Shown here: positions 1 through 55,570 of the stretch, piece by piece
How positions within the stretch are numbered: position 1 is the first letter of the stretch
How the letters are laid out: every line of letters begins with the position of its first letter
Virus record (IMG/VR): IMGVR_UViG_3300024257_000013
Span: 1-55,570 of that record
DNA: 55,570 bases
Direction: 5' to 3' (one strand)
DNA from: a virus
The notes under the pieces: model-generated
The model's database searches: none
What the model was told of the DNA's origin: nothing
What the model saw: only the letters and a program-made list of their open reading frames with translations
Program-made: the position numbers and the translations under genes

Positions 1-834
1 ATGGTTGATATTACAGACATAACTACTGGTACCCCTAACGGTACAGGTTACTTTGATAAGTTCATGGACAGTATCAACTCTCAACTGGATTCTCAGTTTA
101 AACTTGGTAGATTGCAGGGTAAGGATTACGCTAATGTCTATTTAGGATCTATGCAAACTGCATTAGCACAAGCTGTAGCTTATGTAGGAGTAGTAGAACA
201 AGTTACCTCTTCTGAAGCACGTAGAATTGCAGAAGTTGCACTGCTGGAGCAAAGAGCCCTTACAGAACAAGCACAAATTTTAGATATTGTAGATGGCAAT
301 ACTGTGCTTGGAACAATAGGCAAACAAAAAGCTTTACACCAAGCTCAGACAGACGGATTTGCCCGGGATGCTGAACAAAAAGCATTAAAGATTATGATGG
401 ATTCCTGGGGAATATCCAAATCAGTATCTGGTGACGCTATAGATGCTCCTGATGGAGCCAGAAATGATGATATAGAAGACTTAATTATCAAACTGCGTAA
501 AGGTATTGAAATAACAGAGAGCATTTACAAGTTCAATGCTGATGCCGGTAATGATCAAACAGTAGCTGTTAGCAGCTACATACAATTAGATGGTACAGGA
601 TCAACTTCTCCTACAGACTTGGATACGTCTATAGAGATAGCTACATGGGCCTGGACAGTAGATTCTGTTCCTGATACAGCAACATCTCCTACTATAATCA
701 ACGCAGATGCAGCACAAGCCACTATTGCAGATATTGGTATAGTTCCTGGAGATTACGTATTTAGGCTTACTATCGAGTCTGATGAAGATACCCCACAGAC
801 AGATTTTGATACTGTAACAATTACTGTTGAGTAA
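1..834 (+). CDS. Virion structural protein with C-terminal PKD/Ig-like domain
   Basis: 277 residues. The first 170 or so are helical and resemble a conserved N4-like virion protein (pattern of KDYANVYLGSMQTAL, then VALLEQRALTEQAQ, then KQKALHQAQTDGFARDAEQK). From about residue 180 a beta-rich domain begins (DAGNDQTVAVSSYIQLDGTGS, ending in DTVTITVE) that reads as a PKD/Ig-like module, often exposed on virions for surface binding. It heads the late operon in this window and is followed 8 bases later by the next gene. The ATG is the first base of the window, so an upstream start cannot be excluded. The family assignment is from recognised pattern, not a search. Confidence 0.8.
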   Translation: MVDITDITTGTPNGTGYFDKFMDSINSQLDSQFKLGRLQGKDYANVYLGSMQTALAQAVAYVGVVEQVTSSEARRIAEVALLEQRALTEQAQILDIVDGNTVLGTIGKQKALHQAQTDGFARDAEQKALKIMMDSWGISKSVSGDAIDAPDGARNDDIEDLIIKLRKGIEITESIYKFNADAGNDQTVAVSSYIQLDGTGSTSPTDLDTSIEIATWAWTVDSVPDTATSPTIINADAAQATIADIGIVPGDYVFRLTIESDEDTPQTDFDTVTITVE

Positions 835-842
835 AATGTGTT

Positions 843-2492
843 ATGGGATGGCCTTTTAGTGGTAAAACAGTAGTTAGTACTTCTGTACAGACTGTCCCTC
901 TTGTCAACGAAAAACCTAAAAACCGTATAGCAGAAGCTATCCGTTTAGCTTCTTCACGCAACGAAGATTTAACGGATACTATTAAATACCAAACTCTTAC
1001 AGGGTATAAGAGAGATTTAATAAATTGTTACAACTACGCAAAGAGTAGTTATATTTACGGATTACCTACAGCATCTTCTGCTGAAGAATTTATACCTATA
1101 GTGCCTATCAGGTATAACGATAAAAATACTAATGACGATAAAACTTCTGAATTGTACATAACAACAAAAAATTTATTAAGAACTACAAAAATAAATCTAG
1201 ATGATTTTACTGACCAAGTAACAAAAGAGTATAACAGCAAAAATGAATTAGTTAATATTGCTGATCTTGATAAGATCTCAGACATTTTTGTAATATATGG
1301 CATAAACATCTATTCTGATACACAGGAAGAAAAGGAGATACTGTTTAAGCTCTTCAGTAGTTTAGAGTCGATAGCTGGCACTAAAGAAACATTTGATACT
1401 GCACTAGCTGATGAAGTACTGTTTACACCTTCAACACTACTGATTAACGAAGAAACCTTCGATTACGATCTTATATACAATTATGTAACAGTTACTGAAA
1501 TAGAAGGCAAAGTATCAGAACGTGATACGTATACTGTAACTTTCAGTATTAATGGTACACACACGTATGTACCTGACGGTGATTTAGAGGAAGAACTTGA
1601 ATACCTGCTAGACTATGTGACTATCAGGCATCAAACCACTCTATCTACTTATACGGAAATAGTAATTCATGGGTTATATATTTACCACATGGTTAAAACT
1701 GTTTCTGGTGGGAAGATTCACCCCGTTAACCTAGTTACTTTTACAGAAGGCCTGGAACTTACTCCAGAACATAAAAATTTTATAATACCTTTAAGACATT
1801 TAGATATCGTAGATCTTCTTACTTCCGAAGGAGATACTATTATTTCTTCCTCTAAACATTTGCTGATATACGCTTCAGACTCTCAGTATCTTAAATGGTA
1901 CCAGACAGGAGCATTTTTAAGTTTACTGCAGCTTACTCTGAGAGTTATTTCTGTAGTAGCACTGCTTGGAGATCCTTCTGGTTCAACTTCAGAAGTATTG
2001 ATTGAGCTTGGAAAAGCAATAATCAAACAATACGCTTTTGAGGCTATATTAACAGAACTATTTCTCAAGTTTGGCAATAATGATCTAGCAAAAGTTATTT
2101 TGGCTTTTACTGCTATTTACGTTAGTTATAATAGTTTAAGCAAAATGGCTCTTACTAAATTAAGTACTGCAGAAAAACTTCTCAGACTTACTAATTCTGC
2201 CTCCAGCGTTTTAAACACATACACTAAATCTCAGTACTCTGTGCTAGAACAAGAGTATGAGGATTTTAGAAAAGATAAAGAAGCACTAGAAACTGAAATA
2301 GAGGAAGCACAAGATATCTTAAACGCAGATAATAGGCTTAATCCTTCAGCAGCAATTAATGCTTCAACATACGCATATGAAGATCCTAATGACTTCTATA
2401 CCCGTACACTGAATACAGCTCCCGGTCAGCTTGTATTTGACCAACTGCATAATTATGTAGATAATAACTTAAACCTTGACTATATACGGTAA
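843..2492 (+). CDS. Virion structural protein with hydrophobic segments
   Basis: 549 residues. The start (MGWPFSGKTVVSTSVQTV) followed by a YNYAKSSYIYGLP motif resembles a virion protein found beside internal proteins in N4-like and related podoviruses. Two hydrophobic stretches, near residues 355-378 and 415-432, could insert in a membrane, and an acidic coiled coil follows at about 470-495. This would fit a protein that contacts the cell envelope during ejection, but that role is inferred. The stop is 5 bases before the next ATG. Confidence 0.75.
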   Translation: MGWPFSGKTVVSTSVQTVPLVNEKPKNRIAEAIRLASSRNEDLTDTIKYQTLTGYKRDLINCYNYAKSSYIYGLPTASSAEEFIPIVPIRYNDKNTNDDKTSELYITTKNLLRTTKINLDDFTDQVTKEYNSKNELVNIADLDKISDIFVIYGINIYSDTQEEKEILFKLFSSLESIAGTKETFDTALADEVLFTPSTLLINEETFDYDLIYNYVTVTEIEGKVSERDTYTVTFSINGTHTYVPDGDLEEELEYLLDYVTIRHQTTLSTYTEIVIHGLYIYHMVKTVSGGKIHPVNLVTFTEGLELTPEHKNFIIPLRHLDIVDLLTSEGDTIISSSKHLLIYASDSQYLKWYQTGAFLSLLQLTLRVISVVALLGDPSGSTSEVLIELGKAIIKQYAFEAILTELFLKFGNNDLAKVILAFTAIYVSYNSLSKMALTKLSTAEKLLRLTNSASSVLNTYTKSQYSVLEQEYEDFRKDKEALETEIEEAQDILNADNRLNPSAAINASTYAYEDPNDFYTRTLNTAPGQLVFDQLHNYVDNNLNLDYIR

Positions 2493-2497
2493 CCACC

Positions 2498-3052
2498 ATG
2501 GCTAATGAAGCATACCAATACCAATCACCTTTTGCTGCTAATGGGTTAGGATCTCTTGACCAATATGCTGGTTCAAAACCATTTGCCTTTGCACCTTCTA
2601 CAAATGTGCAACCTCAAAATACTGGGTATAAACCTCTTTTCCCTAACTTTAATGCAGCTGATCCAAGCACTTTTACTAACATACCTCAGTACCAAAGCAT
2701 GGGAAATGCTGTTAATTTGCCAACAAACTTGTTAGGTGGGGCTAATAAAGAAAGTTCAGGAATCCTGTCTAAACTACTGGGCAAAGACGGGAAACTAATT
2801 CCTGGTCTAGAAGCCTTTAGTGCTTTAGGAAGTGGAATACTTGGACTGAAGCAGTATGGGTTAGAAGGGGCTGCTTTTAATTTTAGTAGAGGTCTGGCTA
2901 AAACTGATTTATCCAATCGAGCGAATATAGCGAATGCGGCTATTTCAGATAGGGCTAGAGCCAGAGCAGTACAGAGTGGAGCTTCTAGAAGTGACCTAGC
3001 TGATATTGTTAAAAACCAAACAGCTGATCGTAGAGTTAGAGGTACTGTCTAA
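2498..3052 (+). CDS. Small internal virion protein
   Basis: 184 residues. The N-terminal half is low-complexity (N, Q, P, F, Y rich). Around residues 100-125 there is a glycine-rich stretch with the pattern SALGSGILGLKQYGLEGAAFNF, then an Arg/Ala-rich amphipathic helix. This glycine stretch plus helical tail is typical of short internal or ejection proteins in podoviruses. The stop overlaps the next start (TAATG), indicating coupled translation. Exact function unknown. Confidence 0.7.
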   Translation: MANEAYQYQSPFAANGLGSLDQYAGSKPFAFAPSTNVQPQNTGYKPLFPNFNAADPSTFTNIPQYQSMGNAVNLPTNLLGGANKESSGILSKLLGKDGKLIPGLEAFSALGSGILGLKQYGLEGAAFNFSRGLAKTDLSNRANIANAAISDRARARAVQSGASRSDLADIVKNQTADRRVRGTV

Positions 3053-5082
3053 TGGCTTCTTCCATACCTTATGCGCAGACTGGTATATCCAATCTTAAAG
3101 CACCTGATCTGAGCAAAGCTGGAGATCTGTTTAATACAGCCCTAACTAAAGCTACTTCTATGGCAGAAACCGCTAAAGCTAATTTACAGGATGAACAAAA
3201 AGGATTATTTGCTACCGGGCTAAGAGAAGCCGGTAATCTGCAAGACTTGACAAATGTTAATATAGAAGGCTTAAGGCAGGCTGATTTAGACAGTGCTGCA
3301 TTACAGCAAGCTCAAGCACAGTTACAAGAACGCCAATTAGCATTATTAGGTACAGAGCTGCAAGGACAATACGATACTAGATTAGCTGAAAATAAACCCA
3401 TCGTTGAAAATATTCTTGCAAATAATCCTGCTATTGCAAACTTTGCAGGTGTAGATGAAAGTGGAACTATCAACTTTGCTGAAGGCACTACTCCAGAGCA
3501 AGAAGCACAATTCGGTGAACTGTTAAGACAATCTGAATTTGTTCCTGTACAGACAGAGCGTGAGTACACTAAAGGTCTTACACAGCGAGCTAAAACTGAA
3601 TTTAATGCTTCTGATGAACAGGCTAAAAAATTAGCTGCTGACCATACTGCGTACAGAAAAAGTTTAAATACTCTTACTTCAGAAGAAAATGCTCTGTATG
3701 TAGCAGAAGAAGTTAAACTGGACCAGGCATTGGCTCACGAAAGATTAGGTGCTGATAGACAGTTGGCACGGATAGAGAGAGAAACCAAGCATAATCCTAC
3801 TGAAGCACAAGCATTGTTGTCTATGAAAGCATCTACAGTAAAAGATACTGTTGATGAATTAGCTAATATAAGTTCTTGGAGGGACTTCTTTGCTGAAAGT
3901 GGAGAAAAGCTAAAAAGAACTATAGATGGTCTATACAAGAAAGGTGTTAACAATAATACTGTACAACCCTGGATGGTTGATGATGCTTTACGTACACTTA
4001 TCGACACAGCTCCTGATACAGGCAGCAAAGCTATAAACATAGACGATATGATAACGTTAATAGATGGTATAGCAAGAGATTCTGTATTGCAGCAAAACCT
4101 ATTAACAGCTGCTAACGCTAAAAGAGATATTGACCAAAACCTTCTTAACTCAGAACAGAGAACTGTTCAGGATAAAAAGAAAGCATTAGCTAGAATAAAG
4201 AAAGATGCTCTTATTAGAGATACTGCTTTTAATAGAGCAGCTTATAACCGTGTTCTAGATAAAGCTGTTGAGGCACAAAATAATGTTGTTGCTGATCCCG
4301 AAACTACTGGTGGAGCAAAAGCGTTTTCTCTGTTGGATACAGGTAACAAAAAACCTGCTGCAATTACTGCACCAATAACTGTTGTACAGAAATCAAGAAA
4401 AGATAAAATAAAAGCGGCTAATACTGCGGATTCTCCTCTAATTTTTAAAGATGGTGAGATAATAGGTATTGATCCTGACATAAACCAGTTCAATTTAATT
4501 AGTTTAGACCCAGAATTGCTATCCTTTATGTCGGATAAAGATGTAAATAATATAAGCAATGCCAGAGTAAAAACTGAAGTAAAAAGAATTAGGACTTCCT
4601 ATGAATATAGTAAAAATGTTGGTAACGATCTAAAAAAAGTAACAAAAGCTACTACTGACTTTATTGGAGATGTAAAAGACTTCTTGGTAACTCCGGATAA
4701 AGCTTATTCTAAAGCCGTAGAAGAAGCCCGTTTAAGAGGTGATACTACGAAAAATTCTGAAGCAAACAAAACAGGAACAATAGAAAGAAGCAGTTTTGAC
4801 CCTGAATTGAGACCTAAAGAAGAAGAAGAAGTTGTTGATCCTTTAACTCGTGCTGTAAATAAAGCTAGAAGACAGCTAGAAGACAGTAAAATAAGAAATT
4901 TACAAGAAGAATTAAAAAAGACTATAGACAGCAATTTAAAAGGCAAAGAAAAGGTAGACAGACTTAACATACAATTAGAGTTAACAACTCTTTTAGAAAG
5001 TAGAGATATAGCATCTAGAGTAAGTAGTGAGGAATTGCGTAAGCAAATTGATGCTGCAGAAAAACAATTAAAAACTGATTAA
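3052..5082 (+). CDS. Internal (ejection-type) coiled-coil virion protein
   Basis: 676 residues, almost wholly alpha-helical and rich in A, K, E, Q and D, with long coiled-coil stretches at about 80-110, 180-260 and 600-676. Length, composition and position just before the giant multidomain protein resemble T7 gp15-like or N4 internal proteins that leave with the DNA. No catalytic motif was seen. Linked by a 1-base overlap to the gene before it and 4 bases from the next. Confidence 0.65.
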   Translation: MASSIPYAQTGISNLKAPDLSKAGDLFNTALTKATSMAETAKANLQDEQKGLFATGLREAGNLQDLTNVNIEGLRQADLDSAALQQAQAQLQERQLALLGTELQGQYDTRLAENKPIVENILANNPAIANFAGVDESGTINFAEGTTPEQEAQFGELLRQSEFVPVQTEREYTKGLTQRAKTEFNASDEQAKKLAADHTAYRKSLNTLTSEENALYVAEEVKLDQALAHERLGADRQLARIERETKHNPTEAQALLSMKASTVKDTVDELANISSWRDFFAESGEKLKRTIDGLYKKGVNNNTVQPWMVDDALRTLIDTAPDTGSKAINIDDMITLIDGIARDSVLQQNLLTAANAKRDIDQNLLNSEQRTVQDKKKALARIKKDALIRDTAFNRAAYNRVLDKAVEAQNNVVADPETTGGAKAFSLLDTGNKKPAAITAPITVVQKSRKDKIKAANTADSPLIFKDGEIIGIDPDINQFNLISLDPELLSFMSDKDVNNISNARVKTEVKRIRTSYEYSKNVGNDLKKVTKATTDFIGDVKDFLVTPDKAYSKAVEEARLRGDTTKNSEANKTGTIERSSFDPELRPKEEEEVVDPLTRAVNKARRQLEDSKIRNLQEELKKTIDSNLKGKEKVDRLNIQLELTTLLESRDIASRVSSEELRKQIDAAEKQLKTD

Positions 5083-5086
5083 TTAG

Positions 5087-8000
5087 ATGTCTACGCTATC
5101 TGACGATACTCAACTGTTTGACTCTATTCTTGCAAAAAAGCAAGATGAGTTATTTGATACAACTACTCAGAAACAAATAGATCTTGGTGCTGTACCTTAT
5201 AGGTCATTAGACTTATCTAACGTGCCTTATAACACAGTAGATTTGTCTAACGTCGAAGATGAACAGGTTGTTATAAACAATCCAAGAGAATTTCCTTATT
5301 ATCTTCACGATGCTACGGTTCAGACTGGCTTGGGGTACTTGGTCAATACTGCCGGTTCTCTTGTAAGTGGTGGTGGAACTCTTCTAAATTCTGTACTATC
5401 TTTTCCCAATATAATAGCTAATGCTGTTGGTGGTGAAGAAAGTGCCATGAATGTAAATATGTTAGATTTCTTTGACATCTTGGGAGATCATGCACAGTCT
5501 TTTACTGATAAATTTCATAACCCTCTTCTTACAGAAAAATTTCACAAAGATGCTACCCGGGCTTACCGCGATAACAGTGGAGCAGTAGATGTGCTGATTG
5601 GACTTGGTGGCTCTATTGTTAATAACCCTGCAGCATTGCCACAAGTATTTGGTCAGTCGTTTGCTACTATGGCAGCAATGGCCAAGGGTGGTAGTGCTCT
5701 TGCAATGGCCTATGCTGGCGTATTCGGTGATAGAGCACAGCAATCAATAGACCGCCATAAAAAAACACATAATGGATTAGAGCCTGATGGTGATGATTTG
5801 CGGAACATAATGATTGCTGCTGGCGTATCAGCTGCTATTGAAACTATCGAATCTAAGTTCTTGTTTGGTAAGTTAGGCAATGTAGCGAAAGCAGTTAAAT
5901 CTAAACAAACACTATTAGGTACAGCGGGGAATGTTGGTAAAGGCAGTACTGCTGAAAGTGTACAAGAATACTCAGCAGAATATTTAACAGAACTGTCTGG
6001 TAGAGGTGATACTGTTACAGGCCTACTAGACCCTGCATTGCTGGAAACTCCTGCAGTCAACGCAACTATTGGTGCTGGAGTAGGTGGAGGAGTAAAAGCA
6101 GTATCTGGAATTTCTGGAGGAGTTAAAACAGCTGCTTCTAAAACTCTTGATAAAGCATCAAAAGCAATAGATAAAGCTATAGAAACAAGCACAACTAAAC
6201 GTCAAGAAAAAGCTGTAGCCAGCAATGATTTTATAACTGCTGCAGAAGCAGCTATAGAAAAAGACACCTCTAAATTTACTACTTTCGAAGAACATAAAGA
6301 TAATCTCTCTTCTGTATTGGACCTGATAGACAAAGCCAATGCAGGTATTGACGCTACTGCAGAAGGAAGCAGTAAAGATGTAGATCGTATTTTAGAATTA
6401 AGCAGTAAAGTTAAAATACTTACCGATATAGCATTAGCTGTAAAGTCTGCAGAAACTACTGGTCTTACACCTAAACAGGCAGAAGAGGTTATTAACAACT
6501 CTAAAGATGTCTCTGCCGAAGTTAGTGAAGCAGCAGTAGCCACAGTAGTTAATACACTTAAAGCTGGTGGAGATGTAGAGACTAAAACCTTAAGCAGCAT
6601 TAAAGGGAATATATTTTTTAACGACTTATCTACTGAAGATAAAACAGTAGTTAAAACTTATGAAGAAGCTAGACAACAAGCTACCAGTGTAGGAGAAGTA
6701 AATAAAGATATTGTAGAAGGAGATCCTGTAAAAGGCTTTCTTGGAGTTAAGCAGTATAAACAAAAAGTAGCTTCTGCCATACAATCACAGAACTTTAAAG
6801 CATTAGTTAAGACAATGCAGGCATTGGTATCTTTTAGAGATAGCCAAGTATACAAATTAGAACATCCTCCTAAGGGGTATAAACAGCATGCAGCTGCATT
6901 TGAAAAACAGCTACGTTCTGAAATAGCCTTAATAGATAAACATATTGAGCTGTTTGATGCTCAAGCTAAAGCTTCTTTCAATAAGTCTCCTTTAGCCAAT
7001 ATAGCCCCTTCTAAGCCGTCTGAGCAAACAGACAAGCAATCACAAGCCAAACCTGAGAAGTCTGCTGAAACAGCCTCTAAAGAGCCAGAATCTAGCGATA
7101 CTGAGTACAATAAGAAGTATGATGCTTTATTAAAGAAAATTGAAGGTATAAAGTATCCAAAACTTAAAGCACATGTAACTAGTCAATTATCTCAAGTTAC
7201 TCCACAGAATATAGATGAATTTAATTCTTTAATAGATGCCTGGGTTAAAGAACGAGATGATAAAGCTAAACCAAAAACAAAGGCTGAGCCTAAAAAGACG
7301 GAAACAAAAGTTAAAGCAGAAAAAGCTGTTAGTACTCCTCTAGAATCTACTGGGACTAAAGAAGTAGTAACGCCTAAAAAATATAGACTGTTTCCTAATA
7401 AAGATATTTATGCAAATGCTGATCAAACTACAGCAATTGATTCACTAAAAAATTGGTGGAGTAACTTAACCACTAACCGTATTTTTATATTATCTGGCAG
7501 AGGTGGTACAGGAAAAACTACTGTAATAAGTAAAGCCATAAGAGAGATGGGTGTACCTGCCAGTGAAGTACAGTTTGCATTGCCTACGCATAAAGCAAAA
7601 CAGGTAATAAAAAATTCCGCTAAAGAATTTAGTAACTTTTCTACTATAGCTTCTCTATTGGGATTAGTACCTAGCAAAAAAGAAGGAGAAGATTTTAAAC
7701 AAGACTTAATGTTGTACGAAAATAGTGTAGAAAGACTACGGACTGAAGGTGTTAAGTTAATTGTGGTAGATGAGGCCTCTATGACATTGCTCAGTACTGT
7801 TGAGTCGTTATTAGATCTGGCAGAAGAGATACATGCACGCATTATCTTTATGGGAGATAATGTGCAGTTACCCCCAGTAGACAAGAAAGGCGATCCTAAC
7901 AAATTAGGTATATCTCCTGTATTCAGCAAACTGACCGGGTTTAGTAATCCATTAAGCGCAGATGTAGATTCTTCAAATACTGCGTCTTTGTACCAGCGTA

Positions 8001-9634
8001 TGAGACAACAAGGTGACTCACCTATACTGCAAGTAACAGACATCTTGGCAGATGCTGTTGAATATGTATATTCTACTATCCGTGAAGGAGCTAAATTTAT
8101 AAGGGGTAAAAGAAACCCTAATATTATTTTTGACGGTAAAGACAGCAAAACTGCACAAGGTACGGTTCTGTATAAATCAGGACATATTAATCCAATAATA
8201 GATGAATTTGTTGAAGAACACCTAGAAGACCAATTCAATGTAAAATGGATTAATTATAATAATGCTGCACATCAAAGTAGTAAAAACATAAGAGCCAGAA
8301 TACGGGCAAAACTGTTTCCGAATGACCCACATGCTGCCGATGTAGAAAAATATCCTTTTCTGGTAGACGAGCATTTAATGATTGGTGCTATTGCGTCTAC
8401 TTATAAAAATGGAGAAGTATCTGCTACTTCTTTGCACAACGGGGATGAAGTAGTTGTTACAGGGGAAACAAGACAAACTTATATAGATATACCAAAAACG
8501 GTAGGCAGCGGTACTTATATAGGCATACCAGTAGATTTGCTTCCTGTTTCAATTGACAGTAAGAATTATGATATTATTATAGGAAATAAGAATACTAAGA
8601 AAGCTTTAATAAAGCAGTTCTCCGCTAACCAGAAAAGGTATCCAGGAATAGCAGATAGTATAATTAGGGGACTGACTGAAGGATTAGGGCCAGCTTACAT
8701 AATTAATACACATAAGGCACAAGGCAGTACATATAAAACTGTATACGTAGATTACAGCAACATAACAGGAACTACGGGTTCACCGGTATGGGTAGACACT
8801 TTAAGATCTTTATATGTAGCCACCTCTAGACCTACTGACAAATTAGTTATGGTCGGCAATAAGCTAGAACTTGGAGTAGGTAAAACAGTTAATGAGATAG
8901 TCGGAGATACTTCAAAAACTAAAAGGGAAAAAGAAAAAGTTATAACTAAACCTGCAGGAGAAAAAAGTACTGTTCGTGTTGGTGATAAAGAAGTAGAAGT
9001 TACACTTACTGAAAAAATTGATGATAATGGTTCATTAGCGGTAACAACTAATGGAAAAATAACGTTACGCAAAGGAATTACAAAAGCTGAAGTTATTGCA
9101 CATATAACCGGTAAAACAGATTCTTTAGTCAGTAGACAGAAGAATGTAACCACACAGTATTTACTAGACAAATTTAATATCAATTTACCAGGTATCCTAA
9201 ATGCTTTACCGATTGAAACACTATTAGAGTTTATTGTTGCACACGAAGTTGGACACACTAAACAGAAAAACTTAACAGAAAAGTATCTTTCTGTTACATC
9301 ACAAGCTATTGCAAAAAGCTTTAATCTTGAAGATGCTAGTAACAAATATTTAGCTGATAGTGCTATTAAACTAGAAGCTGGTGCACACCGTTATGCCCTG
9401 CAGGAACTGAAACTGCTTACTAATACTAAACCGCCAGTAGTTTCTAAATTTGTAGATGAGTTAAGTCAAATAGATACTAGTAAGTTTGTTATTCCAAATC
9501 CTTCTGTCTATAAAAAGGACGCTAAACTATCTGCTTTTGCAGGTATTAGTAAGACCCGGTATAGTACTCTTATTGTAAAAAGTGATAATATATTAAGAGC
9601 TTTAAAACAGATGGTTGAGGAAGGTTGTGTCTAA
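5087..9634 (+). CDS. Polyvalent virion protein: ejection domain + SF1 helicase + HExxH zincin
   Basis: 1515 residues in three parts. Residues 1 to about 400 are Gly/Ala-rich with hydrophobic helices, like a phage ejection protein. A charged KPSEQTDKQ-type linker spans about 640-780. Residues 780-1270 form an SF1 helicase of RecD/Dda type: Walker A GRGGTGKT at 804-811, Walker B VVDEAS with Asp895, GDNVQLPPV (motif III), then THKAQGSTYKTVYVD and LYVATSRPTDKLVMVG (motifs V-VI). Residues 1290-1480 carry a metallopeptidase signature, HEVGH at 1386-1390. It lies inside the late virion operon, so the helicase is probably packaged and ejected. Such large polyvalent proteins are known in phages and conjugative elements; this combination is unusual for an N4-like phage. 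Virion location is inferred from position. Confidence 0.85.
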   Translation: MSTLSDDTQLFDSILAKKQDELFDTTTQKQIDLGAVPYRSLDLSNVPYNTVDLSNVEDEQVVINNPREFPYYLHDATVQTGLGYLVNTAGSLVSGGGTLLNSVLSFPNIIANAVGGEESAMNVNMLDFFDILGDHAQSFTDKFHNPLLTEKFHKDATRAYRDNSGAVDVLIGLGGSIVNNPAALPQVFGQSFATMAAMAKGGSALAMAYAGVFGDRAQQSIDRHKKTHNGLEPDGDDLRNIMIAAGVSAAIETIESKFLFGKLGNVAKAVKSKQTLLGTAGNVGKGSTAESVQEYSAEYLTELSGRGDTVTGLLDPALLETPAVNATIGAGVGGGVKAVSGISGGVKTAASKTLDKASKAIDKAIETSTTKRQEKAVASNDFITAAEAAIEKDTSKFTTFEEHKDNLSSVLDLIDKANAGIDATAEGSSKDVDRILELSSKVKILTDIALAVKSAETTGLTPKQAEEVINNSKDVSAEVSEAAVATVVNTLKAGGDVETKTLSSIKGNIFFNDLSTEDKTVVKTYEEARQQATSVGEVNKDIVEGDPVKGFLGVKQYKQKVASAIQSQNFKALVKTMQALVSFRDSQVYKLEHPPKGYKQHAAAFEKQLRSEIALIDKHIELFDAQAKASFNKSPLANIAPSKPSEQTDKQSQAKPEKSAETASKEPESSDTEYNKKYDALLKKIEGIKYPKLKAHVTSQLSQVTPQNIDEFNSLIDAWVKERDDKAKPKTKAEPKKTETKVKAEKAVSTPLESTGTKEVVTPKKYRLFPNKDIYANADQTTAIDSLKNWWSNLTTNRIFILSGRGGTGKTTVISKAIREMGVPASEVQFALPTHKAKQVIKNSAKEFSNFSTIASLLGLVPSKKEGEDFKQDLMLYENSVERLRTEGVKLIVVDEASMTLLSTVESLLDLAEEIHARIIFMGDNVQLPPVDKKGDPNKLGISPVFSKLTGFSNPLSADVDSSNTASLYQRMRQQGDSPILQVTDILADAVEYVYSTIREGAKFIRGKRNPNIIFDGKDSKTAQGTVLYKSGHINPIIDEFVEEHLEDQFNVKWINYNNAAHQSSKNIRARIRAKLFPNDPHAADVEKYPFLVDEHLMIGAIASTYKNGEVSATSLHNGDEVVVTGETRQTYIDIPKTVGSGTYIGIPVDLLPVSIDSKNYDIIIGNKNTKKALIKQFSANQKRYPGIADSIIRGLTEGLGPAYIINTHKAQGSTYKTVYVDYSNITGTTGSPVWVDTLRSLYVATSRPTDKLVMVGNKLELGVGKTVNEIVGDTSKTKREKEKVITKPAGEKSTVRVGDKEVEVTLTEKIDDNGSLAVTTNGKITLRKGITKAEVIAHITGKTDSLVSRQKNVTTQYLLDKFNINLPGILNALPIETLLEFIVAHEVGHTKQKNLTEKYLSVTSQAIAKSFNLEDASNKYLADSAIKLEAGAHRYALQELKLLTNTKPPVVSKFVDELSQIDTSKFVIPNPSVYKKDAKLSAFAGISKTRYSTLIVKSDNILRALKQMVEEGCV

Positions 9635-9956
9635 ATCTAAATTATCTATAGAAGAATTGTTAGATGCAGGAGTACCTTTAGAGGAACTTTTAACTAATAG
9701 TAAACCTGTTGAAGTAAATGTAACTGTTGATACAGACAAGCTTTCTGCTACTATGCAGAAAACTTTAGTTGATAATATCAATACAGCTAAAACAATTCAG
9801 ACAACTGTTACTAAAAGTAACGAATTTAATAAAGATCTACTGCTTAAAGCTCTGGGTGTTCTTATGAAACAGAATAAAGATAAACAAGAAGTTACAGGAA
9901 TCAAAGTTATAAGAGATCAATATAATTTAATTTCTGAACTAGAGTTTATTCGTTAA
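9627..9956 (+). CDS. Small helical protein of the late operon
   Basis: 109 residues from a GTG at 9627, preceded by the Shine-Dalgarno-like GAGGAAGG; an in-frame TTG at 9615 is a weaker alternative. The gene overlaps the end of the helicase-zincin gene by 8 bases. The sequence opens SKLSIEELLDAGVPLEEL, a short helical repeat-like start, and the rest is charged and helical. No known family recognised. Position suggests a virion or assembly factor working with the neighbouring giant protein. Confidence 0.6.
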   Translation: MSKSKLSIEELLDAGVPLEELLTNSKPVEVNVTVDTDKLSATMQKTLVDNINTAKTIQTTVTKSNEFNKDLLLKALGVLMKQNKDKQEVTGIKVIRDQYNLISELEFIR

Positions 9957-9990
9957 TGATTAATTATATACTTCCAGAGGATTATCTATT

Positions 9991-10392
9991 ATGAGTATCT
10001 TTAAATTCTTACAAGCTGCTATAACTCCTGTAGCAAAACTTATAGATGATATCCATACTTCTGATGAAGAAAGAGAATCACTAAGATTAGAATTTTATAA
10101 ATTACAGTTCTCCGTATTTGAAAAAACTATGGAGTACGAACAGCAATTATTAAAGAGTCAATCAGATATTATAGTAGCTGAAGCTCAAGGTAGTTCATGG
10201 ATACAAAGCAGTTGGCGACCTATAACAATGTTAACATTTCTTGTGTTAGTTGTTTTAGACTCGTTAGGTTTTTTACCTACCCCACTTGCTGAAGAGGCAT
10301 GGACACTATTACAACTCGGTTTAGGTGGTTATGTAGCCGGTAGAAGTATTGAAAAAATTACTCCTAAGATAGCGGATGCATTAAAAAAATGA
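9991..10392 (+). CDS. Holin of the 3TM superfamily
   Basis: 133 residues matching the 3-TM holin type also seen in gene transfer agents. A soluble N-terminal helix is followed by SSWIQSSWRPITMLTFLVLV, then a second hydrophobic stretch PLAEEAWTLLQLGLGGYVAG and a short basic tail. Holins form inner-membrane lesions that let endolysin out. The WRPITM motif after a GSSWIQ stretch is a hallmark of the family. Its TGA overlaps the next ATG (ATGA). No endolysin gene was recognised in the window. Confidence 0.85.
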   Translation: MSIFKFLQAAITPVAKLIDDIHTSDEERESLRLEFYKLQFSVFEKTMEYEQQLLKSQSDIIVAEAQGSSWIQSSWRPITMLTFLVLVVLDSLGFLPTPLAEEAWTLLQLGLGGYVAGRSIEKITPKIADALKK

Positions 10393-10829
10393 ACTATAAT
10401 CCAGATGACCATGACAACACTAATCGCAGAGAGAACATGGATATTATTAGTGAACTTCAAGCTGAGATACATACTATGCACGAAGAAGCTAAGAGAGAAC
10501 CTACATGGTTGCAGAAATATGGAACACTTGCTGTAGCAATAGTAGGATTTGTACTGCCAATGGTTGTAGGCATATCTGTAATGTTTTATAGAGTAGATGC
10601 AGTTGAACTTAGTAATAAAAGCAAAATCAGCAAAGAAACTGTTAAATTAACTTTTTCAAATATACACAGCAGACTTAGGGAAATACAAAAACTCCATGAT
10701 GCAGATAAAAATAGCCTGAACAGAACTATTAAAAAACTGGATGAAGTAGTCAATAAAAAATTAGATGTTAACAATAGTTTGTTAATGCAAATTGTCCAAA
10801 CTATGCCACGACCTACGAGACTTCCATAG
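10389..10829 (+). CDS. Membrane-anchored coiled-coil protein, possible i-spanin
   Basis: 146 residues. A charged N-terminal 45 residues precedes one transmembrane segment (LAVAIVGFVLPMVVGISVMF, about 48-68) and a coiled coil of about 75 residues. Coupled to the holin by an ATGA overlap. A single membrane anchor plus a long coiled coil beside a holin fits an inner-membrane spanin subunit, but no outer-membrane lipoprotein partner was found, so the role is only suggested. Confidence 0.65.
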   Translation: MNYNPDDHDNTNRRENMDIISELQAEIHTMHEEAKREPTWLQKYGTLAVAIVGFVLPMVVGISVMFYRVDAVELSNKSKISKETVKLTFSNIHSRLREIQKLHDADKNSLNRTIKKLDEVVNKKLDVNNSLLMQIVQTMPRPTRLP

Positions 10830-10869
10830 TGAGTCCTTTCTTTTTAGCTGCTGGGACTGAGTTGCTGTA

Positions 10870-13800
10870 ATGGCTTATATAATAAGTAACTCCACTTACT
10901 ATTCTTCAACTGCAACAGGAAGTTTTAATGTTACTTTACCTGATGATATAGTATCAGGGGATGTTATCTATGCCTTAATGACTAAGAGGGTGTCAACAGG
11001 GTCAACTGTTTTCACGCAGCCATCAGGATGGTCTTTAGAGGGAACAATGCTCTCTCAGAGCAATGGTAAAGCGCAATGGAGTTATAAAGTCAGTGCTGGT
11101 ACAGAGGCAGGAACTTTAGTTACCTTTACCGGCAATACTACTGCGTATTGGACAGTTATTATAATCGTAGTCAGAGATGCTGACACAACAGCAACTCCGC
11201 ATGTTTATTCTGGTGGAACCTATAGTAGCCCTGGCGGAGCTTTAGAACCTCTACTAACAGTGGATGGGTCTAGTAATGGCAGTGATCAGTTGGTGCTATA
11301 TCACGGAACAGCTTATAATACTACAGGCGTCCTACTACCACCTATTGAAGACGTAACACAACTTGTAACCGCTAATAACCTTAACTCAACCCACAGTGTC
11401 TGGGTGGGCTATGATGTAATGTCTGTAGCAGGAGTAACTCCTTCGATAGGTATATACTCACCGAATCAAGGAACTAAATCTGTATTGTCTATAAAAAATG
11501 CCTCTAGCGGGATAGCGCAGCCAAGAGTAACCCAGGCTACAGACGAGACTCTTATAATAGGTAATTTAGTAGCAGATGTTTTTGATTTTTCTGATAGAGT
11601 AACTTCTTTAGTTTCTTACACTGCAAGCAGTTCTACAGATCTTGTAAGCGTTTCCCCAGGACATGGTTTAACTGATGGGGATTATATATGTCCTGTAACT
11701 CCAGATAGCGGTGGGGGTGTCGGTTTTGGCGCAGGTAAGACTTACGTTGTTTCTGGTTTAGTTGGCGATACTTTCTACGTTAAGAAATATGAAAATGAGC
11801 CTACTTTAAACTTTACAGCTAATATATCGTCCTACACGTTAGGTAAGTGTTTGTTTTTTGACTCAGATGATTCTATTGCAGCTACAATAGACGGTATTAA
11901 TACATCAGGCTACAAGCACTATATAGTAGCAGATGCAGAGTCATTGGCGTGTACCACAACTTACGACCCTTTAGATGCTGCGGGTGAGTTTGTAGGGTTT
12001 ACAAGTGTTTTTACAGCAAAAGATTTTACTGGTAAGGTACTAGCTTTTCAATATATTAATGAGCAACCAACTGATTTTTTTGGTGATAAAGGTTTTGTAA
12101 TTGTATTTGGTGACAGCTCTGGCAACTGGAATGCCTTTCAAGCAGCTAATAGAGATAATGCTATCCATACAACTAAAGACACTTTTATTATATCCCCTGC
12201 TACTGGAACTATATTAGATAGCAGCGGAACTGTTGACTACACAGACATTACTAAAATAAGCTTCCTATTTCATAGAGCCCCAAACAATAGTAACCCTCAA
12301 TATTTTAGAATATCTAATGTATATTCTATCCAGAAAGCTATTATAGTCGGTGGAGGTGTTAGTGCTCCCGTTACTTTACAGGAACTAAACAATAAGTTTT
12401 CACCAAATCAAGGAAACAAGTATGTACAGTTACAAGGGACAGGGCAGTATTTAAAGAAGTTTGGTGTTCAGCTTGGGGATGGTGTTAATGAAACTCACTT
12501 CTATGCTGCTGCCTCAAGCTTAGAAACTCCTTCTGCTTATATCTTAAAACATGAAAATAAGCATCAATGGAATGTAGGTGATCAAGATATTGCTTTAACA
12601 ATAAAAGCATCAGCGGCTGACTCTTACAACTTTGCTAACTCAATAGTAGCTTCAGATACGTTTCAATACTTTACGGTAGATGCAGCTTCTAGCTTATCTG
12701 CCACTTATATATTTACAGGATGTAATTTTGTAGGTCGTACTGTTGAATGGAAATCAGGAGTAAATATTACCGGTGCTAATGTATCGTCGTGTAAGGCTCT
12801 TGTACACAACGGTGCATCATTAAGCGGGGCTACGATATCCAATGTAGTTACAGGCGAAACCGCATCCATAGCGGACATTACCAGCGAAACGATGTTTGAT
12901 GATGTGGTAACAGATGCTATTTTTAAGGATAATACAAATGCACCCGCCATAAGGATAACGGGCGATCAAACAGGTTCTTGGTCTGATCCAAATCTAACAG
13001 TATATGGCAACACTTACGATATTGAGTACACGGGAACAACAGATTTTAGTATTCAATCTGCCAATGCATTAACTGTTAATAATTCGAGTACAGGAACACT
13101 AACAGTCGTTACTCCAACAGTATCACTTGTTATCAATTCAGATGTAACGGCATTAATTCGCTATTTTGAAGATGACTCTCAAACGATAGTTGGTAGTACA
13201 ACCGGGGTAACTTTAAGCTACACATATCCAGATGATGATCCTATGGATATTGAAGTACTTAAGCAAGGTTATGTACCAGTAAATAGACAAGACGTAGTTC
13301 CTTACAACGGTGACTATGATATTACACTTGATTATGATGAGGCTTATAATTCCTCCCACGGTTTAGTAATAACTACCGACTATACATACAACAGAACGAC
13401 TAAGGTATTGTCTATATCCGCTGATCAGGAAGCTCTGGATGTAAGATCTTCATTAGCTGATGCTATCCGTACTAATTCAAGTTACTACAACACCCCTCTA
13501 CTGATGGATGTTATCGGTGGTTTAGTTCGTATTGACTTAATTGGTGGCATGACCTGCTCAGACATGAGCACATGGAAAGGTACTGGCAGTGAGGTATACG
13601 CTGCTGCTGACTCAGCTAATCCCATAGAGAAATGGTGTGCTGTTAAAACCGTTGGAGTAATTACTGATTCTACTACGCACTACAGACAAATTGATTCGGG
13701 GGCATCTACGGCAGTAGCACTGACTAGTAATGTGGTTAACGAAGCTTTTCAGTATTGGTCTGATCCAGATCATGACGGAGTGGCTACAACAGATACCTCA

Positions 13801-15144
13801 AACTATTTGCTGATTAAATCATTTCTTGCAGGTAGTAAGCAAGGTAGAATCGATATTCTAACAGCCAGTGGTGATTCTGCATTGAGATCTACCTTATACC
13901 AAGTAGGGTTAGCTAACGAGAGTCATGACTATGCTGGTACAGATCCAGGTATTACAGTCGACATAACACTAGTAACTGGCGGTACCGTTGGTGGTAAAGT
14001 GTTTGCATATGAGATAGTTGATGGTGGTACTAACAGTGGTACAGATATAGCAGACCAACTTAATTATAATGCCGCTAATAACCCTAACACTGTGATAGCT
14101 GGTGGTACCGGGTTAAGGTACTTCGAACTCCCTGATATGGTTATTTATAACGCTTCTGCTGTAGAAACTGAGTACGGATATGAAGAAGGTAATACACCTA
14201 CTTTGGTCGGATTTTATGTTTCGAGAAGTAGTGCTGATCACCCAGATTTTACACGGTTCCAAGCAGATGATGGAACTTACTACGTTAAACCAGTGCTGGC
14301 AAATATATCTATTACAAACCTGCCTGATGGTATAGGTGGTGATACTAGGCTGCACGTATACAATGTAACTACAGATAAAGTTATTTATAGCGGTGATCCG
14401 ACAGGTACAGGTTATTCCACTTCGTACACGAATGGTCATGTGGATTACGCTTCTTCTGGTGATTCAATACGTATCCGATTTGCACATTTAGATGCAGGTA
14501 CATCGTTTGAGTACGGTGAAACTATTGTTACTGCAAGTACAGATGGTATTACTGCTGATGGCAGTAACTTTATAAGTGCAGATACTATTTACGCTATTAA
14601 TTCAGTAGATGGCAGTGCAGTAACTGTGTTTACAGCTGATTACGCTGGAGATGAGATAGAGATTGCTACAGATACCGATTTTATTGCAGCTCAGTTTTAT
14701 GCTTTTTACTGTTATACATTAACTGATGCGATAGGTATTACAGGCTTCTGGAACGGAATAACGGCTAATGATACAGGCAATTATTTAATAAATAATAGTG
14801 TAGTTGATATTTACTTTAACTCTCCTACAGGTGTGACTTACACTGTTAAACAAACAGACTCAGCTCGCATCTACAGAGCGGATAGTGCCTACCCGGTTAA
14901 AGACCCTTCTACATCAGGATATGGCGTACAGATCAACTGGAAGTCTCAAGTGTTTGTTGTAACTACTGGTGGAAGTGCTTTAACCGCTAGTGAGCAAGCA
15001 CAGCTGACAGCAGTAGAAAGTAAAACAAGTGGGTTAAACTACACCATTACAGGTGAAGTTAATGCTAATGCTAAGTCTATGAATGATACGGAAATAGTAG
15101 GAGGAAGTGGAGATACGGATCTGTTTAGGAGTATTAATGAATAA
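10870..15144 (+). CDS. Tail fibre / appendage-type adhesin
   Basis: 1424 residues, rich in T, S, G, D, N and Y and depleted in Lys and Cys, as in beta-structured fibres. The first 200 residues look like a beta-sandwich (MAYIISNSTYYSSTATGSF). The middle holds a pattern (ISNVVTGETAS...) like right-handed beta-helix turns. The C-terminal third resembles tail or host-recognition proteins ending in an ASEQAQLTAVESKTSGLN-type tail. It sits between the lysis genes and vRNAP, where N4-like phages vary. A receptor-binding role is likely; the target is unknown. Confidence 0.7.
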   Translation: MAYIISNSTYYSSTATGSFNVTLPDDIVSGDVIYALMTKRVSTGSTVFTQPSGWSLEGTMLSQSNGKAQWSYKVSAGTEAGTLVTFTGNTTAYWTVIIIVVRDADTTATPHVYSGGTYSSPGGALEPLLTVDGSSNGSDQLVLYHGTAYNTTGVLLPPIEDVTQLVTANNLNSTHSVWVGYDVMSVAGVTPSIGIYSPNQGTKSVLSIKNASSGIAQPRVTQATDETLIIGNLVADVFDFSDRVTSLVSYTASSSTDLVSVSPGHGLTDGDYICPVTPDSGGGVGFGAGKTYVVSGLVGDTFYVKKYENEPTLNFTANISSYTLGKCLFFDSDDSIAATIDGINTSGYKHYIVADAESLACTTTYDPLDAAGEFVGFTSVFTAKDFTGKVLAFQYINEQPTDFFGDKGFVIVFGDSSGNWNAFQAANRDNAIHTTKDTFIISPATGTILDSSGTVDYTDITKISFLFHRAPNNSNPQYFRISNVYSIQKAIIVGGGVSAPVTLQELNNKFSPNQGNKYVQLQGTGQYLKKFGVQLGDGVNETHFYAAASSLETPSAYILKHENKHQWNVGDQDIALTIKASAADSYNFANSIVASDTFQYFTVDAASSLSATYIFTGCNFVGRTVEWKSGVNITGANVSSCKALVHNGASLSGATISNVVTGETASIADITSETMFDDVVTDAIFKDNTNAPAIRITGDQTGSWSDPNLTVYGNTYDIEYTGTTDFSIQSANALTVNNSSTGTLTVVTPTVSLVINSDVTALIRYFEDDSQTIVGSTTGVTLSYTYPDDDPMDIEVLKQGYVPVNRQDVVPYNGDYDITLDYDEAYNSSHGLVITTDYTYNRTTKVLSISADQEALDVRSSLADAIRTNSSYYNTPLLMDVIGGLVRIDLIGGMTCSDMSTWKGTGSEVYAAADSANPIEKWCAVKTVGVITDSTTHYRQIDSGASTAVALTSNVVNEAFQYWSDPDHDGVATTDTSNYLLIKSFLAGSKQGRIDILTASGDSALRSTLYQVGLANESHDYAGTDPGITVDITLVTGGTVGGKVFAYEIVDGGTNSGTDIADQLNYNAANNPNTVIAGGTGLRYFELPDMVIYNASAVETEYGYEEGNTPTLVGFYVSRSSADHPDFTRFQADDGTYYVKPVLANISITNLPDGIGGDTRLHVYNVTTDKVIYSGDPTGTGYSTSYTNGHVDYASSGDSIRIRFAHLDAGTSFEYGETIVTASTDGITADGSNFISADTIYAINSVDGSAVTVFTADYAGDEIEIATDTDFIAAQFYAFYCYTLTDAIGITGFWNGITANDTGNYLINNSVVDIYFNSPTGVTYTVKQTDSARIYRADSAYPVKDPSTSGYGVQINWKSQVFVVTTGGSALTASEQAQLTAVESKTSGLNYTITGEVNANAKSMNDTEIVGGSGDTDLFRSINE

Positions 15145-15392
15145 TGTTTTCTTCCAAATCTTTCAGTACAAAATCTTTTAGTACGGACAGTTTCTTATTT
15201 GATTCTTTTGAAGAGATAATAGAAAAAGTTCTTCCTAAAGTAAAAGTATCTTCTGGACCAGGCGCTGAAAGAGCTGTACTGCAGCGTAATCAGCCACTAG
15301 ACAAAAAAATAGAGTATACTCAGAACCTTCAACAAGAAGATGAAGAGCTACTTAGCATAGTATCTCTTCTACTAAAATCAGGTATTCTGTAA
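15144..15392 (+). CDS. Small protein downstream of fibre
   Basis: 82 residues, linked by 1-base TAATG overlaps at both ends to the fibre gene and the vRNAP gene. The N-terminus is built of tandem SFSTKSFSTDSF units and the C-terminus is helical and acidic. Short Ser/Phe-repeat proteins after fibre genes occur in other podoviruses and may help fibre assembly or attachment; this is inference. Confidence 0.6.
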   Translation: MFSSKSFSTKSFSTDSFLFDSFEEIIEKVLPKVKVSSGPGAERAVLQRNQPLDKKIEYTQNLQQEDEELLSIVSLLLKSGIL

Positions 15393-18300
15393 TGGCGTGT
15401 AATGTAGAAAAAATTCTTAAAGAGCATAATGTAATTACGTTGTCATTAGATAACAGTAGATTACCTAAAGGCAACAGAAAAGGGTTTAACATTATAAGCG
15501 ATCCTGAAGCTTCTAAAGAAGAGAAGCGTAAAGCTGTTCATGACCTTATTCAGATCAACCTTAAAACCAGGCAAACCTTGCTGTTAGATGCTTACGGCAA
15601 AACAGCTCTTAAAGAAGAGTATGTTATACAGCCTCCTAGCAGGGAAATTGAACTAAAGAACCAAAAAATTATTGAGAGAATATCAGCTACTGCAGCAGAG
15701 AATATTCTGAACAACTCAATACTAATTGGAGGACTTAGAAGGTTATCTGATTTCATAGAGACCAGCTCAAAGAAACTGAACGTACTGTTTCACAATTCTA
15801 AATCCTTGTCTGATTATCTCAACAACACTAAAGAAGGCGCTATTGCCTACTCAAAATACTCCAAAGAAGATAAACAATTTGTTGAGTATATTAAAAGAAA
15901 TACCGAAGGGTTTAATTCTTTTGTACATGGAGATAAAGATAACGCACCTATTCTCCCATACATGACAGACAGTAGATTCGGTAACTTCACAAAAGGTAAA
16001 GCTATAGGTAATAGAGCTGTACTGGATGAGTATACGGATATGTATCAATATTTACTGCAGAAAGCAGAAACAGGCGGTTACACAGTAGATCCTATGGTTA
16101 TTGAAGCTACTGGTATCGCTATTACTAATTGGTTAGCTACTCAAGCTACCGGTACGTTTACAAACACCTGGGAAGACATAAATAGAATATTTGGTAGAAA
16201 TACTAGTGAATGGGTAAAACCAAAACACGAAGAAAAATTTACTGATATAGGAGCTGTACAGTCTAGTGTCATAGACAGCTTAGGTTCTGAGATATTTAGT
16301 ATGCTTGGATTTAAAGCTAAAGTATCTGATGTCGATGGTTCTGTAGCACCTCGGTTAAAAGTAGCATTAGGAGCACTGGCTGTAGCTTATATGATAGACA
16401 GAGGAACGCTGCAACAAACCGCTGTACCTGCTACAGACTTTCCTTCAGATACAGGAACTATCAGCGAATCACAGCAGACAGTTGGTAAAGATACTCTTTT
16501 TGTAAAAATAGTTAGTCAGGAAAATATTGAAACCTTATCTGAAATAAGAAAAGCTACTGAAGCTGTTCCTGAACTTCTTAATCTAGAAAACTATAAAGTA
16601 TTTCCCGGGAGTAAACCTTCTACACATACTCCTAAGTTTATGAGAGGTACTCGTCAACAGACACCAGAAAGAACCGGTAACACTATTAGAAATATACAAC
16701 AGGATAAGTGGACTGTTAGAAATAGTACTGTAAATAAATTCTTTGAGCTGGATGAAGCAACACAAGCTATTGTCACAGGAAGAAATACTGACATAGAAAA
16801 TGCGCATGTAACTCAACGTAAAAGTTTACAAGCTGTTAATAACAGAATTGATCGTAGTCTGGACAATATTAAAGAATTTATTGGGAAGTTACGTAAACCT
16901 CAACAATCTTTCTACATGAAGTATTTTGTATCCCGGGGTGGAAGACTGTTTATAGACAATAATACTATTGACCCTATTCAAGACAAGCTAATCAGGCACA
17001 TGATTGGTTTAAAAAGTCACCTGGTATCTGTAGAAGGTCTTAAGCTAAATAGGACATTTCAACTAGCAGTAGCTCAAGCATTTGGTTATGGAATAGATAA
17101 ACATCATTTTCTTGATAGTTTGAAAGAATTTAAAAGTATTCTTGCAGCTACAAAGGATGCTGTTAATGCATTAAAGAAAAATGTTAACGACAGGACCCCA
17201 GAAGACATAATAGCTATACAAGAAGCTGTTAAGTTAGGTGGAGAAAAAATGCATACATTTGAAGCATTATTGGCTTTAACTAAGTATTCTCCTGATAAGC
17301 CTTTCTTAACTACCTTGGGTATTGAAACAGATGCTGTTACCAGCGGAGTGATGATTGGTAATATGTTATCACTATTAGACGGTGTAGAAGACCTGGCTTC
17401 TGGTGGAGTATTTTTAGACAATGTAACTACTGATTATCCTTCTCATGCTGCTTTGCCTAATTCTATGGACTTGTATCAGAAACTTACAGCTAAATGGCAG
17501 AAAGTTATATCTGATATGGCTAACAAGAACAAAAACAACGCAAAAGCCATATCGATTGCTACTAGAAACATTATTGGTTCATTCATAAAAGAAGGAAATC
17601 TTATATCTGATATAGGACGTGAATTTAGTAAAGATCCTTTAATGGTCACCAATTATGGATCTGCGCTAAAAAAAGCTAAAGAAAATTTTGCATACGCAGT
17701 ACTGAACCAGTTTTATTCCAAAATAGCCAAAGCAGAAGATGCAGAACTAATGGTATTAGGGAATGCGTTAGAGACACTTATAAAAGAAATTATACCTATA
17801 GATCAGAAGCTGGATAAAGATTTTGTACTTACACACAAACAGCAGGATACTTTTATAAAGTCAGTATTAGAAGTTCATGGTGAAGCTCTTACCATGTCTC
17901 TAGAAGACAGACTTGGTAACTTTATAAAATATAGAGAGAAAATTAATAAAGCTTTTCAAATTATGTTTTATACGTTTAACAAAAAATTTGAAATTGCTTT
18001 AGAAGCTAAAAAAGAGGAACTTGGTAGAATACCGTCATTAGAGGAGACTGAAGCCCTCTTAGACACTTTAAGAAAGTTTATGCCCATTGTCAAAGGACCA
18101 CTTTCTAAAGGCTTAGATGACGGAATAATAGCCATAAAGGGAGGTTTAAGAAGAAACTATATCAAAGCATACCAAGTACAGATAAGTTTTAGTAGACCTT
18201 TAAGGAATACTGCACGAGAAGAAGGTACTTCCAGTATCACTAGTTATGCAAAATCTTATAAGTTCCTTGACCCGGGAGTAGCTGGAACAGTTACTAATAT

Positions 18301-21300
18301 TCACAATATTGACTCTGTTATACAGCAAGCTGTTTTATCTGCTTTTGCAGCATTAAATGTACACGATGCAGCAGTGTACTCTTTAGCTGATGTAGCTAAA
18401 GGTACAGGTGTCTATAATAAATCTTTTATAGATGTAGTTACTTCATATGACTTAATGCAGGAAGTATCAGATAGTCTTAATAATGTTATCGAAAGTGTTA
18501 GAGCACTACCTGAAGAAGAACGTAGTCAAATTTCTACTCATTTGTCAGAAAACTTGTACAGCAAAAATGACAAAGGTAAAAGAATTGCCTTTAACTTAAT
18601 TCAAGAAATAGCAGAATTAAAAGAATTGCATACAGAAGTTAAAGCAGCCAGGGAGAGCTTATTAAAAGATCATTCTCATATAGCTGTTAACCATTCTGCA
18701 TATCATGATTCAGAATCTGTGTACATTTTAGAAACTAAAAATGTTAAGCCTTTAGATTCTTCTGATGGGCCAATAGCGGCTGTTTTTAAAGAAATAGAAA
18801 GCTTTAAAGGTTCTATCGGAAGAAGCATAGATTTTGAAAATTTTACCTCTTTATTTTCAGGAGTTATAGATGCTACTACTATTCAAACTATCTTCAGTAA
18901 GCTTGAAGATGTAGGAGTAGAAAAAGAATCTACAGCACATACAGCTACCTTACAGGAACTGTTAGATAACTTTATCAAGTTACAACATGATATCGATATT
19001 AAAGTGGGTGAAAGCGGAGACACTACAATAGGTGCTCAGCGTACCTTTACAGATGGTACTCAAGATATTCATGTATTAGGTTCAGTAACAGGCAATAAAA
19101 ACAACGTAAAGATGTCTGCACAAGAAACGTATGTGCACGAACTTATACATGCCGTAACTGAGTACGCAGTAGATACAAATTCCGGTTTACGTAGAGGTTT
19201 AAAACAAATATTTGCACTTGCTGAGAAAAATACTACTTGGAGAGATTTTCTTCCTAAAGGTAAAGATTTTACAGCAGATGAAGTACGAACAGCTAAAGAG
19301 ACTTATGAGTATTTGTTTAATAATAGTCGTAGTTATAAAGATCCTGTTTCTGGTCGTACTGTAAATCCTTATTTGCATGAATTTGTAGCTTATGGATTAT
19401 CTAATGAAAGATTTGCAGCTAAATTATCTACATTAACAGTAAGAAATAGAACTAAGCGTGAAGGTAGTTTATGGGAACGTTTAGTGCAATGGTATAAAGA
19501 CGCACTTAAATATGCAGCTAATAAGCTACGGGGTATTGAAAATCTTACTGCAGATAAAGCTTTAAGAAAAATGTTAGATCAAGCCTTAACTGCTAGTGAA
19601 AAACAAAAGCGCAGTATTTTTAGGATGTTTAATGTACTTGATTCTGCTAATCAGATAACGGTAGATAAAATTCATGCTTGGATATTTGCACCTGCAGCTA
19701 AGTATGCTAGGAAAGATAAGCCTAAACGTATTCCGGGTAGAGTACTTCATACTTTGGCAGGATTATTAGATTCTAAAATATATGCTGAATTAGGTTCTGT
19801 TATCAAACAAGTTAGTCGCAATATAGGAATAACAGAAAGAAATTTCTTTGTTAAATTAGTGAGAGAAATACAGCAGCAAAAAGGAAATAACGCTGTATGG
19901 CATTCTTTGCTTCGAGCTTCTAAGCATATTGTAGACCAAGCACGTATGCGTGAAGCTACAAACGTAATTAAACATATTCGTAAAGGTTTTCATACAGAAG
20001 TTACTACAGAAGAAAGTGAAGCTCTTTATAAAATATTTATAAAGCTGGATTTAGTGTCTTTGTTGGATACTGCTGAAAGAGACAAATATACGCCCGATAA
20101 TCTACTGGGGCTTCTAAGCTCAGATAGCTCTTTGGACCTTTTAATTACTTCTTTAGAAAAACAAATTAGAAAAGAATATAAAGCTAATGGTTTGCTTTAT
20201 ATAAACCAGGCAGAAGGTTTAGGCTCAAAAATGGCTACTAGCAATACCGTAGACTGGCAATTAAATAATGCTTACGCAATCGCTAATGCAGCGGGATTAG
20301 GTATTGAAGTATCTGGTGACTTGAATAGGGCTACTAAACTTATTGATGAACTGGCTTCCTTGTATGGTATTAAACACAGTAAACAAGATTATCGAAATTT
20401 AGCCCATGCTGTATATAAGAGGGAAAATGCTGCTGATGGTTTAGATAATGGAATAGCTAAGTTATTTTCTTTGCACAAGTTAAATAAAGAAATGTCTTTA
20501 GAAAAACTGTTTCACAATAATAAAATGCAAACAGAAAAAGGATACTCTAAAGAAACATTTGATCCCAGAGTAGATGTAAGAACAGCAACTGCTGACCAGA
20601 TAGACATACTAATTTCTGAAGGTTACACCTATGCTGCTGCGGATAAAAAACCTCTTACGATGGATATCTCTGATAAATCAGAAAAAAGATGGTTAATGGT
20701 AAATCCTAATGGAGGTGACGCTACCTGGGTTAAAGCTATTGTTTCTCTTACAGCTAAAAAACATCAAGGTGAAGCATTGCAGGATATCTACCAGGCTATG
20801 GACCCTGAAATGAGCTATAGAGATGCTAAAATTAAAACTGCTGGAGTAATAGCAGAAAAACGTTTAAAGGCTTATAGGCAGCTTTCTCAGCGTGTTAAAC
20901 CAACAGAAACAGTAAAGTTGCAGCCTATTGTGTCTGAGCACGGTAATGCAGTTAATCTACGTTACTTAATGTCTGAACACAATAAAGACAGTTTGCTCAA
21001 CCGGGATAACAGATTTGATCATGTATTAGGACGTATGTTTGGAAGTATTGTGGATAAAACAGGCTCTACAGAAATAAACAAAAAAGTATTAATAGAAGCT
21101 AAAAAAGAATTTGAGCAAAACAAAAGTACGCAATTACGTGAATATGTGAATTTTACTGAAACTTCTTCAGATCCTGAAATAGCAGAAATGTATAAACTTA
21201 TGCCTCTAGAAATGAAAAAGGCTATTAAAAGTATTTGGGGTGAAAATGAAGATGTTTATATTAGGGAGGAATTCTTAAATCTGATATTCGGTTTCAGAAA

Positions 21301-22330
21301 AATGAAATTTACAGATAAGAAAAATTTTGTTGGAGGTACAATTAGAAGTGTCAATAAAACACTAACATGGCTTTTAGGCAATACACTATTTCCTAAAGCA
21401 CCTAATGTAGATATTGAAAAGTTGTGGATAGCAACAGTTAAAATAGCTAAAGAGAATATTGTCATAAAGACAGGTGTTATTCTATTACCTAACTTTGTCA
21501 GTAATAATCTTATCCTTTTTGCTAAAGGGGTAAATCCCAGAAATATAGCAACATACCAGGCAGAAGCACTAGTAGAGTTGGAAAACTATCAGAAAGATTT
21601 GTCTGAAAGAGATATTACAGAAAGAGAATTACAAAGTAATATCAAGTTATCTGCAAATAAACGTAAAAAGTTAGAACTTAAGCTAAGTAGGTTACAAGAC
21701 AGTGTAGACAACAATCCAGTAGCAGAATTAATTGATGAAGGCATTTTTCAAAATATCATAGAAGATATTAATTTAGAAGAGGATATATATAGTGGTAAAG
21801 CAAAATTAGCAGAAAGAGCAAAGGAGCTTGCTGATAAGTATTTACATGAATATGTAGCTACCTCCTATAAATACCTATATATGGATAAAACTACTGGACC
21901 TTACAAATTACTGCTTAGGGCTACACAGGTAAGTGATTTCATTGCTAGATTTGCTTTGTACAAGCATAGAACATCAAACGTCCCTAAGAAGTTTAAATCA
22001 AGAGAAACTAGACTAGAATACAAACAAAAGGTTTTAAAAGAAGTTGTAGAAACTTTTGTAAACTATGATGTAGTTACTTCTAAAGAGCTTCAAACTATTA
22101 ATGATCTTGGAGCTATTATGTTTACAAAGTTCTTTTTCAGAAAATTTAAAATTATATTTAGTCTCTTTACTGAACGTGCTGCTTCTATGATTAGTATTCT
22201 TGCAGTAGAAAAAGCATTTGGAGAGGCAGATTCTATTGACGATAATCCGTTTAATATTTGGTCTAGAGTCAATTTTCCTGATGATATTGTGGAAGAAGCT
22301 GCTCAGCTTCCCGCAATAAGCTGGCTATAG
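15392..22330 (+). CDS. N4-like virion RNA polymerase (vRNAP) with HExxH motif
   Basis: 2312 residues. The first 1050 or so hold a T7/N4-type single-subunit RNA polymerase: SRGGR-type motif (TxxGR equivalent) at about 513-518, motif A ETDAVTSG with Asp647, motif B REFSKDPLMVTNYG with Lys747 and Tyr755, motif C NVHDA with Asp992. Vanished or altered motifs were not noticed. Further on is HELIH (1249-1253), a zincin signature, then long helical regions. N4 vRNAP is about 3500 residues, packaged and injected to transcribe early genes from hairpin promoters on single-stranded DNA; this one is shorter and has its core near the N-terminus. The gene ends at a terminator and converges on SSB, as in N4. 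Confidence 0.93.
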   Translation: MACNVEKILKEHNVITLSLDNSRLPKGNRKGFNIISDPEASKEEKRKAVHDLIQINLKTRQTLLLDAYGKTALKEEYVIQPPSREIELKNQKIIERISATAAENILNNSILIGGLRRLSDFIETSSKKLNVLFHNSKSLSDYLNNTKEGAIAYSKYSKEDKQFVEYIKRNTEGFNSFVHGDKDNAPILPYMTDSRFGNFTKGKAIGNRAVLDEYTDMYQYLLQKAETGGYTVDPMVIEATGIAITNWLATQATGTFTNTWEDINRIFGRNTSEWVKPKHEEKFTDIGAVQSSVIDSLGSEIFSMLGFKAKVSDVDGSVAPRLKVALGALAVAYMIDRGTLQQTAVPATDFPSDTGTISESQQTVGKDTLFVKIVSQENIETLSEIRKATEAVPELLNLENYKVFPGSKPSTHTPKFMRGTRQQTPERTGNTIRNIQQDKWTVRNSTVNKFFELDEATQAIVTGRNTDIENAHVTQRKSLQAVNNRIDRSLDNIKEFIGKLRKPQQSFYMKYFVSRGGRLFIDNNTIDPIQDKLIRHMIGLKSHLVSVEGLKLNRTFQLAVAQAFGYGIDKHHFLDSLKEFKSILAATKDAVNALKKNVNDRTPEDIIAIQEAVKLGGEKMHTFEALLALTKYSPDKPFLTTLGIETDAVTSGVMIGNMLSLLDGVEDLASGGVFLDNVTTDYPSHAALPNSMDLYQKLTAKWQKVISDMANKNKNNAKAISIATRNIIGSFIKEGNLISDIGREFSKDPLMVTNYGSALKKAKENFAYAVLNQFYSKIAKAEDAELMVLGNALETLIKEIIPIDQKLDKDFVLTHKQQDTFIKSVLEVHGEALTMSLEDRLGNFIKYREKINKAFQIMFYTFNKKFEIALEAKKEELGRIPSLEETEALLDTLRKFMPIVKGPLSKGLDDGIIAIKGGLRRNYIKAYQVQISFSRPLRNTAREEGTSSITSYAKSYKFLDPGVAGTVTNIHNIDSVIQQAVLSAFAALNVHDAAVYSLADVAKGTGVYNKSFIDVVTSYDLMQEVSDSLNNVIESVRALPEEERSQISTHLSENLYSKNDKGKRIAFNLIQEIAELKELHTEVKAARESLLKDHSHIAVNHSAYHDSESVYILETKNVKPLDSSDGPIAAVFKEIESFKGSIGRSIDFENFTSLFSGVIDATTIQTIFSKLEDVGVEKESTAHTATLQELLDNFIKLQHDIDIKVGESGDTTIGAQRTFTDGTQDIHVLGSVTGNKNNVKMSAQETYVHELIHAVTEYAVDTNSGLRRGLKQIFALAEKNTTWRDFLPKGKDFTADEVRTAKETYEYLFNNSRSYKDPVSGRTVNPYLHEFVAYGLSNERFAAKLSTLTVRNRTKREGSLWERLVQWYKDALKYAANKLRGIENLTADKALRKMLDQALTASEKQKRSIFRMFNVLDSANQITVDKIHAWIFAPAAKYARKDKPKRIPGRVLHTLAGLLDSKIYAELGSVIKQVSRNIGITERNFFVKLVREIQQQKGNNAVWHSLLRASKHIVDQARMREATNVIKHIRKGFHTEVTTEESEALYKIFIKLDLVSLLDTAERDKYTPDNLLGLLSSDSSLDLLITSLEKQIRKEYKANGLLYINQAEGLGSKMATSNTVDWQLNNAYAIANAAGLGIEVSGDLNRATKLIDELASLYGIKHSKQDYRNLAHAVYKRENAADGLDNGIAKLFSLHKLNKEMSLEKLFHNNKMQTEKGYSKETFDPRVDVRTATADQIDILISEGYTYAAADKKPLTMDISDKSEKRWLMVNPNGGDATWVKAIVSLTAKKHQGEALQDIYQAMDPEMSYRDAKIKTAGVIAEKRLKAYRQLSQRVKPTETVKLQPIVSEHGNAVNLRYLMSEHNKDSLLNRDNRFDHVLGRMFGSIVDKTGSTEINKKVLIEAKKEFEQNKSTQLREYVNFTETSSDPEIAEMYKLMPLEMKKAIKSIWGENEDVYIREEFLNLIFGFRKMKFTDKKNFVGGTIRSVNKTLTWLLGNTLFPKAPNVDIEKLWIATVKIAKENIVIKTGVILLPNFVSNNLILFAKGVNPRNIATYQAEALVELENYQKDLSERDITERELQSNIKLSANKRKKLELKLSRLQDSVDNNPVAELIDEGIFQNIIEDINLEEDIYSGKAKLAERAKELADKYLHEYVATSYKYLYMDKTTGPYKLLLRATQVSDFIARFALYKHRTSNVPKKFKSRETRLEYKQKVLKEVVETFVNYDVVTSKELQTINDLGAIMFTKFFFRKFKIIFSLFTERAASMISILAVEKAFGEADSIDDNPFNIWSRVNFPDDIVEEAAQLPAISWL

Positions 22331-22335
22331 TAAAA

Positions 22336-22359
22336 ATGTAGGGGATTGCTCCCCTACAT
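22336..22359. terminator. Convergent terminator hairpin
   Basis: A perfect 10-bp stem (ATGTAGGGGA with TCCCCTACAT) and a 4-base loop lie between the convergent vRNAP and SSB-side transcripts. On the - strand it is followed by TTTTTA, so it is a good intrinsic terminator for the leftward genes; on the + strand the T-run is weak. Confidence 0.8.
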
Positions 22360-22360
22360 A

Positions 22361-22522
22361 TTACGGTTTAGAAGTAATGTGATCTTTAACTATTAAAAAC
22401 ACTATAATTACTACTACGGCATTTGTTACAGCTAGAATCAATATAGGTACAAGAAAGGTAAGAGTACCTAAAAATAAAACTACTGATATAGTCACAGCAG
22501 TTGCTTTTAAGGTGTCTAACAC
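22361..22522 (-). CDS. Small membrane protein after ssb
   Basis: 53 residues from a GTG preceded by AAGGAGAAGG, 11 bases after the ssb stop. The sequence begins VLDTLKATAVTISVV and is nearly all hydrophobic, with two possible membrane segments and a short charged tail (KDHITSKP). The strong ribosome site and operon position support it being real. Function unknown. Confidence 0.6.
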   Translation of the reverse strand: MLDTLKATAVTISVVLFLGTLTFLVPILILAVTNAVVVIIVFLIVKDHITSKP

Positions 22523-22533
22523 CAGCCTTCTCC

Positions 22534-23226
22534 TTAACTTTCTTTCTTCTTGCCGAAAGCACGTTTCTTGCCGAAGCTAGGCTTCTTTTCAGAAGTATCA
22601 GCTCCACCAGCAGAGTCACCAGCAGTCCCTTTTGGACGTTTGTCCGAGATCCACTGTTTAACCTGCTCTGGTGTTACTTCATCCTTGAATGTGATGTTAT
22701 CCAGGTACTTTGATTCACGTTCGAAAGCTGAACCAGCTTCTTCATCGTTAACAATTTCTTCTGCAGAAGCGTTATCACCAGCACGAAAGAAAGCTTTAAT
22801 AACTTTCTTTTCGGTGATATTTCCCTGGTAAATGCCATACTCCATTTGAACACGCATCATGACATCAATATCAGCCAGGTCTTCCAGAGCAGCTACAGTC
22901 TTAATAGCTGCTTTCTTACCGATTGGAAGATCGATTTCAATAGGATCAGATACTTCTTCAACATCAGCAATGATCATCAGCTGATTAAAGATTTTGGCTC
23001 CAATTTTATTAGGAGAACCATCTTTGTTGGTAATACGTAGATTGCCGTAGATGACTTGTTTTTGCCCTGCATGATCAACGAACATATCAATCGAAGTAGA
23101 TCCACCTTTGGACACACTTACGATTGGAGCAAGTAAAGTTACTGGGTAAACACCAGACGACGTAATGTGGTTACTGCCACCTTGTTTTACATCTTCTGCT
23201 TTTTTTGAGGATTTGAAGAAGCTCAT
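22534..23226 (-). CDS. ssb: N4-type single-stranded DNA-binding protein
   Basis: 230 residues from the ATG at 23226 (MSFFKSSKK); an upstream in-frame ATG at 23247 is less likely. The N-terminal domain (VSVSKGGSTSIDM, then NLRITNKDGSPNKIGAKIFNQ) matches the N4 gp45-like pattern. The C-terminus is unlike bacterial SSB: after a Gly/Ala/Asp linker it ends in a Lys-rich KKPSFGKKRAFGKKKES tail. In N4, gp45 coats DNA in replication and recombination and activates late transcription by host RNAP. Convergence with vRNAP matches the N4 order. Confidence 0.82.
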   Translation of the reverse strand: MSFFKSSKKAEDVKQGGSNHITSSGVYPVTLLAPIVSVSKGGSTSIDMFVDHAGQKQVIYGNLRITNKDGSPNKIGAKIFNQLMIIADVEEVSDPIEIDLPIGKKAAIKTVAALEDLADIDVMMRVQMEYGIYQGNITEKKVIKAFFRAGDNASAEEIVNDEEAGSAFERESKYLDNITFKDEVTPEQVKQWISDKRPKGTAGDSAGGADTSEKKPSFGKKRAFGKKKES

Positions 23227-23247
23227 ATATGCTGTATTCCTACACAC

Positions 23248-23726
23248 TCAGTGTGTTGTTTTAGTTTGACGGGAAAATTCCCTATTAAATACCACTTAAT
23301 GTATTATTAAGTGAATGTAATTTTATAAAATTGTTTCTGGCTATAACAGCCTCTACAAGAGAATGAAATAATCCAACATGAAATGTTTTACTATTATTTC
23401 TTATTTGTACACCCCTTGAATAAATAGCCTACCTCTAGATGTCTCCCATCGAAGATTCAAAAACGAAAATACATTCGTTTCATTAAATATAGGCGTTAAA
23501 TAAATAGCTTTTAACCGACAAAGATACAATATCTGTCTGTTATGTAACAACGTATATGGCCAATCAGAGTCAGTAGATCAGAGCACAGTATATTGAAATA
23601 AAAAGGTTAAAAACGTTAAATAAATAGTTATGTGCGAATAGTCGCTACGCGTCGTTAGATGGAGCTGTGTCTAGAACAAGCTACTATCCCGAACCTTGCA
23701 GTTTGAAAATTGCACATAACGTTAAA
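23248..23726. other. Repeat- and hairpin-rich intergenic region
   Basis: No convincing gene. It holds three copies of a TTAAATAAATAG-like repeat (23416-23430 variant, 23494-23509, 23614-23629) and a shorter CGTTAAATTAG copy at 23720. A 9-bp inverted repeat GTTATGTGC / GCACATAAC spans 23627-23720. Hairpins: ACACAC-TCA-GTGTGT near 23241-23255, CACTTAAT...ATTAAGTG near 23291-23311, AACAT-GAA-ATGTT at 23375-23387, AAACGAA...TTCGTTT at 23461-23480. It lies upstream of ssb, so promoter, RNA control or origin functions are all possible. Confidence 0.55.
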
Positions 23727-24392
23727 TTAGCCTAAAGACCAAGCAGTAGCTTCAGATTGTCTGCTTTGCAACATATCTAAATGTTTTTGTAAGTCGAAGT
23801 CTTTGTTATCGATACTGTCTGGTAATTTTTTCACAGTAGTTCTGGCACACATTTTTGGATTACGGTAATGAATTACACGGTTTTTACCTTTAAGTTCCAA
23901 AAATACAGACTCATCAACTTCAGAAAGTATTCCACCTTTCTTACCATAACTTCCACCAGCATTAACCAGTGAGTAGCCAACAGTATCTTCGTTGTATAAG
24001 GCATGTGATACCAGAACAACATTAAAAGCATCAGCCAGGTCCCTTTCGATGAAATCGACAAATTCTTTAATTTCTGTATTAATTTTTCCATAAGGAAAAG
24101 ACTTAATAGTTGCCAGACAGTAACCTTCAATATCTAATAAAATTTTGGATATTGAATCAATAGCTACTGTTTTTGGTAACTCACCCATTTTGTTTTCATA
24201 CTTTTCAACAGTATTTGAGATTATATCGATAAGTTCACTGACTGATGTGTAATCAGGAACATTGATATGAGGTTGTGCAAAAGGGTATTTTTTACCGTCT
24301 CTTGCGATTACCAGGGTGTCTGTTAAATTTTGTAACAGGGTTGTTTTACCGATGGCCGGAAGAGCTGCTACCAAAAGTTTTACATTGCTCAT
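23727..24392 (-). CDS. Sak4-like / AAA_24 P-loop ATPase
   Basis: 221 residues with an N-terminal P-loop (AALPAIGKTTLLQNL), a Walker B-like region (KTVAIDSISKILLDIE) and FNVVLVSHAL, typical of RecA-like Sak4/AAA_24 phage proteins. These act with a phage SSB in annealing or recombination. Its start overlaps the end of the nuclease gene before it, and ssb is next downstream, matching a recombination-replication set like the N4 gp43-gp45 region. Exact N4 equivalent not certain. Confidence 0.75.
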   Translation of the reverse strand: MSNVKLLVAALPAIGKTTLLQNLTDTLVIARDGKKYPFAQPHINVPDYTSVSELIDIISNTVEKYENKMGELPKTVAIDSISKILLDIEGYCLATIKSFPYGKINTEIKEFVDFIERDLADAFNVVLVSHALYNEDTVGYSLVNAGGSYGKKGGILSEVDESVFLELKGKNRVIHYRNPKMCARTTVKKLPDSIDNKDFDLQKHLDMLQSRQSEATAWSLG

Positions 24393-25195
24393 TATTTTTC
24401 CTCTTTAAGGCGTTGGTCATGCCAAATGACATGAGTTAATTCTGGGTGTGCTTTACTGGCTTCAACACTGTCTACACACAACTCTAAAAGAGAGTTTATG
24501 AACGCATAGTCTTCTTCCGTAATAGTCTCGGTAAGCACTGTGACTGTCGGTGGATAGGACTTTAGCTGTTTACCTGTCTTTTCACTGATTGCACCTTCAA
24601 TATGGCGATTTACATAGACCAAACGTATACGTGTGGGTGTATAACCTAATCGAACTAAAGCTGCAGCATAAGTAAGCAGTTGGTAACGGTAAGTAGAGTT
24701 AAACGCTCTGGGGGTAGTCTTTGAATGGTATGTTTTATAATCAACAATCATACACTCGTCTTTTTCTCCCTGGAGAGCATCAAGTTGACCACCAATATAG
24801 TAACCATCGCGTATTGGAGCTACAACAAATTTCTCTGTTTCGAGAAACGCATTTTCAAGCACATAGTCATTTACCAGGTGTTCAGCCATTTCAACATAAT
24901 GGTGTTTTACAGCATCAGGATCGTAGTCTTCTTTATCTTCAAAAGACTCTATGTACTCAGTGATAATATTGGTATCAACCGGTAATTGTTTGGCAACTTG
25001 ATCAGCGCAGTAATGAACTACTGTACCTAATACTGTTGACGTATTATATTCGAAGTCTTTAATACCAAGCACTTCTGATCGATACCAAAAATGTGGTTTA
25101 TCCGCAAATTTAGGGAATTGACTCGGGCTAATTTTAAATATGCAGTCATCCGGCATATCGGCTTTGTGGTCGTTATACTGCAGAGGGTTAGTCAT
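24392..25195 (-). CDS. PD-(D/E)XK nuclease (RecB/Cas4-like)
   Basis: 267 residues from ATG 25195 (MTNPLQYNDHKADMP); longer in-frame starts overlap the previous gene more. The motif GGQLDALQGEKDECMIVDYKT near residue 150 gives the catalytic D-(x)n-D-x-K, followed by a conserved Gln in YRYQLLTYAAAL, as in PDDEXK_1 exonucleases. SPSQFPKFADKPHFW at the N-terminus is also typical. Probably processes DNA ends for the Sak4-like protein next to it. Start overlaps the MazG gene by 8 bases. Confidence 0.8.
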   Translation of the reverse strand: MTNPLQYNDHKADMPDDCIFKISPSQFPKFADKPHFWYRSEVLGIKDFEYNTSTVLGTVVHYCADQVAKQLPVDTNIITEYIESFEDKEDYDPDAVKHHYVEMAEHLVNDYVLENAFLETEKFVVAPIRDGYYIGGQLDALQGEKDECMIVDYKTYHSKTTPRAFNSTYRYQLLTYAAALVRLGYTPTRIRLVYVNRHIEGAISEKTGKQLKSYPPTVTVLTETITEEDYAFINSLLELCVDSVEASKAHPELTHVIWHDQRLKEEK

Positions 25196-25559
25196 TTTTA
25201 TCTGCTCTTTGTTGTGCAGCATTATCAGAATAATTAAATCCTTCATAACGCTTAGCTAGTTTATTAAAGTTATGTGCTAGTACTTCTGTTCTGGTTATAC
25301 CTAAACTACCTCTTAGCCCTTGCATATAGAATTCTAGATCTCCAAGTTCCTCTATTACATTTTCTCTGTCTAAAGGTTTTCGGTAGATACTAACTTTTTT
25401 TAAAGCATCAAGTAACTCCCCGGCTTCTCCGCTTATACCTATAACCATATGTAATTCATGAGCCTCTTTAGCTGTAAGGCTTTTACGAATTTCTTCTCCT
25501 GGTTTAGCTAATTTAGCTACCATGTTTTCCCATAGTATTTCATCAATCGAATTAGTCAT
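25188..25559 (-). CDS. mazG: MazG-like nucleotide pyrophosphohydrolase
   Basis: 123 residues. The motif GISGEAGELLDALKK ... VIEELGDLEFYMQGL gives the ExxE...ExxD metal-binding pattern of all-alpha NTP pyrophosphatases. Phage MazG proteins hydrolyse (d)NTPs and may alter host alarmone or nucleotide pools. It sits in the replication cluster, overlapping the nuclease gene downstream. Confidence 0.8.
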   Translation of the reverse strand: MTNSIDEILWENMVAKLAKPGEEIRKSLTAKEAHELHMVIGISGEAGELLDALKKVSIYRKPLDRENVIEELGDLEFYMQGLRGSLGITRTEVLAHNFNKLAKRYEGFNYSDNAAQQRADKND

Positions 25560-25614
25560 TATCTTTTGTTACTCCTATTTTCATTTCTGGTTTATCTGTT
25601 TGCATCATAGTCAT
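25552..25614 (-). CDS. Possible 20-residue peptide upstream of mazG
   Basis: An ATG preceded by TAGGAAACAGT opens a short frame (MTMMQTDKPEMKIGVTKDND) that overlaps the mazG start by a few bases. It may be a leader peptide coupling translation or may be chance. No family. Confidence 0.3.
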   Translation of the reverse strand: MTMMQTDKPEMKIGVTKDND

Positions 25615-25657
25615 ACTGTTTCCTATAAGTAGTCATTAACATAACGAGTATCAACAA

Positions 25658-27448
25658 CTAAAAAGTATTCAAGATTTTTTGTATTTCTGCTGTTGTTGCG
25701 TTAGGTGACAGTGCTATTTCTTCTGCCCAGTTCCGTCCAATACCACATTCAAGTGTATTAGGGACTTGTTGGCACACAAGAAAATCTTTTTTACCTATTT
25801 CGACTAAATTATCGTTATACCACTTTACTATTTCTGCATTGCTTGAAATATTAGAGTAGATAGAGTCGTAAATGGTGGAGGTAATTTGAATTTCTTCGGT
25901 TAGCTGTTCCTGCTCTATTCGATAATTTAGTTCATTAACAGCTATTAATGTAAGTATACTCCAAAACTGAAAGTTGCTGTTAAAAAGAGTACGAAAAACA
26001 TCATCTACGTTATCACAATAAATCCTAGCTCCTAAGCCCAAATGCAGGTAACCCTGCTTTTGTGCTGTAGGTATAACATAATCATCTAAGAATGCCCTAA
26101 CTTCTGGATAAAGAACATTATGATAATTATCATAAATTTCTTTAGTTATTGTTCCTCCTTTATCTGCATCCGGAAATCCCAAGTAAGCTAATTTGAAGGT
26201 GTTAGGTTTACTTTTTTGACGTATTTCTTTTAGGATTGTATTTTTACCTTCAACCATTTGCTTGAATCTTCGTACTTTGTCTTTGTAATTTCCCTGCACT
26301 CCGATAACTTTTTCTATTTCTTCTGGATAGTAGCCAAGTGCGTTGTAACAATGCGCATCTAGAGTTTTATCTTTTTGTATTGCTAATTTCCCTTCATCTA
26401 ATGTTATATTTGCTAATACAACATCTTCTAAAGAGCTATAGTCTGCTTGAATTACAAGCATACCTTTTGGAGCAATAAAGCACTTTTTCAAAGGTTTTGC
26501 GTATATGGATTTGGTTGAGGGCATATTCAAAAGATTTGGTGAATTGCTCGTATTTCTCCAAGTCTTAGCTCCACCTAAACGAATATTGCCGTGGAGTACG
26601 CCATCAATGGTGTAAGAGTCGAATGCCTTTATAAAATTGTTCTTAATAATCCCACTAAAGGAGTGATCGATAAGTGCATCCAGTAACAGCAGTAGATCTT
26701 TACCTGTCGAATTTTTTTGCAACTCTTCTAATTGATCTCTTCCCCAGGAATCATCACCTGTTGTTTTGCTGGTAGCAGTAGACTCTAGACCAAGCATGCT
26801 GAACAGTTCCTGTTTCTGTTTAGTGCTTCCAGGGTTGAATGCGTTCACCTTAACTTTTGTGTTAGCATTTTCGTATCGTGGCCTGTTCCACAGTTCCACC
26901 TTATATTCCGCCAGTGCAACCATCCCTGCTTTCACATATTTATTGGTAACTGAAACATTCTTATGAATTAGCATGTCTACCAGGTGATCATTAGCCCATA
27001 CATTGTGCTTCTTTAATTCGGCTACAGACCACTTCTCTTTACAATACTCTTTAGCCCCAGTAGATTCTAGATACGTGTTCATTACCCATGTGCGGTGTAC
27101 CATGTCAGAAGCCACATACTCTTTCAGATAGTGATCTGATGTTCTTACTGCTTGGGTAGCCTTCTCTGCATGAGCTTTCTGAGCTGCAGGCAGCCTATGT
27201 TTTTGATACCGCATTACGATCTTGTTTGCTTTTAAAGCTACGGAGACTTTTTCCAAAACATCATCAATAACTTTACGCAATTCATCGACTGCTTTTTCAT
27301 CAATATGCAGTCCAGCATCCATTATTTTGATCATATCTGGAATGAAATGCTTTAAAAAGTTTTCATAAAAGAAATCAGGTTGTTCTTCAGAAGGATCATA
27401 GTCAGCCGGATAAGGAAACGGCAGTAGTTCGTAAGGTCTTTTAGACAT
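25658..27448 (-). CDS. DNA polymerase, family A, polymerase domain
   Basis: 596 residues. Motif A is VIQADYSSLEDVV with Asp336; motif B is RQKSKPNTFKLAYLGFP; motif C is TIYDSIY with Asp528, where most family A enzymes have HDE, so the second carboxylate is replaced by Ser. It lacks a proofreading domain; that domain is the separate gene at 28472-29152. N4 gp39 is one protein holding both, so here the replicative polymerase is split, with a small gene and an HNH endonuclease between the halves. Replicates the phage genome. Confidence 0.9.
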   Translation of the reverse strand: MSKRPYELLPFPYPADYDPSEEQPDFFYENFLKHFIPDMIKIMDAGLHIDEKAVDELRKVIDDVLEKVSVALKANKIVMRYQKHRLPAAQKAHAEKATQAVRTSDHYLKEYVASDMVHRTWVMNTYLESTGAKEYCKEKWSVAELKKHNVWANDHLVDMLIHKNVSVTNKYVKAGMVALAEYKVELWNRPRYENANTKVKVNAFNPGSTKQKQELFSMLGLESTATSKTTGDDSWGRDQLEELQKNSTGKDLLLLLDALIDHSFSGIIKNNFIKAFDSYTIDGVLHGNIRLGGAKTWRNTSNSPNLLNMPSTKSIYAKPLKKCFIAPKGMLVIQADYSSLEDVVLANITLDEGKLAIQKDKTLDAHCYNALGYYPEEIEKVIGVQGNYKDKVRRFKQMVEGKNTILKEIRQKSKPNTFKLAYLGFPDADKGGTITKEIYDNYHNVLYPEVRAFLDDYVIPTAQKQGYLHLGLGARIYCDNVDDVFRTLFNSNFQFWSILTLIAVNELNYRIEQEQLTEEIQITSTIYDSIYSNISSNAEIVKWYNDNLVEIGKKDFLVCQQVPNTLECGIGRNWAEEIALSPNATTAEIQKILNTF

Positions 27449-27764
27449 TCTCTTTAACCCATTTTCTTGCTAATTCCAGTGTATCAAGAGGTCCAGTTAC
27501 ATTTTCAATCGTGGCTGACAATATCAGTTTTACGGAATATATTTCGGAACCCATAAAGTAATCTACTGTTATGAAGTACCCTTGTTTTAATACACCGGTA
27601 AGGTAATTAGTACTGAAAAAGCTATCAGCACCAAACCAATTATCAATATACTGTTGTGGAAATTTGTCAGATAGGCTATTTATGATAGTAGTCTTATTAC
27701 TCATAGAATTTTCTTCACAATGAGCAAATTTTGAGTCTACTAATTGTAATGGTACGTTAGGCAT
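27441..27764 (-). CDS. Small protein between endonuclease and polymerase
   Basis: 107 residues from the ATG at 27764, which has GAGGAG 7 bases before it and overlaps the end of the HNH gene. The C-terminus overlaps the polymerase start by 8 bases. A second good candidate start (MSNKTTIINSLSDKF) lies at 27704. It may be a genuine small protein or the linker of a formerly continuous exonuclease-polymerase; no family recognised. Confidence 0.6.
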   Translation of the reverse strand: MPNVPLQLVDSKFAHCEENSMSNKTTIINSLSDKFPQQYIDNWFGADSFFSTNYLTGVLKQGYFITVDYFMGSEIYSVKLILSATIENVTGPLDTLELARKWVKENV

Positions 27765-28497
27765 CACTAAACTCCTCTATATGTTGTTCTAAATCTTTAT
27801 CACTAAAGTTTCGTTTACTGCTTGAGCCTGTAGCAATAATAAATTCTTCTCTTCTTATTGCAGCTATTAAAGCAGTTTTAAAATACCCACTGAATATTTT
27901 CTTTTTCTTTATAGAGATTTGCGCTACCCAAGAATTTTTTAAGTGTCTTATTCTTTTAGGTCTACTCACTCCTATATACCCAGAGGTATTTGTAGTCAGT
28001 AGTAATTTACCTGTATTAGACTCAGTACGTTTTGCAGTATTATTAGTTGTATGGGGTAGGTTGTTATCACGTACATAGGTATCATAAGCTTGAGCAGCTT
28101 CTTTTATACAGTCGTAGTACCCTACTTTTATTACCTTTGATTTTACGCTTATTGACACCTCCCATTTACTGTATTTCTTATTCCAGCTAACTCCTCTATA
28201 TCCGGATTTATTATGGGAATAAAGAATTCTAGTATTTGAAGATTGAACTATTTGGTTTGTCCATCTGCAGTTATCTGGGCAGTAGTTATCATTATTATTT
28301 TTTCTATCTATAGAAGAATTTTCGTTATAATTATTAGATAAAGCCCAAGATTTAAAGGCTAAATAAGAATTTTTCCATTCTGTACAAACTTCAATATTTT
28401 TATAAGTTTTTTCGTATTGTTTTGCTCTACACCTATTTTTCATGCCTTTCCAAATATTATGAAGTCTAGTATCAGTATCCCCGTGAATTTCTCTCAT
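27757..28497 (-). CDS. HNH homing endonuclease with AP2 DNA-binding domains
   Basis: 246 residues. N-terminal HNH nuclease with the IDRKNNNDNYCPDNCRWTN motif, then two AP2-like repeats: SGYRGVSWNKKYSKWEVSIS (about 98-140) and SGYIGVSRPKRIRHLKNSW (about 178-215). This is a classic free-standing phage homing endonuclease. It lies between the exonuclease and polymerase genes, overlapping the exonuclease stop by 26 bases. It is selfish DNA spread by cutting endonuclease-free alleles. A decayed relative lies near 38117-38340. Confidence 0.88.
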   Translation of the reverse strand: MREIHGDTDTRLHNIWKGMKNRCRAKQYEKTYKNIEVCTEWKNSYLAFKSWALSNNYNENSSIDRKNNNDNYCPDNCRWTNQIVQSSNTRILYSHNKSGYRGVSWNKKYSKWEVSISVKSKVIKVGYYDCIKEAAQAYDTYVRDNNLPHTTNNTAKRTESNTGKLLLTTNTSGYIGVSRPKRIRHLKNSWVAQISIKKKKIFSGYFKTALIAAIRREEFIIATGSSSKRNFSDKDLEQHIEEFSDA

Positions 28498-29152
28498 TTT
28501 TATTGATGTGCTCTTCTAATTGTTCGTAAAGTAGTATTGTAGCACATCCATCAGTAGCTGCATACATAAGAAACTTAGGATCTCTTAAATTTTTAGGTTC
28601 GTATGTGTCAAATAAAGACCATGCAGGCAGGTAGTGATCTCCAACAAGTTCTTTCAGTCCAACCTTTGCTTTCCATATATCAACATGGTTAACAAAAGTT
28701 TTAGCTAACAATTGAGTATCTTCATAATTCTTCGGAAATTTCTTTACCCGGTGATACATCAGTTTAAGATCAAACAAACTGTTGTGGACAATAATTAACC
28801 CTTCATATTTGGCTAACCAGTTCCATATAATCATTTCTACTGCCATGTTTTCGGCAATAAGGACAACACTCTCGCAGTCACTGATACCAAATATAAAATG
28901 TGTAACAGTTACCAGCGAAGGAAAACTTAAACCTGAACTATTAACTACCTGCAGTGATAACTTTTTATTTTTTAAACTGATTTTAGGATTTTTCAGTAAA
29001 AGTTTAGCTTCTTTACGTTCTTCTTTGGAGTACACACTACGAGTTTCTGTGTCAAAACTGAGCATAATGTGCTCTTCAAGTTGTGCTAATTTTTGACGAA
29101 TAAACCAGGGTGTCGAATATACTTCGTAGGATACTTCTATAAAATCATTCAT
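28472..29152 (-). CDS. 3'-5' exonuclease (proofreading) subunit of DNA polymerase
   Basis: 226 residues. DnaQ-like motifs: ExoI SFDTET, ExoII HNSLFDLKLM, ExoIII YAATDGCATILLYEQ. Matches the exonuclease half of family A polymerases such as N4 gp39. Split from its polymerase by the HNH-AP2 gene. Its last residues (about KNERNSRGY) overlap the HNH start and may differ from the ancestral end. Presumably works with the polymerase in trans. Confidence 0.85.
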   Translation of the reverse strand: MNDFIEVSYEVYSTPWFIRQKLAQLEEHIMLSFDTETRSVYSKEERKEAKLLLKNPKISLKNKKLSLQVVNSSGLSFPSLVTVTHFIFGISDCESVVLIAENMAVEMIIWNWLAKYEGLIIVHNSLFDLKLMYHRVKKFPKNYEDTQLLAKTFVNHVDIWKAKVGLKELVGDHYLPAWSLFDTYEPKNLRDPKFLMYAATDGCATILLYEQLEEHINKNERNSRGY

Positions 29153-29155
29153 GAT

Positions 29156-29248
29156 TTATATATTCCAAATAATAATAGCTACAACTAACCAGAATAAAGG
29201 AGTATAAAATCCTAATTCTCCTAAGATAGGCTCATGTGAAGGTTCCAT
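29156..29248 (-). CDS. Possible 30-residue membrane peptide
   Basis: ATG at 29248 opens a frame MEPSHEPILGELGF... whose second half is hydrophobic (LFWLVVAIIIWNI). It ends just before the exonuclease start, consistent with operon packing. Ribosome site is weak. Confidence 0.4.
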   Translation of the reverse strand: MEPSHEPILGELGFYTPLFWLVVAIIIWNI

Positions 29249-29255
29249 GCTATTG

Positions 29256-29639
29256 TTATAATAACCTGTAAGCATGAACAGAAGTTCTGTGCCAAATACA
29301 CTCTCCTGCTTTTCTTCGCAGTACTCTTCCAAATTCGGCTTCTCTTCCTACTATGTAACTCCTGCAACCAGACATATCCAGTATTTCAATTTCTGTATCG
29401 ACAGATACTGGAGGAAATTTCATATTAGGTGTGACAACTACCCAGGGGTGTTTCTTTTTAATTTTTACAGGCCATTCTTTACCAGAATAAATAGCATACA
29501 TCTTTGCAGCTGCATTTAAATAAGCAACCTGGTTCTTGCCTTGAAACATCATTTTTTTGGCTATGTCTTTCCAGGGTAGCCCAGAAACTCTTAGTTCATA
29601 GGCTTTTTCACCTACAATATTTTCAACACGTTGTTCCAT
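29256..29639 (-). CDS. Helix-turn-helix-like hypothetical protein
   Basis: 127 residues. The N-terminus reads like a helix-turn-helix (AYELRVSGLPWKDIAKKM). The C-terminal part is beta-rich with CRSYIVGREAEFGRVLRR and a Cys-His pair. Not assigned to a family. It is tightly packed with its neighbours in the middle operon; a DNA-binding role is only a guess from the N-terminus. Confidence 0.6.
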   Translation of the reverse strand: MEQRVENIVGEKAYELRVSGLPWKDIAKKMMFQGKNQVAYLNAAAKMYAIYSGKEWPVKIKKKHPWVVVTPNMKFPPVSVDTEIEILDMSGCRSYIVGREAEFGRVLRRKAGECIWHRTSVHAYRLL

Positions 29640-29705
29640 TCAGCTTATGGCTCCTATCTCTGTTTCCTGTAAAACTTCATTGCTATACTCTTCTGGTAAA
29701 TTCAT
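29640..29705 (-). CDS. Possible 21-residue acidic peptide
   Basis: ATG overlaps the stop of the gene before it (TAATG) and the frame MNLPEEYSNEVLQETEIGAIS ends 1 base before the next start. The junctions are those of a coupled operon, but the peptide is very short. Confidence 0.35.
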   Translation of the reverse strand: MNLPEEYSNEVLQETEIGAIS

Positions 29706-29971
29706 TACTTAAATCTCTTAGCTCGAATTTCTTTTAAACACTTAAAATAATATCCTCTAAATTTTGGATGCTCTTTATATTCATTAACAGTATGTTCTAC
29801 CGGAGTACCTTTACCCCATAAATAAGGATGTGCTATTGCAGGATATTTTTCTATTGCTTTTCGGTAAGCATACTGTCTTTGGTTTCTGTGCATCTCAACA
29901 AATCTACCTTTATCGGAGTACATAGGTCTTCCGTTTTGGATATTAAGACGTTTAAATTCTGATTTACTCAT
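29705..29971 (-). CDS. Hypothetical basic protein
   Basis: 88 residues, basic and aromatic-rich (YRKAIEKYPAIAHPYLWGKG, then KFRGYYFKCLKEIRAKRFK). No family recognised. Operon gene, packed on both sides. Basic composition would allow nucleic-acid binding. Confidence 0.6.
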   Translation of the reverse strand: MSKSEFKRLNIQNGRPMYSDKGRFVEMHRNQRQYAYRKAIEKYPAIAHPYLWGKGTPVEHTVNEYKEHPKFRGYYFKCLKEIRAKRFK

Positions 29972-29994
29972 AGTTTATTTACCAATAATCTCTG

Positions 29995-30831
29995 TTAACA
30001 AGCACTAGCCAACTTGTGCAATTCATCAGCGGCAAGTTGAAAACCGGCGGCATGTTTATGTCCACCACCACCAAATAAAACGGCAATTTTAGACACGTCC
30101 TGTCCACCTTCTTCTGAACGCAAACTAAAGGTCCTGCCTTCTGCTGTATCCCAGTAACATGCCGCAAACGGTTCTTTCTCAGCCATAATATGACCCGCAT
30201 CACTACTGAAAAAATAAGGAGCATTTAAAGTGGGTACGTCAAATCCAGCTATAGTGCTTCTCGTTGCAGCCACTTTTATCAGTTCTTTAATATCCTTAAA
30301 GTGCTTTCTTTCAATGGCTTCACCAGCACCGATAAACGACCAGTATTTATAATCATCAGCACATAGGTCATCAACCATATCCCAATTTTCAAACGTGTAT
30401 TCCATACTGAGTAAATTCGCCTGAAAAGCGCGTGTTTGCTCCATTGAAAACCGCCATAAATCACGATCCTGAACATGTTTAATTAAAAATGGTGGTTTAG
30501 TATCTGGGTGAAAATATTCCCATGCCATCATTGCTCCACTTCTATCCATATCGAAGTGGATAGTAACATTTTCTGGCAAATCAACCAGGTCGGCTTCAGC
30601 ACTTTTATGGTGATCCAGAATTAATACGGTTTTAGCCTGTTTTGCTATCTCTAGTAACACTGGGCGCTTATAGCTAAAATCAACCATAATTACATCACGA
30701 CCAGTACAAGCAGGTGGTTCTTGACCGTAAATGCCTGGGTGAAATTCTGTTCCAGGGTGCTTTTTACGCACTGCCCAAGCAGCGGTAAACCCATCAGCAC
30801 AGTTACCATGATAAATACAAAGTTTTTTCAT
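29995..30831 (-). CDS. DHH-family phosphoesterase (oligoribonuclease-like)
   Basis: 278 residues from the ATG MKKLCIYHG at 30831. DHH motifs: HGNCADGFTAAW, VDFSYKRP, LDHHKSAEAD, then a DHHA1 C-terminal motif GGGGHKHAAGF. Members cleave short RNA or DNA oligonucleotides (NrnA/NrnB) or cyclic dinucleotides. In a phage this could recycle nanoRNA or degrade a nucleotide second messenger; the substrate is not decided by the sequence. An upstream ATG at 30846 is possible. Confidence 0.85.
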   Translation of the reverse strand: MKKLCIYHGNCADGFTAAWAVRKKHPGTEFHPGIYGQEPPACTGRDVIMVDFSYKRPVLLEIAKQAKTVLILDHHKSAEADLVDLPENVTIHFDMDRSGAMMAWEYFHPDTKPPFLIKHVQDRDLWRFSMEQTRAFQANLLSMEYTFENWDMVDDLCADDYKYWSFIGAGEAIERKHFKDIKELIKVAATRSTIAGFDVPTLNAPYFFSSDAGHIMAEKEPFAACYWDTAEGRTFSLRSEEGGQDVSKIAVLFGGGGHKHAAGFQLAADELHKLASAC

Positions 30832-30848
30832 TTTATGTTTCTCCAAAT

Positions 30849-30942
30849 CGGCTCTTATAACAAGCCATTCTACCGGAGCGTTTCACGCTCCTCGTTTATG
30901 CCATTAGGCCAGTGCTGCGCCCGGTAAATTCAATCGTTAGAA
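30849..30942 (-). repeat. attC-like imperfect inverted repeat
   Basis: On the - strand, after the radical SAM gene, the order is CTAACGATTGAATTTACCGG, a spacer with a GGAGCGT-GAA-ACGCTCC hairpin, then CCGGTAGAATGGCTTGTTAT. The outer 20-mers pair at about 13 of 20 positions with mismatches, and the ends are of TAAC / GTTA type. This matches the architecture of an integron attC site (R"-L"...L'-R'), though the consensus boxes are imperfect. Confidence 0.45.
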
Positions 30943-30947
30943 AGACT

Positions 30948-31949
30948 TTATAGTCCTTGCTTAATTTTGAGTTTCCCACCACCTAGAATCGCATTACCGC
31001 AAGTGATCAGGCTATCTTCTTCGTCTTGCGATGGTATAAATACAAGGGTATCGAACCCGGCCCCCTTACAGCTCTCCTCCGGCTCTGTATAAGGGGTGTA
31101 AGTTTGGTAACCGTCTACTGTCTGTATGCCATTCTCCATACAGGCTGAGTTGTTATGTATGGGCGTTATTTTCACCATCCATTTTTCAGTGTCAAAAAGC
31201 TCGGCGAGTTTTGCGCCGTCAACTTCATTCCCTGATGCGTAAGCTATGTTCAGGCAATACTTTCTACCGATAGGTTTTTGAATATTTTCGAGATTCTTTG
31301 CAATATCAATAAGGGTGTGACTGCTGCCACCAAACATCTGTTCACGCTGTACCTCTGAGCTGCTGTTGATACTGATCTGTAAACCTGCCTGACCTTTGAA
31401 TAGCTCGTTTTTTATCTTCACCCATTCGTGGATTCGATTAAATGTGTGCTTATAGTCAGGGCACATTGTTGTGAAAACAGGGTGAATAACTTCAATCCTA
31501 ACGCCTGTCTCATCTTGAATTTGACGCTTATGCTCCCCTAGCCACTCAGAAAACCTCAAAACGTCCTGATTGAAAACCGGCTCACCCATTCTAGCAAAGT
31601 GGATATTTAGCCTGTCAGTGTATTTCACACTATCATAGGCATTTATCCCCGCGTAAAACTGAGCCTTTAAGTCGCTGAAGCTGACGTTCCCTGAGAACTT
31701 GATATTTGGCACATCACAAAAAGTACATTTCATTACGCACCCGTACTGAGTAGAGAGAGTTATTACCCACTTCTCCTGTAGCGGCATTATCGGCCCATTT
31801 TCTACACCATTAAGTGGGCGCGTATACCCAAGGAAATCAGCCTTTATGTTTTTATGTTTCCCGTAGTCGCCTATTGAAAGCGTCTCTAGTTTGCCGTTTG
31901 AATAGTCATCAACAATCAAGCATCCTGTCGGTAATAGAATTTTGCTCAT
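30948..31949 (-). CDS. RlmN/Cfr-like radical SAM methyltransferase
   Basis: 333 residues. Radical SAM cluster motif YGCVMKCTFC with Cys71, Cys75, Cys78, preceded by TLSTQYG as in RlmN (SSQVG). Further RlmN-like marks: FARMGEPVFN, SINSSSEVQREQMF, and a C-terminal Cys317 in LITCGNAIL, matching the second methyl-transfer Cys in RlmN. This family methylates adenosine C2 or C8 in 23S rRNA, or tRNA, and Cfr gives ribosome drug resistance. Target here is unknown. Codon and base use look more GC-rich than the neighbours, suggesting transfer. Confidence 0.82.
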   Translation of the reverse strand: MSKILLPTGCLIVDDYSNGKLETLSIGDYGKHKNIKADFLGYTRPLNGVENGPIMPLQEKWVITLSTQYGCVMKCTFCDVPNIKFSGNVSFSDLKAQFYAGINAYDSVKYTDRLNIHFARMGEPVFNQDVLRFSEWLGEHKRQIQDETGVRIEVIHPVFTTMCPDYKHTFNRIHEWVKIKNELFKGQAGLQISINSSSEVQREQMFGGSSHTLIDIAKNLENIQKPIGRKYCLNIAYASGNEVDGAKLAELFDTEKWMVKITPIHNNSACMENGIQTVDGYQTYTPYTEPEESCKGAGFDTLVFIPSQDEEDSLITCGNAILGGGKLKIKQGL

Positions 31950-32047
31950 TTCATTTCACCAAATAAAAAGCGCCTAACAAATCGATCCAGCCGACCGGCT
32001 AGGACAGCACTTTTTTCACTTTCAATGCTTTCGGTTTCTACTTTCAT
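31946..32047 (-). CDS. Possible 33-residue leader before radical SAM gene
   Basis: ATG at 32047 opens MKVETESIESEKSAVLAGRL..., ending in FGEMK with its TGA overlapping the radical SAM ATG (ATGAAATGAGC). Such overlap suggests coupling. The frame also contains GTTAGGC (31972-31978), which resembles an attC R box; both readings cannot be fully separated. Confidence 0.35.
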   Translation of the reverse strand: MKVETESIESEKSAVLAGRLDRFVRRFLFGEMK

Positions 32048-32101
32048 ACTCTCAATACCTCTTTTATTAATACGCCGTCTGCTGTTTAAGGGGTTATGAC
32101 G

Positions 32102-32314
32102 CTATAAGCTATCAATAATTTGCATCAACTTAAATCCGTCTTCGGCGGATTTGCACCAGACTGGAATATCAATATTTCCAAGTCTATGAGTGCAGCATCT
32201 TCCATCAGCAGATACATAAAAAGTCGGAATATTATCTCTAATCAATTGCGACTCTCGAATAGCTTTAAAAAGTGCTGGCTCTTTCTGCTGTACTATTGTG
32301 TTTAAATCACTCAT
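32102..32314 (-). CDS. Hypothetical protein
   Basis: 70 residues (MSDLNTIVQQKEPALFK...). Short helical N-terminus, then a beta-like part with VSADGRCCTHRLGNIDIP. Start overlaps the stop of the gene before it by 4 bases. No family recognised. Confidence 0.6.
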   Translation of the reverse strand: MSDLNTIVQQKEPALFKAIRESQLIRDNIPTFYVSADGRCCTHRLGNIDIPVWCKSAEDGFKLMQIIDSL

Positions 32315-32589
32315 TTTAAATCCTTAGTTACTTTTATATGAATACTTGGAATACCTTCAAATAGCTTTGATATACGTTCCGCAGAGGCTTCTAACTCCTG
32401 CAGGCTAGTGCTAGTATCAGTTCTTAGTAATAAGTCTGCCAGGCTCTGTATAGCCCCTTCTAGAGACCCATACCAGCTGATAGCTGTCCAGGTATCTTCG
32501 CCTTCTTTATCTTTTCCGCGTTTGCACACCATCCAGGATGAACTATCACTCTTAATAGCGTGTTTATCGTCTATAATCATTAAATTCAT
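32311..32589 (-). CDS. Hypothetical protein (DUF5405-like pattern)
   Basis: 92 residues. The pattern SWMVCKRGKDKEGEDTWTAISWYGSLEGAIQSL resembles small phage proteins with a beta-hairpin followed by helices, possibly DUF5405. Coupled with the next gene by overlap. Function unknown. Confidence 0.62.
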   Translation of the reverse strand: MNLMIIDDKHAIKSDSSSWMVCKRGKDKEGEDTWTAISWYGSLEGAIQSLADLLLRTDTSTSLQELEASAERISKLFEGIPSIHIKVTKDLK

Positions 32590-32660
32590 CTTTTCAAATC
32601 CTCAGTAGTTTCACTGCTTGTACAGGCTTATTCCCAGTAGATACGGTACCCGTCAGCTGC

Positions 32661-33077
32661 TTATGGTTCCAATAGACCATCTAAGTCTGAATTAAAAAAT
32701 GTTCCACTGATATTCTCATTTATGAAATCAGGATCAAATAAAGCATCATGGTGCATCAATAAGGCCACTTCCAGGTAGGTAGCAGCTTTCTTAGTGCTGC
32801 ATTGATATAAAATCTCTTTAGAGACTGCCTTCAGGCCCTGTGTAAGCTCGCTAGAGCCTTCATACTTGGCAAAGGGCAAATCCACCCATTCTTTACGAAC
32901 GTAGTTCTTACGCTTAGACAGCTGCTTCTTTGTCGGTTTTAGTCGCCTTATAGCTCGAACACTTTTTTTACCGATATACATACGCCCACAGGCATAAGTG
33001 ATCAGGTACACAAAATCAGTACAACCGGTAAGTAAATCGGCATGAGAATCTACTGGGGTACCATTGTAAATCCACAT
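32661..33077 (-). CDS. GIY-YIG-like phage nuclease
   Basis: 138 residues. VYLITYACGRMYIGKKSV fits the GIY...YIG core, followed by a Lys-rich stretch, KYEGSSELTQGLK and YLEVALLMHHDALF. This layout matches a family of small phage GIY-YIG-fold putative nucleases. The first motif is VYLI rather than GIY, so activity is uncertain. Could be a domesticated homing nuclease. Confidence 0.65.
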   Translation of the reverse strand: MWIYNGTPVDSHADLLTGCTDFVYLITYACGRMYIGKKSVRAIRRLKPTKKQLSKRKNYVRKEWVDLPFAKYEGSSELTQGLKAVSKEILYQCSTKKAATYLEVALLMHHDALFDPDFINENISGTFFNSDLDGLLEP

Positions 33078-33106
33078 TAGATAACACCATAAATACTAGT
33101 CATCGG

Positions 33107-33373
33107 TTAGCACTCTTCACTGTTGCTGTCATAACCTGTCTCTTCGGCTACTTCTGTAAGAAATTTCTGTCTCTCCTCAGACGAGAGTACAGGAACCCTT
33201 GCTAATACTAAGTTAGGTAATTCCATTGGGTCATCTAAGTGCTCCATAACAAAATGTAATTCATGAACATGAAATTGATTAACTTCAATTGTATTTCTAA
33301 AAGCTCTCCAAATACGTTTTTTATTGTCGTATTTATACCTCCAAGAATAAAATGTTTTATGTATTTTATTCAT
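33107..33373 (-). CDS. Hypothetical protein
   Basis: 88 residues from the ATG at 33373 (MNKIHKTFYSWRYKYD), which sits just after the stop of the preceding gene; a longer in-frame start at 33421 would run inside that gene. Basic aromatic N-terminus and acidic C-terminus (AEETGYDSNSEEC). No family. Confidence 0.6.
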   Translation of the reverse strand: MNKIHKTFYSWRYKYDNKKRIWRAFRNTIEVNQFHVHELHFVMEHLDDPMELPNLVLARVPVLSSEERQKFLTEVAEETGYDSNSEEC

Positions 33374-33377
33374 GGTA

Positions 33378-33614
33378 TTAAGCACCCAAAAAGTAAGAGA
33401 TATAAAAAGTATCTCTTTCAATTTCTGACTCTTCTAAATCAGAAGCACTTATATTTAAGTCTCTAAGAAAACTTGCTATATCCGTATGGTCATAAATTTT
33501 AGTTTCGTTTCCGAAAGTATTATCGCTTAGAAATACGTACTCACCTGTACTAGTAGATTTTTTAATGTATGTACCTTCAAGTTCTTTTGTAACTACGGGG
33601 TGTTTAAAAGTCAT
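33378..33614 (-). CDS. Hypothetical protein
   Basis: 78 residues from the ATG at 33614, which has AAAGGAG 8 bases upstream. An in-frame ATG at 33710, close behind the primase-like gene, would add 32 residues (MIRKYQKIQSFKNVCKW...) and cannot be ruled out. Acidic C-terminal half. No family. Confidence 0.6.
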   Translation of the reverse strand: MTFKHPVVTKELEGTYIKKSTSTGEYVFLSDNTFGNETKIYDHTDIASFLRDLNISASDLEESEIERDTFYISYFLGA

Positions 33615-33712
33615 TATCATCTCCTTTAACTGTAATAGTTCATAAATTAATTTATGTACCCACTTACAGACATTTTTGAAAGATTGTATTTTTTGGTATT
33701 TTCTAATCATTA

Positions 33713-35917
33713 TTAAACTCTCCGTAGTGCAGGTGTGATAAGCGTTCTCTTTAAGCGGTCTTTGTCCATTGATTCCATCCAGTAGTCGTTAACTTCATGA
33801 GCCAGCTTTTCTATGTATTCTTCATCAGCTCCCAGGTCAATAGCATACGCTAATGCACGGTATAGTAAAATAGACCGTTCTCCAGGTTCTGCAGTAAAAG
33901 CAAATGAGAAAGTTTCACGAGGATCAGCTAACTTATTGTTTTTTTCTTTAGGAGGTAATTCTGAAGGAAGCTTTGGCTTGTTACGTAAACACTCACTGGC
34001 ATTTTCCAGTAAATATTTAGTTTTAAGTGTAGATCCATCCAATTGCTCAAGAATATTTCTATCAGCAAATGAGAAGAATATCTGACTTTGAGGAAGACTA
34101 TCTACAACCAACCCAAGCTCTTTTCCAATTTCCTGGATAAATGCTTTCCACAGTTGTGGCTCTATATCGACGATAGAATCCAGTTCCAGCAAAACTCTGA
34201 ACTTAAATTCATTCTCAGGATCACTTGTACGGGCAACATAATGGTTGTACTCATTGAGTAATACATGCACCTCTTCATCAGTGATGTACGACTTATCTAT
34301 ATCGAGAACAACAAATTTGGTACCGCCTTGAACATTGTCTTTACCACGTTTTCCATCAGCAAACACAAATGGACCATAAGCAGCATTATTTTTGAGCATA
34401 TCTCGCATTTCAGCAAAATCTGTATCATAGACATCAAAGCCATCTTTACAGTTCCTGGCCATATACTCTTTAAGCTCTTCCCCTTTCAGGTCAGTATCTT
34501 CAAAGAAAATACAAGATACACCGATTTCATCGGTAATAATTTGCTCATCGTATTGAATACCGTTTTCGTGAACTGTGTAACGTCCACCTTCATCGTAACT
34601 GTTTGCCAGTTTAGCCAATTCCTCTACTTTGCTTTTCGAAGAACCGGCACCAGTAACATATGATAACTTTCTGAGTTCATGTAATGACAAGAAGAAAGAA
34701 CTATCTTCAGCTTTGTAGCTGCACATATCAGCCAGTTGCTCATAAGGCTCTTTTACAAGTTCCTTTTCAAATTCACTGAGTTGTGGTGCCAGTAGTTCAA
34801 CGGTATTGATAGCATAGGCATACATTTCCTCATTAACGAATTCTCTGCCGTGCAGAATTGCATACGTACCGGCTAACTTAAGGGCTAACCACTGCTTATG
34901 CTTTCTACTTAGTTTTGATATTGGGTACTTATTCGATTGATCATCAGATATAAAATTGTTGTACTCCAGGTAAACATCAAATAACTTAGTTGCTTCCGGG
35001 GTTAACGTAAGAGGTTCCTGGGTGGTAGTTTCAACCAAACCAGAAGTTAGATGGCTCAATGCTTCCTGTGCAGCTAGTACACGTTCACGTTCCTTTTCTT
35101 TCAGTTTGTAGAGTTCATCAATGGAGGAAATTTCCAACCGTGTAGGAACTTCAGGTGTGAAAGTAAAGATACTTCTACGTGCCAACTGGGTATTGAATAC
35201 CAGTTTAAATTTTGATTTGATTTCATTATTAAACAGCAGTGCTTCCTGGGAACCAAAGAACAAAGCGTTCACCGGTAACCCCTTAATTGCTTGAGTCTGA
35301 TTTTCAGAAGACTTAACAATTTTTGGAGCAACATTTCCTAGATCGTAAGCTTGCGAAATTATTTTAATAATATCCGTCATAGCTCCATTGGTCTGAAGCT
35401 CAGAACCAATTTCCGATGTAGTGATACTGCCGGAACCTAATGGGTTCTGCCCGATATCAGCAAAATGATGCAGTAAGCCTTCAACAGTACCTAATCCGGC
35501 CTGTAACGGTTTTGGTTCAACGTAGAACATCTTCCATTCATGCTTACCTTTTCCTTCCAGCTTGGCCTTATTTTCGGCTTTAACTTTGGCATACTCTCTA
35601 CGTTCATCTTCGATCTGCATATAGCCCATATCGAGAGACTTTCGAATAGTATTCAGGGATTTATCTTTTGACATACCTGATCCAGCCAAAGCAAATACAA
35701 TGGCGTTAGTAGGAACTAACGTACCATCGTACAGCTTGATAGGTTTTCTCAGATGTGATGAAAAAGTAATAAGCTCTGCCAGTGTAATCGCAAGTTTTAA
35801 CTTAAACGGAATCTCACCAGCTATAGTATTAATTCCTTTCTGTACAATATCGGGAAAAGGTCCAATATTGCCTGTACGATCTTTTATGTAGTTGTCTAAG
35901 AGCTTGAAAGTATCCAT
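33713..35917 (-). CDS. DUF3987-like ATPase plus AEP-type primase domain
   Basis: 734 residues. N-terminal ATPase-like part with the P-loop variant LAGSGMSKDKSLNTIRKSL and FGSQEALLF, as in DUF3987. C-terminal part (from about 515) has VVLDIDKSYITDEE, FKFRVLLELDS and QIFFSFADRN, matching the catalytic core pattern of archaeo-eukaryotic primases. Corresponds in style to N4 gp42-type proteins. Likely primase-helicase for phage DNA replication. The Walker A is degenerate, so helicase activity is uncertain. Confidence 0.75.
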   Translation of the reverse strand: MDTFKLLDNYIKDRTGNIGPFPDIVQKGINTIAGEIPFKLKLAITLAELITFSSHLRKPIKLYDGTLVPTNAIVFALAGSGMSKDKSLNTIRKSLDMGYMQIEDERREYAKVKAENKAKLEGKGKHEWKMFYVEPKPLQAGLGTVEGLLHHFADIGQNPLGSGSITTSEIGSELQTNGAMTDIIKIISQAYDLGNVAPKIVKSSENQTQAIKGLPVNALFFGSQEALLFNNEIKSKFKLVFNTQLARRSIFTFTPEVPTRLEISSIDELYKLKEKERERVLAAQEALSHLTSGLVETTTQEPLTLTPEATKLFDVYLEYNNFISDDQSNKYPISKLSRKHKQWLALKLAGTYAILHGREFVNEEMYAYAINTVELLAPQLSEFEKELVKEPYEQLADMCSYKAEDSSFFLSLHELRKLSYVTGAGSSKSKVEELAKLANSYDEGGRYTVHENGIQYDEQIITDEIGVSCIFFEDTDLKGEELKEYMARNCKDGFDVYDTDFAEMRDMLKNNAAYGPFVFADGKRGKDNVQGGTKFVVLDIDKSYITDEEVHVLLNEYNHYVARTSDPENEFKFRVLLELDSIVDIEPQLWKAFIQEIGKELGLVVDSLPQSQIFFSFADRNILEQLDGSTLKTKYLLENASECLRNKPKLPSELPPKEKNNKLADPRETFSFAFTAEPGERSILLYRALAYAIDLGADEEYIEKLAHEVNDYWMESMDKDRLKRTLITPALRRV

Positions 35918-36735
35918 TATGCACCAACGGAACTAACAACGGATTCAAAGAATTCCACTTCGTTAAATTCATTACCTACGTTCATACAACCTGGTAATTC
36001 AACAGGATTGCCATATCCGTAAGCAAGATCATCACCATAGATATCTTCAATAACCGCGAAGTAAAACTTCCGAAGCAATTTGTCGTTTAACACAGAAGAC
36101 ATGCCTTCTACATCTTTGTGCTCTTTGTGGGAAAATACAGGAATACTTGAAAAGAATTGTTTACCCCGTGCATTGGTAACGTTGTTAATTGGCAGAATTA
36201 ACATAATTTTTATAAAAATATGCTGACGTTCCAGTTCTTCAATAGTAGCCAGTAGTTTAGCGATATTCTCCTGAATAAAGGAGTTACTAGTCCGCCATGG
36301 GTAGCTGATGCTGATATACAATTCGTAGAAAAAGTCTATGTACTGAACAGAGGGTGTAATAACACAATCAGGCTCACCGTTGGCATATTTGCCCACATCA
36401 AAACCTACAGCGGTACCATCTACACTGTAACGGTAGTTTTCATAAACTTCCCCAGTGATCAGTCCACGCTTTTTCAAGTTTGACCTTACCAGGTTACGAA
36501 TTGATGCTTGTTCCTCTGAAGGAAACCCGGCCTCACCATGCAGTAGTTTATCGAGTGCATCAGCATAAGTGACACCACAGTTGTCATCATTTTTCTGTGT
36601 AAGCTTCGATACATGATGCTTAAAATGATCCAGATTGCGAAATGCAGCGTAATCCATATTTGTCATAGTTTTTTTCCAAGATTCTGGAAAAATGGTATGC
36701 AAAGGAGTATGTAAAGCTAAATTTTGGGTAGTCAT
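35917..36735 (-). CDS. vWA-like partner of MoxR ATPase
   Basis: 272 residues. The FDVGKYANGEPDCVI region and the following IKIMLILPINNV resemble the degenerate vWA-type proteins encoded beside MoxR ATPases in N4-like phages (N4 gp25 style). Overlaps the ATPase gene by 4 bases at its start and touches the primase-like gene at its end. Probably forms a chaperone-like pair with the ATPase; the client is unknown. Confidence 0.65.
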   Translation of the reverse strand: MTTQNLALHTPLHTIFPESWKKTMTNMDYAAFRNLDHFKHHVSKLTQKNDDNCGVTYADALDKLLHGEAGFPSEEQASIRNLVRSNLKKRGLITGEVYENYRYSVDGTAVGFDVGKYANGEPDCVITPSVQYIDFFYELYISISYPWRTSNSFIQENIAKLLATIEELERQHIFIKIMLILPINNVTNARGKQFFSSIPVFSHKEHKDVEGMSSVLNDKLLRKFYFAVIEDIYGDDLAYGYGNPVELPGCMNVGNEFNEVEFFESVVSSVGA

Positions 36736-37508
36736 AGGACCTCCTGTTGAGACTTCAGTAAATTGACCAAATCTGGAAATGTCTTACATTCAGATTGATC
36801 AGCGTATTTTGGTAAACTTTTAATTTTAGCGTTGTAGTTATCAAACATTAAATTGCTTTTTCCAACTAAGCGGTATACGAAATCATTCAACACATTTAAA
36901 TTTTTACGAGTTTGATAACGTAAGCTATCACGCATAGAAACTACGATATCAGAGTTTGCATTTTTAACTATTTTGCGAAGGATATTCATATTCCGTAACG
37001 TTTCACGGTCCACTAAAGTAGCTTCAAGCTTTTGATCACGGTCAATATCTATTATATCAAATCTGTCCAATGTAGCAGCATCTAACTTGGATCTTCCAGT
37101 GTAATGATGGTGCTCATTCTGAGGATTTGCGGTAGACATTAAACGGAAATCTTTGTGACACTCAACGATACCAGTGGGAAAGGATAAATAGCCGTTTTCT
37201 ATGGTATTTAAGCTTAGCAACACGTTAGCATCACCAGCATCAATCTCATCTAAAAGGTACAAACCTCCATGAGTTATGGCCTTATGCAGAATTGACGGAA
37301 TATAGGTACCGTCAACACTCATGTATCCTAATAAATGAGATAATGTTGTTTGACGAGTCATTGAGATACTGTAGAAATCAAGATCCAATGCTTCAGCTAC
37401 CTGTTTTGCCAGAGTGGTTTTACCGCTACCTTTTTCACCAGTAAGCATTACTGGCATAGAAACATTTACAAGTACTTTAACTTCTTCAAGTTTAAAATGG
37501 TACGTCAT
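36732..37508 (-). CDS. MoxR-like AAA+ ATPase
   Basis: 258 residues. Walker A GEKGSGKTTLAKQ, Walker B LYLLDEIDA, sensor 1 MSTANP and arginine finger region LDAATLDRFD give a complete AAA+ (AAA_5) core of MoxR/CbbQ type. N4 gp24 is of this kind. Coupled by overlap with genes on both sides. Likely remodels a protein complex with its vWA-like neighbour. Confidence 0.85.
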   Translation of the reverse strand: MTYHFKLEEVKVLVNVSMPVMLTGEKGSGKTTLAKQVAEALDLDFYSISMTRQTTLSHLLGYMSVDGTYIPSILHKAITHGGLYLLDEIDAGDANVLLSLNTIENGYLSFPTGIVECHKDFRLMSTANPQNEHHHYTGRSKLDAATLDRFDIIDIDRDQKLEATLVDRETLRNMNILRKIVKNANSDIVVSMRDSLRYQTRKNLNVLNDFVYRLVGKSNLMFDNYNAKIKSLPKYADQSECKTFPDLVNLLKSQQEVL

Positions 37509-38112
37509 TGTTGTCTCCTTCTGGTGCAGACTTTGGAGCTGGTTTCAGACTTACATTGAATAGCGCTTTATCGTCTTCTTCAAAAATAGCCATGTACAGA
37601 ATAAAAATTTTCAGATTTTCTTCTGTATCAAACACTACAGATGTACCATTATTTGATAATGTTATGTGTTTAGGTAAATCCTCTAAAACTTCTTTGTATT
37701 TCAACAATCCTCGAAAATTTAGTGATGTCATATCTTTTTCTTTGTCCAACATAGCCATTACAAGAAAAAAACACATGATGTCTTTAATATCAAACTTACT
37801 TAATTCGGCATCCCATTTATCATTTTGTTCTTCTAGGCTATTGGCCATAGCTACAAATACCGATAAGACTTTCTCATCAATACGTTGAGGATAAAATTTG
37901 CTGACCAACTCTGTATAAAGAGTAACTCCGGTCATACTCGGTAACGTTTTGGCATGTTCTCTAATTTTATCTATGCCAAACTTTAAAATACTGTAAAACA
38001 GTGAATTTGTGGTGTTTCTATCAATCCCTTTACTTCTTGAAAGTAAGGTATCGTAGATATAAATAGGTGAAGATTTTTTGGTAATAAACGGTAGGAATTT
38101 ATTAATTTTCAT
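37492..38112 (-). CDS. Hypothetical protein with SSB-like C-terminal tail
   Basis: 206 residues, mainly helical. The last residues, PEGDNNDVPF, copy the acidic D-D-x-P-F tip by which bacterial SSB recruits replication and repair proteins. The phage ssb itself lacks this tip. Overlaps the MoxR ATPase gene by 17 bases. It may bind host SSB partners, but the body is not recognised. Confidence 0.65.
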   Translation of the reverse strand: MKINKFLPFITKKSSPIYIYDTLLSRSKGIDRNTTNSLFYSILKFGIDKIREHAKTLPSMTGVTLYTELVSKFYPQRIDEKVLSVFVAMANSLEEQNDKWDAELSKFDIKDIMCFFLVMAMLDKEKDMTSLNFRGLLKYKEVLEDLPKHITLSNNGTSVVFDTEENLKIFILYMAIFEEDDKALFNVSLKPAPKSAPEGDNNDVPF

Positions 38113-38115
38113 GTA

Positions 38116-38345
38116 CTCCTATAAAATTAAGTCTATTCGGTAGGCTATTAGCAACAATATGTTCCTCTCTTGCTTTTGCTGCGAGTAAAGCTGTTTTATG
38201 TATACCTAAGTATGTGTTTTTTCTTTATTCACCAATTGAGAAATATACTTTCCTGTAGACTTGTTAAGATGGGATCCTAAATACCCGCTGGTATTTGATT
38301 TTTGAAGTCTTCTAATGAATAAGTTTTTACATTTTTATCTAAGAA
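38116..38345 (-). pseudogene. Decayed AP2/HNH homing endonuclease
   Basis: In two - strand frames there are fragments of an AP2-type endonuclease: NTSGYLGSHLNKSTGKY followed, after a frameshift, by KNTYLGIHKTALLAAKAREE. These match the AP2 and C-terminal parts of the intact endonuclease at 27757-28497 (SGYIGVSRPKR and FKTALIAAIRREEF). No HNH part remains and stops interrupt it. It lies between the 206-residue gene and a terminator. Confidence 0.65.
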
Positions 38346-38376
38346 AAATCGCCTCCTCCCGGCACAGGGAGAAGGC
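38343..38376 (-). terminator. Intrinsic terminator
   Basis: On the - strand GCCTTCTCCC pairs with GGGAGGAGGC (10 pairs, one G-T) around a 6-base loop and is followed by GATTTTTC. It ends the 115-residue gene transcript. Confidence 0.8.
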
Positions 38377-38397
38377 AATAAAACTTACAAAAGAATC

Positions 38398-38745
38398 TTA
38401 TAGGTAATCAAATTTAGTTCCGCCGGTAATGTTGGCCAGAACAGGATTAGTTGCTACCAACTCTTCCATTTTCTTTTGAACATTGACACCTTCATTGCAT
38501 TTCGCAAATTCCAGTGCACGAGATTTTAGAGCCTGAACTTCAGCTCCGATAATCACCAGCTTGCTGTCTTCTTCAAGTTCAGCAACATCCATCATACCAA
38601 ATGTGGTATTCATTTCAGGTGAGCTGATATCTTGATCAGCATTACCGTAAGCTTCACGGGCAGAAGTAACAATGTTACCAATTTCTTCCAGCTTCTCAGC
38701 ATCAGAAGCGTCTTTGTTCTTTAATATTGCGCTAATAGAGGGCAT
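38398..38745 (-). CDS. Hypothetical protein with its own terminator
   Basis: 115 residues, acidic and helical (MPSISAILKNKDASDAEKLE... to NITGGTKFDYL). The start has AGGAGATATAT upstream. Flanked by a 73-base gap before it and a strong terminator after it, so it may be expressed strongly by itself. Similar small acidic proteins are abundant in N4-like phages, but no function is recognised. Confidence 0.65.
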   Translation of the reverse strand: MPSISAILKNKDASDAEKLEEIGNIVTSAREAYGNADQDISSPEMNTTFGMMDVAELEEDSKLVIIGAEVQALKSRALEFAKCNEGVNVQKKMEELVATNPVLANITGGTKFDYL

Positions 38746-38818
38746 ATATATCTCCTAAATAATACTCACTAAATAAGGAAAATTATGCATAGTGAGTAAC
38801 TGCACAATTTTTGTAAAA

Positions 38819-39184
38819 CTAATAATCTTTTTCTTCTTTCAGAAAACCTTCAAATATCGAGACTCTTACTGATTTTTCAACCATGATGCTTTTTGGCAGT
38901 GCAAGCATCTTATTCATTACTCGACGCACAGCTGCTAGAGACTGTTCTCTTTCATACAGAAAAACGTCTATTTGGTAATATCTTGCTAAATAGCTATTGC
39001 CCATTGGCAGTACGTCAAAGTATTTATTCATTTCTTCTATTACTTTTTCAAAAGAGCCTGCATCAAATTCTTCTTTAAGCATAGCTATGTCATAATCTTT
39101 ACACTTTTTTAGGCCTAATCTTTGAGAACCAATAACAACTGCACTTGGTACTGCTAGTAGTTTTGCTAAAAGACTTTTATTCAT
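38819..39184 (-). CDS. Nucleotidyltransferase-fold protein
   Basis: 121 residues. AVVIGSQRLGLKKCKDYDIAML matches the GS...DxD core of minimal nucleotidyltransferases, and YYQIDVFLYER could give the third acidic residue. Two bases from the helicase-intein gene stop upstream. Substrate unknown; phages carry such proteins near replication genes. Confidence 0.55.
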   Translation of the reverse strand: MNKSLLAKLLAVPSAVVIGSQRLGLKKCKDYDIAMLKEEFDAGSFEKVIEEMNKYFDVLPMGNSYLARYYQIDVFLYEREQSLAAVRRVMNKMLALPKSIMVEKSVRVSIFEGFLKEEKDY

Positions 39185-39186
39185 AA

Positions 39187-41610
39187 TTACTTCCTCGTAA
39201 GTACAGGCAACATATTTGCATTGTTTAAGTTAACACCACATCTAGAACATGCTACATAATAACAACGCATTGCCACCAGGTCTTCGTGTGTTTCTACACC
39301 ACCTTTATCGATGATATCTCCTACCCGAGCATTGAGATCGTCTGCAATATAAACTGTTTCATATTCCAAACCTTTGGAGGTAAATACTGTAGCAATCACG
39401 TAACTAAGATCGACTTTTGATTCTTTTGCCATTTTGTATAAATTAAATATATTTACACCCTTACGGTTCAGTGTAAGAAGTAAATTTACAGCACTCTTTG
39501 TTTCCTGATCATCGATACATGCCAACAAATGGCTCAGGTAAGTATCCCCAGGTTTGCGGTTCTTTGTGTAATTTTCGTACTCTTCTTCAAGGTACTTATA
39601 CTTTTTTTGGTACACCTTTTTACCCTGGCCAGTTGATACTATAGCTAGTGGGTATGAGAATATTTCAGAGATGTTTCTAAGAAGGTGAAAACCTTTGTTT
39701 TGAGCTAATCTATGACTAATCTTTGAGATAATAGCAGCATTTGTTAAAGTACAATATAAAACTTTATCATTTTTGACAGGTTCATCTGTACCTACAAATT
39801 TAAACTCTTTGTCAGTATACTTTTGCATAAAAGATTGAATACGTTCAGCAATATCTATACTGCAACGAAAAGATTGAGTTAGGTTGAGTACTGGAGCATC
39901 TTCTAGTTCTTCGAAGCCGTCTACCAGATTTAAGAAATCGTAAATAGCCTGACTAGGTTCACCTAATCCAAGTTTTTTTGGTGCCTCAATAAGTTTGAAG
40001 ATTTCTAAAGCTACTGCAGTTGTATCATTTATTTCATCCAGGATAACCAGGTCATACTTACATTTGACAGTACCTTCAACCAATAAGAGGTGAAAGTACT
40101 TCAACATGAAATTGAAGGTAGGTGCCAACGTTCCTTCGAGCATCATTTCAATGTACTTAATAGCCAGTTCCTGTAGCTTTACTTCATCCAGGGCACTCTC
40201 CATAAATTCAAACATATCTACTGAAGCAGAAACGTAGAACAAATTGATAGCCTGTATGACTTTGTATTTTGCACTGTAAGAGATTTTCTCTTTAATACAG
40301 GTGTAGGAAATGTCACTAATATCCTGTTTAGGTTTTGCGTACCGGTAAGCTAATGCATGCAGTGTTTTACACTCAACATTAGTATTTCTGAATCGATACT
40401 TTCCCTCTTGCACAATGGCTTTGTTAAAGGCTGTATACAGTCCTCTAGATGGATTAATCTCATCAGCGATACGTTCACTCATAAAACTATTATGAGTAGT
40501 TACATAATCATCCGTAATATATAAATTATCTCCAGATACCGTAATGCATTGCTGTTCTTCTTGATAACAAAGTTTTTCAATACTGACTATCGCTTTTCTT
40601 ACTGTATTTTGTTTTCTAGGTGTTACTTTTATAGCCTTACGCTTTAGGCTGAAGGGATTAAAATCATTAAATCGTATTATGATAGTAAAACAGCTTCTGT
40701 TGTCTTTTTTATCATACAAATGTCTAGTTGCTGTACCGCCTAATGACTGAACTAATTCTGTAATATCTTTTGCTAGTTTTTCTGACGTAGTAGAATAAGT
40801 TACACGATTTCTTGTTCTTACATTTCCATCTGAGTCCATTAATCCATGCAGTAAATCTATTCTTTGAAGTTTACTTGAAAATTTATAGGTATCTGGAATA
40901 AACCTTTCATGAGAATATGTACCATGAAGGTTTAACTCTTTAAGTATCCTTTTTAAGCTGTGATCTCCGTGTTTTTGTACAGAATGGTTAAATACCTGTT
41001 GTAATCCTTTTTCTGAGGTATACCTAATCTTAGCCGGTTTTGTACCTTCAGGTAAAAGTGTTATACATTTATCTATGATACTTTTATCTTCTGAATAGCT
41101 ACTTAAACACACCTGAGTCTGAAAACTCCCATCAGCTATAAGTGCTCCCAGTAGATACGGATCTAAGGGTAATTCTACATAATTTGTAGCAATATTTGTA
41201 AGGGGTACTTTAAACTTATAGCTTTTAGTATTTTTCAAATTTTCTTTCAGTAACTGTTTTAAAGAAACAGCCCTATATTCTTTATTACGCCAATTTTGGC
41301 TATTTACATACCATAAATGATTAAGTCCACATCTAGCTTTACTTCCATCACTAAAATTTATTTCATACACATCTTTTATACCCTGTGGGTGAATTGCTAA
41401 TACTGTGTTTATAGTATTGTAAGGACTACATACTTTATCACCTACTTTAATTTTTCCAATGGTAGTCCAACCAGTAGGTGTAATAATTTTACTGCTTAAA
41501 GGTTGTTCTTTACCAGTACCGGCACCGGCTGATACGAGCAGTATTCCATCGGTGCTAACCACATGATCTTTTACGTCATGTTGTTCTGGAGTGTATTTTG
41601 TATAGCTCAT
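39187..41610 (-). CDS. UvrD-like SF1 helicase containing an intein
   Basis: 807 residues as precursor. Extein motifs: SAGAGTGK (Walker A, residues 27-34) joined after splicing to SFMSERIAD, then LVILDEINDTTA, GEPSQAIYDF, LTQSFRCS, TVFTSKGLEYETVYIADD and MRCYYVACSRC. Spliced product would be about 467 residues, a typical small phage UvrD/Dda-like helicase. Residues 35-374 are an intein (separate entry) inserted right after the P-loop Lys, so the ATPase is inactive until splicing. Acts in DNA replication or recombination. Confidence 0.9.
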   Translation of the reverse strand: MSYTKYTPEQHDVKDHVVSTDGILLVSAGAGTGKEQPLSSKIITPTGWTTIGKIKVGDKVCSPYNTINTVLAIHPQGIKDVYEINFSDGSKARCGLNHLWYVNSQNWRNKEYRAVSLKQLLKENLKNTKSYKFKVPLTNIATNYVELPLDPYLLGALIADGSFQTQVCLSSYSEDKSIIDKCITLLPEGTKPAKIRYTSEKGLQQVFNHSVQKHGDHSLKRILKELNLHGTYSHERFIPDTYKFSSKLQRIDLLHGLMDSDGNVRTRNRVTYSTTSEKLAKDITELVQSLGGTATRHLYDKKDNRSCFTIIIRFNDFNPFSLKRKAIKVTPRKQNTVRKAIVSIEKLCYQEEQQCITVSGDNLYITDDYVTTHNSFMSERIADEINPSRGLYTAFNKAIVQEGKYRFRNTNVECKTLHALAYRYAKPKQDISDISYTCIKEKISYSAKYKVIQAINLFYVSASVDMFEFMESALDEVKLQELAIKYIEMMLEGTLAPTFNFMLKYFHLLLVEGTVKCKYDLVILDEINDTTAVALEIFKLIEAPKKLGLGEPSQAIYDFLNLVDGFEELEDAPVLNLTQSFRCSIDIAERIQSFMQKYTDKEFKFVGTDEPVKNDKVLYCTLTNAAIISKISHRLAQNKGFHLLRNISEIFSYPLAIVSTGQGKKVYQKKYKYLEEEYENYTKNRKPGDTYLSHLLACIDDQETKSAVNLLLTLNRKGVNIFNLYKMAKESKVDLSYVIATVFTSKGLEYETVYIADDLNARVGDIIDKGGVETHEDLVAMRCYYVACSRCGVNLNNANMLPVLTRK
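40489..41508 (-). mobile_element. LAGLIDADG intein with class 3 (WCT) splicing residues
   Basis: 340 residues (35-374 of the host protein). Starts EQPLSSKIITPTGW, so the first residue is Glu, not Cys, Ser or Ala. Block B GLNHLW gives His98 and Trp100; block F QCITV gives Cys355; block G VTTHN gives Thr372, His373, Asn374, with Ser375 as +1 extein. Trp-Cys-Thr at these places is the signature of class 3 inteins, which splice through the block F Cys. Homing endonuclease motifs: LLGALIADG at 153-161 and LLHGLMDSDG at 253-262. Confidence 0.85.
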
Positions 41611-41624
41611 TAATTTTCCTCAAA

Positions 41625-41650
41625 ATAAAAAGCCCCTTCCGAAGAAGGGG
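41625..41650 (-). terminator. Intrinsic terminator
   Basis: On the - strand CCCCTTC-TTCG-GAAGGGG (7-bp stem, UUCG tetraloop) is followed by CTTTTTATTT. It separates the 78-residue gene from the helicase gene downstream. Confidence 0.85.
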
Positions 41651-41710
41651 ATAAAACACGGAAACCAAAGGAGGGATGGGTTCCGCATAACCAGTACAAG
41701 GAGTAGTCAC

Positions 41711-41947
41711 TCAAGTACCGAATGTTCGCTCCCGGATTTCCTCATAGAATCCTTCTTCAAAAATTTCTTGTTTGTCTAAGTCCAATGGATCAAATTTCAT
41801 TGTGTACTCTTTCCCAAATTCCCGTACATCACAGTTTCTGCTTGATGTGTAATCTAGGAAAGTTTGAATAGCCTGTTCAGCAGCTTCTTGTTTAGAATCT
41901 GCTTCAACATGAAATTGTGGAAGACTGACTACGTAGTTTTTACTCAT
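41711..41947 (-). CDS. Hypothetical protein
   Basis: 78 residues. KNYVVSLPQFHVEADSKQEAAEQAI resembles small phage proteins with a beta-hairpin then a helix (DpnD/PcfM-like layout), ending in an acidic helix. Its ATG overlaps the stop of the gene before it by 4 bases. Terminator follows. Confidence 0.6.
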   Translation of the reverse strand: MSKNYVVSLPQFHVEADSKQEAAEQAIQTFLDYTSSRNCDVREFGKEYTMKFDPLDLDKQEIFEEGFYEEIRERTFGT

Positions 41948-42441
41948 CGCTTATCTCCAAATTTTTTATTCATAATGTCATGATAAAATTTATACTGCTT
42001 AACGCCTTGTAATGTCACACTTCCAAATGGATTTTCCCTGGAAACTGGAGCACTTCTTTCGGTGGCACCACGAGTTAATTGTCTCAAATTATGCATTCCA
42101 CGATCATATTCCTCTCGAACACCACAAAGACGAAACGCTTCACAAATTCTTTTTTCCATTTCAGCTTCAATGTTTAAGCTACGTACTTTTCTTTCATCTG
42201 TTTCTCTGTCACCTGTCTGGTGATACTTTCTGGTAATTTTGTCTTCTAATGCGCCAAAGTCCCAAGCTTCTGATGCGTCACTACCAGGCTTAGCCGGGTC
42301 CCAAGTAGCGACAGGGATAACCTTTTCTAATTCAGCAGCAGGTTTTTTGAAGAAACTTAAAAAATGCTTATTACACAGAGAGTGTTCATGGCATTCTGCG
42401 AATGGGCTATTAGTACAACCACCTACTTCACATACATACAT
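41944..42441 (-). CDS. Zinc-finger-like hypothetical protein
   Basis: 165 residues. N-terminal CEVGGCTN...CHEHSLCNKH offers Cys/His ligands for one zinc. The rest is charged and helical with a DRETDERKVRSLNIEAEMEK stretch. Function not recognised; zinc-binding start suggests nucleic-acid or protein contact. Confidence 0.6.
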   Translation of the reverse strand: MYVCEVGGCTNSPFAECHEHSLCNKHFLSFFKKPAAELEKVIPVATWDPAKPGSDASEAWDFGALEDKITRKYHQTGDRETDERKVRSLNIEAEMEKRICEAFRLCGVREEYDRGMHNLRQLTRGATERSAPVSRENPFGSVTLQGVKQYKFYHDIMNKKFGDKR

Positions 42442-42456
42442 GCTAAATTGCTCCTA

Positions 42457-42537
42457 TTAAGTAAAGATATCCATATACAGGTAAACCATTAAGTATATAG
42501 TAAAAATTACCACTACAAGTTGTTTACGCTCACTCAT
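42457..42537 (-). CDS. Possible 26-residue membrane peptide
   Basis: Frame MSERKQLVVVIFTIYLMVYL... begins 7 bases after the stop of the dATP/dGTP phosphohydrolase gene. One predicted membrane segment with a basic N-terminal edge. Small but well placed in the operon. Confidence 0.42.
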   Translation of the reverse strand: MSERKQLVVVIFTIYLMVYLYMDIFT

Positions 42538-42543
42538 TATTTT

Positions 42544-42879
42544 CTACTCTGCAGCTCTTATTTGTAAATCTAATCTTGCTAAAGCATTCCATGCAGCATG
42601 TGCTGAATGCAGCAGTTTAGTCTCTTCATCAGAAAGCTCTCCAGCAGCTTCTTTCATGAGATGTCTATACATAGCATCCGTGTACCGTTTCTCGCCGTCT
42701 GGTATTTTCATCCAGCCATTTTCAGTATACTTAATTGCTCCGTATGTACCTACTTCGCTAACAGCTTGCAATGCCCTGGAAAAACCGTTTAGGACTAAAC
42801 CAATTTTGTTTTTTCCTTCATCGAGTTTGGCACCTGGCCCATCTGCTGGTTTGCCATTAGGGTCTGTTTCTTTAATCAC
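42544..42879 (-). CDS. dATP/dGTP diphosphohydrolase-like protein (MazZ/DUF5664 type)
   Basis: 111 residues. GAKLDEGKNKIGLVLNGFSR, then GTYGAIKYTENGW, DGEKRYTDAMYRHLM and LLHSAHAAWNALARL match the phage dATP/dGTP diphosphohydrolase family (PF18909). In 2-aminoadenine (Z-DNA) phages this enzyme helps deplete dATP; no PurZ-type synthetase was seen in this window, so here it more probably shapes dNTP pools. Overlaps the gene before it by 8 bases. Confidence 0.82.
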   Translation of the reverse strand: MIKETDPNGKPADGPGAKLDEGKNKIGLVLNGFSRALQAVSEVGTYGAIKYTENGWMKIPDGEKRYTDAMYRHLMKEAAGELSDEETKLLHSAHAAWNALARLDLQIRAAE

Positions 42880-43147
42880 GATTATTCACCTTGTCCAAAT
42901 GTTCAGCCAAAAGAAAATTACAAAAAGTCCAAGCATGGTGTTTACTAACCGCATCTAAGACAATATCTACAGCTTCTCGTGAAATGCGACAGCTGACACT
43001 GCCAGTTTTTCCGATAGTGTATTTTTTAAGCAGATATCGTTTTCTGGTACGAGAAGGAGTGTGACAAGTTTCTTGATAAACTACGAAAGTACCGTTTTGG
43101 TTAGAGTAACCACCCAAGTAAAAATTTTTATCGTTATTTCTAGACAT
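42872..43147 (-). CDS. Hypothetical protein
   Basis: 91 residues, basic, beta-rich start (NFYLGGYSNQNGTFVVYQE), then RKRYLLKKY and a helical end. Lies between thymidylate synthase and the diphosphohydrolase. No family recognised. Confidence 0.6.
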   Translation of the reverse strand: MSRNNDKNFYLGGYSNQNGTFVVYQETCHTPSRTRKRYLLKKYTIGKTGSVSCRISREAVDIVLDAVSKHHAWTFCNFLLAEHLDKVNNRD

Positions 43148-43150
43148 AAC

Positions 43151-44008
43151 TTATACCGAAAAAGGAAAATGTATACCAGGATGATGCTCATAACCTCGAA
43201 TAGCATAGTCTTTAATAGTAGAATTCTCTAAGTCTTCAAGAGTTTTGATACGAGGATTGATTATTAACGTAGGTAGCGGAAAAGGACTACGTTCGAGCTG
43301 GTATTGTAAATACTTAATCTGATCTTCATAGATATGAGCATTTACAATTTTATGGTAAGCGATACCAGGCTTAAGCCCAGTAATTTGAGCCATTACCAAT
43401 AAGAACCAGGAAACCTGGATTTGGTTAAATCCGTGTCCAAGAGGTATATCGTCACTTCGCTGATACGAAGTAAGATATAAGACCCCATCCAAAATACTAA
43501 AAGTATGTGAGTACATGCAAGGACGTAAACAACCAGACTCAAGGTCACCAACATTCCAGTAAGTAATAATTTCACCACGATCATCTATACCTTTCTTTAA
43601 ATTTTCATAAACTTTACGAAGTTGATCACATTCCGTTCGTTCACCGTTTATATCTCTATGAAGCCAACTACGCCCTTGAACACCATACACCTTACCCATA
43701 TCGTCTTTACCAAGACAATAAGGACTTTTTTGCCATACTTCAGCATTAGCGTTTGCATCCCAGGTATCTGTACCTAAAGCACGGAAGTCAGCAGCATTAC
43801 TGAGACCTTTAATATAGCCAAGCATTTCAGCAACAGCTTTCTTCCAGTATGCCTGTTTAGTAGTTAGCAAATGAAGTTGGTGATCTCTACAATCATAAAC
43901 AAAATCAGCATTAATGACAGTTTTGCACCTTTTACCGGTGCGTTTGTTATCTACCCAGACACCTTTGCTTAATATTCTTTTGCAAAGATCCAGGTACTGC
44001 TTGCTCAT
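43151..44008 (-). CDS. thyA: Thymidylate synthase (ThyA family)
   Basis: 285 residues. Catalytic Cys164 in [10 protein letters not shown], the phosphate-binding Arg/Ser region [13 protein letters not shown], the dUMP-selecting Asn195 in GFNQIQ, and HIYEDQI near the end. Asn at this position favours dUMP over dCMP, so it makes dTMP from dUMP with methylene-tetrahydrofolate. Context with MazG and dATP/dGTP diphosphohydrolase points to dNTP pool control. Start overlaps the gene before it by 4 bases. Confidence 0.88.
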
Positions 44009-44511
44009 TTATACTCTCTAAATGCATCCAGCTCTAGAAAATTGATAGTTTCTTCTTTACGAGAACTAAAAATTGCGTCAATATTTTCTTGTAAATTTTT
44101 AAGAAAATAGTAATCTTCTGGCAATTCATCAATAATTTCATGAGATGCTGCACCATCAGGGTGATACTTCGTTAATATAGTACGTTTATTTTCACCTTTA
44201 AGATACACAGTAGCTAAACGACTTGTAACTATACCCTGTAAAGTGCGGATATCAGACAATAGTATGTCGTTATACGCCTGTAATTTGCCATTTTCATCAA
44301 GTAGTTTAGAAGAGACACCAGTCTCATGAATGAGTTTTTCTTCTAATTCTATACTAAAAGTAGTAGCCTTTTTACTAGCTGTATAAGACGCTTTCTCAGC
44401 CACTTTTTTTAATTCCAGCGAGCTTTCCAGTTGTTTTTGCAGATCAAATACAAGCTCTACCAATTGTGTAACAGGCATTTTAGCTAAAGTTCGTTTTGTT
44501 AAATTTTTCAT
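44005..44511 (-). CDS. Coiled-coil hypothetical protein
   Basis: 168 residues with a coiled coil over about 15-95 ([20 protein letters not shown]) and a mixed C-terminal part with [19 protein letters not shown]. Packed 0-4 bases from its neighbours. No family recognised. Confidence 0.6.
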
Positions 44512-44694
44512 TTATGGCGTGTCCCAGTAATCTTCAGTTAGTTTTGCATTTTCAAGTTCTTCAAACTTGTCTAATGCTTCTTTGTGTTTCATTGTTGTTA
44601 AATTTTTATAAGTAGCAGGAGTACCACTACCTTTTTTACTATCAGCAATAGTAAATTCTTGTTCACTAAATTCAGTCATATTGTTTTTCGTCAT
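44512..44694 (-). CDS. Hypothetical small protein
   Basis: 60 residues (MTKNNMTEFSEQEFTIADSK...), acidic, no family. Its 5' end and upstream sequence are duplicated about 1 kb away (45742-45792), where the same MTKNNM start leads quickly to a stop. Confidence 0.55.
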   Translation of the reverse strand: MTKNNMTEFSEQEFTIADSKKGSGTPATYKNLTTMKHKEALDKFEELENAKLTEDYWDTP

Positions 44695-44731
44695 TTTTAT
44701 TTTCTTTCATGTATAGGTACAATATCAATAT
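44682..44731. repeat. Direct repeat copy A (50 bp)
   Basis: About 50 bp nearly the same as 45742-45792, with a few substitutions. It spans the start codon of the 60-residue gene and the upstream CATGTATAGGTACAATA element. Confidence 0.7.
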
Positions 44732-44770
44732 GTGTTAAATGGTACATTTCAGCAGTTAACAGGGCTCGTT

Positions 44771-45076
44771 TCAATCATCGTAAACAATGATACTGTCTTC
44801 CACCCACGGAACCTCAGTGATTAAATATCCAAGTCTGTTGACTATGTGCATTCCATTACCGAGAATAAATATGCTGGCATCCTCTCCTGCGTCGTCTTCG
44901 TCGTCGCATTCAATCCATGTCCAGATGTGATTTATATTCGCGTTACGGACGAATACCAGCTCCTCACCGTATGTTTCAAACATGCACCCATCCAAGCTTG
45001 CATTGTCGTCGATGTGATTGGTGACAGGTCGATACTTCTCGATAAACTTATCCCAATGTAGAGTTACTTCACTCAT
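44771..45076 (-). CDS. Hypothetical acidic protein, locally GC-rich
   Basis: 101 residues (MSEVTLHWDKFIEKYRPVTN...), very acidic (ECDDEDDAGEDAS). Aromatic and acidic composition resembles small DNA-mimic-like or anti-host proteins, but no family is recognised. Its base composition is higher in GC than its neighbours, which hints at transfer. Confidence 0.6.
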   Translation of the reverse strand: MSEVTLHWDKFIEKYRPVTNHIDDNASLDGCMFETYGEELVFVRNANINHIWTWIECDDEDDAGEDASIFILGNGMHIVNRLGYLITEVPWVEDSIIVYDD

Positions 45077-45140
45077 GACTCTTTTCTTTATAGGGTATTT
45101 CGTGTTGCAGGGTGAAGTTAACAGAGTATTCTTTTTTCAT
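45069..45140 (-). CDS. Possible 23-residue peptide
   Basis: ATG at 45140 with GAAGG upstream opens MKKEYSVNFTLQHEIPYKEK..., stopping inside the start of the following gene (overlap). Short but with a proper ribosome site. Confidence 0.35.
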   Translation of the reverse strand: MKKEYSVNFTLQHEIPYKEKSHE

Positions 45141-45142
45141 AA

Positions 45143-45451
45143 TTATTTACCTTCTACTTGCCATAAATAGGCATTGCATTTTGCATGTACAGCACCAATT
45201 GTTAATCCGGTATCGTGAGAATGATGCAGATGGATTGGGTGATCAAAAAATCCTTTAGGAAACAGTTTCTTAAAGATATGCTGTTTTTGTACTTTTTTGG
45301 AAGGATTAGCATATAAAGATTTATTACAGTACCAGCATGCATCTTTTTGAATTCGTCGGTACTCTTCACGTACTGCCCACTTCTCACTATGCTTCAGATT
45401 ATCGTAGTCAACAGGCAGGTTGAATTTTCGCTTATCTACTGTGGCAAACAT
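45143..45451 (-). CDS. HNH endonuclease (Endo VII-like)
   Basis: 102 residues. CWYCNKSL supplies the first Cys pair, then FPKGFFDHPIHLHHSHDTGL and GAVHAKCNAYLW complete an HNH/His-Me finger like phage recombination endonucleases. Such small HNH proteins may resolve DNA branches or nick DNA. Two bases from the gene before it. Confidence 0.78.
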   Translation of the reverse strand: MFATVDKRKFNLPVDYDNLKHSEKWAVREEYRRIQKDACWYCNKSLYANPSKKVQKQHIFKKLFPKGFFDHPIHLHHSHDTGLTIGAVHAKCNAYLWQVEGK

Positions 45452-45453
45452 GA

Positions 45454-45684
45454 TTAGTTACTGTGGAAGGTGTTATCAGAGTCATACCGATAAACCTGTT
45501 CACAACTATTTTCCAAATAACAACTATCACAATTGTTAGCCAGGTAAAACGCTGAATCTTCCCGAGCATCGGTGCCGAAACACGGAAGCACTGGAGGTTC
45601 TTTAATATGAGCTTTTTTTACAGCAAATAGTGCAAAAGTTACTAGAACTGCTATAGAACCTATCCATAAAAATATTTCAAACAT
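45454..45684 (-). CDS. Membrane-anchored Cys-rich protein
   Basis: 76 residues. N-terminal membrane segment FEIFLWIGSIAVLVTFALFA followed by a soluble part with Cys residues (NNCDSCYLENSCEQV). N-out or N-in not decided. No family. Confidence 0.6.
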   Translation of the reverse strand: MFEIFLWIGSIAVLVTFALFAVKKAHIKEPPVLPCFGTDAREDSAFYLANNCDSCYLENSCEQVYRYDSDNTFHSN

Positions 45685-45741
45685 ATGATATCTCCTAATT
45701 TTAAAATTATTGTACTCACCTATGAAACATATAGGAACATG

Positions 45742-45792
45742 TTGTTTTTCGTCATTTTTTCTTTCCTTTCATGTATAGGTACAATAGCAATA
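45742..45792. repeat. Direct repeat copy B, truncated gene duplication
   Basis: Near copy of 44682-44731. On the - strand the duplicated start codon opens MTKNNMFLYVS and then stops, so this looks like a broken duplicate of the 60-residue gene. It also overlaps a 17-codon hydrophobic frame (45752-45805). Confidence 0.6.
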
Positions 45793-45819
45793 AAACGATA
45801 GCCATTTTTCTTTAACTCC

Positions 45820-46194
45820 TCAAATTGCTTTATGTCTGCCAACACCCAAAAATGCATCGATAGCAGCATCTTTAGGTTCTAATTTAATAAATAACGGTTT
45901 GGCTGTTCTGCTTGCAACAGAATTCCTGGGTTTGCTGCATTGGGCTATTTGAGTATGCTCAATTGAACAATACTTACGTCGAATATAGTTATTATTCGAC
46001 TCAGGTTCTTTACGATTTTTCTTTTTATTGAAAACAATTTTTACTTCCAAGTGTCTATCACACTCAGAAAGTTCACAAAATTGTGTTTCATAATGTCTTT
46101 TGTAATCGACATCATCTACAGTAGTAATTATGTCTTTATTAAAAACAATGCCATGAGCATATTCAATTGGTTCAAGTTTTTTCTTTTTAGTCAT
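45820..46194 (-). CDS. Hypothetical Cys/His-containing protein
   Basis: 124 residues, basic, with FCELSECDRH and KYCSIEHTQIAQCSK, enough Cys/His for a zinc site. Preceded by a terminator for the upstream unit, so it may begin a transcript. No family. Confidence 0.55.
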   Translation of the reverse strand: MTKKKKLEPIEYAHGIVFNKDIITTVDDVDYKRHYETQFCELSECDRHLEVKIVFNKKKNRKEPESNNNYIRRKYCSIEHTQIAQCSKPRNSVASRTAKPLFIKLEPKDAAIDAFLGVGRHKAI

Positions 46195-46211
46195 AATTTA
46201 TTCCAGATAAA

Positions 46212-46240
46212 AAAATAGGCTCACAATCGGAGCCTATTTT
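46212..46240 (-). terminator. Intrinsic terminator (bidirectional form)
   Basis: AAAATAGGCTC pairs with GAGCCTATTTT around a 7-base loop, with A-run and T-run flanks on both strands. Ends the small-gene operon that starts near 47.3 kb. Confidence 0.85.
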
Positions 46241-46266
46241 TACTTCAAAATGTTCAGTTATGTTTG

Positions 46267-46398
46267 TCAGTCAGGAGACCACAGCCTACCATGAATACCG
46301 GTAATACTGCTATTTTCAATTAGCTTCTGTATTTCTTTACCCTTAATAGGGCCATGAGCAGTAATGACCTTTAACACCTTTTCTGTTTTACTAATCAT
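46267..46398 (-). CDS. Small winged-helix-like protein
   Basis: 43 residues (MISKTEKVLKVITAHGPIKG...). KVLKVITAHGPIKGKEIQKLI reads like a short helix-turn-helix. Its ATG overlaps the stop of the membrane protein gene before it (ATGATTAG), a coupled junction. Confidence 0.5.
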   Translation of the reverse strand: MISKTEKVLKVITAHGPIKGKEIQKLIENSSITGIHGRLWSPD

Positions 46399-46525
46399 TA
46401 GATTTGTACCATGCCATAGGAAGTTTCCTATCGGAAACAGTTACTCTAGATTTCCACCACATAGGTACAAATATAGCTAACAGCAGTAGTGCATTACCTA
46501 GCTCTTTTAATATGTAATCATTCAT
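46391..46525 (-). CDS. Small membrane protein
   Basis: 44 residues with AGAGGAGT upstream of the ATG. Membrane segment in LGNALLLLAIFVPMWW, then a basic tail. Overlaps the next gene. Confidence 0.55.
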   Translation of the reverse strand: MNDYILKELGNALLLLAIFVPMWWKSRVTVSDRKLPMAWYKSND

Positions 46526-46652
46526 TTTTGTTTACTCCTCTTATTTTTTCTATAAAATATATTTCATTGACTATTCTTTATTCTAACGCTTTTAAAGGTA
46601 TACCATGCATCCATTTATGTTCTACCCCCATCATTAAAAATTCATGTCCTTA

Positions 46653-46844
46653 TCAGTCTGCCCTCAATTTTTTAGGTGTACAGGTCTCAAGAATCGCACT
46701 ATGTCCGTGTTTCATTAACACCTTAGATTCAGGAACCACTTGCATATTTTTAGTTAAACAGTAATTCCTACGAGTTCTATTGGCCAAAGTATGAGTAAGA
46801 TTAAGTAAGCTCAATATTGTCTCATGTGACCATTTTTCACTCAT
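46653..46844 (-). CDS. Hypothetical small protein
   Basis: 63 residues (MSEKWSHETILSLLNLTHTL...). Its ATG overlaps the stop of the gene before it (ATGA). Basic middle (NRTRRNYCLTKNM). No family. Confidence 0.5.
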   Translation of the reverse strand: MSEKWSHETILSLLNLTHTLANRTRRNYCLTKNMQVVPESKVLMKHGHSAILETCTPKKLRAD

Positions 46845-46963
46845 ACGTCACCTACTCGGGCATACATACTATTTTCACTTCTAAGATCCCATGTAATTGC
46901 GTTATTAACTAATGCCTGAGCAACAATTAGCACATCTTGTTTATTAAACACACCACTACGCAT
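46841..46963 (-). CDS. Hypothetical small protein
   Basis: 40 residues (MRSGVFNKQDVLIVAQALVN...) with CTGGAGAG upstream and an ATGA overlap with the next gene. Coupled set; function unknown. Confidence 0.52.
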   Translation of the reverse strand: MRSGVFNKQDVLIVAQALVNNAITWDLRSENSMYARVGDV

Positions 46964-46965
46964 AA

Positions 46966-47124
46966 CTACTCTCCAGATAACCCTGTGTGGTCACAATTAC
47001 CACGATCATATTGTTGGTTATAATGAATATCACTTGCTTGAACAGCAGCAATAAGTTCCAGCACAGATAACATTAGTATTAAAACAGTCATACAAAGCAG
47101 TAATAGAAATTTACGATTTGACAT
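46966..47124 (-). CDS. Small protein with signal peptide or anchor
   Basis: 52 residues. MSNRKFLLLLCMTVLILMLS is a basic start plus hydrophobic stretch, then a polar tail with a Cys. LLLC could be read as a lipobox-like element, but its position is early. Likely exported or membrane-bound. Confidence 0.52.
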   Translation of the reverse strand: MSNRKFLLLLCMTVLILMLSVLELIAAVQASDIHYNQQYDRGNCDHTGLSGE

Positions 47125-47126
47125 AA

Positions 47127-47327
47127 TTAACGCTCTATCAATTTACAGTAACCTTTATTGTCACTGTATGTTTTAGTTAAACTAACATTATTAGGATTAG
47201 TACATTTTGGTTTCCAGGCCATACATTTATCAGCTTCACAAGTAGGAGGTGTTCTCTGTTTACTTATTTGACATTCAAATAGTGGTCTAAAAGGACATAT
47301 CAATTCTACTGCATTATTGATATTCAT
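47127..47327 (-). CDS. Cys-rich hypothetical protein
   Basis: 66 residues with AAGGAG 8 bases before the ATG. Cysteines in LICPFRPLFECQISK, CEADKCMAWKPKC and GYCKLIER suggest metal binding. First intact gene after the candidate early promoter at 47955. Confidence 0.6.
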   Translation of the reverse strand: MNINNAVELICPFRPLFECQISKQRTPPTCEADKCMAWKPKCTNPNNVSLTKTYSDNKGYCKLIER

Positions 47328-47360
47328 TATAATTCTCCTTAAGGATTATTATTAAATTGA

Positions 47361-47852
47361 TTAGCAGCTTTGTTTGGGTGGTTCAGCTATTTTGCACCCT
47401 TGCCGAGTCTTCGGCCTCTTTTTAACCTGTAAACAACTCCAAAAATTTAAATCGTATTTCTCTGCGTCAGACGCACCTGCTGCACCATTGCATTTGCAGA
47501 CAGGAGGTACAAAATATATAGTTTGCAACGACAACCTATTCGAATTAAGTACAGCATTATGGCTTCCCAGGTGGCCTAAAGGATTCTCAATCTGGTTTTA
47601 ATGCTGTGTATTACAGAAGCTTGGCATAAGGGATCATCTGCATTGCCTTTTGGCTGAATCGACAGCTCTACGCTTTGAAGAACGTTCATACGCAGCGGTA
47701 CACGGTTGGTTACGGTACTTGGTACTATTAGTTCCAGCACTACTTTGTAATGCTTTTAATTGTGTTATGCCGGTTACCATTATCCGGCGTATTCGCTCAA
47801 GGTTCTGTAATACGGATCTGTTACCGGTTCTGTTTTTAAGTTGTGTATTACC
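47361..47852 (-). pseudogene. Possible decayed gene (frameshifts and stops)
   Basis: About 490 bp with coding-like - strand segments but no whole frame. One frame gives LKNRTGNRSVLQNLERIRRI at the 5' part and, after two stops, NPLGHLGSHNAVLNSNRL and DLNFWSCLQVKKRPKTRQG at the 3' part; a second frame fills the gap (GNADDPLCQASVIHSIKTRL). The opposite strand has two open frames, but they lack good starts. Family not recognised; may be chance. Confidence 0.35.
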
Positions 47853-47954
47853 TTAAATACCCGCAACTAACCCTCCTGGGTTTGAGCCAACATTGAGAAA
47901 TAGAGCTGCTTGGTTCACTCTAGAACAAAATATTTTCATATTTCATTCAAAAGA

Positions 47955-47969
47955 GTGTACGGAGTACAC
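47955..47969 (-). promoter_or_regulatory. Candidate N4-type vRNAP hairpin promoter
   Basis: GTGTAC-GGA-GTACAC on the + strand: perfect 6-bp stem with a 3-base GGA loop. N4 vRNAP promoters are 5-7-bp hairpins with 3-base loops on the template strand, and P2 has a GGA loop. With + as template, transcription would run leftward; the non-template reads ...TCTTTTGAATG after the stem, much like N4 P2 (...TTTTGGATG). Would serve the small-gene cluster at 46.2-47.3 kb. Confidence 0.55.
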
Positions 47970-47975
47970 ATTTAC

Positions 47976-48014
47976 ATAAAAAATAACCTAACAACTCATA
48001 AGAGTCATTAGGTT
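47976..48014 (-). terminator. Intrinsic terminator after RNAP2
   Basis: On the - strand AACCTAA...TTAGGTT (with an inner GACTC/GAGTT stem) is followed by ATTTTTTA. Lies 5 bases past the RNAP2 stop and just before the hairpin promoter. Confidence 0.82.
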
Positions 48015-48019
48015 AATAT

Positions 48020-49042
48020 TTAGCTTAGTGCATATGAACTGTTCAGGATGTCTTCACTTAAGTCTGAGCTGTATTTATTAATTACAGCTTCTTGACCTGA
48101 AATATCAAATAATACATTTTTGAGAATATCCATATCAGCAAGTTCTGCCATAACTTCTCTGTATATTTTGACTAATGCTCCTGCATTACAAGGATGTACT
48201 CCATAAGAATCGTGAATAGTAGTAATATCAAAGTCACACCTAAGTACAACTTCTTCCAGTACTTCGGAATCTAACCAATGACATATGTTAGCTGGTAAAC
48301 TTGCATCATTACTACGAGCCATACACACCTCAAAACGTTGAGTAAACGTACTATGATCAAGTTCATCTACTTCAATTCTTGCATCAATAAAGTCTTTAAC
48401 ATTGTATACCACAGTATTTCTATCTAACCCTAACCAGATATACTGAGAACTGAGAGGTTCTACATAGCTATTGATAACTTCTTTAGCTACTTCAGCACCA
48501 GGAGTAATTTCTGATAATACGTTATAAAAAACTTTTAATTGAGTATCGTTAAATATCCTTTTAGGCACAGCTTTAGAATTATAATTGTGAGTCATAATTG
48601 CATCTTTAACATGTATTCGTTTTAATCCTTCACCTGTTTTAACTAATTTAATACGCAATTGAGGAGATAATTGCTTATTCATTAGCTTTACAGTATTAGT
48701 GTAAAGATCAGGTCTTTTACCAGTATTAATTAAACCACACTGCTTAGCAGTCTCTTTACAACCACTTAAGATAGCCATCATTTGATGTCCACTATTTACA
48801 CTGTCTAAATGCATGATGTGGCCTGTAGGTTTACCGTTTAAGGTGTCTCTATAGGCTATTAATGCTTTACGGTATAGTAATGGTTCATCTGCATATCTAA
48901 TGATTTTCCATAGTTGATCTAATGTCCTTTCATTAACCCATGTTAACCTTTTATCCCAGGTTAATTTATCTTTACCATATGTATTGGCAATATCAATCTT
49001 AAGCCAATCAAGAGGAGTAAATTTATCAGTAATATTACACAT
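48020..49042 (-). CDS. N4-like RNA polymerase subunit RNAP2 (C-terminal part)
   Basis: 340 residues. T7-type motif A HLDSVNSGHQMMA with Asp80, motif B KRIHVKDAIMTHNYNSK with Arg142, Lys146 and Tyr154 at T7-like spacing, motif C TIHDSYGVHP with Asp278. N4 RNAPII is made of two proteins, gp15 and gp16, which together equal one T7-like polymerase and transcribe middle genes. This is the catalytic C-terminal subunit. It acts with RNAP1 at 49358-50248. Confidence 0.92.
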   Translation of the reverse strand: MCNITDKFTPLDWLKIDIANTYGKDKLTWDKRLTWVNERTLDQLWKIIRYADEPLLYRKALIAYRDTLNGKPTGHIMHLDSVNSGHQMMAILSGCKETAKQCGLINTGKRPDLYTNTVKLMNKQLSPQLRIKLVKTGEGLKRIHVKDAIMTHNYNSKAVPKRIFNDTQLKVFYNVLSEITPGAEVAKEVINSYVEPLSSQYIWLGLDRNTVVYNVKDFIDARIEVDELDHSTFTQRFEVCMARSNDASLPANICHWLDSEVLEEVVLRCDFDITTIHDSYGVHPCNAGALVKIYREVMAELADMDILKNVLFDISGQEAVINKYSSDLSEDILNSSYALS

Positions 49043-49076
49043 ATTGTTTTTCCTTATTTGTTTCTCTTTATTATTA

Positions 49077-49094
49077 GCCCTCCGTTAAGAGGGC
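49077..49094 (-). promoter_or_regulatory. Intergenic hairpin before RNAP2
   Basis: GCCCTC-6 bases-GAGGGC perfect 6-bp hairpin between the 81-residue gene and RNAP2; no T-run on the - strand, so more probably an RNA stability or processing element than a terminator. Confidence 0.4.
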
Positions 49095-49101
49095 AAACAA
49101 A

Positions 49102-49347
49102 TTACGCCCAGTACATAGCCTTCGAGAGCTTAAAGAACTCTTCGGGTGTAACAATGCTACCGTCGACGGATACATCGATTGCTATGTTGGCAGTGTATAT
49201 GCCGACATAGTAATGTACCTTCACTCGCATATCTTTGAAAACACCGATATAGAATCTGCTGGTCTTGATTTGGATAAAGTCCTTGATAGGGGCTTTACGC
49301 ACAATTGCTAAAAGAGATAAAAGTAGTAAACGTTGTTCATTATTCAT
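49102..49347 (-). CDS. Small protein between RNAP1 and RNAP2
   Basis: 81 residues (MNNEQRLLLLSLLAIVRKAP...). Hydrophobic helix at the start, then beta-rich IQIKTSRFYIGVFKDMRVKV. Lies exactly between the two polymerase subunit genes and has a somewhat different base use. No family; could be an accessory to RNAP or an insertion. Confidence 0.6.
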   Translation of the reverse strand: MNNEQRLLLLSLLAIVRKAPIKDFIQIKTSRFYIGVFKDMRVKVHYYVGIYTANIAIDVSVDGSIVTPEEFFKLSKAMYWA

Positions 49348-49357
49348 GTTATTTCTC

Positions 49358-50248
49358 CTAATCTGTTATTAGTTGTTTATCGCTAAATTCAAGTAAAGAA
49401 CGTTTATATTTTGTACCTTGTAAATTTACATGATAACCAAGACTATAAATTCTTCCTCTAAAGTCTTTTTTATGTACAAAATAGAACTTGTTACCAGCAT
49501 TAATGAGCTTATTGCAAGTGTCTCTAGACTGTTTAACATGCAAATAAAACTGTTTAAGAGCTTTTTCCTTTAATGGTTTGGTAGGCAGTTCTTCTTGCTC
49601 AAGCATTTCTTCATTAATGCTGAAGCTAACTTGTTGTAACTGGTTAATGGCACAAGTATCTATCCAGTAATCATGTTGATTTAATCTGCCAAGTATTACT
49701 GAATCAGTAGCCGTTAGATATCCACCACGGTAACTGGTACTATCCCAATCTCTTGGGATGCATAACATTGGAGGTAAGAAAGAAGTTCTTTCAATAAACT
49801 CTAGTGCAGTAGTACTTAACGTATAATGACTTTCAATAGCTAATGTATCAGTATGATTTGTAGTAGTTGCTCTATGATGTAGAGAATACAAACCAACATT
49901 ACTGCAGACAGCTATCAATTCGCTTGCAGTTTTAAGTCCTTCTAACTGATCATCAAAATCCAGATAATTACTCAATAAGGCCACTGCTTGCTGTATTGGC
50001 ACAATACCTTCTAAAGGTAAAATGACAATATGCATTTCAATAGCTAAATCCAGGGTATTAAAAGGACTTAGTTGCTGAATACGAGTATTTTTGCTGTCGT
50101 AATATATCTTTGCTCTGTACTCTGCAATTGCTTCAGCCATAGGCCAAAGTAGACTATCACTACCACAATCTATATCTTTTAAGATAACGGCATGTATATT
50201 CTTTCTGCTGTACATTTCTTCAACGATTTCTTGTTCAATCTTCATCAT
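49358..50248 (-). CDS. N4-like RNA polymerase subunit RNAP1 (N-terminal part)
   Basis: 296 residues. The C-terminal end has KKDFRGRIYSLGYHVNLQG, matching the DWRGR promoter/template motif of T7 RNAP (TxxGR family), with DFRGR at about 262-266. The rest corresponds to the region before motif A. As in N4 gp15, this subunit needs RNAP2 to be active. Starts at ATG 50248 (an ATG follows at 50245). A terminator separates it from the early gene upstream. Confidence 0.88.
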   Translation of the reverse strand: MMKIEQEIVEEMYSRKNIHAVILKDIDCGSDSLLWPMAEAIAEYRAKIYYDSKNTRIQQLSPFNTLDLAIEMHIVILPLEGIVPIQQAVALLSNYLDFDDQLEGLKTASELIAVCSNVGLYSLHHRATTTNHTDTLAIESHYTLSTTALEFIERTSFLPPMLCIPRDWDSTSYRGGYLTATDSVILGRLNQHDYWIDTCAINQLQQVSFSINEEMLEQEELPTKPLKEKALKQFYLHVKQSRDTCNKLINAGNKFYFVHKKDFRGRIYSLGYHVNLQGTKYKRSLLEFSDKQLITD

Positions 50249-50275
50249 TCTATCCCTTGCTAAAAATCAATAAAA

Positions 50276-50316
50276 TAGCTAAGAGAGTGCTATTACACAC
50301 TCTCAAAGCTTACTAC
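50276..50316 (-). terminator. Terminator between early genes and RNAP1
   Basis: On the - strand AGCT-TT-GAGAGTG, an 8-base loop, CACTCTC-TT-AGCT, then ATTTTATTG. An imperfect stem with a 7-bp core; the T-run is moderate, so read-through to RNAP1 is possible. Confidence 0.65.
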
Positions 50317-50553
50317 TTAAAACTGCACAGGAGGTTTGTCCTTTGTATCAACGCCAATGACGTTAATGTAAGACTTAATCTTAAATTTCGCATCTTTGTT
50401 ATCGATCATGCCTGTGTGAACAGGGTTTTCTAAATGCAGAGGTACTCCCCCTACCTGATGCCATTGTCCGGCAGCATCACGCACAGCGATATTAAGGAAT
50501 GCATCAGCCTTTTTAAAACTATTAATTACGGCAGCACTGGTTTTCTTTTCCAT
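50317..50553 (-). CDS. Early hypothetical protein
   Basis: 78 residues (MEKKTSAAVINSFKKADAFL...). Beta-rich with NIAVRDAAGQWHQVGGVPLH and VIGVDTKDKPPVQF. Similar small beta proteins recur in the early regions of Vibrio-type and N4-like phages, but no function is recognised. Its stop abuts the terminator. Confidence 0.6.
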   Translation of the reverse strand: MEKKTSAAVINSFKKADAFLNIAVRDAAGQWHQVGGVPLHLENPVHTGMIDNKDAKFKIKSYINVIGVDTKDKPPVQF

Positions 50554-50742
50554 GACAATATTTACCTATAGGATAAATTAACAGACATACGGGATTGCAT
50601 GTCGTTTTTTGTACCATCAGCAGGCAACCAACAAGAATGGAGTCAAGAAGAGAGCAGCACAACAGGTGGTGATGTTGTGTTTTGTGTTTCAAACAGATAG
50701 CACCCACCCCAATAACGGAGTGAGTGCAAACGGAGCTAGGAA

Positions 50743-50889
50743 CTACTGTGCTATTGCTTGTTTAACTAGCTTGAGTTCAGCTTCTGTAAGGTTGTTTTCA
50801 AGGATAGTTAAGTAAACTAGCAGGCTTTTGCTGTTGCGAGCTATTAGTTCTTCGATGTTGTTAACGATGGTGCTTAAGTGTTTATTCAT
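50743..50889 (-). CDS. Early small protein
   Basis: 48 residues (MNKHLSTIVNNIEELIARNS...) with AGGAGACAACC before the ATG. Helical, resembles a short dimerising helix. Not overlapped by any better frame. The 190 bases up to the next gene hold nothing clear. Confidence 0.6.
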   Translation of the reverse strand: MNKHLSTIVNNIEELIARNSKSLLVYLTILENNLTEAELKLVKQAIAQ

Positions 50890-50956
50890 GGTTGTCTCCT
50901 AATAATTATTCAATGGTACAAGCAACCAGGTGGTTGACTTATACCATTATTTAAAA

Positions 50957-51127
50957 CTACGTTGAATACAGCTCGTAGCCATTGTAAGTTGATCCCTCTA
51001 GCTCATCAGCAATAAAGTTAAACTCTTGCTGACTTGTCCATTGGGCTATCATGGATAACGCTCTCTCATAGTCATCTTTTGGGATAACTATAAAAGTTTC
51101 TTCTTTTGTTCCTAATGGAATACACAT
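50957..51127 (-). CDS. Early small protein
   Basis: 56 residues (MCIPLGTKEETFIVIPKDDY...) with AGGAGGTCAGC upstream. Acidic (FNFIADELEGSTYNGYELYS). No family; likely host-takeover type by position. Confidence 0.62.
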   Translation of the reverse strand: MCIPLGTKEETFIVIPKDDYERALSMIAQWTSQQEFNFIADELEGSTYNGYELYST

Positions 51128-51143
51128 GCTGACCTCCTAATAA

Positions 51144-51239
51144 TTATGTAAATATGCAATTGTATCGGCTATCTGGAAGAGAATCCCAGTAGGCTTCTTG
51201 CCTTAAGCATTCTACTTCGTATTGCTCTAAATCACCCAT
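51144..51239 (-). CDS. Early acidic peptide
   Basis: 31 residues (MGDLEQYEVECLRQEAYWDS...) with TGGAGACTAAG before the ATG, the same ribosome-site block as a neighbouring early gene. Confidence 0.5.
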   Translation of the reverse strand: MGDLEQYEVECLRQEAYWDSLPDSRYNCIFT

Positions 51240-51290
51240 CTTAGTCTCCAAAATTGAGCACCATACCCTAATTGGTATGATGCATTTATA

Positions 51291-51575
51291 TTACAGCTGG
51301 TTGCTCCACCATCTCCAGAATGCTCTGGGACAGCTGTCACCATCAGGACAATCAACACCCTGACTTGATAGTGACGCGGATAAGAACGCTGCTTGATCTT
51401 TATAGTCACCACCATAATTATCAAATAGCGAGTTATCCTGTCTAGCAATATCCATAGCTTGTGCTATAGATACCTGACCAGCTACTGCCTCTACATCCAT
51501 GTCCCAAATGTCAGTAACATCTGGGTTGTTAAAAGCATCCACATAGTCCTTTACGTGGTGAAGTTGTATCTTCAT
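51291..51575 (-). CDS. Early hypothetical protein
   Basis: 94 residues from the ATG at 51575, which has AAAGGAGATCAT upstream; a longer start at 51593 is weaker. Acidic N-terminal half (DIWDMDVEAVAG), SIAQAMDIARQDNSLF, then a Cys pair near the end (GVDCPDGDSCPRAFW). No family. Confidence 0.6.
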   Translation of the reverse strand: MKIQLHHVKDYVDAFNNPDVTDIWDMDVEAVAGQVSIAQAMDIARQDNSLFDNYGGDYKDQAAFLSASLSSQGVDCPDGDSCPRAFWRWWSNQL

Positions 51576-51585
51576 ATGATCTCCT

Positions 51586-51822
51586 TTAATCAACGAAGTT
51601 AATTACAGGCTGCTTCAACAACCCGTCCAACGCAACAAGATCGTTGCTTAATGACTGGCGAATATACCAGTCCTTCAAGTCCATAAATTGCTTTTGGACT
51701 TTATTACCTGCTCCAGGCATACGAGCAATGTCGTATTGTGGAGTTAATAGAGCTGTTTTAAGGCTCCAGTTTTTCACATTGGCATGAAACCAACGGTTAG
51801 TACTAGTGAGTGCTTTACTCAT
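51586..51822 (-). CDS. Early hypothetical protein
   Basis: 78 residues from ATG 51822 with TTGGAGACTAAA upstream. Tryptophan-rich (NRWFHANVKNWSLK, LKDWYIRQSLSNDL). Preceded by a long leader containing a vRNAP-type hairpin. No family. Confidence 0.6.
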   Translation of the reverse strand: MSKALTSTNRWFHANVKNWSLKTALLTPQYDIARMPGAGNKVQKQFMDLKDWYIRQSLSNDLVALDGLLKQPVINFVD

Positions 51823-51887
51823 TTTAGTCTCCAAGGTATGTATATTAATGTGGGTTAACTGCGTAGGAATACGGTTAACGTAGTATG

Positions 51888-51930
51888 TGCCAGATATTTC
51901 CTTTGTTAAGGTTATGTATCTGGTACTTCA
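51888..51930. repeat. Stem-loop in early leader
   Basis: GTGCCAGATA and TATCTGGTAC pair at 9 of 10 positions, with a 20-base loop, upstream of the 78-residue early gene. Function unknown; could shape the ends or the RNA leader. Confidence 0.4.
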
Positions 51931-51948
51931 TGTTTTATACCGTCAGAA

Positions 51949-51963
51949 TGGCACGGAGAGCCA
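51949..51963 (-). promoter_or_regulatory. Candidate N4-type vRNAP hairpin promoter
   Basis: TGGCAC-GGA-GAGCCA on the + strand: 5 of 6 base pairs around a GGA loop, the same loop as the one at 47955-47969 and as N4 P2. Orientation predicts leftward transcription into the early genes from 51.82 kb down; the non-template after the stem is TTCTGACGG. One mismatch lowers certainty. Confidence 0.45.
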
Positions 51964-52073
51964 CTGTAAGCGATTATTGGGATAGAGGAAGGTGATGAGT
52001 AAGGAACAAAGTAACGTACCGTAACACCTCTTATATCTCTATCTTTGTGTGTTGTTGTGTTATTTGTGTTGAA

Positions 52074-52100
52074 AAAAACCCCTTACCCGAAGGTAAGAGG
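52074..52100 (-). terminator. Intrinsic terminator
   Basis: On the - strand CCTCTTACC-TTCG-GGTAAGGGG (UUCG tetraloop) is followed by a run of seven T. Ends the rightmost early gene. Confidence 0.88.
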
Positions 52101-52108
52101 TAAATTTG

Positions 52109-52321
52109 TTACACTAAGCCAAGACGTTTTCTTGTCTCGTTCAGTTCAGCTTCACCCTCTGCAAGACGTAAGTCTTGTAGTTGGTGAAGATTATCTACTT
52201 CCTTTTCTGCCAGTTTGACTGTCTTTTCTACGGTCTCTGCAGATACTACAAGAGTATTGGCTGTTGCACTTATGACACGCTTAAGATCTGCCCAGATACC
52301 ACGATGTTGTTGTTGTTCCAT
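52109..52321 (-). CDS. Rightmost early gene, helical protein
   Basis: 70 residues (MEQQQHRGIWADLKRVISAT...), wholly helical, with KLAEKEVDNLHQLQDLRLAE coiled coil. GGAGGTG ribosome site lies inside a dyad (ATTCAC...GTGAAT, 52323-52341), so translation could be controlled by RNA structure. Own terminator. Function unknown. Confidence 0.6.
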   Translation of the reverse strand: MEQQQHRGIWADLKRVISATANTLVVSAETVEKTVKLAEKEVDNLHQLQDLRLAEGEAELNETRKRLGLV

Positions 52322-52612
52322 GATTCACCTCCGGAGTGAATGATTTGATAGCTTAAGTGCTACCATGTTATGTACCGCCAGATAGGCACACTGGTTCAAA
52401 ATAAAGATAGTTATGAAGACACCCAGGGGGGGTACCTTCCTTTTTCCTTTGTCCAGTGTGTAAGTAATGCCTTTATACAAAATTATAAAATTTTCAAAAA
52501 GTTGAAACTCAGCTCCCCTATAAAATTATTATTTTTGTGGGTAAACCTTTTGGTAAATTATATTTTACTTTCTGGTATACTTGTGGTTCTTTAAACAGTA
52601 CAGAGACATAAT
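52322..52612. promoter_or_regulatory. Divergent intergenic control region
   Basis: 290 bases between the leftward early block and the rightward Gp49 operon. For the + side there is an extended -10 (TGGTATACT, near 52573-52581) after AT-rich DNA, a host sigma70-type promoter about 30 bases before the Gp49 ATG. A G-run GGGGGGG lies at about 52425-52431. No gene seen. Confidence 0.45.
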
Positions 52613-52921
52613 ATGAGTTATCAAGATATAGAGAACGAAATGCAGGAAAAAGGGTTAACTGCTCCACGGATTACGCCTGCGGATATTGAGAGTAAAATCT
52701 TTTCTGAAGAATTTATTCTGCAGCCAGCTGGTACGACGCTGACAATTTGTATTTTAATGTTGAAAAATGGTTATACGGTGACCGGTGAGAGTGCGTGTGC
52801 ATCTCCTGAAAACTTTGATCAGGATATGGGTATGAAAATAGCACGGAAAAATGCTGCAGATAAAGTATGGACCCTGGAAGGTTACCTGCTGAAAGAGAAA
52901 CTTTTTACCGGAGAACTGTAA
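52613..52921 (+). CDS. Gp49-family phage protein
   Basis: 102 residues. KGLTAPRITPADIESKI, then TICILMLKNGYTVTGESACASPENFD and MKIARKNAADKVWTLEGYLL match the Gp49 family (PF13876; N4 gp49 / Sf6 gene 66). The family is widespread in phages, with no proven function. First gene of a rightward operon with a host-type promoter; 1-base overlap with the next gene. Confidence 0.88.
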   Translation: MSYQDIENEMQEKGLTAPRITPADIESKIFSEEFILQPAGTTLTICILMLKNGYTVTGESACASPENFDQDMGMKIARKNAADKVWTLEGYLLKEKLFTGEL

Positions 52922-53481
52922 TGACTGATGAAAATACACAAGATATTCAGATGGACGATGAAGAACATATTTCCCACAAAATTGTAAAACGCTTACCGAT
53001 GACACGGTTAGAGTATAACAATTTCCGTAAATGGGATCTGCCAGTAGATGAAAACGGAGCAGATCCTGGCTATCTGGTCGAATACCTATACGGTGGTGAG
53101 CCAAATGTTTCAGGTTTTGAAGGGTATGTTAGTTGGAGTCCTAAAAAACAATTTGATGATGGATGCACACTGGCTGCTGTTTCAGAAAAGTCGCTTAATA
53201 CTGCTGATCAGGATGGTTGCCGGAAGAATGTTACGGATGTTGTAATTTTTGGTGAAGATCTTTATAAGTTGCTGAGTAAGGCCAGCTCCAAACGAGAGGG
53301 TTGGATGAAATCTTCTAAGGCGATGGAGACTCCTAATGGGTGTGTAGTTCAGGTTACCACGCAACAGAGAAATTTTGATGGTACTTATTCGCTGGCTGAA
53401 GCGTTGACGTTTGTGCCTCATGTGAAAATTATTGAGACAAAAGATGAAGATGGGGCAGTAACTGGCCGGAGGCTTATGTAA
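52921..53481 (+). CDS. Phage protein linked to Gp49 family
   Basis: 186 residues from ATG 52921, overlapping the Gp49 stop by one base; an upstream frame start is inside Gp49. Contains MTRLEYNNFRKWDLPVDENG and DPGYLVEYLYGGEPNVSGFEGYVSWSPK, a pattern that follows Gp49 proteins in many phages, often as part of one protein. A second part has CVVQVTTQQRNFDGTYSLAE. Function unknown. Confidence 0.75.
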   Translation: MTDENTQDIQMDDEEHISHKIVKRLPMTRLEYNNFRKWDLPVDENGADPGYLVEYLYGGEPNVSGFEGYVSWSPKKQFDDGCTLAAVSEKSLNTADQDGCRKNVTDVVIFGEDLYKLLSKASSKREGWMKSSKAMETPNGCVVQVTTQQRNFDGTYSLAEALTFVPHVKIIETKDEDGAVTGRRLM

Positions 53482-53669
53482 TGACTCCAATACTCAGATA
53501 CTTTGAATACTCCCATCTCCCAGTAGATTTGCAAAGTGTTAGCGTGACTATTTCAAAAGCTGCTCATGAGTTAGATGAGAAGCTGCCGGATGGTCCTGAG
53601 AAATCTGCAGGTTTGCGGAAATTGCTGGAAGCAAAGGATTGTTTTGTTCGTGCAGCACTGGTAAAGTAA
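53481..53669 (+). CDS. Small conserved phage protein
   Basis: 62 residues. PILRYFEYSHLPVDLQSVS, then LPDGPEKSAGLRKLLEAKDC and FVRAALV fit a short family common in phages of many bacteria, typically with a final KLLEAKDxxVRA motif. Overlaps the stop of the previous gene by one base. Function unknown. Confidence 0.8.
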   Translation: MTPILRYFEYSHLPVDLQSVSVTISKAAHELDEKLPDGPEKSAGLRKLLEAKDCFVRAALVK

Positions 53670-53673
53670 GTGA

Positions 53674-53739
53674 ATGAACTTATTTAATCAACATTGCCCG
53701 GAACAAAATCCATCTAGACGTGGAGGTTGTGTTGTGTAA
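53674..53739 (+). CDS. Possible 21-residue peptide
   Basis: ATG just 4 bases after the small conserved gene opens MNLFNQHCPEQNPSRRGGCVV. Very short; no strong ribosome site. Before the operon terminator. Confidence 0.28.
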   Translation: MNLFNQHCPEQNPSRRGGCVV

Positions 53740-53768
53740 GTAAGATTAATTTGCTGAACACCAAATAA

Positions 53769-53800
53769 AACCTCTACTGATTACGTCGTAGGGGTTTTTT
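53769..53800 (+). terminator. Intrinsic terminator of the Gp49 operon
   Basis: AACCTCTAC pairs with GTAGGGGTT (9 pairs, one G-T) around a 10-base loop and is followed by six T. It separates the operon from the tRNA genes. Confidence 0.88.
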
Positions 53801-53804
53801 ATGT

Positions 53805-53869
53805 GTGGCCATAGCTCAGTTGGTAGAGCAAATGCCTGTGGCGCATACTGCCTGGGTTCGACCAATTAT
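53805..53869 (+). pseudogene. Truncated tRNA-His(GUG) remnant
   Basis: A normal tRNA 5' half: acceptor strand GTGGCCA, TA, D-arm GCTCAGTTGGTAGAGC, anticodon loop CTGTGGC (GUG, His) on a stem of 4-5 pairs. After the anticodon arm a GGGTTCGA T-loop is present, but the T-stem does not close and the 3' acceptor strand is missing; the sequence runs straight into the tRNA-Glu acceptor. Likely broken by a deletion between neighbouring tRNA genes. Confidence 0.65.
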
Positions 53870-53944
53870 ATCCCCGTGGACAACCGGTCAAGTCACTGGG
53901 CTTTCATCCCAGCATAGCGAGTTCGATTCTCGCCGGGGATACCA
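53870..53944 (+). tRNA. tRNA-Glu (anticodon TTC)
   Basis: Full cloverleaf by eye: acceptor ATCCCCG / CGGGGAT (7 bp), D-arm around GGACAACCGGTCAAGTC, anticodon stem CTGGG / CCCAG with loop CTTTCAT (UUC), T-arm GCGAG-TTCGATT-CTCGC, discriminator A and encoded CCA. Bacterial/phage type. May support translation of late AT-rich messages. Confidence 0.92.
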
Positions 53945-54110
53945 TTTTTAAACCTGTTCCTTCGGGCATCGAAAGCTCAATTCTTTCCACACCCACCAAT
54001 TTTTAGTTTCCCGAACGGCTGGCGGCATAGGCACAGGCGCAGCCTGGGCATATCCGGTGCCCCCCCGGGCACCAGCCAGCTTATGAGGGACAGTTTCTGG
54101 TTACTTACAT
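53945..54110. other. GC-rich structured stretch after tRNA-Glu
   Basis: No gene. GC content jumps well above the surroundings. GGTGCCC-CCCC-GGGCACC hairpin at 54056-54073, enclosed by a GCTGGC / GCCAGC pairing (54018-54080). Could be a small RNA, a termination/packaging signal or a recombination scar. Confidence 0.45.
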
Positions 54111-54236
54111 AATATTACTAATTGTTCATAAAGTTAATTTATGAAGTATTATTGCCCTTATTTCTTCTTCCTCCTTCCATAAGAAAACGTGCAAAAAATA
54201 CTTCATAAATTAATTTTACTCACAATTACTAATATT
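54111..54236. repeat. 40-bp imperfect inverted repeat
   Basis: Arms at 54111-54150 and 54197-54236 match at about 35 of 40 positions when inverted, including a perfect 17-bp inner part (TTAATTTATGAAGTATT). The 46-base spacer is pyrimidine-rich on its left. Very AT-rich, placed 230 bases upstream of the RepL-like gene: a candidate replication origin or recombination site. Confidence 0.7.
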
Positions 54237-54302
54237 ATTGGTTTGGCGGCACTATTGCGAGCACGTAAGAATATATAAAGAGAAATTATTTTTAGTTGCT
54301 AA

Positions 54303-54354
54303 GTGTTTGATTTTAAACACATTGCAATTTCCACCTGTGTTCAGGCTGGAACAC
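54303..54354 (+). promoter_or_regulatory. Two dyad operator-like sites upstream of repL-like gene
   Basis: GTGTTT-GATTTT-AAACAC at 54303-54320 and GTGTTC-AGGCTG-GAACAC at 54337-54354 share GTGTTY-N6-RAACAC; centres are 34 bp apart, about three helical turns, on the same face of DNA. Typical of tandem sites for a dimeric winged-helix or HTH regulator, perhaps RepL itself. Confidence 0.55.
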
Positions 54355-54469
54355 ATTTGTACCGCGGCTGGACCACAAACAGCAATATTGATCAGCTAAA
54401 CTGGTACATTTGGTGTTTTTTGTTTAAATTATGTGGTATTATTATTGGCACATTAGCCAGGAAAGAACT

Positions 54470-54877
54470 ATGAAAGATTATTTAGACGCAAATAGATATA
54501 CGCTTACAGACAACGAAACAGGAGAAATAATGTATGTTGATAGTATTGCTAAAGAAGCTGATAAACGCTACTGGGAGAAAACGTATGCCAAAACTATAGC
54601 TGAATGCTTTGAGTTAGTTGGAAACGCACCAACTAAGGTTCTTGCACATTTTTTAAGGATTAAAGATTCTAACAATCAAATAAACGGAACTGTAAGAGAA
54701 ATGGCTAAAGATATGGAAGTGTCCAAGACTACGGTGACTAGAGTAATGAGCGTATTAACAGAAGCAGGTTTTATGAAGAAACGTAGAAGCGGTTGTTATA
54801 TGCTATCTCCTGACGTAATAAAGCACGGCAGTAGAGGTAAAGGAATTATGGTGTTAATGTTATGGAAAGGCTTGTAA
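54470..54877 (+). CDS. repL: RepL-type plasmid replication initiator
   Basis: 135 residues from ATG 54470, with AGGAAAG 7 bases upstream; an in-frame ATG at 54431 lacks a site. LTDNETGEIMYVDSIAKEAD, then REMAKDMEVSKTTVTRVMSV (winged helix recognition part) and GFMKKRRSGCYMLSPDVI match the RepL family (PF05732) of staphylococcal/bacillar plasmids and some mobile elements. RepL proteins start plasmid replication and bind their own leader. In this window it suggests plasmid-like maintenance, or re-use as a regulator. Confidence 0.82.
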   Translation: MKDYLDANRYTLTDNETGEIMYVDSIAKEADKRYWEKTYAKTIAECFELVGNAPTKVLAHFLRIKDSNNQINGTVREMAKDMEVSKTTVTRVMSVLTEAGFMKKRRSGCYMLSPDVIKHGSRGKGIMVLMLWKGL

Positions 54878-54954
54878 TAGCAGTATCTGATGGCAAGCAA
54901 GATGATTTAGAAAGCATTATTAAAGAGTTAGAAGTTCACGTTAACGTGCCATAA
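54862..54954 (+). CDS. Possible 30-residue peptide after repL
   Basis: ATG inside the repL end opens MERLVIAVSDGKQDDLESII..., ending after VHVNVP. Overlap of 16 bases suggests coupling. No family. Confidence 0.4.
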   Translation: MERLVIAVSDGKQDDLESIIKELEVHVNVP

Positions 54955-54972
54955 AACATATGGAGTAATCTT

Positions 54973-55098
54973 ATGAAACTTACTAAAATTGAGGAGAAGC
55001 GGCTAATTAAAAAAGCCCATAAACTTATTGACCGAATCGAGAGCAATCTTGACCTCATTGTCAAAGCAGTTAGTTCAAAGCAACAGAAGGCAGCATAA
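54973..55098 (+). CDS. Small helical protein
   Basis: 41 residues (MKLTKIEEKRLIKKAHKLID...) with TGGAG 8 bases before ATG. Highly charged amphipathic helix (RIESNLDLIVKAVSS). No family. Confidence 0.5.
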   Translation: MKLTKIEEKRLIKKAHKLIDRIESNLDLIVKAVSSKQQKAA

Positions 55099-55261
55099 AA
55101 AGAAAAATAAGCCAATTACAGGTACTACCTCATTTCAAGTAAGCGTCACTAGTGGTAATGAGCTTTCATATAATGAGTATTCAGATGGTGTGTCATACAT
55201 ACCAAGCGATGCTAACTTGGAAACAAATAAAGTTATTTCTAAATTGCAAAAATATAGTTAA
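55028..55261 (+). CDS. Doubtful frame overlapping the helical gene
   Basis: 77 residues if started at a TTG (55028), largely overlapping the 41-residue gene in another frame. The later part (SFQVSVTSGNELSYNEYSDG...) has protein-like composition, but no ATG/GTG with a ribosome site is available. Could be the 3' part of a frameshifted gene. Confidence 0.3.
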   Translation: MTESRAILTSLSKQLVQSNRRQHKKKNKPITGTTSFQVSVTSGNELSYNEYSDGVSYIPSDANLETNKVISKLQKYS

Positions 55262-55305
55262 GTAAGCTACACTGTTTGGATAAACTGGCTTTACTACTTA
55301 ACTTT

Positions 55306-55551
55306 ATGACAAAAAATTTGCAAGAATATCTAAAATTAGCTGATTCCAAATCTGTTGATGTGCTGCTGTGGGTACTCGATAACCGCACAAATGATAATCG
55401 GCTTTATTCCACATTAGATTCCATAGCCGTTTCTTGTAACGTCACAAAAGTGACGGTTAGTAAGTTGTTTCAGAAATTATACAAAGCTGAATTTATATAT
55501 AAAATACGAAACGGTCAATACCAGCTAATAAATATCGATGGCATTCTTTAA
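55306..55551 (+). CDS. Second RepL-like winged-helix protein
   Basis: 81 residues from ATG 55306 (a TTG at 55276 would add 10). LDSIAVSCNVTKVTVSKLFQ and AEFIYKIRNGQYQLINIDGI follow the same winged-helix plan as the C-terminal half of the RepL-type protein (helix-turn-helix then beta wing). It lacks the RepL N-terminal part. May be a regulator or partner of RepL. Confidence 0.6.
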   Translation: MTKNLQEYLKLADSKSVDVLLWVLDNRTNDNRLYSTLDSIAVSCNVTKVTVSKLFQKLYKAEFIYKIRNGQYQLINIDGIL

Positions 55552-55570
55552 AAGAAAAGATATTGGCCGG
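55538..55570 (+). CDS. Possible gene start cut by window end
   Basis: ATG overlapping the end of the RepL-like gene by 14 bases opens MAFFKRKDIGR and runs past the window. Too little to assign. Confidence 0.35.
   Translation, partial: MAFFKRKDIGR

Follow-up and report, generated by a model that had tools for sequence, protein, structure and literature searches.

Class 3 inteins are characterized by the absence of a nucleophile at position 1 and by three residues, Trp at block B position 12 (B:12), Cys at block F position 4 (F:4) and Thr at block G position 5 (G:5), referred to together as WCT (PMC5222942; PMC7891396). At +1 these inteins have Ser or Thr; the authors of that study knew of a single exception (PMC5222942). 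The mechanism of this class has been published (PMC5222942; PMC7891396; PMC6195587). Msm DnaB-1 was proven to be class 3 by mutating Cys F:4; until this residue is mutated, either the class 2 or the class 3 route is in principle open to an intein with the class 3 signature (PMC5222942). A 2020 survey identified 1,701 class 3 inteins in nr, of which 82.5% contain LAGLIDADG motifs (PMC7891396). The term "classic P-loop insertion" has been used for inteins that separate the Walker A Lys from the next Thr, an arrangement common in bacteria and archaea (PMC5050341).

The intein described here was identified in a 55,570-base IMG/VR virus record, henceforth referred to as the window. Its closest described counterparts include DnaBi1 of Mycobacterium smegmatis, a class 3 intein with WCT and no position-1 nucleophile that is inserted in a helicase P-loop whose Ser is the +1 residue (PMC6195587), features that the window intein appears to share. 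Msm DnaBi1 is a mini-intein without an endonuclease that begins with Ala and is hosted by the replicative helicase DnaB, whereas the window intein contains a LAGLIDADG domain, begins with Glu and interrupts a UvrD/FBH1-like protein. The mycobacteriophage TerL1-a P-loop inteins occupy a comparable site, between the invariant Walker A Lys and a nucleophilic Thr (PMC5050341), but their host protein is a terminase.

Results

The coordinates of the intein, its host helicase and the individual residues are provided in Table 1. The helicase flanks matched Pfam UvrD-helicase (7.1e-7, above cut-off), phrog_1967 DNA helicase (3.3e-42) and, among PDB sequences, F-box DNA helicase 1 (FBH1; 3e-12). The predicted spliced product contains Walker A and UvrD motifs and is an SF1 UvrD-like helicase according to Pfam, phrog_1967 and the alignment with intein-free homologues. 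Removing residues 35-374 in silico from the 807-aa ORF leaves 467 aa, the length proposed for the spliced product in a first-pass annotation of this DNA.

Table 1 Features of the intein-bearing helicase locus, in window coordinates.
Feature	Position	Strand	Basis
ORF, 807-aa intein-bearing helicase precursor	39187-41610	(-)	Translation
N-extein, residues 1-34, SF1 (UvrD/FBH1-like) helicase, last residues ...AGAGTGK	41509-41610	(-)	Translation
Predicted class 3 intein containing a LAGLIDADG homing endonuclease domain; precursor residues 35-374 (340 aa)	40489-41508	(-)	Translation, relatives
Glu35, intein residue 1, non-nucleophile	41506-41508	(-)	Translation
His98, block B (B:10)	41317-41319	(-)	Invariant in 9- and 32-sequence alignments
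Trp100, B:12, W of WCT	41311-41313	(-)	Invariant, both alignments
Predicted LAGLIDADG homing endonuclease domain, limits approximate	40621-41166	(-)	Pfam, Foldseek
First motif LLGALIADG, precursor 153-161, Asp160 retained	41128-41154	(-)	Asp and Gly invariant, both alignments
Second motif LLHGLMDSDG, precursor 253-262, Asp259 and Asp261 retained	40825-40854	(-)	Asp invariant, both alignments
Cys355, F:4, C of WCT, putative first nucleophile	40546-40548	(-)	Invariant, both alignments
Thr372, G:5, T of WCT	40495-40497	(-)	Invariant, both alignments
His373-Asn374, C-terminal His-Asn of intein	40489-40494	(-)	Translation, alignment
Ser375, nucleophile at +1 and also the Ser of Walker A in the mature helicase	40486-40488	(-)	Translation
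C-extein, remaining helicase with UvrD-family motifs	39187-40488	(-)	Pfam, PHROG, PDB matches

The intein starts with EQPLSSKIITPTGWTTIG and ends with LYITDDYVTTHN, followed by Ser375, and the insertion point is directly after Walker A Lys34. Nine intein-free records were aligned (L001, L002 and L010-L016); L014, L015 and L016 have the same sequence, and the nine therefore represent seven distinct sequences. These are 54-66% identical to the window protein and join exactly at GK/S or GK/T, where the slash marks the insertion point, so that the N-extein/C-extein junction aligns across all of them. Their P-loops are uninterrupted, for example LLVHAGPGTGKSFMS compared to LLVSAGAGTGK/SFMS in the window, and the position matching Ser375 is Ser or Thr in every aligned intein-free homologue. 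Because these homologues join exactly at the predicted junction, the intein boundaries are regarded as fixed. The first-pass annotation had placed the intein at the span given in Table 1, with Glu1, Trp100, Cys355, Thr372 and Asn374, splitting Walker A just after Lys34; translation confirmed each position, and the intein-free homologues run through at this point. Viral contigs queried with the intein-free protein yielded homologues without the intein that are 57-66% identical over the extein, and the Alteromonas phages PT11-V19 and R22Y are intein-free and 54% identical.

The Pfam domain matches, tblastn, PDB matches and intein-free homologues together place the intein far beyond chance. Matches were observed in 756 phage records by tblastn with the intein, and no second copy was found in the same viral record. 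Since the intein interrupts the P-loop, the ATPase activity of the helicase can reasonably be inferred to need splicing; the same assumption was made for the P-loop-inserted DnaBi1, citing work on RadA (PMC6195587).

The window phage is here called N4-like because the window encodes an N4-type virion RNA polymerase, matched by the C-terminal half of a 2312-aa protein (15392-22330 (+); phrog_2206, 1121.6 bits). In the literature collection searched, no paper linked class 3 inteins with Schitoviridae. Elsewhere in the window, a 1515-aa protein (5087-9634 (+)) combines an SF1 helicase domain of Dda-like/PIF1 type, located around 780-1260, with an N-terminal half that weakly matches the virion RNA polymerase family. 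A family A DNA polymerase is encoded in two ORFs at 25658-29152 (-), with the 3'-5' exonuclease at 28472-29152 and the polymerase at 25658-27448, and an HNH/AP2 endonuclease ORF (27757-28497) sits between the halves. Rfam at gathering score returned no intron at the split polymerase locus. Both halves match PHROG families of near-equal length, so a divided polymerase may be usual for this lineage. A lone tRNA gene is located at 53870-53941 (+) (Rfam RF00005, 56.5 bits).

The structure of the intein was predicted with AlphaFold2 on a 32-row alignment (pLDDT 86.6, pTM 0.87). Top Foldseek matches in the PDB were PI-SceI, TliVMA, PhoVMA and PI-PfuI; the endonuclease part matched I-DmoI, and the splicing part matched WCT-engineered gp41-1 (6riz) and MchDnaB1 (6rix, 6riy). 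The model and its intein matches indicate a HINT fold with blocks A, B, F and G. The predicted fold, a splicing domain with an endonuclease, resembles that of PI-SceI and PI-PfuI, although sequence identity to these is only ~12-16%. To our knowledge, neither of the two is a class 3 intein.

Pfam identified LAGLIDADG_3 at precursor residues 253-312 (5.8e-10) and Hom_end (9.7e-5). Both LAGLIDADG motifs are present with their acidic residues, as the first-pass annotation had noted, and the domain may let the intein spread by homing. Two near-identical contigs (L017 and L018), the closest that bear the intein, share 99.94-99.96% DNA identity with the window throughout. An initial comparison gave 95% identity for their exteins versus 100% for the inteins; this apparent signal of recent homing was rejected as spurious, since the 95% arose artificially from the use of the spliced protein as query. 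Nucleotide comparison of the window with L017 and L018 revealed no sign of intein-specific transfer.

Two intein alignments were prepared, one of nine phage sequences and one of 32 viral-contig sequences; neither shows any variation at the positions of His B:10, Trp, Cys, Thr, His and Asn. The window intein combines Glu1 with Trp B:12, Cys F:4, Thr G:5 and Ser+1. In a set of 95 related loci (15 from phage records and 80 from viral contigs, some being near-duplicates), WCT was present in 94, in one aligned piece at 92 loci and split over two pieces at 2, with the Thr frequency biased upward because the set was gathered partly with a retrieval pattern that included THN. The sole exception was a Cys1 control from Salmonella phage Shelanagig (L026), in which Leu replaces Trp at B:12 and Gly replaces Cys at F:4. 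Thr or Ser occupies +1 in nearly all 95 loci. A THN ending alone was rejected as a class 3 marker, since the same ending occurs in two class 1-like controls, L026 and L115. Against PDB sequences, the intein matched the class 3 inteins MchDnaB1 (6rix/6riy; 3.4e-5) and Msm DnaB-1 (6bs8; 2e-4), and the match to WCT-engineered gp41-1 (6riz; 6e-9) was better than that to wild-type gp41-1 (3.5e-6). The class 3 reading, put forward in the first-pass annotation from the WCT set, is well supported at the sequence level by the related loci and by the published definition.

First intein residues over the 95 loci include Ala (50), Glu (14), Cys (8, after one false partial match was dropped), Ser (6), Leu (5) and Asp (4). 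Glu1 was rejected as a rarity, being outnumbered in the retrieved set by Ala alone. The Lys/Ser or Lys/Thr P-loop is the usual insertion site of related inteins in phage helicases and terminases. The rarity implied by the first-pass annotation was not borne out, as related inteins often start with Glu, often occupy the P-loop site and often carry a LAGLIDADG domain.

Eight viral-contig inteins of the same family (L047, L048, L051, L059, L087, L096, L099 and L107) start with Cys (CQPL.. or CQPY..) but retain all three WCT residues. These eight therefore have both class 1 and class 3 nucleophiles, and surveys demanding no Cys at position 1 would miss Cys1-WCT inteins such as L047.

Extein similarity to the window helicase was detected by profile in six intein-bearing loci (L003, L005, L024, L031, L036 and L046). 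In L031, L036 and L046 the extein is ~30% identical and the intein lies at the same site, GK/S or GK/T. In a FastTree phylogeny the window intein and that of L031 form a pair (support 0.98, 46% identity), and most nodes above this pair are weakly supported. Examples of AQPL/EQPL-type P-loop class 3 inteins are found in the helicase of Vibrio phage 424E50-1 (L003), in Klebsiella phage KP13-16 (L005) and in contigs L031, L036 and L046. They share the GK/S or GK/T site, the same residues and the LAGLIDADG domain with the window intein; they differ in sequence (34-46% intein identity) and begin with Ala, Gln or Glu.

Discussion

The helicase of this N4-like phage very probably carries, at the classic P-loop position, a full-length intein of class 3 that is spliced via Cys355. 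For splicing, its dependence on Cys355 and homing, we infer the following course. Cys355 would attack the Lys34-Glu35 peptide bond to give a block F branched thioester, and the N-extein would then be transferred to Ser375. Cyclisation of Asn374, assisted by His373, would free the intein, and an ester to peptide bond rearrangement would restore the Walker A sequence AGAGTGKS in the 467-aa helicase. The LAGLIDADG domain would cut intein-free alleles near the P-loop codons, with repair copying the intein in.

Direct attack of Ser+1 on the N-terminal junction, with Cys355 incidental, would be class 2-type splicing. Position 1 of the window intein is non-nucleophilic, and direct +1 attack is compatible with the sequence alone (PMC5222942). 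Known class 2 inteins, however, have Ala1, Ser G:6, Cys+1 and Asp F:4 (PMC4031507), and the window intein, which has Glu1, His G:6, Ser+1, Cys F:4 and Trp B:12, departs from this Mja KlbA type and groups among the WCT inteins; a class 2 route is accordingly judged extremely improbable. Decay of the intein into a non-splicing form that leaves the helicase interrupted has a precedent in the class 3 intein Arsp-FB24 Arth_1007 (PMC3196547), but that intein is without Cys F:4, which the window intein has. Every residue that catalyses splicing is intact, as are the acidic residues of the LAGLIDADG motifs, and the reading frame runs uninterrupted across the intein both in the window and in L017 and L018, which makes decay very improbable.

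A conditional redox switch, coupling helicase activation to redox state, would be an added property compatible with class 3 splicing. The class, P-loop position and Ser+1 are the same as in Msm DnaBi1, in which oxidation reversibly blocks splicing via a Cys48-Cys118 disulfide (PMC6195587), and the window intein contains further cysteines. Cys48 of DnaBi1 is nevertheless described as non-conserved, and endonuclease-bearing inteins have been suggested to splice constitutively (PMC7891396); such a switch is considered quite improbable. Similarly unlikely is a reading in which splicing is not constitutive and the intein serves as a switch, based on timing or redox state, that delays helicase activity to a defined point in infection.

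The class 3 intein of the window is a further member of a large known phage class 3 group, with no feature found outside the known range. It adds one example to this big family and leaves current views on the working and distribution of class 3 inteins unchanged, while illustrating one insertion site that is patchily occupied across one phage helicase family.

Follow-up and report, generated by a model that had tools for sequence, protein, structure and literature searches.

We propose that a RepL replicon, consisting of an initiator gene and an upstream pair of iterons spaced at 22 bp, has become part of lytic DNA replication in a lineage of N4-like phages, a reading to which we assign a probability of about 0.5. 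The window, the 55,570-nucleotide stretch of viral DNA analysed here (IMG/VR record IMGVR_UViG_3300024257_000013), encodes near its right end a full-length RepL and a shorter, core-only paralogue, mini-RepL. Counterparts of this locus occur in the isolated Alteromonas phages vB_AmeP_PT11-V19 (OP751378; V19) and vB_AmeP-R22Y (PP212876; R22Y). The genes that enter the argument are as follows.

15392–22330, plus strand: virion RNA polymerase (vRNAP), N4-proper type (phrog_2206, 1122 bits)
22537–41610, minus strand: V19/R22Y-type replication block (helicases, exonuclease, family-A DNA polymerase, primase, CobS-like ATPase)
48020–50248, minus strand: split T7-like RNA polymerase genes, N4-proper type (PF00940)
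53870–53944, plus strand: tRNA-Glu(UUC) (ARAGORN; Rfam 56.5 bits)
54470–54877, plus strand: repL, full-length RepL, 135 aa, ATG behind AGGAAAG (PF05732, E 3.2e-22)
55306–55551, plus strand: mini-repL, core-only RepL paralogue, 81 aa, ATG at 55306, TTG at 55276 also possible (PF05732, E 3.4e-6)
55538–55570, plus strand: start of a T5orf172-type gene (PF10544, E 9e-5), complete (139 aa) in contig L004 at 11069–11488

The RepL protein matches PF05732 at 79.2 bits (cut-off 20.3) over profile positions 14–134 of 164, which bears out the family assignment that an earlier note on this DNA had made from the letters alone and had proposed to check against this profile. It has an N-terminal part, a winged helix and a conserved C-terminal Trp, and shares 29–39% identity with homologues from V19, R22Y, HS1, plasmids and IMG/VR contigs. 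The predicted model shows a winged helix, its pLDDT being about 90 across residues 70–110. Comparison of this model with known structures was set aside as a means of identification, being non-discriminating: it resembles generic winged-helix regulators, and the solved structures retrieved were likewise generic regulators only, with weak E-values. Helix-turn-helix (HTH) profiles of regulators score here as well. The description of RepL as a family of Gram-positive plasmids was too narrow, since members also occur on plasmids of Proteus, Providencia, Arsenophonus, Erwinia and Moritella.

The second, shorter winged-helix gene reported earlier is also present. Mini-RepL matches PF05732 at 27.1 bits (cut-off 20.3) across profile positions 44–116 of 164 only, and lacks about 45 N-terminal and about 20 C-terminal residues of full-length RepL. 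It is kept in V19, R22Y and the contigs L020 and L024. All five mini-RepLs fall into a single clade (support 100/99) when 24 RepL sequences are placed in a tree; the clade is nested among phage RepLs beside that of L006, which gives mini-RepL a single origin within phage RepL. Compared with the window, mini-RepL is the better conserved of the two proteins, at 48–49% identity versus 29–38% for RepL in the same genomes.

The genome that carries these genes is N4-like. Its vRNAP (2312 aa) is closest to those of Larsenimonas and Vreelandella N4-like contigs and has no match in V19 or R22Y; the split RNA polymerase genes are 27–36% identical to those of N4-proper genomes and essentially unmatched in V19 and R22Y; and the large terminase subunit (TerL) groups on the N4 side. 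Phage structural genes and a plasmid-type initiator thus occur in one genome (vRNAP, TerL, RepL), and, as noted before, repL stands apart from the phage's polymerase-based replication genes, which lie at about 22.5–41.6 kb on the minus strand.

A chimeric assembly, in which a plasmid fragment had been joined onto a phage contig, was named beforehand as a finding that would overturn this picture, and chimeras do occur in this collection, as a RepL-bearing 198-kb contig elsewhere proves to be one. For the window this explanation is excluded: three contigs from other metagenomes (L003, L004 and L005) span the junction, are 99.6–99.9% identical to the window up to its last base and run on into the T5orf172-type gene, the small terminase subunit (TerS) and TerL, and isolate genomes show the same gene order. 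The supposed rightmost position of repL is therefore a mere contig cut site. When IMG/VR was scanned with a pattern from the RepL alignment, 14 contigs came back; RepL lies upstream of T5orf172-TerS-TerL in every one of them, and in some mini-RepL and a gp49-type gene stand between RepL and T5orf172. About ten N4-like genomes show the order RepL (often with mini-RepL)-T5orf172-TerS-TerL, among them the isolates V19 and R22Y, which have RepL and mini-RepL at the same place (annotated as hypothetical in V19; the R22Y record is unannotated). The T5orf172-type protein is 47–56% identical in V19, R22Y and G005. In a TerL scan, RepL and T5orf172 were absent from the flanks examined of TerL loci of other N4-like lineages. 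The 198-kb chimera (L023, IMGVR_UViG_3300022843_000001, 198,785 bp) joins about 131 kb of a T4-like-looking phage to a 65-kb N4-like genome (G011), and the join point lies at similar tail-fibre-like genes.

The main reason for reading RepL as replication machinery is the mosaic structure of the genome. Most genes of the block at 22.5–41.6 kb are 46–71% identical to those of V19, R22Y, G005, G011 or G013, and the window DNA polymerase and primase are only 20–31% identical to those of N4-proper genomes. RepL, mini-RepL and T5orf172 are of the V19/R22Y type, like the replication block, against a packaging and transcription background (TerS, TerL, vRNAP and RNA polymerases) of the N4-proper type; the junction between vRNAP and replication block also occurs in an independent contig. 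RepL is thus, as judged by sequence type, co-inherited with the replication block. This association is partly ascertained, because most of the long genomes behind it were found through RepL. An unbiased search with the primase returned V19 and R22Y as the only close relatives; in the more distant AD45-P phages (35%), relatives of the block are present and RepL is undetectable.

Turning to the DNA upstream of repL, five elements were distinguished.

54109–54238: long AT-rich imperfect palindrome (58-nt arms, 79% complementary, folding z-score −9.4)
54269–54311, plus strand: conserved AT-rich element, GAATATATAAAGAGAAA ... TAAGTGTTTGAT, with counterparts upstream of repL in relatives
54302–54321: possible third, weaker dyad, AGTGTTTGATTTTAAACACA, 34 bp from iteron 1
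54336–54355: dyad/iteron 1, TGTGTTC-AGGCTG-GAACACA, with perfect 7-bp arms, the sole exact match in the window
54358–54377: iteron 2, TGTACCGCGGCTGGACCACA, 22 bp from iteron 1 and 14/20 identical to it

The palindrome corresponds to the inverted repeat described earlier; as a conserved origin hairpin it was rejected, being strong in the window and inconsistent among relatives. Of the tRNA genes claimed for this region, the tRNA-Glu is intact, and the other stretch (53811–53867) is degenerate, tRNA-like sequence below the Rfam cut-off. The AT-rich element (GAATATATAAAG...) lies just upstream of the iteron pair and has counterparts upstream of repL in V19, R22Y, L006, L016, L019, L020, L021, L022 and L024; its strict form is single-copy wherever found. 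Since the TATATAAAGGG element reads TATAGGGGAGA/TATAGGGAGA in V19 and L024, a T7-like or other phage RNA polymerase promoter was weighed and rejected: the element is single-copy and kept across genomes with different RNA polymerases, which makes a replicon element seem likelier than a promoter.

The two window dyads keep a 22-bp register (shuffle P 0.01). When lags of 12–60 were left free upstream of repL, lag 22 ranked first of the 49 in the window, with modest identity between copies (12/18 to 14/20). It was also the top lag in V19, R22Y, L016 and L020, making five of 10 phage loci, and was not the top lag in the remaining five; among other RepL loci it was top in 9/13, with copies 18/18 identical in four plasmids. 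Random stretches of phage genome ranked lag 22 first in 3.7% of cases, and the mean over loci was highest at lag 22 in the phage set and the other-RepL set alike. When dyad pairs 20–24 bp apart were sought upstream of repL, each of the eight phage loci tested gave exactly 22 bp as its best spacing. By count alone the dyads are modestly enriched, with 7 that have perfect 7-bp arms where about 2.8 were expected over ten loci; the 22-bp register carries more weight than this count. Half-site sequences vary by lineage (TGTGTTC..GAACACA in the window, GTGAC..GTCAC in V19 and L024, GGACT..AGTCC in R22Y, TTTAGTA in L016 and L021), as do the RepL recognition helices. Repeats with 22-bp spacing, 90–220 bp upstream of repL, recur on Firmicute, Campylobacter and Moritella RepL plasmids (L132–L136, L198–L200). 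RepL is the sole annotated protein on a 1,279-bp S. epidermidis plasmid and on the 1,527-bp S. ruminantium plasmid pONE430, so members of the family plausibly suffice as sole plasmid-encoded initiators and the 22-bp-spaced repeats plausibly belong to the origin. Such repeats give a concrete feature by which RepL origins can be sought.

From this anatomy we infer how the locus could work. RepL dimers would bind the two dyads at 54336–54377, about 95–135 bp upstream of repL, melt the AT-rich DNA beside them and bring in the phage helicase, primase and polymerase encoded at 22.5–41.6 kb, such that forks would start near the junction of the divergently transcribed early end and terminase end. Because mini-RepL keeps only the DNA-binding core, it could occupy RepL-type sites without recruiting a replisome, and may thereby repress repL or limit initiation in a dominant-negative, copy-control-like role. 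If correct, this would identify, for one N4-like branch, an origin and an initiator of lytic replication that can be tested, and would be an example of a lytic phage that has taken up a plasmid replicon along with a DNA-binding-only paralogue, possibly a brake.

Alternatively, the iterons could be autoregulatory operators, standing as they do before a winged-helix gene, and RepL and mini-RepL would then be a pair of ex-plasmid repressors or activators that time the terminase-end operon and start no replication. The dyads do sit in the repL promoter region, where the products of the locus would bind them, and in the window they are essentially confined to repL, as autoregulation predicts; the scores of regulator HTH profiles and the likeness of the RepL model to generic winged-helix regulators fit as well. 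RepL is, however, co-inherited with the replication genes and with neither the RNA polymerases nor the terminase, and regulators would have no need of the conserved N- and C-terminal parts that mini-RepL has lost. RepL retains the full plasmid-initiator architecture together with the 22-bp iteron spacing, and we regard a purely regulatory pair as possible, though on the unlikely side.

A role at the genome end, with RepL acting alongside TerS and TerL in packaging or terminus formation, is suggested by the position of the locus, which abuts TerS/TerL. According to its published description (PMC11705849), R22Y is a lytic phage that has no lysogeny genes and carries a direct terminal repeat (DTR) of 335 bp; we confirmed the exact 335-bp repeat, and the first complete gene within it is repL. 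A conserved terminus-like motif, GGGTCCCAT-N~9-11-GGGGGG(G)TA, occurs just upstream of the repL locus in the V19/R22Y clade, adjoining the mapped DTR end of R22Y (R22Y 280–306, L008; V19 69264; G005 26952(-); G009 29066(-); G011 10700(-); G013 9652; L006 4867; L019 6959), and is a probable terminase site of that clade, judging from its placement. In the window, however, RepL is paired with TerS and TerL of the other type and no GGGTCCCAT-type motif lies upstream of repL, the only resemblance being GGGGGGGTACCTTC at 52426, which leaves a packaging function very improbable.

The earlier note had read the RepL module as a sign of an episomal, phage-plasmid state, in which the RepL/iteron unit would replicate the circularised genome in surviving cells and mini-RepL would provide copy control. 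Mini-RepL might in principle also act as a lysogeny repressor or immunity factor. By anatomy, RepL and its 22-bp iterons do make a complete plasmid-type replicon, and N4-like genomes with ParA and RepL (Vreelandella), Rep_3 (Larsenimonas, circular) or an HTH protein (Acinetobacter A47 and pRBH2-3) are extrachromosomal contigs in isolates. Against this, the window lineage has no detectable partition gene (neither PF13614 nor a ParA P-loop motif in the window, V19, R22Y, G005, G009, G011 or G013) and no integrase (PF00589), and a ParA scan of IMG/VR returned nothing. Pattern scans of 84,980 bacterial genomes gave no carrier, tblastn searches gave no relative in bacterial genomes or plasmids, and PLSDB gave no match; a TerL scan of bacterial genome contigs returned only other N4-like lineages, and the RepL scan was empty. 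The absence of carriers is no proof, because the genome scans are pattern-limited. The lytic character of R22Y and the association of RepL with the lytic replication type also speak against an episome, which we consider rather unlikely for this phage, and about equally doubtful is a dual arrangement in which one RepL/iteron unit serves both lytic initiation and a circular episome, with mini-RepL as the switch that holds a plasmid-like copy number. Were the dual arrangement correct, Schitoviridae would hold several independently built phage-plasmid branches with interchangeable initiators (RepL, Rep_3 and HTH-type). The RepL of the window most likely serves lytic replication, with a hypothetical episomal option.

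The phage-plasmid idea is sound for other N4-like branches, because genomes with ParA and RepL or Rep_3 stand as separate contigs, several of them circular; they look like phage-plasmids. The Vreelandella venusta contig NZ_BJUL01000016 (75,948 bp, L162–L165), N4-like and a contig of its own in an isolate, encodes RepL (L162 7361–7864), ParA (L162 6341–6958) and a 91-aa, small ParB-like partner (L162 6072–6344), and is a candidate N4-like phage-plasmid. Larsenimonas suaedae contig6 (74,886 bp, L166–L169), N4-like and circular by a 123-bp end overlap, has the initiator swapped for Rep_3 (L168 9626–10384) beside ParA (L168 8828–9457); its ParA and partner are 47% and 48% identical to the Vreelandella counterparts. 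That RepL and Rep_3 replace one another next to related ParA cassettes supports the assignment of RepL as an initiator in N4-like phages. ParA, a small protein and an HTH protein are also encoded by A. baumannii pRBH2-3 (NZ_CP110465, L183/L137), a complete circular 75-kb N4-like 'plasmid', and by a 74-kb N4-like contig of Acinetobacter sp. A47 (L174–L177; 127-bp end overlap). A further N4-like contig from an isolate genome, Pantoea eucrina contig2 (73,671 bp, L170–L173), has a 100-bp end overlap, and no ParA-like motif was seen in it. Integrated N4-like proviruses have already been described (PMC10654107); none of the searched papers that join Schitoviridae with phage-plasmid or extrachromosomal appears, by title and abstract, to describe elements of the present kind. 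ParA and plasmid initiators in N4-like genomes from isolates bear on the belief that the family is strictly lytic.

The proposed RepL replicon of lytic replication can be set against four known systems. The lytic replicon of phage P1 (repL/oriL) likewise consists of a phage initiator gene with the origin at the gene and serves lytic replication (PMC9948254); P1 RepL was rejected as a homologue, since it has no Pfam match and is an unrelated protein, not a member of PF05732. The Vreelandella venusta contig is likewise an N4-like genome whose RepL has repeats at 22-bp spacing, but this RepL is distant (24%) and stands at another place, beside ParA, with N4-proper replication genes and putative circularity. 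V19 and R22Y share with the window the order RepL, mini-RepL, T5orf172, TerS, TerL and the replication block, and differ in that their terminase, vRNAP and RNA polymerase are of another type and their RepL is annotated as hypothetical or not at all. The RepL plasmids (the 1,279-bp S. epidermidis plasmid, pSK3, pONE430 and Moritella pMVIS41) have the same PF05732 initiator with full-length architecture and the same 22-bp-spaced upstream repeats, whereas the window RepL resides in an N4-like phage of about 60–70 kb with its own polymerase, primase and helicase, and is accompanied by diverged iterons and a core-only paralogue.
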